In this document: positions 1 through 64,000 of the stretch, one piece after another
Layout of the letters: each line of letters begins with the position of its first letter
How positions within the stretch are numbered: position 1 is the stretch's first letter
Source: Stachybotrys elegans
Taxonomy: Eukaryota; Ascomycota; Sordariomycetes; Hypocreales; Stachybotryaceae
Length of the DNA: 64,000 bases
Reading direction: 5' to 3'
Assembly (NCBI GenBank): GCA_020746835.1
Contig: JAGPNK010000003.1
Span: forward strand, 62,001-126,000
Notes under the pieces: generated by a model
Seen by the model: only the letters and a program-made list of their open reading frames with translations
Told to the model about the DNA's origin: nothing
The model's database searches: none
Translations under genes and position numbers: made by a program

Positions 1-1569
1 GCTGGTGCCAGGGATTCGGAGCTTGCTCGAGGCCGAAAGGAGCTTTGCGAGATCCGTGACGGCAGCCTTACCGTTCATCGCGATGACTTCAAGCATCAGG
101 GGCTGAGACAAGTCGTAGGTTCTCTCCAGGTCGTCGATGTTGTAAGATGTCATAGTCTCTGGATGAGCAACAGACGGTGTCTCTTTTGCGTCCCCATTGA
201 AGAGAACCATTGCAATTCCAGCCGGGCACGAGACAACAACCCTTTGCTTTTTCTCATCCTCGGAATCAGAAAGGACTATCGTGGGATTCGATTGAGGCAA
301 CCTGGTGTCTCCTGGAAGTCGGAAATGAGGCAGATTGACAAAACGAAGCAAGTCCCGGATATCCCATCGGCAGTCATGGGATGTTTCAGGTGTTACCGGT
401 GCAACTCCTGGAGCTCCTGTTTGCATGTTCCTTGCGGTTTCTGAGAGGAAGCACTTGGGCCAATCTTTCGCGTAGCCTCGCATCATGATACCGGTCGTGT
501 GTGGAGCAGAGAAGGCATGGCCTACTTCATGAAGAAAGGCTCCTTGGCCAACTGAGCAAGCCTCCCACAAGGATGCACACTCTCCGTTGTCGTTGCCCAC
601 CAGAGGACCTGGCATTCTTGTATCCATTAGGCAGGATGTTACCTCTTCAATCGATCGAGGCCAGGAGTAAGTCAGATGGCTGCCAAATATTCCCAACGAT
701 AATCCTGCTGGATCATGAGCCCCAAGGGCCGCATGGCCCAAGATCATGCGGCGACTTGTATCGTAGGCCGTGTCGAGGATCAAGCCGGCTACAACTGGTC
801 TGGTGTCGGAAACGAATGGAAAGCCATGTTGCAGCAGTGCTTGCTTAAATATCTCGTGGAGTTCGTTGGGATTTTGTGCTCGGCTGTTCTGTTGAGCAAA
901 TTCGATATTTCGAAGTTCTGCTACAGTCTTGTCGGTGCGAACCAGGTGAACCTTGGCAGTTGAATCCGCACAAACACTCCGCAGGTATGTCTGAGACACG
1001 GTATCAGCACACCATTCCTCCTCCAAGCGAAACGACCGTCTTCGCAGCCCGTTGTCAAACATGGCCGCGGCAGTCAAAGCCTGCCATTGATACGCTGTCA
1101 TTCGAAACTTGGCAATAGCGGCTTCAAGGCTGGAGTGCGCTCCGCACAGGGCTCCGAATTTCTTGTCCGAGCAGTCGATTAATAGAGGAGAGTCCTTGGC
1201 AATCAGTATCGCCAGGTGCAGTGGAGGGCTCTGAAGCAGAGGCACGTATTGAATATGAAGCTACATTTCGTCAGTCGCTAGAAATGCAACCACATTGGAA
1301 TTACATACAACAGTAGCCTCTTGATCCTCGTTGCCGACATAAAACACGAGTTTGTTGTCACCGGGGCTCAGCATGACGAGAGCCTTGAACCATCCATGAC
1401 TCAACAGCCATCGCTGCTCTGGAAACACTTCCTCGTCCACTTCATCCTTGGTCTGGACTCGGATGAAGTTTGAATGGTCTTGGGCGCTAGGACCATCGTA
1501 ATGTCCATACAAGAGCACGCATCGTTGATGCACTGTCTCGCCCGCCTCGATGTTTTGAAAGGTGAACAT
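1..1569 (-). CDS. Putative zinc metallopeptidase, YIL108W-like family (3' end cut by window edge)
   Basis: The protein begins MFTFQNIEAGETVHQRC at the ATG 1567-1569 and runs off the left edge, so the C-terminus is missing. A 48-nt intron (1261-1308; GTATGT donor, ACTGAC branch site, TAG acceptor) joins two phase-0 exons. Its length is a multiple of three but it contains an in-frame stop, so it must be removed. The zinc signature HEVGH lies near 505-535, followed by SAPHTTG, giving HEXXH plus a further His. The order of blocks matches the fungal putative peptidase family of yeast YIL108W (Pfam 'Metallopep', from memory). The substrate is unknown and no signal peptide is seen, so a cytoplasmic location is inferred. 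The reading frame is open to position 1. Confidence 0.85.
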
Positions 1570-2533
1570 GGCAATTGATAAGACTGAAGATGGCCGCAGC
1601 GAAGGATGGTGCTTGAAATGTTGTAGCAATTGTAGGGAAGAGCTACAGAACAGTCATGGAGTCTTAATATACCTTTACCCCCATGTCCAACTCTAGGCAA
1701 ACGCCTACTTAGGTGCTGTTGGATGTTGGATATTAGTAGCGGTGTCGGTGAATGCTGGAAATTACATGCGAGCTGTGGAGCAATTTTAGGCAGCTGGTGC
1801 GCTTGGCACGGCCGGATAAGTCGTATGAACCACCCGACAGTCGAAAAATCGTGAATGAATGCCAAGGATGTGTGAGGTCCTTGTATATGAGCTAAGGCAG
1901 AACCACTTCTGGAGATATTGGGTCATTGCTTGGCTCTGCTGATGAAGTTGGATCGGAGCATGTCAATTAACCCTAGCATGAGCAAGCAGTACAGAAGGTG
2001 GTTGTATGTTATGACGATGCCAGAACAACATCGAGCTTGCTACGATTCCGAATCAGCCTGACAGAAGAATTACAAGGAAAAATGTCAGTGAGGTCCTAAC
2101 ATAATACTCAGGGCCTAATTGACACTGCTATGCCACTATTGGAACGTGGGACCGCACAGATGTACAAATAGGGGCTCCCGCCCACCTGCGTTGCAGACTC
2201 TCTTCTCTCTTCAATGAACAACGTTCCTACATAGACAATGCTGCTAGCCACGGTGGTTTTATATTGCATGGTCCTTGCATCATACATGGCGTATTTGCCT
2301 CTTGCCCAGAATCAGTTTAGAGTTTGTCTGGCGCTTGGAGACTCAGGCTTTGTGATGAGATCCTCACATGAATGAAGTTCACTGGTAAGGAAGATAACCG
2401 GTTCGTATAACTCTTGAGAGGATATCGTACAATTGTCTTTTGCATCGTAATAAAAACCGAGCAGACGATGATTCAGACCAAAACACGCTAGATGCATCAA
2501 AAGAAAAATACTAGAAAACCCTCACAAGCCTCT
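1570..2533. other. Intergenic, no gene recognised
   Basis: Upstream region of the leftmost metallopeptidase and downstream region of the M43B protease. Short open frames on the minus strand around 1400-1865 and 2312-2500 show no family resemblance. Nothing else is supported. Confidence 0.5.
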
Positions 2534-3575
2534 TCACATGCGATAATCGCTCCAGGTACTGTGCATGCGTCTCCTTTGTCCGAGAGAAAAGCTTTCATAG
2601 CAGGCACTAAACAGTTCAAGTCAGAATAGCCCCATAATAAGGACACGTTTGTACTTACTCGTCTGAGTAGTCCATAAAGTTATGGACAGGATCGATACCA
2701 GGGCTGCCAGGGCAGCTGTCCCTCAAGACTGGGCAGCCAGAAGAGGGGGACTCCTGGCGGGGAGTATCCCAAACTTCATCACCGCCTTCACAGCCGCCTT
2801 GAAAAGTGTGGTAGAGACCAAACCAATGGCCAACCTGTACAATGTTAGCTGTCGCGTCAGACTTCGTCGGTAAGCGAACCATGTACTCACCTCATGCACT
2901 GTAGTTCCGCCCAAGTTAAATGGAGCGTTGGTGCCACCAGGGACAGTTTGGGCATTGATCACACAGCCGTCCCGGATAAACGTCTCTGAGTCCTCTGTCA
3001 CCCCCGGCTCTGGGAAGTGACAATAGCCAAGTAGTTGGTCGCCATCTGAAATGACTTGTTCAAGGTAATAGAGATTCAGATCGCGATAACTGCCTCGGCG
3101 AAGGTTCTGCTTCATGGCGAAATCGCCACCGCTGACAGACCAGTTGCCGTTGACGACAAAATCGGTGTGGTTATGGTTGAATGATACGTCATAAGGGTTG
3201 AAAGCCTGGTTGAGATAGGCGATCTGATCGACGATCTGTTCATTCTTCATGAATGTCAGCCTTGAAAAGATGGAACGCAGTAAATGGATTGCTTACTGTG
3301 ATGTGGGCTTCTGGGGAAGACGAGATTACATGGACGAAAACCTCCACGTCAATCTGAAAGTCATATGCCGCCGGGTCGGCCGCTAGTCTAGAGCTTTCAA
3401 CACTGGATAGCTTAAGAGCGTGCTTGAGCTGCATTTCTGAGGGCTCAGGCTCGCCACAGTGACGAGAAGTGACTGTCCGGGGAGATGGCTGGTTGGACTG
3501 AGTGGTGTGAGGAATAATGTGTGCCGCAACTGAAGTGCTCAAAGCAAAAAGACCGGTGACGAGTTTGGAATGCAT
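2534..3575 (-). CDS. Secreted M43B (pappalysin-like) metalloprotease
   Basis: Four exons in transcription order: 3575-3297, 3244-2891, 2834-2659, 2606-2534, giving 293 aa with introns of 52, 56 and 52 nt. The N-terminus [18 protein letters not shown] is a signal peptide, so the enzyme is secreted. The zinc motif [11 protein letters not shown] (HExxHxxGxxH, residues about 210-220) is split by intron 2 between HE and [11 protein letters not shown] further on provides the Met-turn of metzincins. Both features place it in the fungal extracellular metalloprotease family related to Coccidioides MEP1 (M43B). Its likely role is extracellular protein breakdown. Family members are usually around 270-300 aa, so it looks complete. 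Exon 4 is short and its reading frame was set by the conserved C-terminus. Confidence 0.93.
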
Positions 3576-4933
3576 CTTGATTGGTTGTGGTATTTATGTC
3601 GTGATTATCGTATGTAAGTTGTGTCGGCTGATGATGAGAAGATGAAAGGTAAGGATGGAAAGTGAATGAAGCTGCTTGATATCATCATCTTCAGTGCGAG
3701 TTGTTGAGGCCTTTTTAACAGCTACTTTTCAGCATAGTCGAGTTGCGAATATGGAGCTTCCGGGACCGGCATGTCACATCAGTGGTCCCATGTTGGAAAG
3801 ACCGTGGCTTGGATGATTTGAGGCTGACAGGATTCGGCCTCAGCCCAACAGTGGAAAGGGAAGGCAGGGACCCAGGGGGGTAGGACAGGCTCGCATCTGC
3901 CATCCCGGGATTAGCGCCCAAAATATGGTGGTCTCCAGTGTGGGAAGGTCTAAAAATACAACAGCATGAACAAAGCACGGTGCCTGTAAGGCTGAGCATC
4001 AAACGTGGGGTTTGTCTACCTGCCCATATTCGACCACCCAGACGGACAAGAAAGGAAGACAGAAATGAGAGATCAACACGGGGGCACTAGTAGAGGCTTT
4101 TTCTCGACAGGAGATCAAGCTCATTGTCATAGTATCGCGTTGCTTACAGCCAGTGCCTAATCACATCATTACCCTGCGTCGTTCGGCAGGGAACAGATCG
4201 AAGAGAAATACGACCTTGCCAACAAAATTACTTGTAATATAACGTTCCACCGATGCAAAATTATCGCAATTGATGTCTGCCCCTCCCACTTGTTCGGATA
4301 ATGAAGTGCTAGAAAAGCCTGTTGTGGCAGCGCAGAATGGAGGCTCATTTCTGTGGCCCGTGGTTGTGGCCCATACTCCCCTGTCGGGCTTCCTTCCATA
4401 CCAAGAAGCTAGTGCTGCTAATTCGGGTGCATGTGTTGCTACAGGCTTCCTCAACCAGGTCACCTCCCAGACCAGGCCAACTTTCTCGGCATAAGCAGCG
4501 AAAGTGCTTGGTGTTTCATAGAGCCGTCATCTCAATTCCTTAATTTTAAGAACCAATCGCGTGTCGTCCTTTTATCTTCGGGCATGTCGATCGTAAGCCT
4601 ATCCGATTTGCCGCTTACCATGTTCTTCAATGCGTTAGGCATCCCCCAATGGCCTGCATGCTCCCTCGGTCTGTAGTGTTGGCGGCTGAAGAAGCATGTC
4701 TACGTTCAAAGCATTGCCTTTCTACTAGCGCTACAGTCAGATATCATGCATGCCGTTGAGTTTTACCCAACCAAGCAAGTCGAAGAAGTCATCCAGGGCA
4801 ATGGTGATTACGGCGTGATCTATGGGAGGTGTAGCAGGTGCCTATCAAAATCACATCATTCGCACCGACCCGTTGATAGATAGCTTCCCGAAGCCACATT
4901 TAATTGAAGCAGTGAAAAATAGAGAACATCCGT
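3576..4933. other. Intergenic, no gene recognised
   Basis: Promoter side of the M43B protease and 3' side of the sulfatase relic. Several overlapping open frames near 4160-4680 occur on both strands without family features and look like chance. Confidence 0.5.
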
Positions 4934-6120
4934 CTAACTCAAGTCAAATTGACGCGAACTCTTATTATCGAGATCAAAATCAAAAGTGTCTGGAATGCAA
5001 AGACCCTCTCGCGCATAATTTGAAGATATGAACCTCGTCACGGCCACACCATCTCTCCAAAGCCACAAATCGCCGGTAACCTTTTGCCAGGTCTCGACTT
5101 CCAGCCTCATAGAGAGAAGAACGTCAGCGTAAGCTGGGTCGCTTGCCAAATTGTTAATCTCATCTGGATCTGCCTCCATGTCAAATAGCTCCTCGGCTGG
5201 GCGGCGGATGTAGTCAACCAGCTTGCGAGGCCCAATCATGGCAGACGCAGATTGGCGCATAGACTGGAATGAAGTAGATGCATATAGGTCCATGGCGAAA
5301 GGAAAGTCGAGCTTCCAGGCGACATTGCGGTGATATTTGTATTTGGTGTTGCGCATGAATCGAGTTGGCCAGTAGTTGGTGACTTCATGAAATGTGTGCG
5401 AGCCAAGGACTTTGTCCCACGGCCCTTGGAGTGTGTCCGTGCCTATGATTGGCAAGAATGATCTCACACTTCCCGGCGTCTTTCCAGGAGATGTCTTTCT
5501 GTCCGCATGCCCAGCCCAGTCAAGTAGTGTTGGGAAAATGCCAATCCACGATACGAAGTTCGGATTGACCAACCCCACGGCTCCAAGACCAGGCGCTCGT
5601 ACAAGCAAGGGTAAGCGAACGCAGGCATCGAAGAGAGTTGTTGTCGAGTTGACAAACGGAGGGCCATTATCATAAATATAACCATTTTCGAGTCTGCCAA
5701 ATTGTTCCGCTCCAAGGCCTCGAGTATCAAGCCGACTCCTCTATCCAAGTGATGAATCGCCTGCATGTACTCGGACATTTCCTGTCGCACCTCATCGGCA
5801 TCACTGAGGAAGCGGGGAATCTCAATATCTTTAGGGTTAAAGACCTGTCGTTGGGGACCAGATTCAGTGTTGCCAAAGCCTGCTCGTGAGGGAATATGGC
5901 GATAAGGATCAACGAAGCCCACCGTCAAAAAGAATGGTGAACCGGCATTACTAGCTTCCTTGATAAAGCCTTCCGAGACACGAGCAACTTCATCAACGTC
6001 GCGAGTCTAGCTCTCCCACCGTAGTTGCCAAGGGTAAGCAAGGTCATCGGCAGTGACGGGATGGTACCCGTGCAAACAGGTGGAGGCTTTTCGAATAGAT
6101 GAAACTCATACAACCGGCGA
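4934..6120 (-). pseudogene. Decayed sulfatase (arylsulfatase / heparan N-sulfatase-like)
   Basis: The minus strand encodes the C-terminal two thirds of a sulfatase. Recognisable blocks include FFLTVGFVDPYRH, NNLADSKMVIF, DNGPPFVNS, VLGSHTFHEVTNYWPTRF, KYKYHRNVAWKLDFPFAMDL and ELFDMEADPDEINNLA. Three lesions are visible. The frame shifts near 5669-5675, between the VIF block and DNGPP. A TAG at 6007-6009 sits where YPWQLRWES continues into TRDVDEV. A TGA lies at 6106-6108, upstream of which homology fades. The N-terminal metal-binding part and the C-x-P-x-R formylglycine site were not found in any frame upstream. No introns explain the breaks. A sequencing error could account for one lesion but hardly for all. 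Confidence 0.85.
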
Positions 6121-6827
6121 TCTGGGACAAAGGAACCTAAACCCAGGCAGACCTTCCACTTGCCTCATCAGACGTCTAACCGAACCAAACCTTGGCGGGA
6201 GTGAGAAAAGCGCTAGGTGGAGATCAACAATCCGGATTCATGGAATATTCGACGCGTTGTGCGGGGTGACTACTTCGTCGGCTGATCTCATATTGATGGC
6301 TTGGCGAATTGTCCCCCATTCATTACGGGTTCTTTCCGGATCTAGTCTGACTGGTGCGGTTGCCATGTCAAAGAAGCACATCGGAATCCCGTAATCCGAG
6401 TCGGCAAAGATCGCCAAGGCATACGTCAATGTAGACTCACGATCTACATGACAGCTGCATAAGGCAGGGCGCCATGCCAAATCAGACGCACATTTTGCAT
6501 CTCACAATCCCGGAATTACTCTTTCACGCGTTCCGTCTCTTGATTGCACAACTCCATACAAGCCCGTCCTCCTTCTCTGCTTGGCATTTCGCCTTTCTGG
6601 TTCTGATTGACAAGGTGTATTGTTTGGGGAATTGTGTTAAGCCTTGGCCTCTGTGAATGGAACTTGATGCCCGCATTCATGGATCAAACCTGTGGAGGAT
6701 CCAACTTCAACCGGAACCATGGCTTCCGTTGACATCAACTATAAGTACTAAGGGCGCTCGGTGTCTTCCGTTGCAAGAATCGCACCATCAGCATTTCTTA
6801 ATCCCTTTGAACCGTTGCAGAGACATC
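6121..6827. other. Intergenic; one unexplained minus-strand open frame
   Basis: This holds the promoter of the feruloyl esterase gene. A minus-strand frame at 6241-6480 reads like protein (contains DSDYGIPMCFFDMA and RNEWGTIRQAINMRSADE) but matches no family I know and lacks a sulfatase signature. It may be a relic of a lost neighbour. Confidence 0.3.
6740..6746 (+). promoter_or_regulatory. Candidate TATA box of feruloyl esterase gene
   Basis: TATAAGT lies 82 bases before the ATG at 6828, a usual distance for a fungal core promoter. Assignment is by position only. Confidence 0.4.
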
Positions 6828-7771
6828 ATGAAGTACAGCATTGCCCTCACTCTCACCGTCGGTGCCCTTCGTGCACGCGGTGCTCCGTCAGCAGGCTGTG
6901 GCACCGATCCCAGTTTCGAGTCTGGCCCACAGACTGTCAATGTGAATGGGCAGGACCGAAACTACATTGTCCGCATACCAGAGGGCTATGACAACAGCAA
7001 CCCGTATCGCCTCATATTGGGCCTGCATTGGTGGGGTGGCTCAATGGAAGATGTTGCCTATGGACAAACCGTTACTCCAGGAGTTTGGAACTACTATGGC
7101 CTCGAACGTCTAGCCAAAGAGTCTGCTATCTTTGTTGCACCTCAGGGCATTGATGGAAACTGGTACAATGAAGGGGACTCAGACTACGCATTCCTTGACG
7201 AGATCCATCGAGTTGTCGAAAGCTCGTTGTGCGTTGATACTGACCTCCGCTTTTCCATCGGCTTCAGTTGGGGCGGTTCGACCTCGATTGGCCTCGCTTG
7301 TCGCGATAGTGAATTTCCTTTGCGGGCTATCACTGCTATTGGTGCTGCTGGGCCATACACATGTGAGTTAGAATAGGCCAGGATAATTCTAGCAGGTTGT
7401 ACTAATGCGCTATAGGCGAACCTGGAACGGCGCCGGTAGGATACTTGGGCATTCATGGTGTTAGCGACAACCTAGACAATGGAAGGGGAATGCGCGACAT
7501 GTTCCTCGCGAATAATGGCTGCACTGGGGAAGAGAATCCCCAGCCCGCTGTCGGCTCTCTCACCCATGTTCGTACAGACTACCAGTGCAACGGCCCTCCC
7601 GCAACTTGGATCACATTTGTAAGTGTCCCAAGCAACAAGCACACAGCAATAGCGTACTGACGTGCATAGGACGGAGGACACCACCCAGCTCCATGGGATG
7701 GCGGCTCAGGAGATAATGGTGAGGCGAGCTACGTGCCCGATTACGCATGGGAAATGTTCAGTTCGTTCTGA
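6828..7771 (+). CDS. Secreted feruloyl esterase D-like (CE1-type) esterase
   Basis: Three exons (6828-7362, 7416-7618, 7670-7771) encode 279 aa. Introns of 53 and 51 nt have GTGAGT and GTAAGT donors and ACTAAT and ACTGAC branch sites. MKYSIALTLTVGALRARGAP is a signal peptide. The mature part starts with a Cys-rich GCGTDPSF block and carries LHWWGG (oxyanion region) and the nucleophile motif GFSWGG (Ser about 147). The catalytic His lies in TFDGGHHPAPWDG, next to the second splice site. This fits single-domain fungal feruloyl esterases that release ferulic acid from arabinoxylan. The GH10 xylanase about 20 kb away would be a partner enzyme. An earlier in-frame ATG at 6657 would bury the signal peptide, so 6828 was chosen. 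Confidence 0.92.
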
Positions 7772-8071
7772 GGTACCCAGGAAATATAGCCCAATAAGGT
7801 GTATTGTCAACAAGGTATCGTCATGTGACGTGACGGTGGTCATGATTGAAAGTAGCAAGCGAGAAAGTCTAAGATAGACAGCTCAGTCTTAAATTCACAG
7901 CCGTCTCGTCATATATTGACACATTGTTCAAGGCTATTCACAAATCGAAAAGGGAGCGAATACAGGTCAAATATGCACAGCCGTCAATATGTATTTTTAT
8001 TATAGTTATTTATGATACGGACTGAGACAATGGGAGCAAAACTTTTGTGTTACGGCTGCTTGGATACCCAT
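7772..8071. other. Short convergent intergenic spacer
   Basis: AT-rich spacer between the convergent esterase and calpain-like genes; it must hold both 3' ends. No gene seen. Confidence 0.5.
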
Positions 8072-9616
8072 TTACTTAGCAACACCGACATAAGCGAAGA
8101 CGCGCTGGAAGGACTGGGCCTCGAGAGCGAAAACGCCACCCTGGTCGAGGAGAGTAGCAGGGTGCCAGATCTCAGGGTCGAGACGGCTCAGGAGACCGTA
8201 GTAGCTGGTCAGTCCCTGAGGCTCAGTAACACCCCATGGGTTGCGGAGAACGATGTACTGGTTCTCTCCAATCACGCAGTATCCAAGGACAGAGTAGGCG
8301 TGGTTGGCAACAATGTTGGCACCATTGTAGTACTTGCCCGTCGCGTAGGTAAAGGCTGCCATGGGGTTGATGGTCTTGTTGTTGACGCTGTTGGATCGCA
8401 CCAGACCGATCAAGTCCTGAGGAGAGTGCTTGTCGGTCTCGTAGTAGTGGGGATCACGGCCGTTGATTTGAGCCATACCCTTGATGGGGTCACCAGCGTT
8501 GGTCTGGGTGATGTCGGGATGCTCAGACTTGCTGCCAGTGATCCACTTGGCGAAAGCCTTCTCGTACAGCGAGGGCCAGATGTCAGCACCGTCGCTGGAG
8601 CGGCAGTAAAGGGGCTCATTGTTGGAGTTGTTGATGGGGATCTCGTAGTTGACCTCAACAGTCTCCGTCTTGTTGTTTTGCCTGCCACCCTTGTCATGGA
8701 AGCGGACCGAGAGGACGCGCCTGTCATTGTTTCCATGGCGGTGGACGCGGGTAGCCCGGTTGATGTCGCTGGGGTTCGACCAGAAGACGGAGAACAATGC
8801 TGCCACAAACCAGCTGTTGCTGGTGCAGCCCTGGACGGGGTCGTCGAATCGACGGACTGTCTCCCTGTCGTCTCCAATGCGGAAGTGGGCAATGTTCGAG
8901 ATGAGACGCTTGTTGACTTGCTGGAAGAAGAAGTCGTACATGTCGCGCCACTCGGCGTTTGGCGGAGTCCAGTGACGCTGGTCCTGCCTGAAAGGCGTGA
9001 TGAGGTCGTTGATCGACATGGTGATGTCCCGGTTGGTCACCGTCTTGGCGAGATCGTGAGCCTGAAGCACAAGGCGGAGCTTGCCATTCTGAACGCGAGC
9101 AGCCTTGACGCGGATATCCTTGAGATCCTTCAGGCCAAGCTTCTCCAGGTCATCGAGCCTGTTGACTCGGGAGAAGTCAGGGGTGATCAGATCACGTTCC
9201 TTCAGGATCTTGATATCCTTCTCGTCATATCTCTCGGCCCTTCTGTCCTTCTCATTGAGCTTGATGCCGGCGAAGAGGACGGAGCGGTGCTTCAGGTCAA
9301 ACATCTCGTCGTAGTCGGTCTGCAGGACATTCTGCAGAACCTCGGCAGTACCGATGGAGTGTCGGTCAATCTGTCGACCGAGAAGGGCTTCGGTGAGGGC
9401 GTAGGGGTTGGCCACACCGATGGACAGGTCCTTGGGAGCAGGATCCGGACGGGGCTCCCTGCTGGAGAACTCATGGTGCTTCTCCAAGTCCACCAAGTGG
9501 TCATAATCCTCAGCGGAAGAAGTGCTGGGGGCTGGGACCTCGACCTTTCGACCGAGGATAGCCTCCACAAGGGCGATGACGTTGCCGTCACGGTCTTGGT
9601 TTCGGATATCACCCAT
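8072..9616 (-). CDS. Calpain-like (C2 family) protein with Cys-to-Ser change at the active site
   Basis: A single 514-aa exon with no signal peptide. The C-terminal half is a calpain-like cysteine protease fold. It has DDPVQG followed by CTSNSWFVAALFSVFW (residues about 260-280), NHAYSVLGY with the catalytic His at about 439, and VLRNPWG with the catalytic Asn at about 459. In calpains the nucleophilic Cys is six residues after the Gln (QGxLGDCWF). Here that residue is Ser268 (AGC, positions 8813-8815), and a Cys appears two residues after the Gln. AGC differs from TGC by one base. The protein may be inactive, or the displaced Cys may matter. The N-terminal 250 residues hold two similar segments ending in EAILGR and EALLGR and are otherwise unrecognised. 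Confidence 0.85.
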   Translation of the reverse strand: MGDIRNQDRDGNVIALVEAILGRKVEVPAPSTSSAEDYDHLVDLEKHHEFSSREPRPDPAPKDLSIGVANPYALTEALLGRQIDRHSIGTAEVLQNVLQTDYDEMFDLKHRSVLFAGIKLNEKDRRAERYDEKDIKILKERDLITPDFSRVNRLDDLEKLGLKDLKDIRVKAARVQNGKLRLVLQAHDLAKTVTNRDITMSINDLITPFRQDQRHWTPPNAEWRDMYDFFFQQVNKRLISNIAHFRIGDDRETVRRFDDPVQGCTSNSWFVAALFSVFWSNPSDINRATRVHRHGNNDRRVLSVRFHDKGGRQNNKTETVEVNYEIPINNSNNEPLYCRSSDGADIWPSLYEKAFAKWITGSKSEHPDITQTNAGDPIKGMAQINGRDPHYYETDKHSPQDLIGLVRSNSVNNKTINPMAAFTYATGKYYNGANIVANHAYSVLGYCVIGENQYIVLRNPWGVTEPQGLTSYYGLLSRLDPEIWHPATLLDQGGVFALEAQSFQRVFAYVGVAK

Positions 9617-11862
9617 TTTGGCTGGAAAAGTGAGAAGAAGAATTGTGATGGTGGTTTTTTGAGTAGCGAATGTTTACACTCTGTGACTGATGAACAGACT
9701 GTGATGCTCAGAATCAAATTCGAGTAGGCTACGACGGCTGTTAAATAATTTCTCGAGGGACCTCTGCACCCCTATCCCTTTGACTGAACTCATCATGGAT
9801 TGCGTAAATGCAAACATGTGATTGGTCTTACAGTGACTTCCACTTGACCTTGAGCCGCCTGGTTTGGTATTGTTTCGTTACGTTGGCCTTACCTTGACCG
9901 TCGTATTCACATGTTACATGTGAATGAGGGGATTCGTAGCATGTCCAGCGCCTAAGTAAAGTCAAATAGCCACCCGACCACGCAACTATCACGAATTCTC
10001 GTCCCATTATGCACGCTGAGCTCCACGGATGAGCATCCCCTGTTCACCGACCGCCATAGAGGAAACCTAATTTTATCCTCCCCCGCGCTTGTGGACTGCT
10101 ACCACGAATGCACATTATTACCGGTCGAACCCAATATCTGCGGGGAACCTTGCAAGCCTTGAAATTTGGGTTGGCCCTACCAATTACTACGTCTTGACTA
10201 CTACTTTAGTCCAGCCCCTGAGAAGCTCACCGTGGTGCCATATTGACTTTCTCCGACCCAGACATCGCTTGCCACGCAGCATTTCGCTATTGAGAATCTC
10301 CCACACGGCACTCTCCATTGGGCTGTAACTATTCCAGTCTCAAAGCAATGGCGTTAGCAATTCTTTGTTCCCCTCACTCAGGATCGCTTAGATCGGTAAA
10401 ATCGGCTGTCAGTCCGAATTGACTTTCGGGATGCATGCATGCCTCAGATCGAAACGCGGGGTCGAACATAGACTTTTCCAAGTCTCAAGCCTCAGAGATG
10501 AGAGCTTATGGAGCTTTGACTGCCCTGACGAACCTCATTCGTCCCCGCCTATGGCATATAGCTTTCGGACAGGTCCACAGTATATGTCATAACGCATATG
10601 GTTTGTTAGATTCTACACGAGAGGCGATAGGCCATGCCTGTCAAGGAATTGATGAAAACAGACAATTATCCGTCACCCGGGTCGTTGACATCATGTTGCG
10701 CAGATTTTGACATACTGTAATGCGTAAGGAAACATCTCCCTTGAGTGGATGGGTAGTGCCATAAATAAGAACATTACGTAGGAGGCAATTTGCGGTTAAG
10801 CGTACCAAGGTAGCCCTGTTCCTCTGAAGTAACAATTCGCCATTTCATCCAGAACGAAAATTTTCCTAGCTGTCCGTAAGTGGATAGAATGAGACAGGAA
10901 TAACATTGCCGGCGGCGAGTGATAGTCCTCTTCAATCTCCCCATTATCACCCAGGCTTGGCAGGGCACACACCCTGGGGCTAGAACACTCGGCACCTCAA
11001 ATTGTTGTGTCCAGATCTTCAACTTCAATTTTTTAAAGTTTGCTAAAATACTAAAACTTGCGGGGATTCTGGCAGTGTAACATGATTGCCGAATAGGTGT
11101 CTGCGAGATTCTTGGTGCGAGGAAGATTACCTGGGAAGAAGCGGAATTCAGATAGGGGAAAAAAGTTCGAAAACACAGCTGGGAGAACTTGGTGGTGGTT
11201 TCTACGGTCGTTCTTTGAAAGAGAAGCAATAGGATCTCTCAGCTTTGGCTACAGAAATAGCGCTGGCACTTGGCAAGCCGTGGCCTCCTTGCAGTGAAGA
11301 ATCTCACATAATAAGATTCGAGACGCATGTACTCCTCAATAGTATGATGACAATCGGAGCTACTTCTCGTTGCGTACTAGGCTACCGTCGAAAGATTAGT
11401 CTGGCTGGTTATTTGCTGACCACCGACGTAGTTGATGGAGCCCTAGGGCCTAGAACTTACGGCACACATTGCGATCACGGAAATGCATGTTAGTCATTCT
11501 TATTACGTGAAGGGAGGAAATCCATACCGGTGGTTCTTCTAAGCTCTCTCCGGCGGGGTAGCTCTCACTACGCCCTCCCTCCAAAACCTTAATTCCGCCT
11601 CATAACGTCCTGGGAGGTGATAATTGTTTGCTTTCTTAGGTTCGGCGCTGCTTCGGTTCGCTATTGGAAATGGTTAGTGAACAATATTCTTAGAAGCCCA
11701 TAGCCATAATAGTCCCCCTCTCTAGATATGTGGAACTTCCGGACCCTGTGCCAATGGGATTGGAATCAGTGGATTTGAGGGGATTCCCACTGCGAAGACA
11801 GAGCATCAAATCGACAGATGGACAATTGGTAGAAGGCACTCCATGTATTGGCCTGCTTTCAG
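9617..11862. other. Long intergenic stretch, no gene recognised
   Basis: About 2.2 kb between the calpain-like gene promoter and the 3' end of the ankyrin-subtilase gene. Open frames (longest about 150 codons, minus strand 10774-11229) have no domain-like features and conflict with one another. No RNA gene or clear repeat was found. Confidence 0.5.
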
Positions 11863-14408
11863 TCAACCCGCCAATCTATCGGCTTCATACTGGGCTATAA
11901 TACCGAGCACCTGAAGAGGGCTCAGCTCCTGTTCATGCTCCCACATCAACTTTGGTGATAGAATCTTAATCCCGTTCCGATCACGGCACAACTTCTCCAG
12001 TAGCCTTCCCATGCCCCTTGTGCTTCGTAATCTTCTTTCAGTAGAACGTTTTAGGTACTGCCGCTTAGTATTTTGCGACCAAACATTCGTCTGGTTGAGG
12101 AAAGCTAGTATCATTGACACCATTCCCACAGCGATTGGCGTTGAGACGGAAGTGCCACTCATCATGCGGAAACCTCCACCGAGTTTGGTTGGCCAATGGC
12201 TGTAGATATTCTCGCCGTAGGTCATGAATATTGGTAGATCGTTTGGAGGTGTGGGGGCAAAGCGGGAGGGATGGTCGAATTCGTCACCAGACGTGATACA
12301 GATGGCCAGATCCCGGTCTCGCGCTGGCCATGCGATGGCGTTGGAGTTTCCGTGGTTAGCAGCGGCAGCGATGACAATTATTTCCCGATGGTTGGCTTCT
12401 TCTAGCAATGTGGTAAGCTCGTAAGAACTCTCACGAGCGAACCCGAGGGATAAATTGACAATATCAACATCTTGCTCCATAGCCCACTCCAATGCCTAGG
12501 AAATACATGTAAGCGTGTGCTCTTGCAGAGGACATGGAAGTTCAAATACCCAACCTTTTGGATGGGTCGAAGCTCGCCACTGCGTCGTTTTGAGTCGCCA
12601 GCTTCATCATCTCTGGTGTGAGACTGGGTGCTGACTCTAGCAATGTATAGCTCGGCGCGTGGGGCGATTGTCAATATAAGGCCAGCAATGTGCGTCCCGT
12701 GGCCATCAGAGTCAGTTACATCGTCCTCGGGCCCTCCGGTGAATGATTTCCACGCCTTGATCCGGTCCCGTTGGGGAATCTCCTGAATCTGCTGTGCTGC
12801 CTTCTTACCATCCTTCGACCTCCGCTCAGGTGGCTTGGAGAAATCAGGATGTTCAAGATCAATTCCCGTATCAAGAATAGCTATCTTGACAGGCCCGGGC
12901 CAATCCCGCCGCGGAAGAGGGTTGTCATCATCTGGAGTCCAATGAATCTTGCGATACCAGGTTTGTTCAAGCGTCTTCAAGAAACTTTGGAACTTCTTGG
13001 AGCTATATTCTTTGTCAGTACACTTCTATTTATTTCCGATAGGGTCCGATTGGTGCTAAAACGTACTTCTCTGGCTTTGGAACCGAAGTTTCAGCTATAA
13101 TTCCGTCGCTGAGGGCGTAGAATTCGCCTATTCAAGTTAGTTCCAAGCGGTGCCGAGGTCTTTTGGGAATGATCACTGACTCTCCACCTCAATATTGGCG
13201 CCAGGTGCGGGAGATGGTGTTCTCATGTTTCGAGTTCGATCAGGGGGCACAAGCCCACCTTTATCCGCTTCATCGCTGGTGTTTACTACAGCAGATGGAG
13301 CGACGTGGCGATACTCGAGTAGTGTGGATATCTGGTGACCCGCGTGTGCTGCAATCTGCAACGAGTTGTATCCGTCACCATTCTTTGCCGAGCGGCTTGC
13401 ATTGCGTTCAAGAAGAATGTTGATGGTGCTTTTGTATCCTCTTTCGGAGGCCAGCATCAATGGTGTCCAACCTGTTTTGGTGACAGGATCTATTTTAGCC
13501 CCGTGCTGAAGGAGGACTGAGATGGAATTATCAAGTCCGTATCTAGCTGCCATATGAAGAGGGCGCCACCCTCGTGCGTTCGTTGCCTCGACTGCGTAAG
13601 GGTCGATATGCAAAAGGTAAGCCACACTCCTCGCCATGTTTCGTTCAGTTGCCCAGTGTATCGCAGCTGCAATATCTCGGTGCTTATCTAAATTCGGAAA
13701 CTTAGACCTGACGGATTCAATGTCGCCCTTTCCAGCCCCGCACGAGAGGGAATGTTCTAGCTCCTTTCTCGAACGGTCTGGGAGACTTTTTAGAAGATCA
13801 TTTGGTTTCGTTCTCTTTTGATTGCGTGTTGTGGCTGAGGCTCCATGAAAACGGAGTAATGCAGCAGGGGATGTACATTGCGCGTGAATAGCAAAATGCA
13901 GAGGCGTGTTCCCATCTGTTGTGACAGCCTTGATGTCGGCTCCATTCCAGATGAGTTTAAGGAGGCACAATGGCGATTCGAGTTGCGCAGCGAAATGCAG
14001 CGGCGTGCACTGGTTCGTTTTTATGTTTGTTTGTGCGTTGACCTTTGCGCCATGACGGAGGAGAATGTCAACAATAGCCGCCTGGCCTGACTCGGCTGCG
14101 AAATGTAGAGGTGTATAATGGTTCCAACTCAATCCGTTGACGTCGGCGCCCTTTTCCAGCAGTTTTGTAACGATTTTGGGTAACCCGAGTGTGGTGGCAT
14201 TGTGTAGAGGCAAGCGATTTCTGACGGACCCTACTTTGGCCTTTGCCTCGAGACAATCATCCGGAAAGAGTGCAAGTATTTCATCTACAATCTCAACATT
14301 CCCATCGAGGATGGCGAAGTGGATGGCGTCTCCTCTGTCTGCTTGATTTGCTTCCGGATTCAGCTTATGGTCCTTGAGGAACTTGGCATAGACTTCAGGA
14401 TGTTTCAT
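11863..14408 (-). CDS. Ankyrin-repeat / subtilisin-like (S8) protease fusion
   Basis: Four exons in transcription order: 14408-13181, 13127-13067, 13002-12555, 12495-11863, giving 789 aa. Exon 1 encodes roughly eight ankyrin repeats (TPLHFAAESGQAAIVDILL, RPLHMAARYGLDNSISVLL, TPLMLASERGYKSTINILL). A 61-nt exon carries EFYALSDGIIAETSVP and joins in phase to a complete S8 domain. The catalytic triad is Asp474 (ILDTGID), His531 (DGHGTH) and Ser695 (SGTSVSTP), with Asn626 (AAANHGN) as oxyanion residue. There is no signal peptide, so it should act inside the cell. Intron 3 has an unusual GTTGGG donor and intron 1 GTCAGT, both forced by phase. The frame is open upstream of the first ATG to about 14534, so an extra 5' exon is possible. 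It is divergent from a gasdermin-like gene, which suggests it cleaves and activates that protein. Confidence 0.85.
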
Positions 14409-14760
14409 CTTCTCATCCAGCTCTCGTGGGCCTCTGGTTTGGCTCCTTGGGCGTTGTTTGTGCTGTTTTGCGAACGTGACCAACCACAGAAAAGAAGAGA
14501 AAAGAATTTTGCTGATTGAGGAGAAGCCTCTCACAAAAGAGGTTGGACAGTGGGGTGTCAGCGGGATTGCCTAGCACATGAGCCGCTTCATGGAGGTAGC
14601 GTAAGCCTGGCCTTGCTTACGGGAGACAAAAAACCCCGCAAGTATAAGGCTGTTCACCATCGCGCACTGCCTCACCGGCTCCAAAGGTATTAGCCCAATC
14701 ACATGTTCAGTCAACTTGTGAATAGAGCCGCCTTGACTCTCCAATCACAACCGCATCATC
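14409..14760. promoter_or_regulatory. Bidirectional promoter of the protease / gasdermin-like pair
   Basis: The 352 bases between the two divergent start codons must hold both promoters. TATAAGG begins at 14643, 118 bases before the gasdermin-like ATG. The part next to the ankyrin gene stays open in its frame to about 14534 and may be 5' coding sequence. Confidence 0.45.
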
Positions 14761-15588
14761 ATGCCATTCGGTAACAAAGACAAGAAATATTGGATTATCC
14801 CTCAAGAATCCCTCGCCCCTGAGCATCTGGGTCTTGGCAGCATCCTAAAGCGTCCCAATGATCCGATTGACATTCTGAATCGAGGGGCCATTGAGCCTCT
14901 CAGCGAATCGGAAATCATTAGAGAAAGGGAACAGGTCACTAAAAGCCTCGACAATGCTGTAAGCTCTGGCTTCGGCTCAAAGCTCGGGGCTTCATCTGTC
15001 CTCGCCGCCGTGGTTGGCGCTTCACCATCTTTGGAGGGTAGCTGGAAGAATGCCACTTCCGTTTCGTTTCAAGCTACCGGAGTCAGGGCGCAGCACTTTG
15101 TCCCAGAGGCTGACTACGTCAATCGAGCACTGCGAACAAAGCGAGTCGACTTATTTGTACGCCGATCATTCTTCACGGCCCCAGTCTACATGGTTGTCGG
15201 TATCGCGATTGCCCAGACTCTGAAACGAGAGTCGGCAATAAGCAGCGAAAGAGGAGCTGGCGCAGGTGTCGGACTTGGGCCACCTGGGACAGGAGTCGAA
15301 GTCAGTGCGGAGTTCTCGGCAAACAATGAATCCAAGTCGAGTAACACTGATAGTGTCGAGAATGAAGTGATTCTTGCATACCGTGTTCGACGCTTCAGGT
15401 ACTCCAAGCGTAAGGACGAGTTTGTAAAGAGAGACGAAGATGAAACAAAGCCTGCGCACTATACGCTGGGCGAAGACGAGGATGAGGATGAAGAAGAAGG
15501 CCAGATTCCCGTCTTTTCCTTTTTCGAAGAAGACGACATTGCTGCACAGGACATTGGGATGGAAGGTTTTGTCGACTCAAGTCAATAG
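14761..15588 (+). CDS. Gasdermin-like pore-forming protein (candidate)
   Basis: A single exon of 275 aa without signal peptide. The N-terminus has KYWIIPQESL, and the middle has RSFFTAPVYMVVGIAIAQTL, followed by a Gly-rich stretch (GAGAGVGLGPPG) and ENEVILAYRVRRFRYSKR. Alternating hydrophobic strands and the LAYRVRR block resemble the beta-strand core of fungal gasdermin-like proteins such as HET-Q1 and RCD-1 (recall, not an alignment). After about residue 235 comes a very acidic tail (DEDEDEEEG) ending in GMEGFVDSSQ. In HET-Q1 a short C-terminal piece is removed by the adjacent subtilisin-like protease HET-Q2 to trigger membrane pores and cell death. Here the divergent neighbour also carries an S8 protease domain. 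Length suits the family (about 250-290 aa). Family assignment is probable, not proven. Confidence 0.7.
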   Translation: MPFGNKDKKYWIIPQESLAPEHLGLGSILKRPNDPIDILNRGAIEPLSESEIIREREQVTKSLDNAVSSGFGSKLGASSVLAAVVGASPSLEGSWKNATSVSFQATGVRAQHFVPEADYVNRALRTKRVDLFVRRSFFTAPVYMVVGIAIAQTLKRESAISSERGAGAGVGLGPPGTGVEVSAEFSANNESKSSNTDSVENEVILAYRVRRFRYSKRKDEFVKRDEDETKPAHYTLGEDEDEDEEEGQIPVFSFFEEDDIAAQDIGMEGFVDSSQ

Positions 15589-16147
15589 CTCTCAACGTCT
15601 AATTAACGGCTATTGCTGTTGTATGGGTGCTGGTGTGTATGGGCAGCAAAGGACAGCTCCAGACTTTGACTTTCGTATTCCGACCCAATCCTAGACCCCC
15701 ACCGCCCCTAAATGCTCATCGTGACTTCATGGCATGGTACGCTTCTCTGTGTTTCTGTGCCAAGATGATTGGTGGGGATATCTACGACCTTTGCCATGAG
15801 ACGACAAGTTGGTTCCTTGGCTTTATCCTTGAGCTGAGAAGCGTGAATCAGGAAACTCATATAGAACCAATCACTGCCTCTCGCTTATTGTTTAACAACT
15901 ACCGAGGTGGAGAAGAACTCATTGACCTGCCTGAAATTGATATGGAGCTTGCTTATTATGCTATATGGACCACCTCGTATTGCTGTTGAGCTATATCCAC
16001 ATTCAAGCAGGGTGAGCCCCCTTGCGAATCTCAATAACGAAACTTCATAAGATGCACCTTTTTCTGGCCAATTCCACGAGACCCCTTTGAGGAGTTCCAG
16101 GCCGGTTCCGTTTGGAGGCTTTCATTTTGTGCAGCAGATTCTCAAGG
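15589..16147. other. Intergenic, no gene recognised
   Basis: Contains the 3' end of the gasdermin-like gene and the promoter of the secreted subtilase. A plus-strand open frame at 15627-15989 has no family features. Confidence 0.5.
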
Positions 16148-19026
16148 ATGCATCCATTGCGCAGTCTCTTCCTTCTTTCGTTGGGCCTATTCCATGGCGT
16201 TTCGGCATTTGGCCGACGCCAGGATGGCTCAACTACAGAAACCACTGACGCAGGAAGCAATACATTCATCCTTGAGCTTCCCAAAGGCTCCGACATGGAA
16301 GCTGCCAAACGCAGGCTGAATGACCAACCTGGCACAGTGGTCCTCAAAACATTTGAGTCGGACATTTTCACTGGCCTTAGCGTCGAGTCGAAGGACAGCA
16401 ACCTTGAAATGCTCCAGGAGCTAGCAGAAGCAGTCAAATCATGGTCCACAAAGATGGTTCCCAGCCCTGCACCTCGACGAGGACGAACTTTCATCAATGA
16501 AGCTGCAGCATCAAACTATTCTGTCCACCAGTATACCGGAGTCGAAAAGGTGCACGAGAGCGGTCTATCGGGCAAAGGTGTCGTCATCGCCGTTGTCGAT
16601 ACCGGCATTGACTACACGCATCCGGCCCTCGGCGCTGGGTTTGGGCCTGACTACAAGATCGCAGGTGGATACGACCTTGTGGGCGATGGCGAGTTTCCGT
16701 TGACTCCGAGGGATCCAGACGAGGATCCCATGGATCAAAACGGACACGGCACGCATGTTGCAGGAATTATTGCTGGAAAGACTGAGGCTTTCACCGGAGT
16801 GGCGCCAGAGGCAACGCTGAGGGCTTACAAGGTCTTTGGCAGAGGCGACCAGGGAACCACCGAGGACGTCTTGATCGAAGCCTTCATCATGGCTTATAAT
16901 GACGGGGCCGACATTATTACTGCTAGCATCGGTGGTCCTGATGGCTGGGCTGACGGCGCATGGGCTACTGTGGCTTCACGCATGGTTGACATTGGTGTGG
17001 TTGTCACTATTGCCGCCTCCAACATTGGCATAGCCGGCCCTTTCTTCGGCTCTTCTGGAAGCTCTGGCAAGAACGTTCTCGCCGTGGCCTCGACAGATGC
17101 ATCTGAGTTCGCTGCAGACCCATTCATTGCCAACTTTACCCTGGACGGCATCACCAACTTGACTACGCTGGCATACGCTCCAAACAACCCTTGGACGATC
17201 AAGGACTATCCAATTGTGCCAACCTCTTTGAATGCATCTATCACCGATGATGCTTGTCGGCCTCTGCCTAGCTCGTTCCCGCCCCTCAATGGAACAGTGG
17301 CTCTGGTTCGCCGAGGAGGATGCGACTTTTCTGTCAAGCAAGCAAATGTCAGAGCCGCGGGCGGAGAGTACGTGCTCTTCTATAACACCGAGAATGGCTA
17401 CTGGATACCACCTTACTCACCTCAACCAACCCCGGAGGTGGCCATGGCTGAAGCGGACGCAGGAGAGGCCATCGTGAACTTTATTGCAGCTGGCGGGACT
17501 GTGACGGTGGATTTCTCTCAAAACCTCTCGTACAAAGTCGGAGCGTATAACTCTGCCGGTGGAATTCCAAGCAGCTATACATCATGGGGACCTCTCTTCG
17601 ACCTCCAAATCAAGCCCGATATCGCGGCCCCTGGCGCCGATATCTACAGTACTTATCTTGACGGGTCTTGGATGGTCTTGAGCGGCACATCAATGGCCAC
17701 GCCCTACATTGCCGGGATTGCTGCCCTTTACATTGAGCGCCATGGCGGACGCAATGTTCATGGCACTGACTTCGCAAAAGGCTTTTTCGATCGCGTTGTC
17801 TCCAGCGGTGCGGCCGTGCCTTGGTCGACTACAAGCCCGGCCAGTACAGGGCAACCTAACCAAGACTATGGCTATTACGCTCCGGTAGCTCAGGTCGGAA
17901 CGGGCTTGGTGGATGCATCCAAGATTGTGGCCTACACAACCAGCCTCGACTTTGAGCCGTTTGCCTTGAACGATACGGCAAACTTTGCGCCCAATCACGA
18001 ATTGTCCATCACCAACAACGGTGAGCAGACTGTTGAGTACACGTTCACCCTGCAGCCTGCGGGAGGCTTCGAGACATTCCAGCCTCGCAACCAGTTTGGT
18101 GCCCGCAATGCCATGCTTCGTAGCTTGAGTGATCTCGGAACCCCTATCAACCTTGTTCCAATAATTGATCTGCCAGCACCAGTCATAGTTCAACCTGGTG
18201 AGACAAAGCTTATCAGCTTCACGTTTGCGCCTCCGAGCCCATCGAGTTACAATGTCACGCAGATGCCAGTGTACAGCGGAAAGATCCTCGTAACTGGTGA
18301 CAATGGTGAAGCATTGTCGGTTCCTTATCTTGGGGTGGCGTTCAGTCTTGGTGAAGCCTTCAACCCAGTGTTCAGGAGAAACAGTCCCGAGTTCTCGCTA
18401 CGCAATCCTACGAATAAGTAAGTGCTTTTCCTATGCTCGAGAAATACCTCCTTGCTGATCCAGGCTGATAACTTCAGCTTCACCTTTGATCTGAGCATGG
18501 AAAATCGAGGCTATCCCGTTATATACGTCAGCCTAGAGTACGGTGTCGCAGAGCTCCGATGGGATGTAAGTCCACATTTGTCATGCTCTCTCCCCAATGG
18601 TTACTGAGCTTCATCTCTAGATTTTTGAGGCCAACTGGACGGAAAGCCAATGGACATACCCACCCGTGATTGGCGAGAATGGATATATTGGTTCAGCAAC
18701 GTCCTACGCAGCCCCGCGCTCGGGAACCTTCTTCGATCCTAACACCATGGACGAGAATGACACCTTTCCTTTCCCAGTCACCAGTCTTACGAGATCCTAT
18801 CCTTTTGTCACCAACTACTACGAGTTCTGGTGGCTCGGCGGTCTTGCTAATGGCACCAAGCTCCCATCTGGGAGGTATAGGTATGGGCGCTTATGCCTAC
18901 TTATCTGTTTATTTACTAACATTTTATAGCATGCGAGTTGCGGCTTTGCGTCCTTTCACGGACCCCAACAACTCGACAAGCTGGAATGTCTGGCAGCTCC
19001 CTGAAACATTGGTAACCAGGACTTAG
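16148..19026 (+). CDS. Secreted subtilisin-like protease with PA insert (minor extracellular protease Vpr type)
   Basis: Four exons (16148-18417, 18478-18565, 18621-18880, 18930-19026) encode 904 aa. The signal peptide is MHPLRSLFLLSLGLFHGVSA, followed by an I9-type propeptide (NTFILELPKGSD, TFESDIFTGLSVE). The S8 triad is Asp151 (VVDTGID), His200 (NGHGTH) and Ser515 (SGTSMATP). A PA-type insert (GTVALVRRGGCDFSVKQANV) lies between His and Ser at about 370-460. After the catalytic domain comes an Fn3/DUF1034-like region beginning LDFEPFALNDTANF and ending with FVTNYYEFWWLGGLANG. Introns are small with GTAAGT, GTAAGT and GTATGG donors and a TACTAAC branch site in the last. Its role is extracellular protein degradation. 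Proximity to the gasdermin-like gene may be chance, since this protease is secreted. Confidence 0.93.
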
Positions 19027-19385
19027 GGAGACTAAAGCGCCCTGGATTGATAGGATTCTTAGCCAATAACCGCGCGCAGACAACATCATCGCTATGTCCA
19101 TATATGTTTGGGCTGAATGTAAAAACTAGAAGTGATGGTGTGCAGACAAGAATATTGCCAATGACAGCAAAAGGCACAAGTGATGTATTTCCAGTTTGAG
19201 TATGGGCCCTTTGTAAGATTGAAAGGAGGTTTGAGAAGACTGTAAAGTGTTCAGAACATCGCGGCTTGTGAATGGAGGAAGAAAATATGTGAATAACTAA
19301 ACCCTATTATGCTGAAACATACATGGCATACAAAAACTTTCTTCATCTTGTTCACGGAAAGGACACCCCCAGACAGTTGTTCTCA
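19027..19385. other. Convergent intergenic spacer
   Basis: 3' ends of the subtilase and SDR genes. Nothing else seen. Confidence 0.5.
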
Positions 19386-20427
19386 TTAAACGCCAATGCT
19401 GCCTCCAGTGGCAGCGAAAATCTCCCCACTGGTATATGACTGAACTGGATCTGCCAATGAAACGTATAAGGGAGCAAGTTCGGCGGGTTGTGCCAGACGC
19501 TGGAAAGGGAATGTGGCCGCGAACTGCTCTACCAATCCGGGAACTGCACCTGCTGCCGCAGCTAGCGGGGTGTAGGTGAAGCCGGGAGCGACGCCATTGA
19601 CTCGGATTCCTCTGCTCGCAAGCTGCTGGGCCAGCCCACGGACCATGTAAGTAACCGCCCCTTTGCTAGCGCCATACTCGACACCGAATCCATGGGGGTC
19701 GGTAACCACCCCTGAAGCCGTGAAGATAATTGAGCCGCCCCGTGGCATTACTTGGATGGCAGCTCGAACGAGGAAGTAGGGTGCATACACGTTTGTTTCG
19801 AAGCATGCTTTGAGATCTGCGGTTGAAAAGCTTGGTGGGCTATTAGGATCGAGGAGTGGGAACATTCTGCGATTTATTAGATAGTGTTCCGTTTCAAGAT
19901 TGGGGGGCAAAACTCAGGCCTACCCAGCATTGTTAACCAAGATATCGAGACCGCCCATGCGATGGGCAGCCCAGTTGACTAGGGTGTCACAAAAACGCTC
20001 GTTGCGCAGGTCGCCAGGTATACGCTCAACTGACAGACCCTCCTTTGCCAGGAAACGGGAAAAATCGTCAACGTCAGGTTCCTCTGCTGGCAAGTAATTG
20101 ATGGCAACCGTTGCGCCTTCGCGAAGAAAGGCAAGAACTACTGCTCTTCCAATTCCCGAATCACCCCCAGTGACTAGAGCTTTGAGGCCTTGGAGGCGTC
20201 CGCGCCCTTTGTATGTCTTTTCACCGCTGTCAGGGGGATTCTCAAAGTCTCTCTGAAGCTGTGGGAAGGCTGGCGGGGGAAATGTGATCTCAAAGTCCTT
20301 GTATCGGTTGATCGGGTCAATGAGTTTGACATTAGGATAGTCTGCCCCGTTGGGTTAGATTCGGGGACTTCCAAGTCATCTTTACTGGGAGGTGAGTAAA
20401 CTTACCCTTTCCGTTGTTGGAATTCAT
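19386..20427 (-). CDS. Short-chain dehydrogenase/reductase (SDR), extended N-terminus
   Basis: Three exons in transcription order: 20427-20406 (22 nt), 20341-19924, 19866-19386, giving 306 aa. After an N-terminal extension (DYPNVKLIDPINRYKDFEI) comes the Rossmann motif TGGDSGIGRA (TGxxxGxG), then NNAG. The active site is Ser (FTASGV), Tyr and Lys (EYGASKGA). IRVNGVAPGFTYTPLA follows. The pattern matches the fungal and bacterial SDR group related to general-stress oxidoreductases such as YghA and YdaD. The substrate is unknown; NADP(H) use is inferred. The first exon has only seven codons and was placed because GTAAGT and CAG sites join it in phase to the conserved N-terminal extension. Confidence 0.9.
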
Positions 20428-21811
20428 TGTGATATGTTGAGTCTTTGTTTTGATAGAGAGTTTGTTGTAGTGACTTTGAGTTCCTCGACCGCTGTGAAGC
20501 AATGATTCAAAAAGCAGCTTTGTCGTGAAGAAAGCCTGCTTAATATAGGTGTTTGACAATTCCAGCGGCATGGTTCCTATACCTAAGAATAGAACAGCGG
20601 CGCAGGCAAAATTGCAGTCGCCACCAACGAACCTGTAAAAGGTCTACCAACAGTAAGCATGACCCTTCACTATATCAGCTGGACTGGTCATTTTCACCAT
20701 CTATTAATGGGCTCAGGGATTTCGCGTCTTCTAAGCTGACGGATTGATTCGTTGGTAGCGGTTCTCATGGTTGAAAGAAGCAAGGAGTGAGGCACAGACC
20801 CATGAACATTGACAGACCGCAGCACTCGGACATAGCCAGATAGAGCCGAGTGGATGCAGTTGTGGAGGAATTAATTTGTCTATTCTTCGTCGTTGCTTCA
20901 CGGATCGTAGCCTCATCTGATGTGAAATGTAATGACAATGTACTGCTTTAGTATGCCGCTTTTCATTGTGGTGTAGAGATTGATTGGATTCCTATATACA
21001 ACGAAAGATCCAGGGGTATCTTTGTCTTTCATTTTCTGTCTCCTTTACCATTGTTTCCTTTGATTTGCTGTCTGTTAGTGATGTCGGAAATTCCACCCCC
21101 CGCCCCCCCGGTTAAATCGTCATTTGTCGTAACTCACTTTCTTCTATAGGGATCGGGACACAGATAGGCAAAGTAATAGAGCTTGCGCATAAAATACATA
21201 TGGCTATATAAGAAAAGGATAGAAAGCCAAGTACGCTGCTCAACTTTCCACAATAAATTCCTCACTCAGAGGGAGTGGTGTAGGGTAGAGGGGTTGACAG
21301 TTGGCTGTTATCAAATCCATGTTGCAACATCATTGGCGATTTTTGTTGGAGCAACAAACATGATCATAAAGTCATACTGACTCAGTTTGTGCTGAATTTT
21401 CAATTGATGACCAACTGAGCGCCATGCTGCCAACACCGCCACTGGGAGAAACCGGAACAGGTGATCGTCTTACCTCAGGCGCCAAGCAAGGGCCAAGCTC
21501 TGGGCATGGTCCACGGAGATGGTGATGGTACGAGGGCCGGCTGTGACCAAAAGAGGGGTAAAGGTGCGCCAGGACAGATAAGCTGACCCTTCTCGTGGGT
21601 GTCAGCAGTGAGCCAAAGACAGACTCTGTGCTATCAAGCAGTATCTGTGCGGTCTTTTACACAATGGCAAGAGGCCGGGCTTAGGAGTTTAAATTTATTT
21701 TCCTGTTCTTGACCTGGCTCTGCAAATCGAGCAGCACCCCCCTTGTTTTCACTCACCAACAAGATGCAGGGGTGAGTCCAGCGCAGTTGGCTCGCCACCT
21801 TGTTCTTACCT

Positions 21812-21831
21812 CATGATAAGCCATGATAAGC
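21812..21831 (+). promoter_or_regulatory. Tandem GATA boxes (two 10-bp repeats)
   Basis: CATGATAAGC occurs twice head to tail, followed by CATG. Each copy holds GATAAG, the core recognised by AreA-type GATA factors in nitrogen regulation. It is about 1.5 kb from the nearest start codon, so a regulatory role is only possible. Confidence 0.3.
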
Positions 21832-22888
21832 CATGGTTCGTCTTGGTTGGCATTCGACCTTGACTGCATGGCACCGCCGCCGGAGATCGAAAGAACAGCT
21901 GTTGCATGAAGCATAGCGTCGACTTGGCCGGTTCATCTCTTTTGGCATTGGCAGACGTGAACCGTCTGCTCGTGTCGGCCACGCTGTCCGCGCTTCCGTC
22001 GCGGGTGGCACAACTTGTCAGCTTCCGACATCTTGCTCGCTGAATACCTGACTCCTGAATCCCTCTAGGAGCTCTGTTCACGCGATGCGGCTGCCATGCC
22101 GGACAGCCTCCCCCCGACCTACAACGCTTCCCCAATTCCTACAATTCTTGGCTGGAGCTGAATTGAAGTCCCTGTCAGGTGGCGAGGTCGCTTGTCCGAA
22201 TTATCTTCGAGTATGCCAAGCGCAAACGCGCGCACGGGTAAGGTTGGTATGGGAGGTGTTACCGAATCCAGAACATCGGTACCAACAAGAGGTATACCAA
22301 GCCACCTCGCGTGGTATGAACCATGTGGCTCTTTGACGCGCTCCATTGAGCATTCACACACGCCTGATCGGTGTGGCTCCAGCGGAGCATCCCCAGCCTT
22401 GAATCCACTGGCAACGTAAACCAGACAATTGTTGCACTTCCCTGTCACATGCACCCAACAACATTATCCATCCTTCTCGCCAAGCATCTCGCATATAAAG
22501 GAGAAAGTAGCTCCAGGCGGGATGGCCCATACACGCCAAATTTGACGGACATTCGGCTGGGTTAGGGAAAGGTTAATTCCTCCTTGCTGGCTACCGCAAG
22601 CCGACGTAAATGGGTCCCCATGCCGCCGAGACAACTGAGAGAAATGAATATGTGGACCGGACCGGGATGAGCTGGCCGTACACGGTAAATCCGGGAACAC
22701 GTCTGTCTTGGCCTCTTGGACTCGACTCGGCGTCTTTTCTCGGCATCGGGCCTTTGCCCAGCAAATTCTCTCCAGGACCAGCACTTTGGTCTTTACCAAG
22801 ACTTTCCCCCGCCTTCACTGTTATAGCCCAACACGAAACCTCTCGCTCGATCCTGGCGGGATGGCGGTCCGCCGTGGCGTTGAATGGG

Positions 22889-22975
22889 CCGGGGCGGCCC
22901 CAGGCGTGTCTAAGCTTCCCCCAGGGCTTGGTAGAGCCATTGCCCACGGGGAACAAGAGACATGGAGGACTGGGG
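22889..22975 (+). promoter_or_regulatory. Cluster of CreA-type carbon-repression sites
   Basis: CCGGGG (22889-22894), CCCCAG (22898-22903, i.e. CTGGGG on the other strand) and CTGGGG (22970-22975) all match the CreA consensus SYGGRG within 90 bases, about 350-430 bases upstream of the MFS start. Two are closely spaced, as in functional CreA pairs. This suggests glucose repression of the transporter. Confidence 0.45.
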
Positions 22976-23317
22976 AATCCAAAATCGGTGGATACAGAGC
23001 CGGGTTCATTTAGGCAATTCGGGAGGAATCTGGCTGGTGATTCTGGGGTTCTGGCTCAATATGCGATGCAGCAGCCGTTCATCCGTCGCTCGACCCAGCC
23101 TTGTGATGGAAGGGCATGTGAACAGGAACGCCAAGATGCTCTCCTCTGGTACTGTAAATATGCCCGTTGTTCGCCCTCCAGTTTTCTTGCCTCTCTCCCT
23201 CTTCTTCACCACTCCGGTCTCATTCTTGATTCCTGCACCACCGGCTGCACCAGGCTCTGGCCATAGTTCAACAGCAAATCCCGTGAAGTCTGTCTGTCTC
23301 TTTTGCCTGCCCAAATC

Positions 23318-25083
23318 ATGGGTCTGAAGGAGAAGATTGGTCTCGGAGACCAGGGCAGTGCTACTCTGCAGGCCCGCAATGAGGCTCCTCAGTTCGAGCA
23401 TGTCACTTGGTACAAGGACCCGGGCCTGCGACAGCTTACTGTCTACGCCATAGTCCTTTGTGCGACCTCCGCTGGCACTGGTTACGATGGGTAAGTCACC
23501 GGCATTGAAGATGCGCAGAGAACCCTTTGGCATATATGCTGACATTCTGGATAGCATGTTTTTCAACAACTACCAGAACTTCAGAAGCTGGAGAGATACC
23601 TTCGGCGACCCGACGAGCGGCGATCTGGGTCTTATCGGTGCCCTGTACCAAATCGGTGCCGTCTGCTCCATCCCCATGGTCCCCATTATTGCCGACCGCT
23701 GGGGCCGCAAGCCTTGTATTGGAGTCGGTTTCATCATCATGGCCATTGGCTCTGCTCTTCAGGCTGCGGCCAACGACTACGGCACTTTCTGTGCCGGCCG
23801 CGTCCTCCTCGGTTTTGGCAACTCCTTCTCCCAGATCTGCTCCCCTATGCTTCTGACCGAGATTTGCCATCCCCAGCACCGCGCTCGCTTCACAACCGTC
23901 TACAACTGTCTTTGGAACTTGGGAGCCCTCGTGGTTAACTGGACCTGCTTTGGAACCAACTACTGGGGATACAACACCTGGCAATGGCGATTCCCTGCCA
24001 TTATCCAGGGTGTCCCCGGTCTGATTCAGCTCTGTTTCCTCTGGCGTAGGTCGCATCAATGAAAATAACAATTCGAGAAGTTTGCTAACGCCCGTCTCTA
24101 CAGACATGCCCGAGTCTCCTCGTTTCCTCATCGCCAAGGACCGCTCCGAGGAGGCGCTCCAGATCCTCGCCAAGTACCACGCCAATGGTAACACTGAGCA
24201 CCCTACCGTGCAATTCGAGTTCCGCGAGATCCACGACACCATCAAGATGGAGCAGGCTGCCCAGAACACGACCAAGTATATCGATTTCTTCAAGACCAAG
24301 GGCAACCGCTTCCGTCTTAGCATTCTCGTCGCTCTCGGCTTCTTCTCGCAATGGTCTGGCAACGCCGTCATCTCCAACTACTCCAGCCGTCTCTACCGAA
24401 CCCTTGGAATGGGTGACCAGGCTGTCATCGGTATCAATGCTGGTTCTACTTCCATGTCAATGTTTGTTTCGATTGGTTTCGCCCTTCTTGTTGACCGAGT
24501 CAACCGTCGATTTATGTTCTTGCTTGCCACTGGTGGTATGTTTATCTCACTCGCAGGTTGGACACTCGCGTGCGCTCTTCACGAGCGAGAACAGGCCGAA
24601 GGCGCCGACGTTGGGATGATCTTCGTCATCTGGTGCCACCAGTTCTTCTACTCTACTGCTTGGTCTGGACTCCTTGTCGGCTATGCCGTTGAGATTCTTC
24701 CCTACTCGCTCCGTGCCAAGGGTCTCATGATTCTCAACATTTCCATTCAGATTGCTCTGCTTCTGAACACCTATCTTAACCCCTACGCCTTTGACGCCTG
24801 GAGGGCTCCCGATGAGCCCAACGGTGATCCCAGTCGGACTGGCTACGGTGGTCAGACATGGATCCTGTACCTTATCTACACTATCTGGGTTGGAGGCGAG
24901 CTGGTATTTGTCTATTTCATGTTCGTTGAGACACGCGGTCCTACCCTTGAGGAGCTTGTCAAGGTCATCGATGGCCCAGATGCCCGAGTTGCTGACATTG
25001 ATGGCCCCATGGATAAGGATCTCCTTGAGAAGGATGGAGCTCAAGACGAGGTCAAGAGGATCTCTTCTGATAAGGAAGTCTAG
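23318..25083 (+). CDS. MFS sugar transporter (lactose permease / hexose transporter type)
   Basis: Three exons (23318-23490, 23555-24045, 24104-25083) encode 547 aa with about 12 membrane segments. Sugar-porter signatures are present: DRWGRKPCI after TM2, the PESPRFL motif that ends the first half (in exon 3, right after intron 2), and FVETRGPTLEE at the end of TM12. An N-terminal GYDG block in the first membrane segment is split by intron 1. Introns have GTAAGT/CTGAC and GTAGGT/CTAAC signals. Substrate is probably a di- or monosaccharide. CreA-type sites upstream fit use under low glucose, and the xylanase gene lies next downstream. The 5' flank is long and GC-rich. Confidence 0.95.
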
Positions 25084-27211
25084 AGGTTGAGCGGTTATGG
25101 ATAGTACTCGAGTCTATGTGTGCGCTGTCATACCGACCATTTTGAGATGTTTCTGCTTCTCAACATTATGGTCATTGCTAGTCTCGGACAGTGATCAAAA
25201 CCAGGTCAGCTGTTCTGGCACATAATACCCATACACCTGTACTGTTGTTGTTACAGATTATGAATGAATGAACAACGACATATCGAAAGATGAAAAGCCA
25301 ACATGTGACAGAAGCAGGCCCTATAAGAGTAACAATAGGTGTGCTAAAGTTACATACAGAATTAGTATGAGAATATGGTCTGGAATGAATACAGAGTGAA
25401 CCACCAACTTGCTTTGGGTGTTTTTATGGTCCCGAATTTTCTCACCTGATTTTTGGAGAGCCTTTTCTTAGTCGGGTGTTTAGTTGGCTCAGCACTGTAG
25501 CCATGGCAATATATTGAATTGATATTCATTGCCATGAGACATCATGAGTTGGTTGAGATCTACTTAATGAGTATTTCATTCTGATCCCAAGCATCGTGCC
25601 GCCTCCATGCTTTCATATCATGTCATAGAAACTTGATGTATTACTGTAAAGCAAGACTATTAACAGTGCCTAGAATAGAAATGGGAGTAAATTCTCGCTT
25701 TTGTGCTTGATATAGTCTAGAAACATCTTTCTTACACTGCATGCTAACGCGTGATGATTCATTTCTTGCTAACTACCAGAGAAACGGATTGCTGTTGTAT
25801 GCACCTGTATCATGGAGTGAAAGAAGCCACACCAACACAATGAAGAATGCTATTCCTCCATCAGATTCCTGAGAAGTTCCGGTACTTCAAATATCACAGA
25901 AAGGACACAGTTCTCTTTGCTGTAGCCTTGCCAAACAATGAGATATGGTACAGCAAGACGGTATGTTATCGTCCATTCTTGACTCTTGCCTGTGTTTCTT
26001 GAGTCTCGCTCGAACTAACTCTTGGATCGAAACTATTGCTGCAGGAACTACAATGGAGATAGGTGAGATAAACGGATAGGCCAGTTTTGTTACGGCCTTC
26101 CCAACGAAGTCGAGTTCGTAGATTTCTGTGTGACGTATTAAATGAAATTTAGTTACCGTGGAATGAAAAATCGCTTGTCAGTCCAAAATAATTTTGCGAG
26201 TTGGATATTTTGTAATACCTCAATAGTATTTGCTTCTGTGTTGGTTGAGCCTGGCCTCCACACTTCTAAGCAAGCCGGCCATCCAAGCACATTCGACGCC
26301 CCTCCCCTTTAGATTGCAAGATTAGAGTGTCGATATCACGTGAACGGACATTGAACAAGGAATGAAATAGGAGGTTGTCAGGAGGACAACATGGTGCGGT
26401 CAAGGTTGCAATTGCGAGCGGCCGGGTGTAACTGTCATTGGCGGATCGACAGCGCATGAAATCGGCGGTGATCTGAATGCAAGGGGAAAGCGACCCCAAC
26501 CCGCAGGAGAATGGAACGGGAAACCAGGCAGTTAACATGGAAAATCTGGGGATGTGCATCTACCAGTCGCGTTCCGCAAGTTCTAAGCAGGAAGTAAATA
26601 GGCTAATATCAACGTGGAGGAATAACCCTCATTTGGTACGGGTTTGACGGGAAAAAATATCCTCGACGGCCAGACTCGTAACGTTGGTGCAAAGAGATGA
26701 AGTGGATGATGGGTTTATGAGCTAGGTCGACGATTCGGAGCGAAAAAGGAAGACCAGGCCGGACTGTCGACCGAAAATGAGCAAGGAGCATGGAGAGCAT
26801 GATGCCGAATTCCCCAATAGGGATAGTGTCGGGCATCGAAAACGGCGCCGGAGCCTCCGCAATGCGATTGGAAGAGCCAGGAGAAACTAATGCCGACCAT
26901 ACGGAGTGTGAAACAGGAATACGACCAGGGTCATGGATGGAATTACAGGCTAGGGGATTGGGGAAAAACATGTTTGTGGAAATATTCCATCCATTGGCTG
27001 CCCCTGGCAATCTTTCTCAAACCTGCCAGATTACCACGGATACGGGCGATGGGGCCTTGGTGAGGACTGGTATAAGAAGGCAGAGTGATGCGCCAATCCT
27101 CTGTCTGTTCTTGGTCGCTTGGCACCTTCAGCAAGTGTAGATCGTCAAGGGAATCTCTCGAGATCAACAAACTCCCCACTGATTGTCCAGTCGTACTCGG
27201 AACTCGTCACT
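25084..27211. other. Long intergenic / xylanase promoter region
   Basis: About 2.1 kb, AT-rich in the first half. No supported gene. It holds a GGCTAA (26601-26606), the core of XlnR/Xyr1 xylanase-activator sites, a GGCTAG near 26948, a TATAAG near 27071 and CCCCAC (27175-27180, a CreA-type GTGGGG on the other strand) just before the xylanase ATG. Confidence 0.45.
26601..26606 (+). promoter_or_regulatory. Candidate XlnR/Xyr1 site upstream of xylanase
   Basis: GGCTAA, matching the GGCTAA/GGCWWW core of the fungal xylanase activator, lies about 610 bases before the GH10 start codon. A single short match is weak evidence; position and gene function make it plausible. Confidence 0.3.
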
Positions 27212-28538
27212 ATGTACACCCTTCCTCTTGTGCTTGCCGCTCTCCCTGCGGCCGTCTTCGCCCAGTCGCAGGCACCCCTTTGGGGCCAATGTACGTTGTC
27301 AAAAGACTTGAGACTTGGTTTGTTTCGCGAGCTGACATTATTCCCTTAGGCGGTGGCGAGGGCTGGACTGGACCTACTACCTGTGTTTCTGGTGCCGTCT
27401 GCCAGGCTAGCAAGTGAGTGTCCGATGCGAAAATGGGGGCTTGTCGTCTATATTAACGTTGACTCTCTAGCCAATGGTACTCCCAGTGTGTCCCCGGAAC
27501 TGGCAACCCTCCGCCCGCCGCCACCACTACGAGAAGCGCTGGCACTCAGCCCACCAGCAACCCTCCTACTGGCAGCGGCCTGCATGCCAGGTTCGCGGCC
27601 AAGGGAAAGCTGTACTTCGGAACTGAGATCGACCACTACCACCTGAACAACAACCCCTTGACCACCGTTGTCAAGAACAGCTTTGGCCAGATCACCAACG
27701 AGAACAGCATGAAGTGGGATGCACTTGAGCGTAGGTTTTCCCAATTTCACCCTGCCGGGCATGTAGCTGACCCCCTCCTGTAGCCAGCCGAGGAAACTTC
27801 AACTTTGCCAACGCCGATGCCGTTGTCAACTTCGCCACCGCCAATGGCAAGATGATCCGTGGCCACACTCTCCTGTGGCACTCGCAGCTGCCCCAGTGGG
27901 TTCAGAACATCAACGACCGCAACACCCTGACCCAGGTCATCCAGAACCACGTCACCACCGTCGTCAACCACTACAAGGGCAAGATTGTCCAGTGGGACGT
28001 TGTCAACGAGATCTTTGCTGAGAACGGAAACCTCCGAGACAGTGTCTTCAGCCGTGTTCTCGGCGAGGACTTTGTCGGCATTGCCTTCCGCGCCGCCCGC
28101 GCCGCTGACCCCAACGCCAAGCTTTACATCAACGACTACAACCTTGACATTGCCAACTACGCCAAGGTCACCACCGGCATGGTTGCCCACGTCAACAAGT
28201 GGCTGTCCCAGGGTATCCCCATCGACGGCATCGGCAGCCAGTGCCACTTGGCCGCTCCCGGTGGCTGGAACCCTGCCTCCGGAGTCCCCGCTGCTCTCAG
28301 GGCTCTTGCCGCTTCCAACGTTAGGGAGATTGCCATCACTGAGCTCGACATTGCTGGTGCCGCTGCCAACGACTTCCTGACCGTCATGAACGGCTGCCTG
28401 TCCATCTCCAAGTGTGTCGGAATCACTGTCTGGGGCGTCTCTGACAAGGACAGCTGGAGGTCCTCAGACAGGCCTCTCCTCTTTGATAACAACTACCAGC
28501 CCAAGGCTGCTTACACTTCTCTGGTCAACGCTCTTTAA
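27212..28538 (+). CDS. Secreted CBM1-GH10 endo-1,4-beta-xylanase
   Basis: Four exons (27212-27290, 27350-27413, 27471-27730, 27784-28538) encode 385 aa. The signal peptide is [18 protein letters not shown] family 1 cellulose-binding module follows ([15 protein letters not shown] through QWYSQCVPG, residues about 24-54), spread over three exons. A Thr/Ser/Pro linker ([20 protein letters not shown]) leads to the GH10 domain. The acid/base Glu is in WDVVNEIF (Glu210) and the nucleophile in ITELDIAG (Glu321). [12 protein letters not shown] and [10 protein letters not shown] line the substrate cleft. It cleaves xylan backbones outside the cell, together with esterases such as the feruloyl esterase at 6.8 kb. 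Codon use is strongly C-ending, suggesting high expression. Confidence 0.97.
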
Positions 28539-29097
28539 GCGTTTATGGTTTTGTATGTTAATGCATAGGTAGCTAGCAACCCGATACTGCTGCCATTTAG
28601 GTCAAAGTCGCGGGCGTTATTCCGCAATTCTAAAGTTTATATTAGAAGTGAATAATTGTTAGATGCACAACGCTATTCTCTTGACATGTCTTCTGCCAGG
28701 CCTCCTCTCATATCGATCGGCATAGCACCACAAGGCACTGCTTCCATCTCAGCAAAGATTTCTAACATTCTGATGAAACTGAGATGCGGATCAATGCTCG
28801 CAGAAATTCCACTCTTTCATCTCCCCATACTCGATTGACTTCCAACTCATTGAAGTTCTTTCTTCCATCAGCTGCTCTCGTATTTTCTTGGCTTCGGACC
28901 TGTAGATTGGCGGTTCGCTGCCTAGCTGTGCCACATCATCCCCGGCACGCCAATGTTCAGTATCGACCTCACTTGCACTTGATGGGAAAATCCAGTGCCA
29001 GCCAGTGCGCATATATGGCATCTGAATCCAATCCGTTACCCTACCTTTGTCAAGCCGAAGGTGAAAGGCGAAGTTTGATTAGCAAACCTCGAATGAG
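28539..29097. other. Convergent intergenic spacer
   Basis: 3' flanks of the xylanase and PaiB-like genes. An open plus-strand frame overlapping the PaiB-like gene is its shadow. Nothing else seen. Confidence 0.5.
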
Positions 29098-29856
29098 TTA
29101 TTCTGGTTTCATATCTAGTCCAGCCCGTTCTTCGACAGCCTTGGCCACAATCCCTGCAGTCTCCGTCCCCAAATTCCGAAATCCATCAATGACGCCCTTT
29201 TTGTCACCCGCGCCCATCTCCTGGCTCATCTTGAACTTGCCCTCGAGCCGCTCTATGTCAATTTCGATCCCAATTATTGCCTTCTTGAGAAGTTCAATAT
29301 ATCGCCCAGGACTGTCCGTCACCTTCCATGGGGACGTGTACCCCATGATGTTCGACTCAGCATATTCAGAGAGATTCGAGACTTGACAAGACAAAAAATC
29401 AGACGTTTCAGTAGATGCTGGGTCGTAATAAACCCTGATTTTCCCATACACCTGAACAGCGGCGTAGTTCCACGTGGGCACAACCTTTCCGGTCGCGGGC
29501 TTCGTCTCCGTGTAGAACTTGGGTGTGACATAGTGCTGTGCTGGCGAATTGAATAGCACCAGTACCTCGTCTGTCAACACGTTGGAAGGTGAGGCTCCAC
29601 TTGCTTCCTTCTCCTTGCACGCTTCTACGAGCGCCTTGCTTTGAGGATTGGCTCGGGCCAGGTGACCTCGTAGTTTTCCAAGCTCGGTCGGACTTGTTTC
29701 ATCCTCCACGTCCAGTAAGAAGGGTATATGACTGGCTTGGATGAAAGGTCCGACTGTAGAAGGAAATGCAGTCGTGAGGATCCCGAGTGGAAAGTCGCGT
29801 ATCAACTGCCGAAGCACTGTTATATCCTTCTCAGCATGTACTTCGCGGAGGTACAT
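29098..29856 (-). CDS. PaiB-like FMN-binding split-barrel protein
   Basis: A single exon of 252 aa. It starts MYLREVHAEKDITVLRQLI, with FPLGILTT, IQASHIPFLLD and LRGHLARANPQSKAL, then VLFNSPAQHYVTPKFY and VPTWNYAAVQVYGKI. These are hallmark blocks of the PaiB/'negative transcriptional regulator' family, whose fold binds FMN. In Bacillus PaiB is linked to protease and sporulation control. In fungi the role is unknown, and flavin- or heme-related metabolism is the usual guess. A conserved WKVTDSP block and a C-terminal helix with KMSQEMGAGDKKGVIDG complete the fold. Length fits the family. No signal peptide or membrane segment is present. Confidence 0.9.
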   Translation of the reverse strand: MYLREVHAEKDITVLRQLIRDFPLGILTTAFPSTVGPFIQASHIPFLLDVEDETSPTELGKLRGHLARANPQSKALVEACKEKEASGASPSNVLTDEVLVLFNSPAQHYVTPKFYTETKPATGKVVPTWNYAAVQVYGKIRVYYDPASTETSDFLSCQVSNLSEYAESNIMGYTSPWKVTDSPGRYIELLKKAIIGIEIDIERLEGKFKMSQEMGAGDKKGVIDGFRNLGTETAGIVAKAVEERAGLDMKPE

Positions 29857-31551
29857 TTTGAAGCGTGTGGGTTGGCAATATTGGCTCCAACTAGAGATTG
29901 TTGCAGTCCCGAGACGTGATATTGGGGCTGCTGCTTGGTCCCTGGGTGAGATAACGTCAACATTTATCTTGAAGTATTGAGTGGCAGATTGACATGCCCT
30001 TGGGCCGAAGGGCGTGTGCGGGGTAGAGGCGCCACGACATGAGTCATTGGAGTGCTGGTCTTGTTGAGGCTTTCAAGATTACGGATACACTTGGAACTCA
30101 AACACGACTAATTATACCGAGAACTTATTGGTTGATCACTGGCGGACCTTGAGGGTTTGAATCCAAGTCTAAGTTCTGCTCGTTACTTTTTTGTTTGCAT
30201 CACCTCTATTTCCATACCGATACCTCGCCACGAGGGCTTGAAGGGGTTCGACAGAATTATGGAAATGGAGAGTAATTTCTTCATTGGACCACGGATTCAA
30301 GCAACAGGTATGCGAAGGGACTTTCTGTCTACTGTAGGTGTGAACTAGCTGACCTAAGAAGCGAAGCCCTGGGCTATTCAGAGGAAAGAGAAGTCTCGAA
30401 GAGTATGAATACGAAATGTGTGAGCTGAGACCCAGCTGTGACTTTCTTGGCCTAGATCACTTCTTGCTCATAAATCTATTCGGTTACGCGACGCTCTTGG
30501 GGACGAAGGCTTGACCGATTGAGGGGGTTGCCTGCCACACATGCTGCACGAAAACACGCAACACCGGAGATGACTCTCCGGGGCTTTTCCCACATTTCGT
30601 CCCTTGTACGTACTTCCTGCATATACTAGAACTCTGTGGCTACCCCTGGACTTTGCTATTGCCCACTGTCTTTGTGCGGCAAAATATCTGAGCCTACCAT
30701 GCCGGTAATATATAGCAAGTATATTGGCAACGTGGCCTGGCATTTCACGTTTCTTGGCTTTGTACAGGAACTGGTCGGGCGTGGAGAGTGAGACTGGAAG
30801 AGTAACCAAATGCCCTCTTACTTACAATAATAAAGAAACAAAGAGCACATTCGGGAGACGAGCGGGGTGGTGTGGACGGCCTACCAAACAACTCAAAGCC
30901 AGTACCCATATATGCATGTGAAAATGAACGTGATCAACCAGCCCCCAGTAAGCAACTTGCATTGCTACCATATCAAGTACAAACATCTCCTTCCGCGCGC
31001 AGGCAAGATTAGGAATTGTGCCAATCATTTTGCATGCAAAGAAGGCGGCATTTACTGTGCTCACCGCTTGTCAGTGCCGCATGGTTGCCCGCCAACAGCT
31101 CCCGTTCCTTGGACGTGCAGGATGATCAATCTCCATCCTCCAAGCTCGCTGCATGATTTGCGGATATAAGCCACTTTGTATAAGGATCCACAGGTTCATT
31201 GCCGGTGTACCCCCAACGTACAGGAAGGTTGTAGTTGACATCTATACGAGGATTTGCGGGCTCTGTCCTGAATGGTCGGGGACGAGTATCTGGGCTCCGC
31301 GTGAGGGGATACTGCTGGATCCAATATTTATGTCGTCCTCATTCGACACAAAGCATTTTTTGACAAGTGTCAACCGTTGATTTGATATTGTCTGTATCAT
31401 GAGAGGGGTTCTCCTCAAAGTCACCGACCTCTATCCTATTGGGACACAGGATCACAAAGTATTAAAGGAGGCCATCTCTTGTTCCTATATTCCTCTACCG
31501 ACACCATTTGTCTACTCCGAATTCCTATATTTGATCCATTCTGCGGGCAAA
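29857..31551. other. Intergenic, no gene recognised
   Basis: About 1.7 kb between divergent genes. Small open frames are not supported. The 3' part holds a 41-bp segment (31411-31451) repeated near 56.5 kb. A tRNA B-box-like string at 30153-30165 was examined and rejected. Confidence 0.5.
31411..31451 (+). repeat. Dispersed repeat copy A (relic)
   Basis: This 41-bp stretch, starting CTCCTCAAAGTCACCGA, is about 80% identical to 56491-56531 in the same orientation. Six of eight differences are transitions. Similarity extends weakly on both sides. It looks like a decayed copy of a dispersed element. Confidence 0.5.
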
Positions 31552-32621
31552 ATGCCTTCCCCCATTCGAGTTGCCGTTACCCAAGCAGAGCCCGTCTATC
31601 TCGATCTGGCTGGATCTGTCAAGAAAGCATGTGGGCTGATTGCCGAAGCTGCCCGCAATGGCGCCAAACTCGTTGCCTTCTCTGAATGCTGGCTTCCCGG
31701 CTATCCAGCGTGGGTGTGGTAGGCTGCAGTTTACTGTCATCATTTGGTAGCAAATCCAACTAATCAACCTGTAGGGCCCGGCCTGTCGATGTCGAGCTTC
31801 AAACACAATACACCTATAATTCTTTGGAGCTTCAGTCTGAGGCTATGGAAGCCGTCAAGTATGCGGCAAAAGAAAACTCCATCGCAGTCGTGCTTGGCTT
31901 CTCAGGAAGGACACCATCGCATAGCGTATACATCTCGCAGGCTATCATCTCACCTCAGGGCCAGCTTCTGCTGAGCAGACGCAAAATAAAGCCAACCTAC
32001 GTGGAGCGTACTGTTTTTGGTGACGGAGGTGGTCCTGATCTGAAAAATGTCGTTGAAATTGACTTTGGTGCCGAACATGGTACCATCAAGGTTGGGTGTC
32101 TGGCATGCTGGGAACATACGCAACCGCTGCTCAAGTATCACACCATCTCCCAAGGAGAAACTATTCACATTGCAATGTGGCCCCCTCTTGATCCCACTAC
32201 AGGGCCGGACCACCCAGGTCTCTGGAGTATGACGGCCGAGGGTTGTCAGGCTCTTTCCCAGGCTTATGCCATCGAGAGCACTGCCTATGTGCTTCACTGT
32301 ACTGCCATCTGTGGCGAGAAGGGCATTGAAACGTTGAAGACAGAGTCGGGGCTCATTTGTCGGGTACCGGGAGGGGGCCAAAGCTGCGTGATTGGCCCCG
32401 ACGGCCGGAGATTGACTCAACCCTTGGGCGAGCCAACAACCGAGGGCATCGTATATGCCGATCTTGATCTGACGAAGGTCGTGGCAACTAGGGGATTTCT
32501 TGATATTGTGGGCCATTACAGCCGGCCTGATCTCTTATGGCTGGGCGTTGACACCACGCATAAGGATGTTGTGGTCGGGAAGCGAGCCAACGTCACGAAG
32601 CAGACAACTACGGATTCCTGA
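31552..32621 (+). CDS. Nitrilase (C-N hydrolase)
   Basis: Two exons (31552-31718, 31775-32621) encode 337 aa. The catalytic triad is visible: Glu45 in [15 protein letters not shown], Lys128 in [11 protein letters not shown] and Cys167 in [13 protein letters not shown]. This is the signature of true nitrilases and cyanide hydratases, which act on R-CN to give the acid and ammonia, or the amide. HIAMWPPLD is another family block. The ATG at 31552 gives the standard N-terminus [18 protein letters not shown]; an earlier in-frame ATG at 31399 would add non-homologous residues. Neighbours include an FMN-dependent hydroxyacid dehydrogenase, an amidase and a ThDP enzyme, which points to use of a hydroxynitrile or arylacetonitrile, but the substrate cannot be read from sequence. 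Confidence 0.94.
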
Positions 32622-32700
32622 GATGGTAGTAGGTAGGCCCAAGTGCGTATCGCGCTCTTGTCAGGAGATTACAGAAGCAGGCACATACACTTAATCGATG

Positions 32701-32757
32701 CATTCGTCAAGTTCTATTGGCGGTATTCGCTCTGCTTACCAGATCGCACCATTCCCT
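32701..32757 (+). repeat. Diverged direct repeat, copy 1
   Basis: Begins CATTCGTCAAGTTCTA and is about 80% identical over 57 bases to 32817-32873, offset by 116 bases. Confidence 0.6.
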
Positions 32758-32816
32758 AGACATCTTGAACCGCTGTGAGCGCTTCAGCTTAGTGGGCCCA
32801 TGACTCTGAATCAAGG

Positions 32817-32873
32817 CATTCGTCAAGCTCTAGTAGCGCTATTCGCCCTGCTTACGGGATCTCGCCCTTCCCT
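32817..32873 (+). repeat. Diverged direct repeat, copy 2
   Basis: Begins CATTCGTCAAGCTCTA; partner of 32701-32757. Differences include both transitions and transversions, so the duplication is old. Confidence 0.6.
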
Positions 32874-33284
32874 ACTCCGTACTCCGTACAAGGTAAATGA
32901 CAGGCTAGCGTGACTTTTCGTCGCCGACAACGGCGTACGGCTTGTCTTTTGCCACTACATGTTTACAATAGACGAAGCCTTCGAAACTAGCGGCTCCATT
33001 TTCATAATATTTTGCCCTGATTAGCCAGTCAACCACTGGATCACCTCAAGGCAGTCTACAGCGACGGTGTACGACAGTGGGCACGATCTGGGCAATCGCT
33101 GGCGATACGCGCGACAGTTGCGGTTGTCAAGAGCGACCATAACCAGACCACCGTCGCTCTAGGATTCTCACTTGAATTCTTTCTTAAAGAAAACACTTGA
33201 GCAGCATCTGCGCCCGTGTCTTCATTTGGCCTTGAAAGTGCCCGAATTAGTTGATACTTGGAGTCTCGTTCTTTGTCAACCAAA

Positions 33285-34614
33285 ATGCAGCCGTTAACCT
33301 TGGATGAGGTCGAGGCTGTCGCCAGGAACAAACTACCTAGACACGTCTACGACTTCTACGCGGCGGGATCAGACCAACAAAAGGCCTTAGCGAGAAATAG
33401 GGAAGCGTTTTCCAGGTATGGGTGCTGCTATTCACACTCCGAGCTTCGGTTCTGTTGGGACCAGTTGTCTCTTTACTACATGCTAAATAAGTGTGCAGGC
33501 TTCTCATCAGACCTAGAGTTCTGATTGACGTCTCAACTGTTGATACTTCCACGAGCCTTTTAGGTGCTTCACTCTCTTTGCCAATAGGTATTGCTCCAAG
33601 TGCCATGCAAAGGCTGGCGGGAGGGGATGGAGAACTGGACGTGGCAGAGGCGGCTTCTGCAATGAATCTCAACCTCACACTGTCGTCCCAGTCCACCACC
33701 AAGCTGGAAGATGTGATAGGGGTTAATCAGAAATGCCATGCTTTGGGCAGGCCAGCTCCTCCATTCTGGATGCAGCTGTACTTATACGAAGATGCACAAA
33801 AAAGCCTGCCTCTGATATCGCGGGCTGAAGGTACGTTGGCAACTTTCCGTCATGCATTGACTGGTACCACGAAACGGCCATCATTTTGCTCACATTTACA
33901 GCTGCCGGCTACCAGGCCTTGGTCCTCACCGTCGACACTCCTGTACTTGGAAATCGGCTATGCGAGAGAAAAACGGCCGTTGTGTTGCCCAAGGGCATGT
34001 CAATCCCCAATGTCGACAATCCGCAGCCATCGTCAAAGAACCAGCCAAGTATAAACCGACAGCTTATGAATGCTTCTACCGCCGCTGATGCTAAAGCAAT
34101 CCGAGATAAGTATGGTCCGTCAATGCACAGTTCGAGCATGACTTGGGAAAAGACTGTCAAGTTTCTCCGAGACGTGACCAAGATGAAGATTATTTTGAAG
34201 GGCATCATGACATCTGAGGATGCTGCGTTGGCTGTTGAGCATGGAGTAGACGCTATCATTGTGTCAAACCATGGAGGCCGACAGCTTGACGATGCTCCAT
34301 CCACGATTGAAGCCTTACCTGAAGTTGTTGAGGCTGTGCAGGGGAGAATCCCTGTTCTACTAGATGGAGGAGTCCGTACGGGCGCGGATGTCTATAAGGC
34401 GTTGGCCCTGGGTGCGGATTTTGTACTCGTCGGGCGCCCTGCTCTCTGGGGGTTGGCTTCCAACGGCCGAGAGGGTGTGGAAACGGTGATGAACATTCTG
34501 GAAAGGGAGCTGAGCAGAACCATGGCATTGGCGGGCGTGAAGTCAATCAAGGAAATAACCAAGAATACGCTCGGTATTGCTGCGAAGGATAGGTTCGGAG
34601 TGGCAAAATTGTAA
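33285..34614 (+). CDS. FMN-dependent 2-hydroxyacid dehydrogenase/oxidase
   Basis: Three exons (33285-33415, 33499-33830, 33902-34614) encode 391 aa. The (S)-2-hydroxyacid dehydrogenase barrel is complete: YDFYAAGSDQQKAL at the start, LPIGIAPSAMQRLAGGDGEL, TLSSQSTTKLEDV, FWMQLYLY, LVLTVDTPVLG, IILKGI with the FMN-binding Lys, and the catalytic His278 in VSNHGGRQLD. VLLDGGVRTGADVYKALALGA and VLVGRPALWGLA bind the FMN phosphate. There is no cytochrome b5 domain, so it resembles glycolate oxidase, lactate oxidase or mandelate dehydrogenase rather than flavocytochrome b2. It would turn a 2-hydroxyacid into a 2-oxoacid, matching the nitrilase upstream and the ThDP enzyme downstream. The substrate is undetermined. 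Intron 1 is long for this window (83 nt). Confidence 0.94.
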
Positions 34615-35115
34615 GGATGCACAAGGCTATCAATAGCATGCCTTCAAATATTCCAAATGACAGTCATTTCTTTGATGGAGCAGGCTCGTGCAGATACAAA
34701 AATACCAACATGATGCGCAATCAGTGACGGATACCGCTATCTAGATAACCAGAACAGTGTCGGGCAATGGACAGATCCCCATATGAATCCATCCAGAACA
34801 TCAGGCGGCAATAGCGGCATCAGAAGCAGCAATGAGATATCTCTATGATTCATTTGGCAGAGTAATGGTTTCATGACGACCTTGCGTACTGATATAATTC
34901 ATAAGGTTATAAAGAATCTTCGCAAACATACCCTTTTTTGCTTTGAGACCATCAAACTGCTACGACAGGGAAAAAGCGAACGTGCCTGAGTTGGAATCAA
35001 ATTCGTTGTTGTAAGACCCAACTCATGTAGTATCGCAGCCTTTACTATCCATCCTCGTAATAGGAGCCATAGGGCTAAGTTAAACCTGAAATGCTAAATG
35101 TATATAATGCTTCCT
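34615..35115. other. Convergent intergenic spacer
   Basis: 3' flanks of the FMN-dependent dehydrogenase and the class II aldolase. No gene recognised. Confidence 0.5.
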
Positions 35116-36110
35116 TCAATTTCCCTTGCTAAGCTCGCCCTTGGACTTCCAAATCTCGTACTCGAAATCTGGCTGGAACTCGTTGTAGAGTGTTTCCTGC
35201 AGCAAAGGTCAGACCACTTCGAACGTTCATCAAATATCATGAGCTGGGCGACTTACCGGATCGGCGTTCATCTTGGCTGTGTACTTGGCTTCGTCGTCGC
35301 CGATGATAATCTTCTCCAAACCTGTGCTCTCGGCCATGATCTGTACCTCGCACGTGCGCTCCATGCAAGTGAAGAGATATGCAGCCTCGTCAACGGTGGT
35401 ACCGGTGGTTAGGAGGCCATGGTTCTGGAGAATAGCCACGCGTCCATCCTTGCCAAGAGCTGCAGCTACACGCTCGCCTTCCTCAGCCTCGAGAACTACA
35501 CCACCGAAAGATTTGTAAACTGATTGGATGCCATAGAAGAGGCAGCTGTCTTGGTTGATGATGTCCAGAGGCTTTCCAAAGGTAGACCACGCCTTGCCAG
35601 CCACGGAATGGGTGTGGCAGGCTGCATGAACATCAGGGCGAGCCTTGTGGATGGCGCTGTGAATCATGAAACCAGCCGCGTTAACGGCGACTCTGTTGCC
35701 TCCAATGACTTGACCCTCCTCGTTGACATGCACCATGTCGCTGGCCTTGAGCATACCGAAATGAACACCAAGTCTGCCATTATTAGTTGATGCGCGAATG
35801 GCGGATACAATCATTGAACTTACGGGTTGATCCAGAAAGTAGAGGGGTCTACGGGATCACGAACACTGATGTGACCAGCCGTTCCTTCAGTGTATCCCTT
35901 GCGGGCGAAGACTCGGAATGCACCAGCCATGTGCTCAAGCTGCCATTGTCGCTTCTTATAAGGGTCATCAAAGGTTGGTACACCAGGTACTGGGTAGCCG
36001 CCGGTGCCCTGCGCGGCCAAGGAAGCGGACGTGGTCGGCTTGCTTTCACCAGCAGGTGCTGCTTGGAGGGATATCGTCTCCGCAGGAGTGGTGGTAACGG
36101 TGGACGACAT
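35116..36110 (-). CDS. Class II aldolase/adducin family protein
   Basis: Three exons in transcription order: 36110-35824, 35773-35257, 35196-35116, giving 294 aa. After a low-complexity Thr/Ala/Ser-rich start comes WQLEHMAGAFRVFARKGYTEGTAGHISVRDP, the standard opening of the family. The metal ligands are in HAACHTHSVAGKAW and ILQNHGLLTTG. A Glu in LEAEEGERVA fits the catalytic position of fuculose-phosphate-type aldolases. Fungal members are often of unknown function; possible reactions are aldol cleavage or decarboxylation of a small acid. Sharing a divergent promoter with the Zn2Cys6 regulator suggests co-regulation with the surrounding catabolic genes. Introns are 50 and 60 nt with GTAAGT donors. 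Confidence 0.92.
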
Positions 36111-36613
36111 GATGGCGATGATATTTGATGACGGTAATTGATCTCTTTGGTGTGGTGAACGGCCTGACGGTGAGCAAGATTCCAGATATCGATACTTGAT
36201 GGACGAAACCGACCTCCTAGTACGAGTTGAGTCTTTTCAGCGTTAAATCTTACCTAGTCATGTGCTTGTCCCCTCTTGTCGGGCCAAGGCTTGGGGTAAA
36301 ACTAGCTAGTAACAGCATATCTTATCATCGCCACCAACCAGGAAAATGGGTATCCGAGGCGATAGGTCGGTCATTAGTTCCTCAGTGGGGTGACGGGGGC
36401 TCCGATAACACCATGTGGAGAAGTTAGGAGTTGTCTCCGTTTTCTTGAGACCGAGGCGTTCTAAATGCTCTCTTGGTCTCGCCCCATGATCTCGCTCCCA
36501 ACTTCCCCCTTCATTCATTACCCACCAAGGCTGTTCCTTTGTGTCCCAGACAGACGTTATGCAGCATAACCGACGATTGCAGGCGACATTACCCATTCGT
36601 ATCTAACGGAAGT
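36111..36613. promoter_or_regulatory. Bidirectional promoter of aldolase and Zn2Cys6 regulator
   Basis: About 500 bases between divergent start codons. It holds TTGTCTCCGT followed by CTTGAGACC (36431-36452), a pair of boxes also found upstream of the amidase in swapped order. No separate gene is seen. Confidence 0.5.
36433..36440 (+). promoter_or_regulatory. GTCTCCGT box, regulator promoter
   Basis: GTCTCCGT 174 bases before the regulator ATG; the same octamer is half of the palindrome upstream of the amidase. Candidate binding site for the local Zn2Cys6 factor. Confidence 0.3.
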
Positions 36614-38817
36614 ATGACAACTGTGTCCGTTGAAAAGCCTAGAAAGCATCGTAAGACTTTCACGGGCTGTTGGACCTGCCGTTCTCGGAAGGTCAAGTGT
36701 GATGAAGGAAAGCCGTCGTGTGTCCAATGCAGCTCCAAAAATCTTCAGTGTGAAGGCTACTTTGTTCGGTTGCAATGGATGCCTCTTGACCAAGGCATGG
36801 GTGTCTGCGATCATCCCAGAGTCAAGGTGCAGAGGAGTCAAATAATAACAGGTACTAAGCCTAACCCAAAGACATCACTGTTAGTTCTTATCTTGCTTAC
36901 TTGATGCAATTACAACAGAGATCACGTCTCGCCCTTTGGATGCCTATCAAATAGACGACATCCTGGATTCTATTGATGGCTACACGTCCGCCACAGCTGC
37001 CTCAGCTTCCAAGAGTCCTCTTTTCATCCATAATTTTGGAGTATTCGAAACCTGTACCGCCACTTCCAAGCCGGCCCGGGACGCAACTTCACCCAAAGAA
37101 ACCCCCACACTGATCAACCAGTCTCCAGAGCCGACACTGAACACAACAATCAGCGATCATGACGACCTCTTTCCAGATGACTTCCCTAGCGATGTTGTTT
37201 CCCTCCTGGACACACTCGAGCCAAGTCTCTTCTTAGATGGCGGTAGCGCCCAGATGCAAGAAGAATACTGTTCGTCTCATTTGACAGATGGCTCTATTGC
37301 ATGGCTTGAGAGTGCAGATCTTGAAACTAGCACCTCACACAAGCAAATTGACGTGAGCGAGACCAATGCCTGCATTCCCTCGAGAGAGCTGCAATGGCAT
37401 ACGATAAACAGCACCATTCTCACGAATCCTTCCTCATCAAACGTCTCTCAACAAGATCAGTTTCTCATGTACCACTATAGCCAACACGCAGTCAACCTTT
37501 TTTGCGTCATCGATAACCACAAAACTCCATGGAAAACAATCCACCTTCCCCGAGCCCTTCAAAGCATGGGTCAATTGAGCATTTCGGGCTCCAGCTCATC
37601 GATAAGAAACGCTTTAAGGAATGCACTTTTGTCTATTAGTGCTTTCTGCCTCTCAAACGAGTGCAAGGCGCAGCACAGGACTGAGGAAGCCATAAAATGG
37701 GCCCAAGAAGCCGGAAAGCTTCAGAGCAAAGCACACACATCTCTCAATGAGGCAGTGGATCAGTCGTTTGAGAACGATAACTATCCCAAGTACAAAGAGT
37801 TCCTGGCTACAATGCTCTCGATGATAAGCATAAACGTAAGCATCTTTACTCCTTTGAAGACTTCATGCATCTAATATTGGTATTCAGGTCATGTCTGGAG
37901 ACACAAGCACTTGTGGGATGCATTTGGATAGTGCCCTGCGTTTCATGACGCAGGCAAGAGTTTGGAAAACAAAGTTCTCCCACAAAGCTCGATGCTTACA
38001 TCGGATCTATTTCTACCTAAGGGTCATATACGAAAGTACGGCTGTCACCAGATCGAGTCCAAGCCTGCGCTTGGCTTTGACTGTCAACCAGGAGAAACCC
38101 AAACCTTTACAGTTAACCGCGGCCGAAACAACTGACCTCGGTGACATGTCACTTTCCGCTCCACCGCCAACCACCTCGGAATTGAAGCTGCACATGAGCA
38201 CCTATGAATCGATTTATGGAGTACCCCAGGCCTTGCTCATTCTGCTCCATAAGACTACGGGTCTCATCAGGGAGGTGATAGCCATCCGCACTGAGGGGGC
38301 ACTGAGAGTCTCGAATGAAGTCTTCATCTACTGCGATGAATTGGAACGTACAATAATGGAATGGCCGATTGAAGAGGAACTCAAAAGGTGCCAAAGCGAT
38401 GCAACCGGACCCAGCTACGACATCATCAGGCACACGACGCTTGCTTTCCACAATGCTCTTATCATCTACTTTGCCCAGAACGTTCGACAGTTGAGTTTCA
38501 GGTACTTGCAATCCTACGTTGTGGATGTTTTAGGGAACATGGAAGCAGTTGAAAAGATCAAAGCCGAGTCCGGCATCACGGCTGCCCCTCTTTATTGGCC
38601 AGCTTTCATTGCAGCCAGCGAGGCATTCGACGCAAATCTACAGTCACGATTCAAGAGATGGTATGAGAGTGTCAAGGTCTACGGGATTGAAGCAGTGAGA
38701 TCCGGTACCAATGTGCTGGCGGAGGTCTGGAGGCGGGGGCCAGGTATGGGGGAACACATGTCGAGTCGGTGGCGCACAGTTGTTGAGGAAACGGGCGTAA
38801 ACTTGATGCTAAGTTGA
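36614..38817 (+). CDS. Zn2Cys6 transcription factor (Fungal_trans_2 type)
   Basis: Three exons (36614-36851, 36919-37835, 37888-38817) encode 694 aa. The Zn(II)2Cys6 DNA-binding domain is near residues 19-47: GCWTCRSRKVKCDEGKPSCVQC, then LQCEGY, with the expected six-cysteine spacing. A long acidic, Ser/Thr-rich middle (DDLFPDDFPSDVV) may be an activation region. The C-terminal half is the helical regulatory domain seen in ARGR II/ARCA-like regulators (FLMYHYSQHAVNLFCVID, IRNALRNALLSISAFC, DIIRHTTLAFHNALIIYFAQNVRQ). It lies in the middle of the nitrilase-to-ThDP gene group and is therefore the likely pathway-specific regulator. The upstream in-frame ATG at 36473 lacks conserved sequence, so 36614 was chosen. 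Confidence 0.93.
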
Positions 38818-39303
38818 ACTTGTATTCAATTTTTACTGTTCATTTTTGCATTTAGAGCGACATCATGGAGTGTGGCAAAGATTCTAACAATCCGCTAATT
38901 TATGACAACGGGTAAATAAGGCTTGTGGTGGACAAGATATGAGCAATGAGATGACCCTGGTACGATAAAGATAGTTCATTCAGCTACCATGAATAAAATG
39001 ATGCATACTCTTTAGCCCCAGCTTTAATTACTCTCTAGGCCAAAGCCGACCCATCGCTAACGACAACCTCCAATAAGAGATAGAATGAGATGAAGATGAT
39101 TGTAGTCAATGTGCGGCAGAATATCCAGGGTGTTGAGCGTGATATCTTAAACAAGAGACGTCATGGCAGTGATGCAGGTTTGAACATGGATGAAATACAC
39201 AAATCTATTCAGCTTTCTAATATAGCAAAAGGTGACCCTCGTCGTGCCAGACAATTATTCCTCGGAGCAAGACTAACGGCCTGGCATTGTGCTCCCCTGC
39301 AAA
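38818..39303. other. Convergent intergenic spacer
   Basis: 3' flanks of the regulator and of the MFS transporter. No gene seen. Confidence 0.5.
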
Positions 39304-41133
39304 CTAGTGCGACAATCCCTTTGACTTGGCGTAATCAACGTCTCGCCAGTATCTGGCGGCAGAGCGCACACGGATGCTACGTCCATACTTGGCCATGAGC
39401 AAGCAGCTAGAATTCCATACCAATCCGATGCCGCCCATGATGCAGTAGACGCGGAGGTAGCCGCTGGATTGTAGCCACGGAGTGATACCGAAATTGATGG
39501 CAAAGGACAATGTGTTTCTGATCAGGACGCAGGTAGTAACCATCTGACCCGAAAGCTCGGGGTAGGAGGAGATGGCGTAGTTGAGCGAGGCAGCAACGCA
39601 AAGACTCGAGTTGACCGACAACAAGGCCTGTGTGAAGACAAGGGCGAACCAGTGGAGGTGGTAGTGGACGCCGAGGCCATACAGGATCAAGCCGAACGGA
39701 ACCAGAACGACACCGGCAATGAAGAGATACAGAGTGTGCTCGGCTTCTGCGATGCCACCGTTTCGGCGAGCCATCTTGACGGTCAAGAGATGGCCAACCT
39801 TTCCGCAGTAGTAGCCACTGGAAATATAGATGTTAGCAGCCGAAATGGACCAAAATATACAGAAAAAGACTAACCCAATGATGGTACCAATGATACCTGC
39901 TGCGTATCCGCCGGCAACACCAGCAGTGTTGAATCCGTACTGAAGAGTGTAGACGGTGCCGATGGTTGCGTTCTGCACACCAGTCCAGACCAGACTGTTG
40001 GCACCATACATGAAACTATCACAAACGTTAGCCGGGGCTTATTGGTGAAGGAAATTTTCTGCGCCGATAACTTACCCCGCATAGACAACAGGCATGTACG
40101 TGAAGCCCTTGAAAGGAGCAATGATGATGTCGAGGAACCTGTTGGGTCGCTTCTTGTCCTTGATGCTAAGCTTGTCCCAGTAGCTCTTCTTTGACCACTG
40201 GACCTCGCCTGACTCGTAGTCCGTGGGCTCAACCTCAGACTTGGCATCCACCTTCTTGTCCTCGGACGTCTCGGGGGTCTGCGGCTTTGCCTCAGCAGAG
40301 GTCTCGGGGTGGGCGCGGTGCTTGCGATCGTAGTTGGTCTCCTCCATCAGGAAGAAGCAGTAGATGAAGGCGATGGCGTTGAAGATGGAGCACCACCACA
40401 GAGTCCATTTCCAGCCCATGCCGGCGTTGATGAATCCAGAGAGCATGGGTGCGAGCTTGCCAGAGCAGGCGAGAGCCCATCCGTACCAGGCCAGATACTT
40501 GGCGCGCTCATGGGTGTACCAAATGTCGGTGATGGAGATTTCGGTCAGAGATTCCACGGGGGAGCCAAAGAAACCCAGGAGAATGCGGTTGGCGAGGTAA
40601 GGACCAGTCGTGGTGCACATGGGTGCGGTCGCGAGAACAACCACATTGGCCAGACACGAGAAGAGATAGACTGGTCGCTTGCCCCATTGGAGTGCGACAG
40701 CTTGCCAGAAAACACAGCCCCAGCCATAGAACAGGAACTGGGGGGGAAATAATTAGCTCAGGGCCCTCAAAACCCAACTAGCTTTTGTTGCTGCTGCGAG
40801 GGTTTGACGTACCATGATACCAGTTCCATTGTTGATATCCTGCAGACTCAGGGAGGTGTGCTGACGAATCGGCGTGACAACGGAATAGACTGCGCTGGAC
40901 GGGATGGCGATCATGAAGGTGTACATGATGACGCAGCTGGTGGCCAGGATCTTTCGCTTGTAAGACCAGTTCAATGGGTCCTCGGGGTCTTCGCTCGGCT
41001 GGGGGACCAGGATAATGTCCTTTTCCTTCTCGCCCTCGGCGTGCGAGGCAGAGAGGCTGCCATCCATGTCAATCAGGCGAACGGTGCCCGGAGGGAACGA
41101 GGGCTCGGCCTCTGTCGTCTCTTTGGGAGACAT
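39304..41133 (-). CDS. MFS transporter (DHA1-type, polyspecific)
   Basis: Four exons in transcription order: 41133-40813, 40737-40076, 40015-39875, 39817-39304, giving 545 aa. A hydrophilic N-terminus ends in DPEDPLNWSYKRK, a block typical of fungal DHA1 drug and metabolite transporters. The first helix follows (ATSCVIMYTFMIAIPSSAVY), then WGKRPVYL, NRILLGFFGSPVESL and a long charged central loop rich in Glu and Lys. The second half has ARRNGG and ELSGQMVTTCVLIRN. The last intron (39818-39874) is 57 nt, a multiple of three without a stop. It is called an intron because it has GTTAGT, GCTAAC and CCAG signals and because its removal restores GTIIGGYYCGKV. It sits in the catabolic group and may import the pathway substrate or export an intermediate. 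Confidence 0.93.
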
Positions 41134-42005
41134 GATGGGCGACTTGTGGATGAGAGGTTCGGCCAAGGAAGTCAAGAATGATAAACTGCCAGTCAGAGCC
41201 CACACTCAGTAAAGAGGTCTTTGTTGGGGGGAGGCGATGGTGGGTAGGCGGACGAGAGCAGGTCCAGAGGGAATGGGTTTCGGCTTTTGTATATTTGGCA
41301 ACGAGGACCAGCAAGGTATGGTATGGCGATGACGCCCTGGCCTCCTAGTCTACCGGGATTGCGATACTCTGAGCTGCGAGATAGGGGCTACTCCAACCAC
41401 TTGGTTTATCTGTCTATCTCGCTCCGGACCAAAGAGCTGGCTAGCTTCCGGGGTAACGATTTATCCCCGCAAAGATATCTCTGTCCTCACGATAAACGAG
41501 CGTCCAGGCTCAGTCGCCAGCCATTACGGAACTTCTCCGCTGGTCGGTGGACCTGTTGGACAAGCGGCGTTGCCACCGATAAGTGCGGGTCTTTGGCAAG
41601 ACCAAGCGATTGGGCCAAGGATCCATCGACCTCGTCGCTTGTAATTACCGTTTCTAATGCGACGGGGTGTCATTCGGCATCTGGTCTAGAGGGTGCTCCG
41701 GCTGTGGCGTCCTGCTTCGCTCGATTCCAGCCCGACATCGACGTGCCCCAGCCGCGCAGGTCAGTGCAATCAGCCAGTCCTCGCTTCTTCTATCGATTCT
41801 CAGAATCACAGCTCAGCATGAATACTACCAAGCCTGCAGGCTAAGGCAAGCTATCATCTCTTGTAGACTGCACCACGAGCGGCGACTCCGCAAATCTAGG
41901 GCGCAAGCCGAGACCCTGTTTGCTCCGTAATCTTCACGACTCCATTGGTCCAATGCCTGTGGGCTGGAACTGTCTTTATTTCTATCTCGGGCCACTGGAT
42001 CTCAT
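41134..42005. other. Intergenic, MFS promoter and amidase 3' flank
   Basis: A plus-strand frame at 41287-41844 is open but has no family features. A near-palindrome CGGGGTAA..TTATCCCCG lies at about 41451-41471. No gene supported. Confidence 0.45.
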
Positions 42006-43860
42006 CTACGGTCGGCCTAGTGCCCGCTCAATCTCAACTAACGCTGCAAGGACCTTGGCGTCATGCTGCCTTCTGCCCACAATCTGCAAGCTGACAGGCG
42101 CATCCTTGAACGTCTCGGGCGTATACATGTCATAGACAAACTTGTCATCCTCGTTCTTCGGCACGTAAGCCGCATCTTTGACATCCTTTACAGGATCAAC
42201 CGTAGTGACCGGGAAGACGGCAGCAGGGTAATCGAGGAGGTTCCACTGCGCTGTATATGCCCAGTAGCGAGACTGGTCGTGAGGTGTTGCCGCACCAAAG
42301 TTCGGAGGGCAGATGATTACATCAACCTCCTGTCCGTCATCCTTGGCCGTGTCTGTCCAGGCTCGGGCATACATGGTACGGTAGTCGTCACGTTCCGCAC
42401 AGAGCTAGAAAAGAAGAGAATAGTTAGCATACACGTGTCTGGGTTGGCGAAAGGGGGGAGGTAACTTACCTGCCATTGCTCGTGACAAGTGAGACTCTTC
42501 AACCTTCCTTGGTCGTGAAGGATGAACTTGGTGAGCGGCAAAATGGGCTCGCCGGCTTCCTCCAGCAAATCCAGGACTTCTTTGCCTCCATCGGGCCAGT
42601 AAAGACCGGTCAAGATATTCCACGCCTTCTTATGATCCAGCTTCTCACAGTCCCAGTCTACCACGGTCATGCCAGCCTTGCGGCATGCTTCTGCAACCTC
42701 GCGGAGAGCCCGGGTCATGGGCGGGTGAGGTTGAACAACACCGTCCCACCATTGAATGGCAACCTTGAGAGGCTTGGTGAACTGGTAAGGCACCCACTCC
42801 TTGACGGTGATGGAAGGGTCAAGAAGCCACGGCTTCGCAGCAACGGCAACCTTCATGAATATCTCAAGCGCATCCCGATCCACACACATGGGTCCGGCGC
42901 TCCCCCAAATGGTGTCGCGTCCTGCCATGGCAGATCTTGAACCATAGGTAGATATGGTCTTTGTTGTTGGCCTGTCGAGATCAGTACTTTTCTTCTCTCA
43001 GCGGCGGTATTCCGTCCCCGTTACTTACTTGAAGCCGTATATGCCGGCATGGGCTGACGGACAACGAATGCTTCCACCAATATCACTTCCAACGCCCTGC
43101 GCTTGTAAGAATAGAAACACAGCATAGGATAGTCATACTTACCAAAATACTTCCTCGCATACCCACCAGCGCCGACTCTCCTCCGCTGCTGCCACCCGGC
43201 GTCAAGTTGCGGTTGTAGGGGTTCACTGTTCGCCCGTACACCACGCTTTCCGTTTCCAGGTGCATGATGGCCTGGGGCTGGTTTGTCCTAGCAAAGAAGA
43301 CGCATCCCTCATCCCAAAAGGTATCGTACAGCAGGTTGGAGCCATGCTTCTTGCCGATCCAGGCCACATAGGAAGCCGACGTAGAAACGTCCGGACCCAC
43401 CATTCCCTGGTGCTCCTTGGTAGAAATGGGCAACCCGAAAAGGGCTCCCTTTGGCTCTGGTAGGGCATCCAGGTATTTTGCCCGCGCAATAGCTTCGTCC
43501 CACAGAAGCTCTGTCAAGCAGTTCGTCTAAGACAATTAGCATCAGGGAGAGGAAACTGGAGAACCTTGGTCATACCGCAGCATGGGCGAGCGCAGCTCTC
43601 CGCAGAAACGCTCGCGTCACTTCCTCAACCGAAATGCGCCTTGACGATAGAGCCGAAAGCAGCTCCGTAATGGAGTAGGTCTCCGTTATCTCAATCTCGC
43701 GCTCCGTCAATACAGCTTTGGGTAGACCTTGGCTGTTGAGTGGTAATTCGGCTGGGATCCCCTCTAGCTTCGGCTCAACCTTGGCCAGAGAAGCGTCGCG
43801 CTTCGATTGTGCCCATTGCACCTTCTCCTCGCAACTCTTGAGCTCACTCGGGCACGACAT
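42006..43860 (-). CDS. Amidase (amidase-signature family)
   Basis: Five exons in transcription order: 43860-43576, 43526-43143, 43096-43029, 42971-42470, 42404-42006, giving 545 aa. The amidase signature is complete. The catalytic Lys is in LPISTKEHQGM, the Gly/Ser-rich loop is GGSSGGESALVGMRGS, and the nucleophile block is GVGSDIGGSIRCPSAHAGIYGFKP (Ser-cisSer-Lys triad). The nucleophile block is carried by a separate 68-nt exon, so intron placement matters here. Members hydrolyse carboxamides to acids and ammonia; fungal relatives include acetamidase-like and general amidases. Next to a nitrilase it could process amides made from nitriles. No signal peptide, so cytosolic. All exon joins keep phase. 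Confidence 0.94.
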
Positions 43861-44669
43861 TGTGTATCTAGTAGGTGTGAAATATCCGGATGTGACTAAG
43901 ACAAAGAGGCGTAATACCTCCGAATGGTAATGAGTCTGACGGGATTGGCTTTATTACTCCCATCACGAGTGACATATTCCCAAGGTTCCACCCGAATTAC
44001 GTACCGCCTACTCTTCCCCAGCAACGATATGATAGTGAGATAACCCGGCGGCCCACTGGATGGATTAGAGCTGAGTGACAAAACAAGCGGGCGTTCCTTA
44101 ATCGGGGTGCACGGCACTAATGATAAGGGCAGCCTTTAGCGACGCACCCAATTTCCCTTCTAATGTGGGCAGCCGATAGCAGGAGTCAGGAGTTGAGTGC
44201 ATTACAGGACTGGTCTGAGCCTTAGCCCGATAAGCTCGGTGGCGATCATGAATCAATGCACATTCCATCTTGAGAACCAGGGGCTTGTCTCCGTATAACG
44301 GAGACTGGCTTCTTATCCCACTTGACTGGTGTCTAAGCAGCATACCCTAGACCAATTTTTACTTCATCTTCTTCCAGAATTTGTGTTTTGTGCCACAAGA
44401 CACAAATTCCGCAAGGAGATTGGAGTAAGGACCAAACGATGCAAATTAAATCCCCAGTTCATGTATATCATGTCATACGTCTATTATCGATAAATAGCAT
44501 CCCTTTTATTTGGGACTTATTGTCTTGTATCGTTGGCATTTGGTGTAGTCACAACATAGCTAGCGAACAGATGGAGCAACCAGTCAAAGATTGAGTCGAT
44601 AGGGGCCAGCTTCGTCTATCTGTCAAATATGGAATTTTGGCTGAGATGCAGATAAAATTGATGGACAGT
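43861..44669. other. Intergenic, amidase promoter
   Basis: About 800 bases. It contains a perfect palindrome (44287-44305, listed separately) and the 3' flank of the ThDP enzyme gene. No gene recognised. Confidence 0.5.
44287..44305. promoter_or_regulatory. Perfect 8-bp inverted repeat upstream of amidase
   Basis: GTCTCCGT-ATA-ACGGAGAC, 427 bases before the amidase start. It contains CCG and CGG triplets in everted arrangement, as bound by Zn2Cys6 dimers. CTTGAGAACC precedes it. GTCTCCG recurs in the regulator promoter and upstream of the MFS gene at 49542. Confidence 0.4.
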
Positions 44670-46835
44670 TTACATCAGCACTTCAACAAGCATTCCTTTG
44701 CCTTCCTGACCAACCCGCGAACATGCTGCAGAAAGTGCGTTTTCGAGCTGCTCTACCGTGCGAACTCGGACGCCTTTCATCCATTCATCAGAGCTAGAAT
44801 CAGGGCCGCCCCCAGCTGCTGCTTCCGCCAAGGCTGCATAGTTTGGTGTTGGACGGAACGAAACATTGATCTCCTCATCCGTCGCTGTCGCGTTGAGCCC
44901 ATCGGGGTAGACCAGCCTGGTGGAGCTTCGGGGAGCCTTCCATCCTATTTTGGGTTCCGGTTAGCCAAAGAACACCACTCATCAACGGCTTGCCACAACT
45001 TGCCTCCGTTGTTCAGAATGATAGTGAGGACGGGGATGCTGTATTTGCTTGCAACCCACAAGGCGCTCGATGGGGCTGCGCACATGAAGCTGCCGTCACC
45101 GACAATGTGGCACACCAAGCTGGGCTTTTGTCCTTGCTTTTCGGCATCTGACAGTGCCATTCGAACTCCGAGCGCTGCGCCGTTGCTCCACCCAATCCCA
45201 GTCCCGCCACAGTTGATCCAGCTTCCCGGACGACTTGGCTGTAACTGATCATGAAGGATTTGAGAGGCAGTAACAGCTTCGACGACAAACGTTGTCGATT
45301 CTGGGAGGGACTGACGAAGAAGACTCCCGATATTGTGTGCATCCAAGGGCTCTGTGCTCGTGAGCCGGGCTTCAGAAGCAATCATGGCTAGACGTGATTT
45401 GTGAACGCTAGCCTGCGCCTCTCTCCGTGACGCGTACTTGGGATCTTGTAACTGCACTGTAAGTTCTGCGTCGCCCTTGATGTAATCGACAATTTGTGTC
45501 AATGCGGTGAAGCTATCTGCCTTCCATCGCCCATGGGCTGGAAAAAACGAGACGGGTATCTGCTGGTTCAAAGGGTCGATGTCAACATGGTAAATCTTGG
45601 TCGTCTTGGGAGGTGCATTTCTTGATGGAATCCAGGGAACATCGCAGTCAAGCAACAAGATGACATCGGCATCCTTGGTACATTCATCAGCACCAAGGCG
45701 GAAGCCCTCGGAGGCGGGATGATTGAAAGGGAAGCAGACATCGCTCCCGCCAGTGTCATGAACTCGTATGCCCGGTATCAGGTCAGCCAGGGCAACGAGC
45801 AGATCGGGAGTTCGCCGATCGCGTCCGGAGTACCCTGTGATGATCAATGGTCGCTCGGCTTTGGCGAGGGCATGCGCAATATCCTGTATGGCATCAGAAG
45901 GAAGGGCACCTGGCCCGATCGGAACCCACTGCTCTTGATCTAGAGAATATGGCTCGATGCGCTCGGCCAGAACCTCACGAGCGCTGGCTACATAGACGGG
46001 ACCTTTGGGGGTGCTGCTTGCAAATTGCAGCGCTCTTCCAATGGTCTGTTTGATGTTGAGCCCGGTGCGAACCTCGCCGGTGTACCTGCAATACTGTCGA
46101 ACAATGGCCTTCTGGTCTGGAGCGTCCTGAAGCCAGTGCATGTACTCTGTTCGCGACCCGGTAAGCTCGCCCGACTCGGTGTATGGACAAAGCCCGGAGA
46201 AGATCAACACGGGAGCCCGGCCGACACTAGCATTATGTATGCCCTGGCCAAGTGCTTGCGTGCCCACATCGACGTGAACAAGAACAGCCTGAGGTTTCCC
46301 GGTGATGCGGGCGTATCCGTCGGCCATCGAAATGGCAGTGATCTCGGACGGGCAGGTTATCATTCTTGGCCATGCGTTGGGCCGTTCTCTTTTCCCCTTC
46401 ACTATGGCCTCAATGATAGAGGGGTGATCGGAGCCCACATTGACGAAGCAGGCCGTGATGCCGGCCTTGGGACAGCTTGACTCAGTACAGGAGAGTACAG
46501 AATGGAGCAGCAATGCTTACCTCCCAGAGAGACTCGAAAAGAGCAAATGCAGTGGTATATCCGCTATCCATTGGTGGTCTTGTGCTTATCTTAAAACGGG
46601 CTCTGTAGTGATTGGCAGACAGAAACAGGACTTACGAGGACGACGCCTCCTGTACGGATTTCATTGACAGTGATTGGGGGTGGTTTGCGCTTGTATGTAA
46701 CGCTGGTGTAGTGGCTCTCAGGAAGCCGGTGACTGGAGAGGTCCAGGTCGGCCTAACATGGTGCTGGCAAGGGCTGGCTGTTGGTCGCGCAGCCCATAGT
46801 CGCGACCGCCTGTTCGCTGCTCGTAGAGCCTGCAT
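44670..46835 (-). CDS. ThDP-dependent enzyme (acetolactate synthase / benzoylformate decarboxylase-like)
   Basis: Secure exons in transcription order: 46689-46636, 46589-46521, 46465-45004, 44944-44670. The first begins near KPPPITVNEIRTGGVVL. The ThDP fold is clear: FVNVGSDHPSIIEAIVKG, CPSEITAISMADGYARITGKPQ with the cofactor-activating Glu, the central NAD/FAD-like domain, and the cofactor motif GDGS...IILNNGGW. Intron 44945-45003 has a GC donor (G|GCAAGT) and is required to reach WKAPRSS and the conserved C-terminus. The start is uncertain. One model adds an exon 46835-46758 (MQALRAANRRSRLWAARPTA, like a mitochondrial presequence) through a GTTAGG donor, giving 645 aa. Likely chemistry is decarboxylation or carboligation of a 2-oxoacid, which would fit after the hydroxyacid dehydrogenase. 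Confidence 0.88.
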
Positions 46836-47312
46836 CTTCCGGACGCGATATTCCCTCGTGTAGCTGACCACAGGCAAGGCTCACACCATCAATGGTGACT
46901 TGGTCTCGTGCGTGACTGCAGAGAAGAGGGATAGCAGGATGGGGGAGGGAGGGGATGAGCAGCTGCCAAGGGGAAGTTGCATTGAGGGTGGGGAGAGGCC
47001 ACAACCCGCAGCATTGTCGGTGTAATTATTGAGTAGGTCATTACTGAGCGCCTGCCAACAGGGCACTCAGAGCGAAACCTTCCCTTGCAGATAACCATGC
47101 ACCAACACCAAGGCCGGTCAACGGAAATAACAAGGGAAATGCTGATCCTGTCAAACCAACCCCTCACCTGTCGACTGACCTATTTGTGTCCACGAGCAAT
47201 ATACATAACATTGTTACGCGAGACGAAGGGAGAACTGAAGCGGCGGGCAGACAAAGGTGAGAATTTAATTAATATCTTTGACACTGACTATCATCAACGA
47301 GGGACCTGTCCC
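46836..47312. other. Intergenic, promoter of the ThDP enzyme
   Basis: Between the ThDP enzyme and the 3' end of the PTH11-like gene. Nothing recognisable; the small open frames are on conflicting strands. Confidence 0.45.
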
Positions 47313-48551
47313 CTAAGCTTGTTGTCTCTCGACTCTCACTTCATTCTTCAACATCACGACGCCATTGTGTGGATTATCGCTCTCTGGATAACCCATAGCA
47401 ACAACTTGGATATTGTTCCCATGTTCCTGCAGCTCAACATACGGCCCGTCACCATCCGTAGTAAAGGTAGTAGTCATCAGGCTCTTGGGCAAATAAGGAT
47501 AGCCAATATTCTTGGATATCCTGTGTCTACCGTTCTGTCCCTTGCACTCCGATGCGAGCTGGGACGCGGTAGGGCGGCGTGGATAAGGTGCTGACCGGAT
47601 ATGCCTGCGGAACAAGACGGCAAGCTCCGGGAAGCAGACGCAGAGATTACCAGAGGCCAGCTCTGCGGCGCCCCAGAGAAGAATCTCGGGTTGCTTCCAA
47701 GACACATCGGGATTGCCGCTGTTGCCAAGGCGAACCACGAAGCCAATTGTTGCAAAGATGGGTGCGCTTTGTAGATAGTTTAGCAGGAGGCTCTATGCGA
47801 CTAGACGAGAGACGTACCATGCACCGAAAGTGAATGCAAAAATGACCATGACTCTCTTCATCCTATCCATCTTCAGTTTCATGACGGCATGGACAGGCAG
47901 CATGATGATGAGGTAGTCGGTCACCGTGTTGAACCCCCCACTGACATTGAGGATCCATCGCATCTGCACACATCTCCCTGGAAGTGACTTGTTCCAAATC
48001 TTCTCCCGGGGATAGCATTCAAAGATCTTGACGAAAGTGGTGCTGACATAGAAGCCGATGATGAGGATGACGAGAGCAACAATGGCTATGTCGAACCAGC
48101 TCCATTTTGCAGGGGAGAAGACACGCCGATATAGCCAAAGCACGGCGAGCTTGGTAACCGCAATCATGACGCCATAGTGAATGGCGCAGACGTTGAACCA
48201 GTATGCAGCCTGATGGGCTTGGTCGGGTGTAATGTCCCACATGTGCTGCCCGCCGTGATTAGACATGGTGGCGCGCATGATGCCACAGTAGGCGATGGTT
48301 CCGGCCCATCCTATGGTGACGAGATGGTCCTCAAAGATCCAGGTGCGTTTGACAAATATACGGACATAGCATCGCAGGGCGAAGAAGATGGTCACGATGG
48401 GAATGCATATCCCGATGGTGATGTCGGCCAGATGAGCCAGCGTTGCCGGGTTCTCAGGATGGGACTCGACGCCCGGAGGAGGCTGCAGTGCTGGAGTAAA
48501 AGAGGGTGCGAGGGTCGTCGACGAGGCGACCATGGAGGTTAACGTTGTCAT
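47313..48551 (-). CDS. PTH11-like (fungal rhodopsin-domain) seven-helix membrane protein
   Basis: Two exons in transcription order: 48551-47818 and 47766-47313, giving 395 aa. About seven membrane segments are visible: ADITIGICIPIVTIFFALRC, DHLVTIGWAGTIAYC, YWFNVCAIHYGVMIAVTKLA, DIAIVALVILIIGFYVST, VTDYLIIMLPVHAVMKL, VMVIFAFTFGAC, then EILLWGAAELASGNLCVCFP. Conserved blocks RCYVRIFVKRTWIFEDH, KLAVLWLYRRVF, RCVQMRWILNVSGGFN and KMDRMKR define the fungal rhodopsin/PTH11-like family. There is no CFEM domain. Such proteins are proposed surface receptors for host or nutrient cues. The C-terminal tail is soluble. It sits at the edge of the catabolic group and could sense a substrate, but this is speculation. 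Confidence 0.92.
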
Positions 48552-49541
48552 GATGAAGTGCTGACTGCAGTCACTCGAGGCTCCCCAAGTTCAGCTGCCA
48601 TGAGAGGACCTGAGGAGGAATAACGATGAGTGGGTGGTGTTGGACAAATGAATACCTGAGAAATGAGCCAACTACCTACATATTCAGAGCAGAGCTGGAA
48701 AGAATAATTGACGAGAGGCCGCAATAATGGGTTGATGGGAGCTGGGACATTGTCGATCAGCGATGCATTCACGGCCCCTGGCATGAGAGCTGAATCCAAC
48801 GCCCAGGCGACCCCCCCCTCGCAGAGACGCATCGCCTATTCCGTACCTCGAGGTGGCCAGAGAATGGTTGCAAATGCAACACCGAGGACTGACCTGGCCA
48901 ACGGCTCCGCCTCGGGGTTTCTTTGGTGCATGCTTATCCTGTAGCTTATATTGCAATGGAGGGGAGGAGTGGGACACAATAGAATGCAGCGTCGCCAATA
49001 GCTCGCTGTCTGCCGCGTGCGGCTGGACATGTGCATGTTGCAGTGCATGGCAACGACCTTCTATCTTGGGACCATTCTGGCCGGGGTCGGGCCACGATCT
49101 GCGGTCCTTTGTGGCCTCAAGCTTCTGCCATGGGCACACCCCTTCGGGCAATCGGTCGGCCGACGATTATGACCTTGTATCCTTTCGTGCGAGGATGCAA
49201 CACCACTGCCCACACCCTCTGGGCTTTCTGCAATATCGCCAGTTCGATGCAACTGTTGCTCCGCCAGCCACAGCTTCTAGCTGCGGCCCCAAATCTGAGC
49301 TTGCAACGTATTGGAGGCTAGGACAGTTTTTTACAGAAATAATCCTTCTTCGAATGTGAGGTGTTTCTATAAGTTGTGTAGACTATCAGAGACGGTGTCT
49401 CCGCCCTCGTGTTACGGCCATCAGGACTTTCAAGCCGTCATTTATGGTCGTCTGCCGCTGCAGATATTCCGTGGACTTCCAGTCAAAGTAGCATCAGTAC
49501 ACCTCTTCATCATCACAGCCCCGTCGCGTTCCACCAGTACC
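48552..49541. other. Divergent intergenic region
   Basis: About 1 kb between the PTH11-like gene and the MFS gene at 49542. It contains a GAGAC-GGT-GTCTC palindrome (49389-49401) within GAGACGGTGTCTCCG. Open frames on both strands are not supported. Confidence 0.45.
49389..49403. promoter_or_regulatory. GAGACGGTGTCTCCG palindromic box upstream of MFS
   Basis: GAGAC-GGT-GTCTC followed by CG, 139 bases before the MFS start. It shares GTCTCCG with boxes upstream of the regulator and the amidase. Candidate operator. Confidence 0.3.
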
Positions 49542-51176
49542 ATGGGTTTCACAGGTAAAGTGCCGGTCTGCATCACATCACACATCATACATCATACATC
49601 ATACATGCAAGCAAGCGCTGACCTGACACTATTTCAGAATCAACCGTGCAGTCTGTCTCCATGGAGCCAGCAATGGATGTCACCATGTCAAAGGAGGAAG
49701 AGGCGAGACTGGTTCGTCGAATTGACCGTCGCGTGCTTCCCATGCTGTTCCTCATCTACATCGTGGCATTCTTGGACAGGTCAGCCCATCCCCAACAAAT
49801 GTGCATTTCTCACCCGCACCAGAAGCTAATGCCATTGCTTAGAGCAAACGTGTCCAGTGCGCTCACCATGAGTATGCCCGAGGAATTGGGACTGACCGGG
49901 CAGCAACCAAATACTGCCCTGGCCGTCTTCTTCGTCCCGTATATCCTGTGTGAAATCCCATCCAACATGCTCATGAAGAGGTTTACACCCCATGTGTGGC
50001 TGTCATTCTGCATATTGGGCTTCGGCGTGGTGATGCTCTGCCAGGGATTCGTGAAGAACTTTGGCGGGCTCGTCACGACGAGGTTCTTCTTAGGCCTGTT
50101 TGAAGCCGGCATCTTCCCTGGTAGCTTTTACCTCATCAGCTTCTGGTACAAACGTGAAGAGGCGCAGGAGCGCTTCACATTCTACTTCTGCTCTGTGATT
50201 GTAGCATCGGCGTTCGGGGGGCTGCTCGCATCGGGCATCGCGGAAATGGACGGGCTCGGGGGTCTGAGCAATTGGCGCTGGATCTTCATCTTGGAGGGTA
50301 TCCTGACCATTGTGGTCGCAGCGATTGCCTTCTTCTGGGTCAGCGACTTTCCTGCGGAGGCCAACTGGCTATCGCAGGCAGAGAAGGACTTCGTGCTGCA
50401 GAAGACGCGAGGGGAAGAATCGGAGAAGCTCGACGGCAAGGTGACAATGGCGGACCTCGCCGGCTTCTTCAAAGACCCCAAGAACTACTTTGGAGCCCTG
50501 ATGTATTTCTGTAAGTCAATTTCCCCAAAGAAGAAGGAGGGCAGCAGTGGGATGAGCCGATGGGCGAGACTTTGCAATGCTAATAATCACGGTTCCAGCT
50601 GTCGTCGTGCCGGTGTATGCATTTGCATATTTCACGCCCACCATCGTCAGAACGCTAGGCTACTCGGTGGTCCAGACCCAGCTGCATTCAGTGCCCCCCT
50701 TTGCAGCGGCACTTGGTTTGTGTGCGATACTGGCATACCTGTCCGGGCGCACCAAGACGCGAATGCCCTACGTCTTGTTCTCGGCCGGCATACTCATCAT
50801 TGGGCTCGCGCTGCTCATGACGACCCGCGGCAACTTCTCGGCCCAATACGCCGGCATCTGCATGGTGTGCATGGGGGCCTTTGGCGCGGGTGCCATCGTC
50901 ATTTGTTGGTACCTGATGAACCTCGAGGGCCACAAGCAGCGCAGCATCGGGTCGGGGTGGATGATCAGCTTTGGGAACACGGGCGGCATTCTGGCCCCCT
51001 TTGCCTTTCTGCCTCGCTATGCGCCCGAGTACACTCCTGGCTACTCCACCTGCATGGCCGTGGCCTCTTTGGGGATCATTGTAACCCTCTGCTACGCGCT
51101 GTTGGTCATGCGAGACAGAAGGCGCATGGCGAGGGGAGCTTCGGCGGGCAAAAATGGCCACACACTGTCCCTCTAA
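49542..51176 (+). CDS. MFS transporter, anion:cation symporter (Dal5/TNA1-like)
   Basis: Four exons (49542-49554, 49638-49779, 49843-50510, 50599-51176) encode 466 aa. The first exon has only 13 nt (MGFT plus one base) and joins in phase to ESTVQSVSMEPAMD; translation could instead start at the Met of MEPAMD. Family blocks are RRIDRRVLPMLFLIYIVAFLDRANVSSA (interrupted by an intron), YILCEIPSNMLMKRF, TRFFLGLFEAGIFPGSFYLISFWYK, NWRWIFILEG and GNTGGILAPF. Such carriers import carboxylates, ureido acids, nicotinate or similar anions. Here it may bring a pathway acid into the cell. The first intron contains a short CATCATA-type tandem repeat near 49580-49605. Confidence 0.94.
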
Positions 51177-51428
51177 GGTCCCGATGGAGGAGGTCTGTCT
51201 GTTGATCACCGTGGGTGTTATCGCGGCTTTTGGCAGGAGAGCAAACGTATGTTGGCCGACGTAGCATTGCCTTCTCGTCCCGTCCTGATTTACGACGTCG
51301 GCTGGACGGTAGAGTAGATATAAAAACAGAGTGAAACGCAAACGAGATGATCCGTCTAATGACGAGGTGGCTTGCTGCACATCCCGATCCTGCTCGTTTC
51401 ATGCACACACCAAATACCCATTTGCATC

Positions 51429-53086
51429 ATGTCTGTTGCGCCGGCAGTTCTAGACGTCGAGGCTGAGTCCAAGACCATCTCACGTACGTCCCAATCAATC
51501 CGTGCTTTGGGATTTGGCATCCACTGACACAGCGCCCTACAGGCCTACAAATTGCGCCGGCGGAAAGCATCCAGCCGGCAGCAAATCCTGCCGCCAATCT
51601 GCCTCCTGTGAGGCCTCCCTTGCGCTGATCCTGCGCCACGTACGTACTGACCAGGTGGCAGGCACGCAAGGTATTCATCTGTGCAACAGTCATCTTGTTG
51701 AACTTTAATGTCACGTTGGGCTCTTCGCTGCCCAGCGGTGCCGGGCCGACGCTGAACGCCCATTTTGGTGTTACATCCGAGCTACAGAAGCCGTTGCCAG
51801 TAGCGATATTCCTTGTGGGCTACAGTAGGTGTCATGGCAAACCCAAATAACAATTCATCCCATGCGCTAATAAGGAAACCCTGGCAGTCTTTGGCCCAAT
51901 ACTCTTTGCCCCTTTGTCCGAGACGTGGGGGAGGCGCAATGTGTTCCTCACATCGTTTGCCATCTACACGGCCTTCACCGTCGCATGCGGGTTCGCCCCC
52001 AACTGGGCAGTCTTTTTGTTCTTCCGCTTCATGCTCGGCTGTGGTGCTGCAGCTCCGCAAACAGTCTCTGGCGGGCTGTTCTGCGACCTGTATCCTGACT
52101 TGGGACCTCGCGGCATGGCCATGACCCTGCTGGGACTGACGAGCAACGTTGGCCCCCTTGTTGGTCCCATCATCTCAGGATTCACCTCGACATCCGATTG
52201 GCAGTGGCAGTTTTGGACTGCGACAATCCTTGCCGCGGTCAACTGGCCCATGCTGCTTGCTATGCCGGAAACGTTTGCTCCGGCAATTCAAGCCCGGGCG
52301 GCTTCCTCCAACGCGACCAGCTGCGCGCCAAAGACGACTCTAAATCTGAGGCAGCACCTATGGGTCTTGACCCGACCGGTGAGGATTCTCTCAGAACCGC
52401 TTGTGTTCTTTACCGATGTCTTCATTCTGTATCAATACGTCATCTTCTTCTTGTACTTCGGGGCCTACCCTGTCATCTTTCGAGGGACGTACGGCATGTC
52501 CAACGGGGTGTCCGCCCTCATGTTTATCCCAACTGGTGTTGGTGCATTCTTTGCAATCGCCATCTTTGTTGCCTGGGACAGATTTCATCGGAAGAGCATG
52601 GATCAGAAAAAGCCCTGGGCAATGCGGGAAGAATTTCGCCGCTTACCACTTGCATGTCTTGGTGGACCGCTGTTCGCCCTGTCCGAGTTCTGGCTTGGAT
52701 GGACAGCACGGCCCGATGTCCATTGGATCATCCCCGCGTTATCGGGCATTCCGCTGGGCATCGGGATTGATCTGACATTTCTGGCCCTAAACAACTACCT
52801 CACGGATGCATACGACATCTACAGCGCATCGGCATTGGCCTCGAGCGTCTTCACCCGGAACATTCTTGCCGCGATCCTGATCCCGCTGACCACACACCCC
52901 CTGTACGAGAACCTCGGTACAGCATGGGCATGCACATTGCTGGGCTGCCTTTGTGTGCTCTTGACCCCCATTCCGTATGCATTCATCTACTGGGGCCCCG
53001 CGATGCGACGCCACAGCCGCTTCTGCCAACAGCTAGCGACAAGGAGGGAGCGGGACGGATCACAGGCAACAGTCGAACCGTTATGA
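51429..53086 (+). CDS. MFS transporter (DHA1-type, multidrug/polyamine-like)
   Basis: Four exons (51429-51483, 51543-51607, 51662-51824, 51888-53086) encode 493 aa. The two small first exons carry a polar N-terminus (MSVAPAVLDVEAESKTIS). Exon 3 has TM1 (VFICATVILLNFNVTLGSSLP) and LPVAIFLVGY. Exon 4 has FAPLSETWGRRNVFL, FRFMLGCGAAAPQTVSGG, TLLGLTSNVGPLVGPIISGF and a second half with YLTDAYDIYSASALASS. The blocks fit fungal DHA1 exporters of the polyamine/fluconazole type. Exons 2 and 3 were joined using the AG at 51660-51661 because the nearer AG breaks the frame. It lies 1 kb from the RiPP precursor gene and may be an exporter or self-protection function for that locus. Confidence 0.9.
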
Positions 53087-54101
53087 GCTGAATGGGTTGC
53101 ATGAAAAACCTGTTTTCCGCAGATCTGCAAACAATGTGTCTCTTTTCTGCAGGAAGTTAGCTTTACGGGCAAACCAATCAAGGAATATTGTTGGTGCTGA
53201 TCTCGACAATTGCCTGGTGAAATGTAACGGACCGGACATATGACCAGCTAAGACCGCCGCCTCGTATTGACGCAGTGGTATCGCATCATTGCGTGCTGGC
53301 TTTTTTTTTCAGCTGGCTGCGCGATGCAACGCTGCAATACTGCCAACTCATCAGTGTTATCTCCCAGCAATCACAGCTGCCGGTCGAGACTCGCAACGAC
53401 TGCTACATGCGGGACCAACTCCGCCTTTGGTGACATAGACCGTTCGATGTAGAATTCGGCAGTTGGATCGCCTTTCAACAGCCATGCGCCTCCTTCCGCA
53501 CGGCAAGAAGGGTAAGCAGTATCGTTGCCGAAGGATAAGCTCCCACCCGTATCGGTGGCTTGAGATCTTCCCGCGACCGGGGTCAAAAGCGGGAAACGAT
53601 CGTGTGATTCGCCTTATCTACGAAAAACAGGCCAGCCTGTGTAAGCCGGGGAACAATTCCCCCGATTCAATATACACGACGATGGAGCTGCACGTACCGC
53701 CGTATCAATCATGCATGATCCCCGCACTGCTACCGTGGATTGAGCCTGTCAGAATTTTTACATACCGTCCATTTCAGGTGGCAACAAATCTAGGTGGTAG
53801 ACAGGCAAATTTCGGAGGACGGCACAACTGGCAAGCAAACACATAGGGTAGACAAGCTCCAGCTTTGTCGTAAGTGAGGCGTATACGTCGAGGCTCTGTC
53901 GGTAAAGTGATTAGATACTACTCGAACAGCTTTAAGATTTTTTTTTCTCTCTCTCGAGGATTGAGATGATGCAATAATTGTGACTTGAAGCTACATTGAC
54001 TAGTAGAGCTCCTCCCTACGACTTGCTAAAGCTTCCACCCGAAGAAAGTGTGAGTCGACGAAGGATATGTGGTTCAGATAGCCTCCGCCCCTGAACCTGC
54101 T
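53087..54101. other. Intergenic, no gene recognised
   Basis: About 1 kb convergent spacer. An open plus-strand frame at 53463-53846 has no features. No additional precursor-like repeats were found here. Confidence 0.5.
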
Positions 54102-54426
54102 CTACACATCATATGACGACTCTTCCGGTGACGCTGAGATGTTCAAGATCTCATCAGGGTCGACAATTCTCTTGTCATAAGAAGACTTCTCCTGGTCCCG
54201 AGAGATGTCGAGGATCTCTCCCGGGTCGACTATTCCACGCTTGACATCGTAAGAGGATGCCTGGTCATCCTTGGAAATACTGAGAATAGGATCACCAGTA
54301 AAAATTCCTAATAAGCACGTTAGCATGGACACGAAATGCTAGTAGATGGTTCTTACCTGGCTGACCAAGAGGCAAAGCCGAAACAACCACGGAAGCCACA
54401 ACCAGGAGAAGCTTGGACGAATGCAT
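54102..54426 (-). CDS. Candidate RiPP precursor: secreted repeat protein with Kex2 sites
   Basis: Two exons in transcription order: 54426-54357 and 54307-54102, giving 91 aa. The intron (49 nt) has GTAAGA, GCTAAC and TTAG signals. MHSSKLLLVVASVVVSALPLG is a signal peptide. The rest is three imperfect repeats of 21-24 residues. Each contains an IL-(D/S/N)-IS block and ends in SSYD; the first two end in Lys-Arg (SSYDVKR and SSYDKR), the third at the C-terminus (SSYDV). Lys-Arg pairs are cut by the Kex2 protease in the Golgi. This layout is that of ustiloxin/phomopsin-type (dikaritin) precursors and other Kex2-processed repeat peptides. The conserved Tyr is the residue such enzymes usually crosslink. 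A UstYa-family gene lies 1.1 kb away. No alpha-pheromone core motif was seen. Confidence 0.8.
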
Positions 54427-55530
54427 GGCGTTCCTTGCAGCGATGTTGCTATGTTCTTCGGGTGAAGTAAGGCGCGGGTTCTGTTGACGATGAAGAGCCA
54501 GAGATCGAATCAAGTGGACCTGCTGGGGAGGAGAAGGGTTTATTTGACTCACTATGAATCCAATGATCCTTGTAAGGGGTTTCAATAATCAGCAGATTCC
54601 ACAGTGAAGCATATTACGTGACATTACATTCGACGGTAGAGTGATGGGGAGCTCATGTGACGTAGGTACTAGAGGCACTCGTACCATTATTTCCCACTTC
54701 TGTCAAAGGAGATATCGAAGGTGGCCCCGTCAGTAAGGCAACGGTCCCAAGAAAGCGATAGAGGAATGATTGGCACTAGTTTGTGCCGAATAACGACCCA
54801 TAGTCACATGCTGGAAACGCATGGGATACCACCTTCCCGTCTGCGATAGATCAGCTCCCAGTGAAAGGGTGGATATTGCGAACACTGCGTTGCACCAGAG
54901 TTGGGAACTGACAATATGTATATGCAATGCTACATAAAACAGGGCCTAGATGGGTCCAAGGAGTTTCCATGAGGGGCCTCCGGGTGCCAAATACGTCTAT
55001 CATCCTGCAACTAACCGACTATCAGATACCAGGCAGTAATCTCACTCATGCATTGCGCGATATGGGGCTAGGGCGTTCAATCACTCTTGGCGTAATCCTG
55101 TAGGATGTTCGTCGTTCGCTGTTTGACTCCACTGCTGTTGGTACGGACTCAGAGCGGCCTATTGACCCTCCTCAATACGACTCTTTCGATCAGCCTTTCC
55201 TTTTTCCTCACATACCACACATCACAGCTGTTCCGACGCTGTAACGGCAGAGCTGGCTGCGTTATATTATTGCGGAATAGCGGGCTGTGGCACTTGAGTT
55301 TATGCGGCCTCTGACGAGTCGTGGTACTGTACTACTGCCAGTTTCACAAACGTCACCCCTCTTTGTCACAGCTCTGACCGGTATCTACATCAAAGTAGCA
55401 AGGAAATACTCTGAAGAAAGAGAAAAAAGGCTGCACACTCAATTCTACAATCACACGCCTTGGACTGCTGCGGCTCCAGCATCTGGAGCCATTCATTATA
55501 CCTACCACGCCTCTCCGCTCCCACCATCCC
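54427..55530. promoter_or_regulatory. Divergent region between precursor and UstYa gene
   Basis: About 1.1 kb that must hold both promoters. No gene recognised. The frame at 55105-55314 is not supported. Confidence 0.45.
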
Positions 55531-56432
55531 ATGACCATGACTGTTGACAAACAAGAGTACGAGAATGAGCAGCTCCTTGGTTCAGAGTCATCTAGGTCGT
55601 ATCCTGCAACTTCACGACTTAGACAATGGCTACCTTGGATGCTTCACGTCTTCCTCATCTTCTCCTATACCACGGCGTTCTTTCTCCTTCTATCAGCAAC
55701 ACGAGAGACAGGTAGTTGCATAGAAAGACTAAATGCCTATTGTATGTCTTCATGCCCTTCATTGGGAGAATCGGGCTCACAATCATTTCTGCAGCTCCGA
55801 TAAATGACGGTATCAGCGAACAATATGAAGATTACTGGTTCAAGGGATCCCTGTGGTATGATTCACCCTATAAGGGGCCACCGACGCCAGAGGTGGAAGA
55901 GGCCTGGAAGAGCCTTATGCACTGTATGTGGAAGTCCGTCTTTTTCGACATTGCCGAGTACCTAACAGTTTGTGTAGACGGTGCAATCCGTATCACAGCC
56001 GATGACATTCAAAAGATCGGGCATAACCTTACTGCAGCGCAATACCCGCCTGAGCTTGGCGGAGGATATATCGCAGTAGCAATGGGAACACATCATATAC
56101 ACTGCCTGCATTACATTTGGCAGGACCATCATATCGACTACTTCCCAGAGACACGAGCCAATAAAGAAGGGACACCGGAGATGTACGAGCGACATTACGA
56201 GCACTGTGTCGACTATCTCCGGCAGGCTATCATGTGCAACTTTGATCCAGGCATCATTCCTTACTACTGGGTAAACAAGCATAACCAACCAACCCCGGAC
56301 GGCAATACCTTCCATAAATGTGTCAACTGGGATCACCTTCAAGAGTGGCTGAAAGATCGAGCCGTTGAGATGCCAGATGGTTTCAAGTGGCAACAGCCCC
56401 CTGACGCAGTACCGTTGACCAAAAACCCGTGA
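55531..56432 (+). CDS. UstYa-family (DUF3328) protein, RiPP-cyclising oxidase candidate
   Basis: Three exons (55531-55741, 55795-55923, 55978-56432) encode 264 aa. One membrane helix near the N-terminus (WMLHVFLIFSYTTAFFLLL) follows a cytosolic tail. The lumenal part has SPINDGISEQYEDYWFKGSLW, YKGPPTPEVEEAWKSLMHYG and the two diagnostic motifs HHIHCLHYIWQ and HYEHCVDYLRQAIMC (HxxHC type), then a C-terminal WDHLQEWLKDRAV. These motifs define the UstYa/UstYb family that oxidatively crosslinks Tyr-containing core peptides in ustiloxin, phomopsin, asperipin and related pathways. Its closeness to a Kex2-type repeat precursor strongly supports a RiPP locus. Introns are 53 and 54 nt and splice in phase; reading through either creates a stop or loses conserved blocks. 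Confidence 0.92.
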
Positions 56433-56905
56433 ATCTGTCACGTAGCTTCAAATAGCACAAGATGTAAAGTCCTCCAGTTTGAGGAATTCCCTCCTCGAAG
56501 TCACTGGTCTGTATCCCATTGGGGCACACGAACGGGAAATTCCACATTTGAGGAATTCCCAAATTCCTCATTGTGTATTTTACATAAATATTATGTTCAT
56601 CAAGTTCACTGGCCCGATTGACGTTTCAAGTACCTTGAAGAGTCCGTTGAATTCTGCAATGGTGCTATTATGGCTTAAGAACAAGAAAAGCTCTATGGGG
56701 TTACTAGATGATGACAAACATCGTCAGATAGGACTCTACAAATTCTTGAGGGCCATGGAGGTAACCGGCAACCTTGTGGCAATTGTCATGGGTCTGTGTA
56801 TCTGGTCTTCCTGGTGAATCGGTGTTGATCTTTAGAGTCCATTTCTATGTCTATCGCAAAGGTAGTAATATGATACGCGTCATGTTAGACCCAGCATGGT
56901 GTCTC
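56433..56905. other. Intergenic with dispersed-repeat relic
   Basis: Holds repeat copy B (56491-56531) and two exact copies of TTTGAGGAATTCCC (about 56478 and 56547). No gene supported. Confidence 0.45.
56491..56531 (+). repeat. Dispersed repeat copy B (relic)
   Basis: Starts CTCCTCGAAGTCACTGG; about 80% identical to 31411-31451, same orientation. Flanked by the short direct repeat TTTGAGGAATTCCC. Confidence 0.5.
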
Positions 56906-57640
56906 TTACAAGTCTTTCCATTTCCAAACGCACCATTCGTGAAGTTTCTCGTCGTCCCAATTCGTCAAGTCAATCTCTTCCCGTCCTTCATCAACAGCGA
57001 CAAGCCCACGCTCCTCCATCAATTCCCAGAATTCTCTAATGTAGTCAAGGTATGCGACCCTCATTGCGTAAACGACAACAGCCCTTGCATCAGGAGAACG
57101 TCGCAGGCAGGCTGCAATTGTCTGCGAGATTAGGCGAGGATGGTCTTCCGTGTACATGGTGTCGGCCGTAAGTATGATGGGGAATCCCTGGACTTCGCCA
57201 ACGGTAAATGACTTTGATGGCCCCTTGGAGTTATGGACATGGAAGATATCTGGCTGGTTCCAATCCAGGGTTCCACAAGATACCAAATCGCCATTGGCCC
57301 CGGCAATCTCAGGGTTGAGATCTATATTTGCTTGAAGTCCCGGAACTATACTGGGGAGATCCGTGAGCAACGAACGAGCATTCCATATTGCTGTAGCACA
57401 GAAGCCTGTGAGGCCCGTCCCTGCTCCAAGTTCCAGAATAGTGTGTTCATCTTGGGGCTTATCGAATGGCAACCCGTCGAATTTGAGCTTGGATAGGAGG
57501 CCTGATAGAATGTACGCCGAGGTCCAAGTCGTCAGATACAGACCCTCTGCTGCACAGAGGGCCTCGGTTATCTTAACAGTGATTTTCTCAGTCTCATTTC
57601 TCGGGATGGTGTACGATTTATACGGAGGCGTTGCCATCAT
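56906..57640 (-). CDS. Lysine-methyltransferase-like (METTL21/Methyltransf_16) protein
   Basis: A single exon from the ATG at 57638-57640 (MMATPPYKSYTIP) encodes 244 aa. Blocks TTWTSAYILSGLL, the SAM-binding ILELGAGTGLTGFCATAIW, SLLTDLPSIVPGLQANI, FPIILTADTMYTEDHP and VVYAMRVAYLDYIREF match fungal protein-lysine methyltransferases of the Rrg1/Efm group. Members usually have 100 or more extra N-terminal residues, so this one is short or lacks an unrecognised 5' exon. The frame is open for another 57 codons upstream, but that stretch looks non-homologous. Next to a UstYa gene it could be a tailoring methyltransferase, although its motifs suggest a protein substrate. Alternatively it is an unrelated neighbour. 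Confidence 0.82.
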   Translation of the reverse strand: MMATPPYKSYTIPRNETEKITVKITEALCAAEGLYLTTWTSAYILSGLLSKLKFDGLPFDKPQDEHTILELGAGTGLTGFCATAIWNARSLLTDLPSIVPGLQANIDLNPEIAGANGDLVSCGTLDWNQPDIFHVHNSKGPSKSFTVGEVQGFPIILTADTMYTEDHPRLISQTIAACLRRSPDARAVVVYAMRVAYLDYIREFWELMEERGLVAVDEGREEIDLTNWDDEKLHEWCVWKWKDL

Positions 57641-58307
57641 GCCAAATAAAGCCTTCGTCAGCAATAGAATTTTTGAGAGAAATATCCTTGATTTCAAGAG
57701 GGACAAGTAAGGCGGAAGAAGGTAAATTATCACAATAACATATAAACGCCCTTCGTCATGTGCGCGAAAAAAAAAATTCAGTTTCGCTATAAAGTTCATT
57801 GCGCAACTCACAGATCAGCGGACAAATGTACCACCGATCCGATAATGATATTAGGTTAAAAAAAAAGAGAAAGGAATGGATATTAGCGGGGAAAATAGGC
57901 CGCAATAATGGGAAAACCGGACTCCATCTGTGCCCGTGAAAAACCCACTCGCTGCATTTGTGGTGATTCTAACTTCGTCCCTTCCAGATCCCAAATCGAC
58001 GAGGGCTGGATTTTCTGTACTGCGGTTTTTTTATCTGAGCAATTTTGCCCTGGAAAATAGCATCTCTGCCCCCACAACACTGTCATATCTCAGATCGGAT
58101 ATTGGCGTGGCGGCTGGCCATGATGTAGTATCGTATCCCCTAACAACTGAATGAGATGGACGGCATGTAACTACATGAGGTGTTTCAAGAAAAGACTTAA
58201 GGACTGTCTAGAGCTGATTCAACATGTATGGTTTTTAACGAAATAGCATTTTAGCTTTAAAGTGCTAGGAGATATCCATTATCGAATCGTATCCCAATCA
58301 TCCTTTC
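57641..58307. other. Intergenic, no gene recognised
   Basis: AT-rich, with A-runs around 57767-57777 and 57857-57867. Promoter of the methyltransferase and 3' flank of homoserine dehydrogenase. Confidence 0.5.
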
Positions 58308-59461
58308 TCAGGTCGATAATTCGGACGTGACTTTGATGATACCACCGATCAGACCCATGGCTGTCACATCTCCACCCGCCCCTGCGCCTTGAAGGATCAA
58401 TGGGCTTGGGTATCGCTTTGTGTAGAAGCTCACAAGGTTGTCGCTGCCCTTTAAACCGGCGACAGGGTGTGTCTTGTCAAATAGCTCTGGGCCAACCTTG
58501 ACCGTTCCCGAAACCATATCGACGCTACCGACATATCTCGGAACCTTACCAAGAGCTTCAGCCTCATTCCTCGCCTTTTCCATGTGCGAGTCGAACTCAG
58601 GCAGTTGCTGTAAGAAGTCTTCTCCGCTCTGAACTGCCTCTAATTCTTTCGGAACAAGACTTTGTATAGGAATGGAATATGCAGACTCCACGGATAGTCC
58701 AGCAAGTCGGGCAAACACGATCAGCTTACGTGCCACGTCGAGGCCATTGAGGTCATCCCGAGGATTCGGCTCGGTAAAACCAAGATCCTTGGCCTTTTGC
58801 ACGGCAGCAGACCATGAGATACCTTTGCCATCGACCGGGGCAAAGGAGCTGTAGATGGATGACAATGTACCGCTAAGCGCACCCTCTATCTTGATGATCT
58901 CATCGCCAGACTGGAGGAGATTCTTGAGAAGAGCGATCATCGGAAGACCCGCGCCGACGGACGACTCGATATAGACTTTCGCGTTCGAAGCAGCCTCAGC
59001 AGCAAATATATCCTGCCATAACCGGTATGAACCGGCAAACGCCTTCTTGCTTGGCGTTACAATGCTTATGTCTCGTTTGAGAACCTCTGGGTATTGGTCG
59101 GCTACGTCCTGAGCGCCCGTGTTGTCGATAAGAATGGCTTTGTGAGGTGACGTCTCGAGCAAGTTGAGGACTTCAAGTAGGGACAAAAAAGCCTGTTGGG
59201 AGGCAGCGAGGTCCTCCAAAGCAGTCTCGGCGCAGAGGCCGTTCTCGAAGTCATAGCAAGCCTTCTTGCTGCTTGAGATGAAGCTGAGGTTAAGCTTCCG
59301 CGACCCAGGCTGTGCAATGAGCCATTCGAGCTGAGGAAGGAAAGCTTTGGTTACCCCTCCACTGCCTATTCGACATTAGTATTCGGGTTTCGACGAGCGG
59401 TTGCACCTCTTCTGGCGTGAGTGATACCTAATATGGCGAGGTTGAATTGTTGCGTTGGCAT
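58308..59461 (-). CDS. HOM6: Homoserine dehydrogenase
   Basis: Two exons in transcription order: 59461-59428 (34 nt) and 59365-58308, giving 363 aa, close to yeast Hom6 length. The intron falls inside the nucleotide-binding loop: MPTQQFNLAILG joins SGGVTKAFLPQL. Family blocks are ILIDNTGAQDVADQYP, IVTPSKKAFAGS, YIESSVGAGLPMIALLKNLL, IEGALSGTLSSIYS, FTEPNPRDDLNGLDVARKL and ILQGAGAGGDVTAMGLIGGI. The catalytic Lys and Asp pair lies in the DDLNGLDVARK region. It reduces aspartate semialdehyde to homoserine on the way to Thr and Met. It is a core metabolic gene and probably marks the end of the accessory region, though it could be a duplicated copy. Confidence 0.95.
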
Positions 59462-60175
59462 GTTGTTGGGCTTTGCGTTGCTCGCGCCTAGTAATTGAGT
59501 TGAGGGTACACGCTCCACGAACAACGAAGTGGGAAAGAAATATAAGGCTGTGTCGAGGGCGTGGTCTTCTTTATTCTTCTCTTATGGTTGCACCGAGGTC
59601 TCGTCATCGAGCGGGGAAGTGAGACTAGCTTGGCAATAGTAAGCCATCTGCATGCCTGACAAATTGATGCCTTATCCTGATAGACTCTTATTGCTTTATA
59701 ATCCCGAATCATCGGGATCTTTGAATACCGGAACTGGCATGCTTTTAGGAAAGGTGATTTACGTTGAATGGTGATGCAGACTGAGATGGCTCCCATTTTA
59801 GATCTGCCGCCAACTGCCGAAAGAAGTAGGTGTCCTTGGACAGCCTTTAAGGTAGGAGAGGTGCCTGGTTATTCTTGACAGGGAAGGTGGGAAATGTCTT
59901 GGTTTTTTTATGAGGCACGAGCCGATAAAAACCATCGCAATTGGCCAGCCAAAGATCCAATCCTCCCTGGCGTCCACGAGGTTCCCTCGCCTTGGCCGAA
60001 ATCATCTCCCTACATAAGGGCGGATGACGGACCCCCAACTTTTCAAGCTTTCTGTCGCGCATGGTTAATCAACTCAACAGCTTCAAGTGCCAGTCCTTTC
60101 CACATCCTTTTTGTCCATAGCTAACTGCAGCACAATATCAGACCTTGGAGTGAAATATCTGTGCAGCCTGACAGG
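59462..60175. other. Divergent intergenic region
   Basis: Promoters of homoserine dehydrogenase and of the AIM6-like gene. No gene recognised. Confidence 0.5.
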
Positions 60176-61729
60176 ATGCGCTCTGGATTTCCAGCGGTTG
60201 TGGCTGCAGGGTTACTGATAAGTGTTCTGGGCTCCAAGCAGGTGAAACCTAGCTAACGAATCATCTCACATTACCACAGTGAATGGAAGTCCGACATCAC
60301 GCGCGACAGATGACATATCAAGCTGCGGTAGCGCCTGGATGCCGAGGGAGGATGTCACCATAGCCCAGGGAACCGACGTTCGAAGAGGGTACTTGTCCGC
60401 AGTCCGAGACTTCTGTCGCGCTGTGGATGGCCAGAAGGTCGAACCTGGTGGTTATCTCTCCATGTCGACCGAAGTGTTCCTTAACGATGGCAAGAGCCCC
60501 GCCACTTACGGAGTCATGGGCTTTGTAGACTGTTGGTACCCTATCTATTCTTCGCTTTGTCCTTGCTGAACCGATCTAGTTGAGGTTCACAACAAGATTA
60601 ATTCCGACCACATCATTTCTGGTAAGTAAAAACGGTTTCCACCCAGATACTTGCTGAGATCCCTCAGCTCCAAACTGTGAAAGATATCTCTTGGCGTTGA
60701 GCGCCCCAGGGGGGAGATGTTCTGGCGCAACAAATTTCGACACAAAGGGCGGCACCTGGCAGGTCGGAAATAACGGCATCTCTTACCATGCTCTGGGAAA
60801 TCAAGTTCCACCGAGACAGGACGCAATCAACAAACTCTTCCGCGGAAGCGCACTTTCGACTCAGAGCGTGAACAAGGGATCTGGCGCTCCATTGAACCCG
60901 TGGCCGTTCGACTCGCTGAGGAGCGTCAAGCCCACAGCTTGTCATAGTCACAATGATTACGACCGCAACATCCCTCTTTTCTCGGCTATGAGTGCCGGCT
61001 GTATTGCATTTGAGGCAGATGTCTGGTACTCTTCTGGAGATGTTATCATTGGCCACATTCTCCCAACTCTAGGCCGCACGCTGAGAGCTCAATATGTTGA
61101 TCCTCTGAGGGCGATTCTGGACCACAACAATGGCGGCTCACCTGGGAAGAACGGCATTTACCCATCCAGCCCCTCTCAAAGCGTGGTGTTGATGGTTGAT
61201 TTCAAGACATCCGACGCCAGAACGCTTGACGCTGTGGTGACGGCACTCCAACCACTCCGTGATGGCGGGTACCTGAGCCGAATGGAGAACGGGAAATTCG
61301 TTGAAAAACAAATAACCGTTGTCGCCAGTGGAAGCTCTTCATTTGACAGGATCAATGCTGGAGATGGGGTCCCGGCACGCGACATTTTCTACGATGCGAA
61401 AGTAGACTATTGGGATACCAAGTACACCAGTATCAATTCCTACTATGCATCCGCCAACTTCAAAGACGCAGTTGGTAACCCGGGAAGTGAAGGCTCTTTT
61501 AGTCCGGCTCAAAGAGACAAGGTCCGGGCTCAAGTTGCTCAGGCTCATTCAGCAGGGTTGAAGGTCCGATACTGTAAGTGGAGTCCCCAACAGCTGTACG
61601 AATGTATCATTCTGACCATTGACAGATGATCTACCTGGAGAATGGATATGGGAATCGCTCCGCAGCCTTGGAGTCGATCGGCTCAACGCAGATGACATGT
61701 TCAATACCGCAAGGTTGCCGAGGATGTAG
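60176..61729 (+). CDS. Secreted two-part protein: Cys-containing N-terminal domain plus AIM6-like domain
   Basis: Five exons (60176-60221, 60280-60531, 60580-60621, 60668-61573, 61626-61729) encode 449 aa. The start MRSGFPAVVAAGLLI is a signal peptide. Residues about 30-160 (SSCGSAWMPREDV, DFCRAVDGQKVEPGGYLS, FEVHNKINSDH, NCERYLLALSAPGGRCSG, GGTWQVGNNGISYHALG) resemble small secreted fungal proteins of unknown function that have four Cys. The rest (PTACHSHNDYDRNIPLFSAM, CIAFEADVWYSSGDVIIGH, VVLMVDFKTSD) matches the AIM6 family, a phosphodiesterase-like barrel. In other fungi I know these as separate proteins, so a fusion, or two merged genes, should be considered. The single exon spanning both parts favours a fusion. 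The first intron's GTGTTC donor is weak and was chosen by phase. Confidence 0.8.
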
Positions 61730-62466
61730 TGGGAACAGGAATGCCCAGGGGAATATAAGTAGATAAGAGATATCACTGTAGGACATGGTAAAGCCCAGAT
61801 AATTGTTCTGTCAAGCAGCAGGTGCGTCTGCAATTTTTTAGTCATTACAAACACCTTACATATTTGGTCATGCTAGACTAAGTGCCGGTAATAATATGAA
61901 GTGTTATGATTTGTGATTAAGAGTGCTAATTTTTGCAAGATCGAGCAGCCCTCCCGTCATTCCTAGCTCATCACCATGCAATATGCCTCATCCTGTCCTT
62001 ACTGCCGGCTTCGTAGGTGGGACATCCTAATGAACCGGCCAGTCCCGATTCAGCCAATCAAGACTGTGGCGGAACGGATCTGTCTCCATGTCGTTCATCT
62101 GTGTTGCGAATTGGCAGGGCAGTATACCATGGGAGTCCTTTGGTCTCTGTTCGAGCATTGCTTCCATGCAATGTCTGGAGATGGGGAAACGAGACGCCCG
62201 GATCGCCCCCATGAAATCCGGATCTGGCTCCGGCCGAGAATGGAGTCCTATCACACAACCCCGCTCTTCCAATATTCCATTCAGTGGGTCAATGTACGAA
62301 CAAAAAAAGAGCAAATATTGACACCGCCTAGTCCGCCTGGCGGACCATGCCTGAGGGGCTCCCTGGAAATACCTATAAAGAGTTCGCATCAGTCAATCTG
62401 CAAGGCTCGTCATTTTAAGTCGTATATGCTCTAAAATACATACGTTAGACAGCATCCATTCATAAC
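61730..62466. other. Intergenic, aldo-keto reductase promoter
   Basis: No gene recognised; overlapping frames at 61976-62434 on both strands have no features. A TATA box is present at 62374. Confidence 0.5.
62374..62380 (+). promoter_or_regulatory. Candidate TATA box of aldo-keto reductase gene
   Basis: TATAAAG 87 bases before the ATG at 62467. Confidence 0.45.
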
Positions 62467-63493
62467 ATGGTCGTTCCTTTACTCCCTTTGCCGTCAGGCC
62501 ATGACATCCCCGTGGTAAGTCCTATGAGGTAATTATGATACAAAACTGACATGACCGAGGTTGGTTACGGGACTGGAACGGTCTGGATCAAGGAATCGGA
62601 AGACCAGATTGATCGGCAGACAGTCGAGAGCATCAAAGACGCGATTCAGATAGGGTACCGTCATCTGGATGGCGCGCAGTGTAAGTCAGCCATTGTCCAT
62701 AAAATATCGCCCGGAAGCCATCTAAAAGTATTAGATTACAAGACAGAACCCGAGCTTGGCCTGGCGGTGCAGGAGTCTGGCATTGACAGGTCCCAGTTCT
62801 TTGTCACAACCAAGGCGCTTTTCTCGGACAATCTCGAAGAGTCACTGAGAAGTAGTTTGAAGAAGTTGGGAATGGACTACGTTGACCTGTAAGCAATGCC
62901 AATCGGGAGTCGCCTAGCTTAAGTGCTGACTTCTTTTCAGTTACTTGATTCACGAGCCATTCTCGTACCAAGGGGATGAATCGCTCCTACAAAAGGCATG
63001 GAAGCAAATGGAAAGCTGTGTGCAGCAAGGGCTTGCCCGTGCAATCGGAGTTTCCAATTTCCTTATCCCTCACATCGAGACTGTCCTGAAGACTGCTACC
63101 ATAAAGCCAGCAGTGAATCAGCTTGAGCTGCATCCTTACCTTCAACGGGAAGACCTTCGAGCTTATCTCCGGACCAAGGGGATTCAAGCCACTGCATACG
63201 CCCCCTTGACGCCTCTCACCAAGGCAAAACCTGGGCCCATCGACGAGCCCTGTGAAAGGTTAGCCAAGAAGTATGGCGTGGAAGACTCGGCAATCTTGCT
63301 GCGGTGGTTGCTTGATCAGGAGATACCTGTCATCACCACGAGCAGCAACAAAACACGCTTGACAAAGTACCTGGACGTAGCCACCAAGCTGAAGCTCGCC
63401 GCTGATGAGGTCAATGAGCTGACGGCTAAGGGCAAGGAAAGGAACTACCGGCAGTTCTTCTGTGAAGCCTACGGCAAAGAGTGCTTCGAATAA
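62467..63493 (+). CDS. Aldo-keto reductase
   Basis: Four exons (62467-62514, 62560-62680, 62735-62888, 62941-63493) encode 291 aa. The N-terminus MVVPLLPLPSGHDIPVVGYGTGTVW joins across the first intron. The catalytic tetrad is present: Asp53 and Tyr58 (HLDGAQYYKTE), Lys83 (FVTTKALF) and His112 (DLYLIHEPF). IGVSNFLIPHIETVL, VNQLELHPYLQ and ATAYAPLTP are further AKR blocks. The C-terminal region lacks an obvious RxxN NADPH motif but has TTSSNKTRL in that place. It resembles fungal glycerol dehydrogenase/xylose-reductase-like AKRs that reduce carbonyls with NAD(P)H. The physiological substrate is unknown. The second intron separates the two Tyr of QYY. Confidence 0.94.
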
Positions 63494-63797
63494 TGTCAAG
63501 CTCGTCTCAGAAACAATGGAAAGGTGTAGTTGTCTTTACATGGGTGACAGCGAGTGACTTGCTTTTGTACCTTGGTTGATGGATCAATGCCACAAAATTT
63601 CCTCATTTCATTTCGCTAATGTGGCTTTGTGGTTGACCGTGATATATGCTTTGCTTTTCCACAAGGCATTGTAATAAGCTAGTCGGGGCGGTAATCACCG
63701 TGATCATATTACAGCGGCTACTTCTTGTTCAGCAAGACAGAATCTCTCAAGTACGGATAGCTGTAATGCCGCCAGTACCAGGCCAAAAACTGCACGC
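63494..63797. other. Convergent intergenic spacer
   Basis: 3' flanks of the aldo-keto reductase and of the partial MFS gene. A minus-strand frame overlapping the MFS end is a shadow. Confidence 0.5.
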
Positions 63798-64000
63798 TCA
63801 ATGAATGTATCTGAAGTCAGGATGTCGATCACCCAGAAGTGCAATCTCGTGTGACGAGCCTTGTAGTCGATCATTCCTAGCACCGGAAGCACGCCTCTTG
63901 TTCTCCCACTTCTGGTATGCGACTAATCCCAAAGCCGCAATGATGACTGAAGAAGCGGTTGCAGTGTTAAGGGAGTTGCCGATACGATATCCAGTGCTCG
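63798..64000 (-). CDS. MFS transporter C-terminus (cut by right edge)
   Basis: The minus strand is open from the right edge to the TGA at 63798-63800, 66 codons. It has a last membrane helix (TATASSVIIAALGLVAYQKW) preceded by GYRIGNSLN, and a tail NKRRASGARN...HEIALLGDRHPDFRYIH. This matches the end of anion:cation symporters of the Dal5/allantoate permease group, which often finish with an Asp-(Lys/Arg)-His-Pro-x-Phe-Arg-Tyr type sequence. The rest of the gene lies outside the window. Confidence 0.75.
   Translation of the reverse strand, partial: STGYRIGNSLNTATASSVIIAALGLVAYQKWENKRRASGARNDRLQGSSHEIALLGDRHPDFRYIH

Follow-up and report, generated by a model that had tools for sequence, protein, structure and literature searches.

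Among the described fungal pathways in which peptides are released from Kex2-type repeat precursors and modified by UstYa homologues, that of asperipin-2a is encoded by four genes, for a precursor, a UstYa homologue, a transporter and a reductase, and is reported as a one-UstYa pathway (PMC6514808). In a published survey of 7878 Kex2-repeat genes, 22% were described as having a gene for a DUF3328 (UstYa) protein nearby, and Tyr was found in 65.6% of repeats with such a neighbour as against 38.2% of those without (PMC7329392). One DUF3328 protein, CctR, is described as a dimeric binuclear copper enzyme whose catalytic domain is lumenal and whose motif sits on paired helices, and proteins of this family are reported also to hydroxylate and halogenate (PMC12435403). 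Two definitions of the dikaritins are current in these accounts, namely an original five-gene one by Ding et al. (related in PMC12048977) and a later one in which the DUF3328 protein is the class-defining enzyme (PMC12048977, PMC10512285); at the close of 2022 the dikaritins reported numbered only five, while the number of precursor types is put at at least 838 (PMC10512285). We have analysed a stretch of 64,000 nucleotides (here called the window) from the 43.4-Mb genome of Stachybotrys elegans, a fungus described as a mycoparasite of Rhizoctonia solani (PMC4413796), and consider it likely that it contains a UstYa RiPP locus of minimal, asperipin-like layout whose core is an orphan. The features of this locus and its immediate neighbours, in positions of the window, are as follows.

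54102..54426, minus strand: Kex2-type repeat precursor gene, 91 aa, two exons (from the sequence; equals deposited B0I35DRAFT_157138)
54357..54426, minus strand: exon 1, 70 nt, signal-peptide-like N-terminus MHSSKLLLVVASVVVSALPLGQP (by hydropathy only)
54308..54356, minus strand: 49-nt intron separating the two exons (donor GTAAGA, acceptor TAG, with CTAAC)
54102..54307, minus strand: exon 2, three repeats DP(x)(E)ILxIS-5x-SSYD(V), ending in KR, KR and stop (from the sequence)
54427..55530, no strand: divergent intergenic region, 1.1 kb, presumed shared promoter (from coordinates)
55531..56432, plus strand: UstYa (PF11807, DUF3328) gene, 264 aa, introns 55742-55794 and 55924-55977 (profile, motifs, structure model)
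51851-53086, plus strand: MFS transporter, drug-efflux-like, main open frame (profile match; a further exon upstream)
56906-57814, minus strand: Methyltransf_16 protein, METTL21-like lysine methyltransferase (Pfam; solved relatives)

The precursor gene runs from an ATG at 54426 on the minus strand to a stop at 54102. An earlier note, made from the letters of the window, had proposed here a 91-residue signal-peptide protein with three SSYD-ending repeats and Lys-Arg sites, and this gene model was confirmed, the product being identical, splice included, to the deposited S. elegans protein B0I35DRAFT_157138. The predicted 49-nt intron also held, with canonical signals (CTAAC precedes the TAG acceptor) and identical splicing in the deposited model. 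As that model is the annotation of evidently the same assembly, the agreement amounts to neither a second observation nor a second genome. The N-terminus is hydrophobic, with V-S-A before LP, as judged by hydropathy and inspection, and so resembles the ER signal peptide expected of a Kex2-processed repeat protein (KEP); the three repeats, with two Lys-Arg pairs as predicted Kex2 sites between them, match the other KEP feature, repeats separated by Kex2 sites.

In sequence the three are DPILSISKDDQASSYDV-KR, IVDPGEILDISRDQEKSSYD-KR and IVDPDEILNISASPEESSYDV-stop, and thus end in SSYDV-KR, SSYD-KR and SSYDV-stop. Ten columns (D, P, I, L, I, S, S, S, Y and D) are identical in all three, and the Tyr is kept in each, within one or two residues of the cleavage site or stop that follows. 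For the whole repeats, pS was 1.10, 1.05 and 0.65 in the three pairwise comparisons and pN 0.28, 0.34 and 0.22, values that come from a hand alignment and from non-independent pairs. Within the identical columns, path changes summed over the three comparisons comprised 22 silent and two non-silent ones, the latter stemming from the Leu codons CTC and TTG; since these columns were chosen for identity, the non-silent count is partly circular, and a fair test is provided by the values for whole repeats. Saturation at silent sites together with ten unchanged amino-acid columns indicates that the copies arose long ago and are maintained by selection at the protein level. A scan for frames with at least three identical 4-mers before Kex2 sites or stop returned the precursor alone among 948 frames of the window, none among the 67,877 frames obtained when 18 regions were shuffled, and none among the 943 of six control regions. 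An origin of the repeats by chance was rejected on the silent-site saturation and the zero matches in the shuffled copies. A search for direct DNA repeats reported no repeat family.

The earlier note had taken SSYD(V) to be the core. This is likely to be right for the C-terminal end, but the upstream DP..IL.IS block is likewise conserved and the core cannot, for that reason, be fixed at SSYD; the block would be either an in-repeat recognition sequence or a part of the product. Computed [M+H]+ values of the linear forms are 2336.125 for repeat 2 (GIVDPGEILDISRDQEKSSYD) and 2292.077 for repeat 3, and 570.241 and 471.172 for SSYDV and SSYD.

With the 91-residue precursor as query, a protein search yielded 20 candidates, among which the precursor itself was the only match at E up to 10; a lengthened tandem query gave 733 candidates and no match at that level. 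These searches depend on exact shared words and on annotated small proteins; within that reach no precursor of the UstA or PhomA type came up, and the core may be called an orphan. The repeat exon searched against the whole genome likewise had no match but its own at E up to 10, and NCBIfam gave no match for either the precursor or UstYa. Such orphan precursors are not unusual, 2560 of the 7878 surveyed being reported without homologue (PMC7329392). Among the literature matches listed, neither SSYD nor 'B0I35DRAFT' was mentioned, and Stachybotrys together with RiPP led only to PMC8005207, which concerns a bacterial peptide; 'SYD' is absent from the main texts of PMC7329392 and PMC12048977, whose supplementary tables may hold the precursor type.

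On the other side of the intergenic region, and divergent from the precursor (1,105 bases from ATG to ATG), lies the UstYa gene. A DUF3328 protein with both HxxHC motifs had been noted at 1.1 kb, and motifs, distance and family were all verified, the PF11807 match reaching 133 bits for the last open frame against a cut-off of 25. The end at 56432 was correct, the start at 55531 is that of the deposited model, and with one PF11807 match in the window the locus does have a single UstYa. The motifs lie at residues 152-156 (H152xxH155C156) and 186-190 (H186xxH189C190), and their residues are invariant or at least 90% conserved over 49 alignment rows. In the predicted structure of the monomer (deposited model, 49 rows; mean pLDDT 81.1, and 92 in the motif-bearing blocks), a long hydrophobic N-terminal helix (29-58) is followed by helices 149-164 and 180-199, which carry the motifs, and this modelled layout is in line with the paired HxxHC helices of CctR. 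By profile and motifs the protein has the sequence features of a UstYa/DUF3328 oxidase, with a putative copper oxidase activity. UstYa models with one intron were rejected, since they retain an intron that is absent from the deposited model and the structure prediction is poor there (mean pLDDT 64.2, 28 rows). Searches of solved structures yielded nothing informative, with three matches by sequence (best E 0.19) and 19 by fold (best E 2.3).

The protein search for UstYa returned 104 proteins including its own model, and thus 103 relatives, nearly all with 42-78% local identity and one with 28%. In a tree of 34 of the 104, chosen by hand and with one (P0105) on a very long branch, the protein groups with those of Clonostachys solani and Cytospora paraplurivora and two metagenome proteins (support 99/96). 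The best other UstYa of the genome matches with 61 bits and 33% identity, and the gene is hence no recent local duplicate. The clade has a long conserved C-terminal tail with the consensus PxGFxWxQPxDAxxLxxNP, and its genera include Metarhizium, Hypoxylon, Cytospora, Sclerotinia and Alternaria as well as the lichen fungus Xanthoria. Pochonia is a further source of relatives, and the 103 extend from Hypocreales to lichen fungi. We found no assigned substrate or role for this widespread clade. A UstYa pattern scan of viral and prokaryote contigs gave 17 and 48 pattern matches, respectively, none of which was confirmed.

Two neighbours had been suggested as helpers. The MFS transporter placed at 51429 is indeed present as a protein resembling drug efflux pumps, but its main frame is 51851-53086; it could be an exporter like the transporter of the asperipin cluster, its one tie to the locus being its position. 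The methyltransferase at 56906 was rejected as a pathway helper. Its best solved relatives are METTL21D and METTL21B, which are of the protein-lysine type, and it adjoins a homoserine dehydrogenase gene, so that it is likely not a helper and, judged on these grounds, is probably a housekeeping gene outside the locus. No tyrosinase (PF00264) lies in the window among the matches listed, the nearest listed on the contig being at 187684. No reductase gene is directly adjacent; an aldo/keto reductase frame (62930-63493) lies past the methyltransferase and homoserine dehydrogenase genes. No synthetase was found among the 20 window stretches scanned against Pfam. A second MFS transporter (about 49622-51176) lies to the left of the first. 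The window further contains genes for a subtilase S8 with PA and Fn3-like domains (16091-18421), a fungal transcription factor (36885-38817), a TPP-dependent enzyme (44945-46516) and a fungal rhodopsin-domain protein (47793-48590), none of which is linked to the precursor/UstYa locus.

The genome contains 28 PF11807 matches in 18 places, of which one is the window and the other 17 were taken as 9.9-kb regions. A scanner reported eight frames with at least three repeats in six of these 17 regions (L010, L011, L014, L016, L017 and L020), L010 and L016 each giving two overlapping frames, and in L024, with a scanner score of 2, three repeat copies were recognized by eye, making it a seventh region. 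The scanner alone was applied to six control regions at round, self-chosen coordinates, and gave a Kex2-repeat frame in none of the six as against six of the 17, a control too small to set chance aside. All seven repeat frames lie within about 5 kb of UstYa, and by coordinates five of them (L010, L011, L016, L017 and L024) are divergent from it. With the window, the genome would therefore hold up to eight precursor/UstYa pairs with differing repeats, and the proposal that a Kex2-repeat precursor with one UstYa carrying both metal motifs marks a ustiloxin-type pathway gains in that the pair was confirmed and recurs. A crude search for a signal-peptide exon was positive for L016, L017 and L020, weak for L010 and negative for L011, L014 and L024. 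Tyr is present in the repeats of L011, L014 and L020 and absent from those of L010, L016, L017 and L024; with four of seven UstYa-adjoining repeats devoid of it, cyclization or linkage through Tyr is not a given here, and its absence from L010 and L024 suggests other chemistry or no modification.

Several of these frames merit separate description. In L011 (G000:C5:1206000-1215900; 2238-2960, minus strand) many AYGRHTDDVSxS copies, partly separated by KR, lie near two UstYa genes. The precursor of L016 (G000:C61:1742500-1752400; 6914-7237, plus strand), a single exon with a signal-peptide-like start, divergent from UstYa and without Tyr, has four KR-separated ENLLDKKIGLSTDWI copies, one with A for S. 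That of L017 (G000:C23:1880500-1890400; 4709-5086, minus strand), also a single exon with a signal-peptide-like start, lies between two UstYa matches and has five KR-separated copies ending in IDVADAF, again Tyr-free. L020 (G000:C60:1090000-1099900; 1118-1552, minus strand) has six VIYPDY or IIYPDY repeats before RR, with two Tyr per repeat, and adjoins four UstYa matches. The repeats of L010 (HHQGGRAKGNGRGRNN-KR), L014 (QYQLVVSQHGIEDG...AAKEKR) and L024 (ASVLPPLVDAGIE-KR) are likewise near UstYa.

A repeat precursor beside an enzyme of a ring-forming family points to a small modified peptide as the probable product. In our working model, the 91-residue precursor would enter the ER through its signal peptide and Kex2 in the Golgi would cut after both Lys-Arg pairs, leaving, after trimming of the basic residues, three related peptides of about 21-28 residues ending in SSYD or SSYDV. 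A membrane-bound, lumen-facing UstYa, which the analogy with CctR would make a binuclear copper oxidase, would then oxidize these peptides, most likely by joining the conserved Tyr to a side chain close by, with the DP..IL.IS block serving as enzyme recognition sequence or forming part of the product, and the MFS pump might export the result. The pairing of this enzyme with this substrate is our inference from the arrangement of the two genes. Once KR has been trimmed, repeat 2 has no residue after Asp, so that a ustiloxin-like link from Tyr to the +2 residue cannot apply there, and a backward link from Tyr to Ser or Ile would be an alternative for this repeat. That the locus provides the first substrate link for the widespread UstYa clade and makes a backward Tyr ring (to Ser or to the Ile of the conserved block), unlike the Tyr-to-Ile(+2) ether of ustiloxin, is a tentative extension that we hold doubtful; in it the middle repeat, ending in Tyr-Asp-Lys-Arg, obliges Tyr to join backwards, and the ring, if real, would be either a tight C-terminal one or a large macrocycle over most of the 21-mer.

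The minimal UstYa RiPP reading has evidence to reckon with, namely the lack of any precursor relative at E up to 10 as against 103 for UstYa, the three repeats as against a reported average of about five (PMC10512285), and a window with no listed tyrosinase and no directly adjacent reductase, in a genome with four Tyr-free repeats of the same neighbourhood type. One alternative is a Kex2-processed protein that releases linear, unmodified peptides (as signal, effector or surface component), with UstYa acting elsewhere or only hydroxylating. Such a function, to which the DP..IL.IS block is congenial in lying far from Tyr as though the whole 21-mer mattered, would place the gene with the 6120 of 7878 Kex2-repeat genes reported to have no DUF3328 neighbour (PMC7329392), and the hydroxylation and halogenation reported for DUF3328 proteins (PMC12435403) speak in its favour; yet the divergent 1.1-kb placement, the like pairs around other UstYa genes of this fungus and the Tyr so close to the cleavage site or stop in every repeat speak against it, and we think it unlikely. 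We regard as quite improbable that the UstYa clade has a non-precursor substrate of its own, for example a nonribosomal peptide, and that the SSYD gene adjoins it by coincidence. Some relatives bear the source name 'cyclochlorotine biosynthesis protein O', which hints in that direction, as does the disparity between 103 relatives and none, but the Pfam-scanned stretches of the window hold no synthetase, orphan precursors are not unusual, and the share of the genome no more than 1.2 kb away from any of the 18 UstYa places is only about 0.001, a fraction that presumes a gene picked beforehand, the precursor having in fact been noticed for its place. Finally, even granting that the deposited model adds no second observation, there is next to no chance that the precursor is not a gene, whether a chance open frame or a mis-spliced model, given silent-site saturation with conserved residues, canonical intron signals and zero matches in shuffled sequence.

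We therefore return to the minimal UstYa RiPP locus. One enzyme and three short repeats are about the smallest size for such a pathway, and this smallness makes the locus a practical test of the action and recognition of a single UstYa; it is also a source of a candidate substrate for the broad clade described above. As regards class, the designation as a dikaritin-type locus holds under the later definition, a repeat precursor and a UstYa homologue with both motifs lying 1.1 kb apart and divergent, but does not hold under the original five-gene one: the window has no listed tyrosinase, a single DUF3328 gene and, among the scanned frames, a METTL21-like neighbour in place of a pathway methyltransferase; for the transporter/peptidase part, the nearby MFS frame is a possible candidate.

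With the dikaritins ustiloxin and phomopsin the locus shares a (here predicted) signal peptide, repeats with (here predicted) Kex2 cutting, a Tyr in the core and a DUF3328 enzyme, but in the YxIx cores of those pathways Tyr is joined to the Ile two positions further, whereas here Asp(-Val) comes after it, and they are described as having two and five DUF3328 genes and as needing a tyrosinase (PMC7329392), in contrast to one and none in this window. The epichloecyclins of Epichloe also derive from imperfect repeats of a probably Kex2-processed precursor, GigA, in which Tyr is internal and Ile N-terminal (PMC9233826); the Ile of the conserved block would permit a similar direction here, although SSYD is at the C-terminal end, GigA having been compared by description. 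CctR, again compared by description, resembles our UstYa in its N-terminal membrane helix and two HxxHC motifs on helices (PMC12435403), but is a hydroxylase acting on a nonribosomal peptide. The other repeat/UstYa loci of the genome differ in their repeats, and the nearest paralogue is, as stated, only 33% identical. From asperipin-2a (aprA, aprY, aprT and aprR of Aspergillus flavus) the locus differs in its SSYD(V), compared by description with a core FYYTGY bearing two Tyr ether rings, in having only three repeats and in the absence of an isoflavone-reductase-like gene among the scanned stretches; it shares with it a Kex2-site repeat precursor, a single UstYa homologue and possibly a transporter, and the four described asperipin genes likewise include no tyrosinase (PMC6514808, PMC7329392). 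The pairing of precursor and UstYa is thus of an already described kind, and what is new is the orphan peptide sequence.
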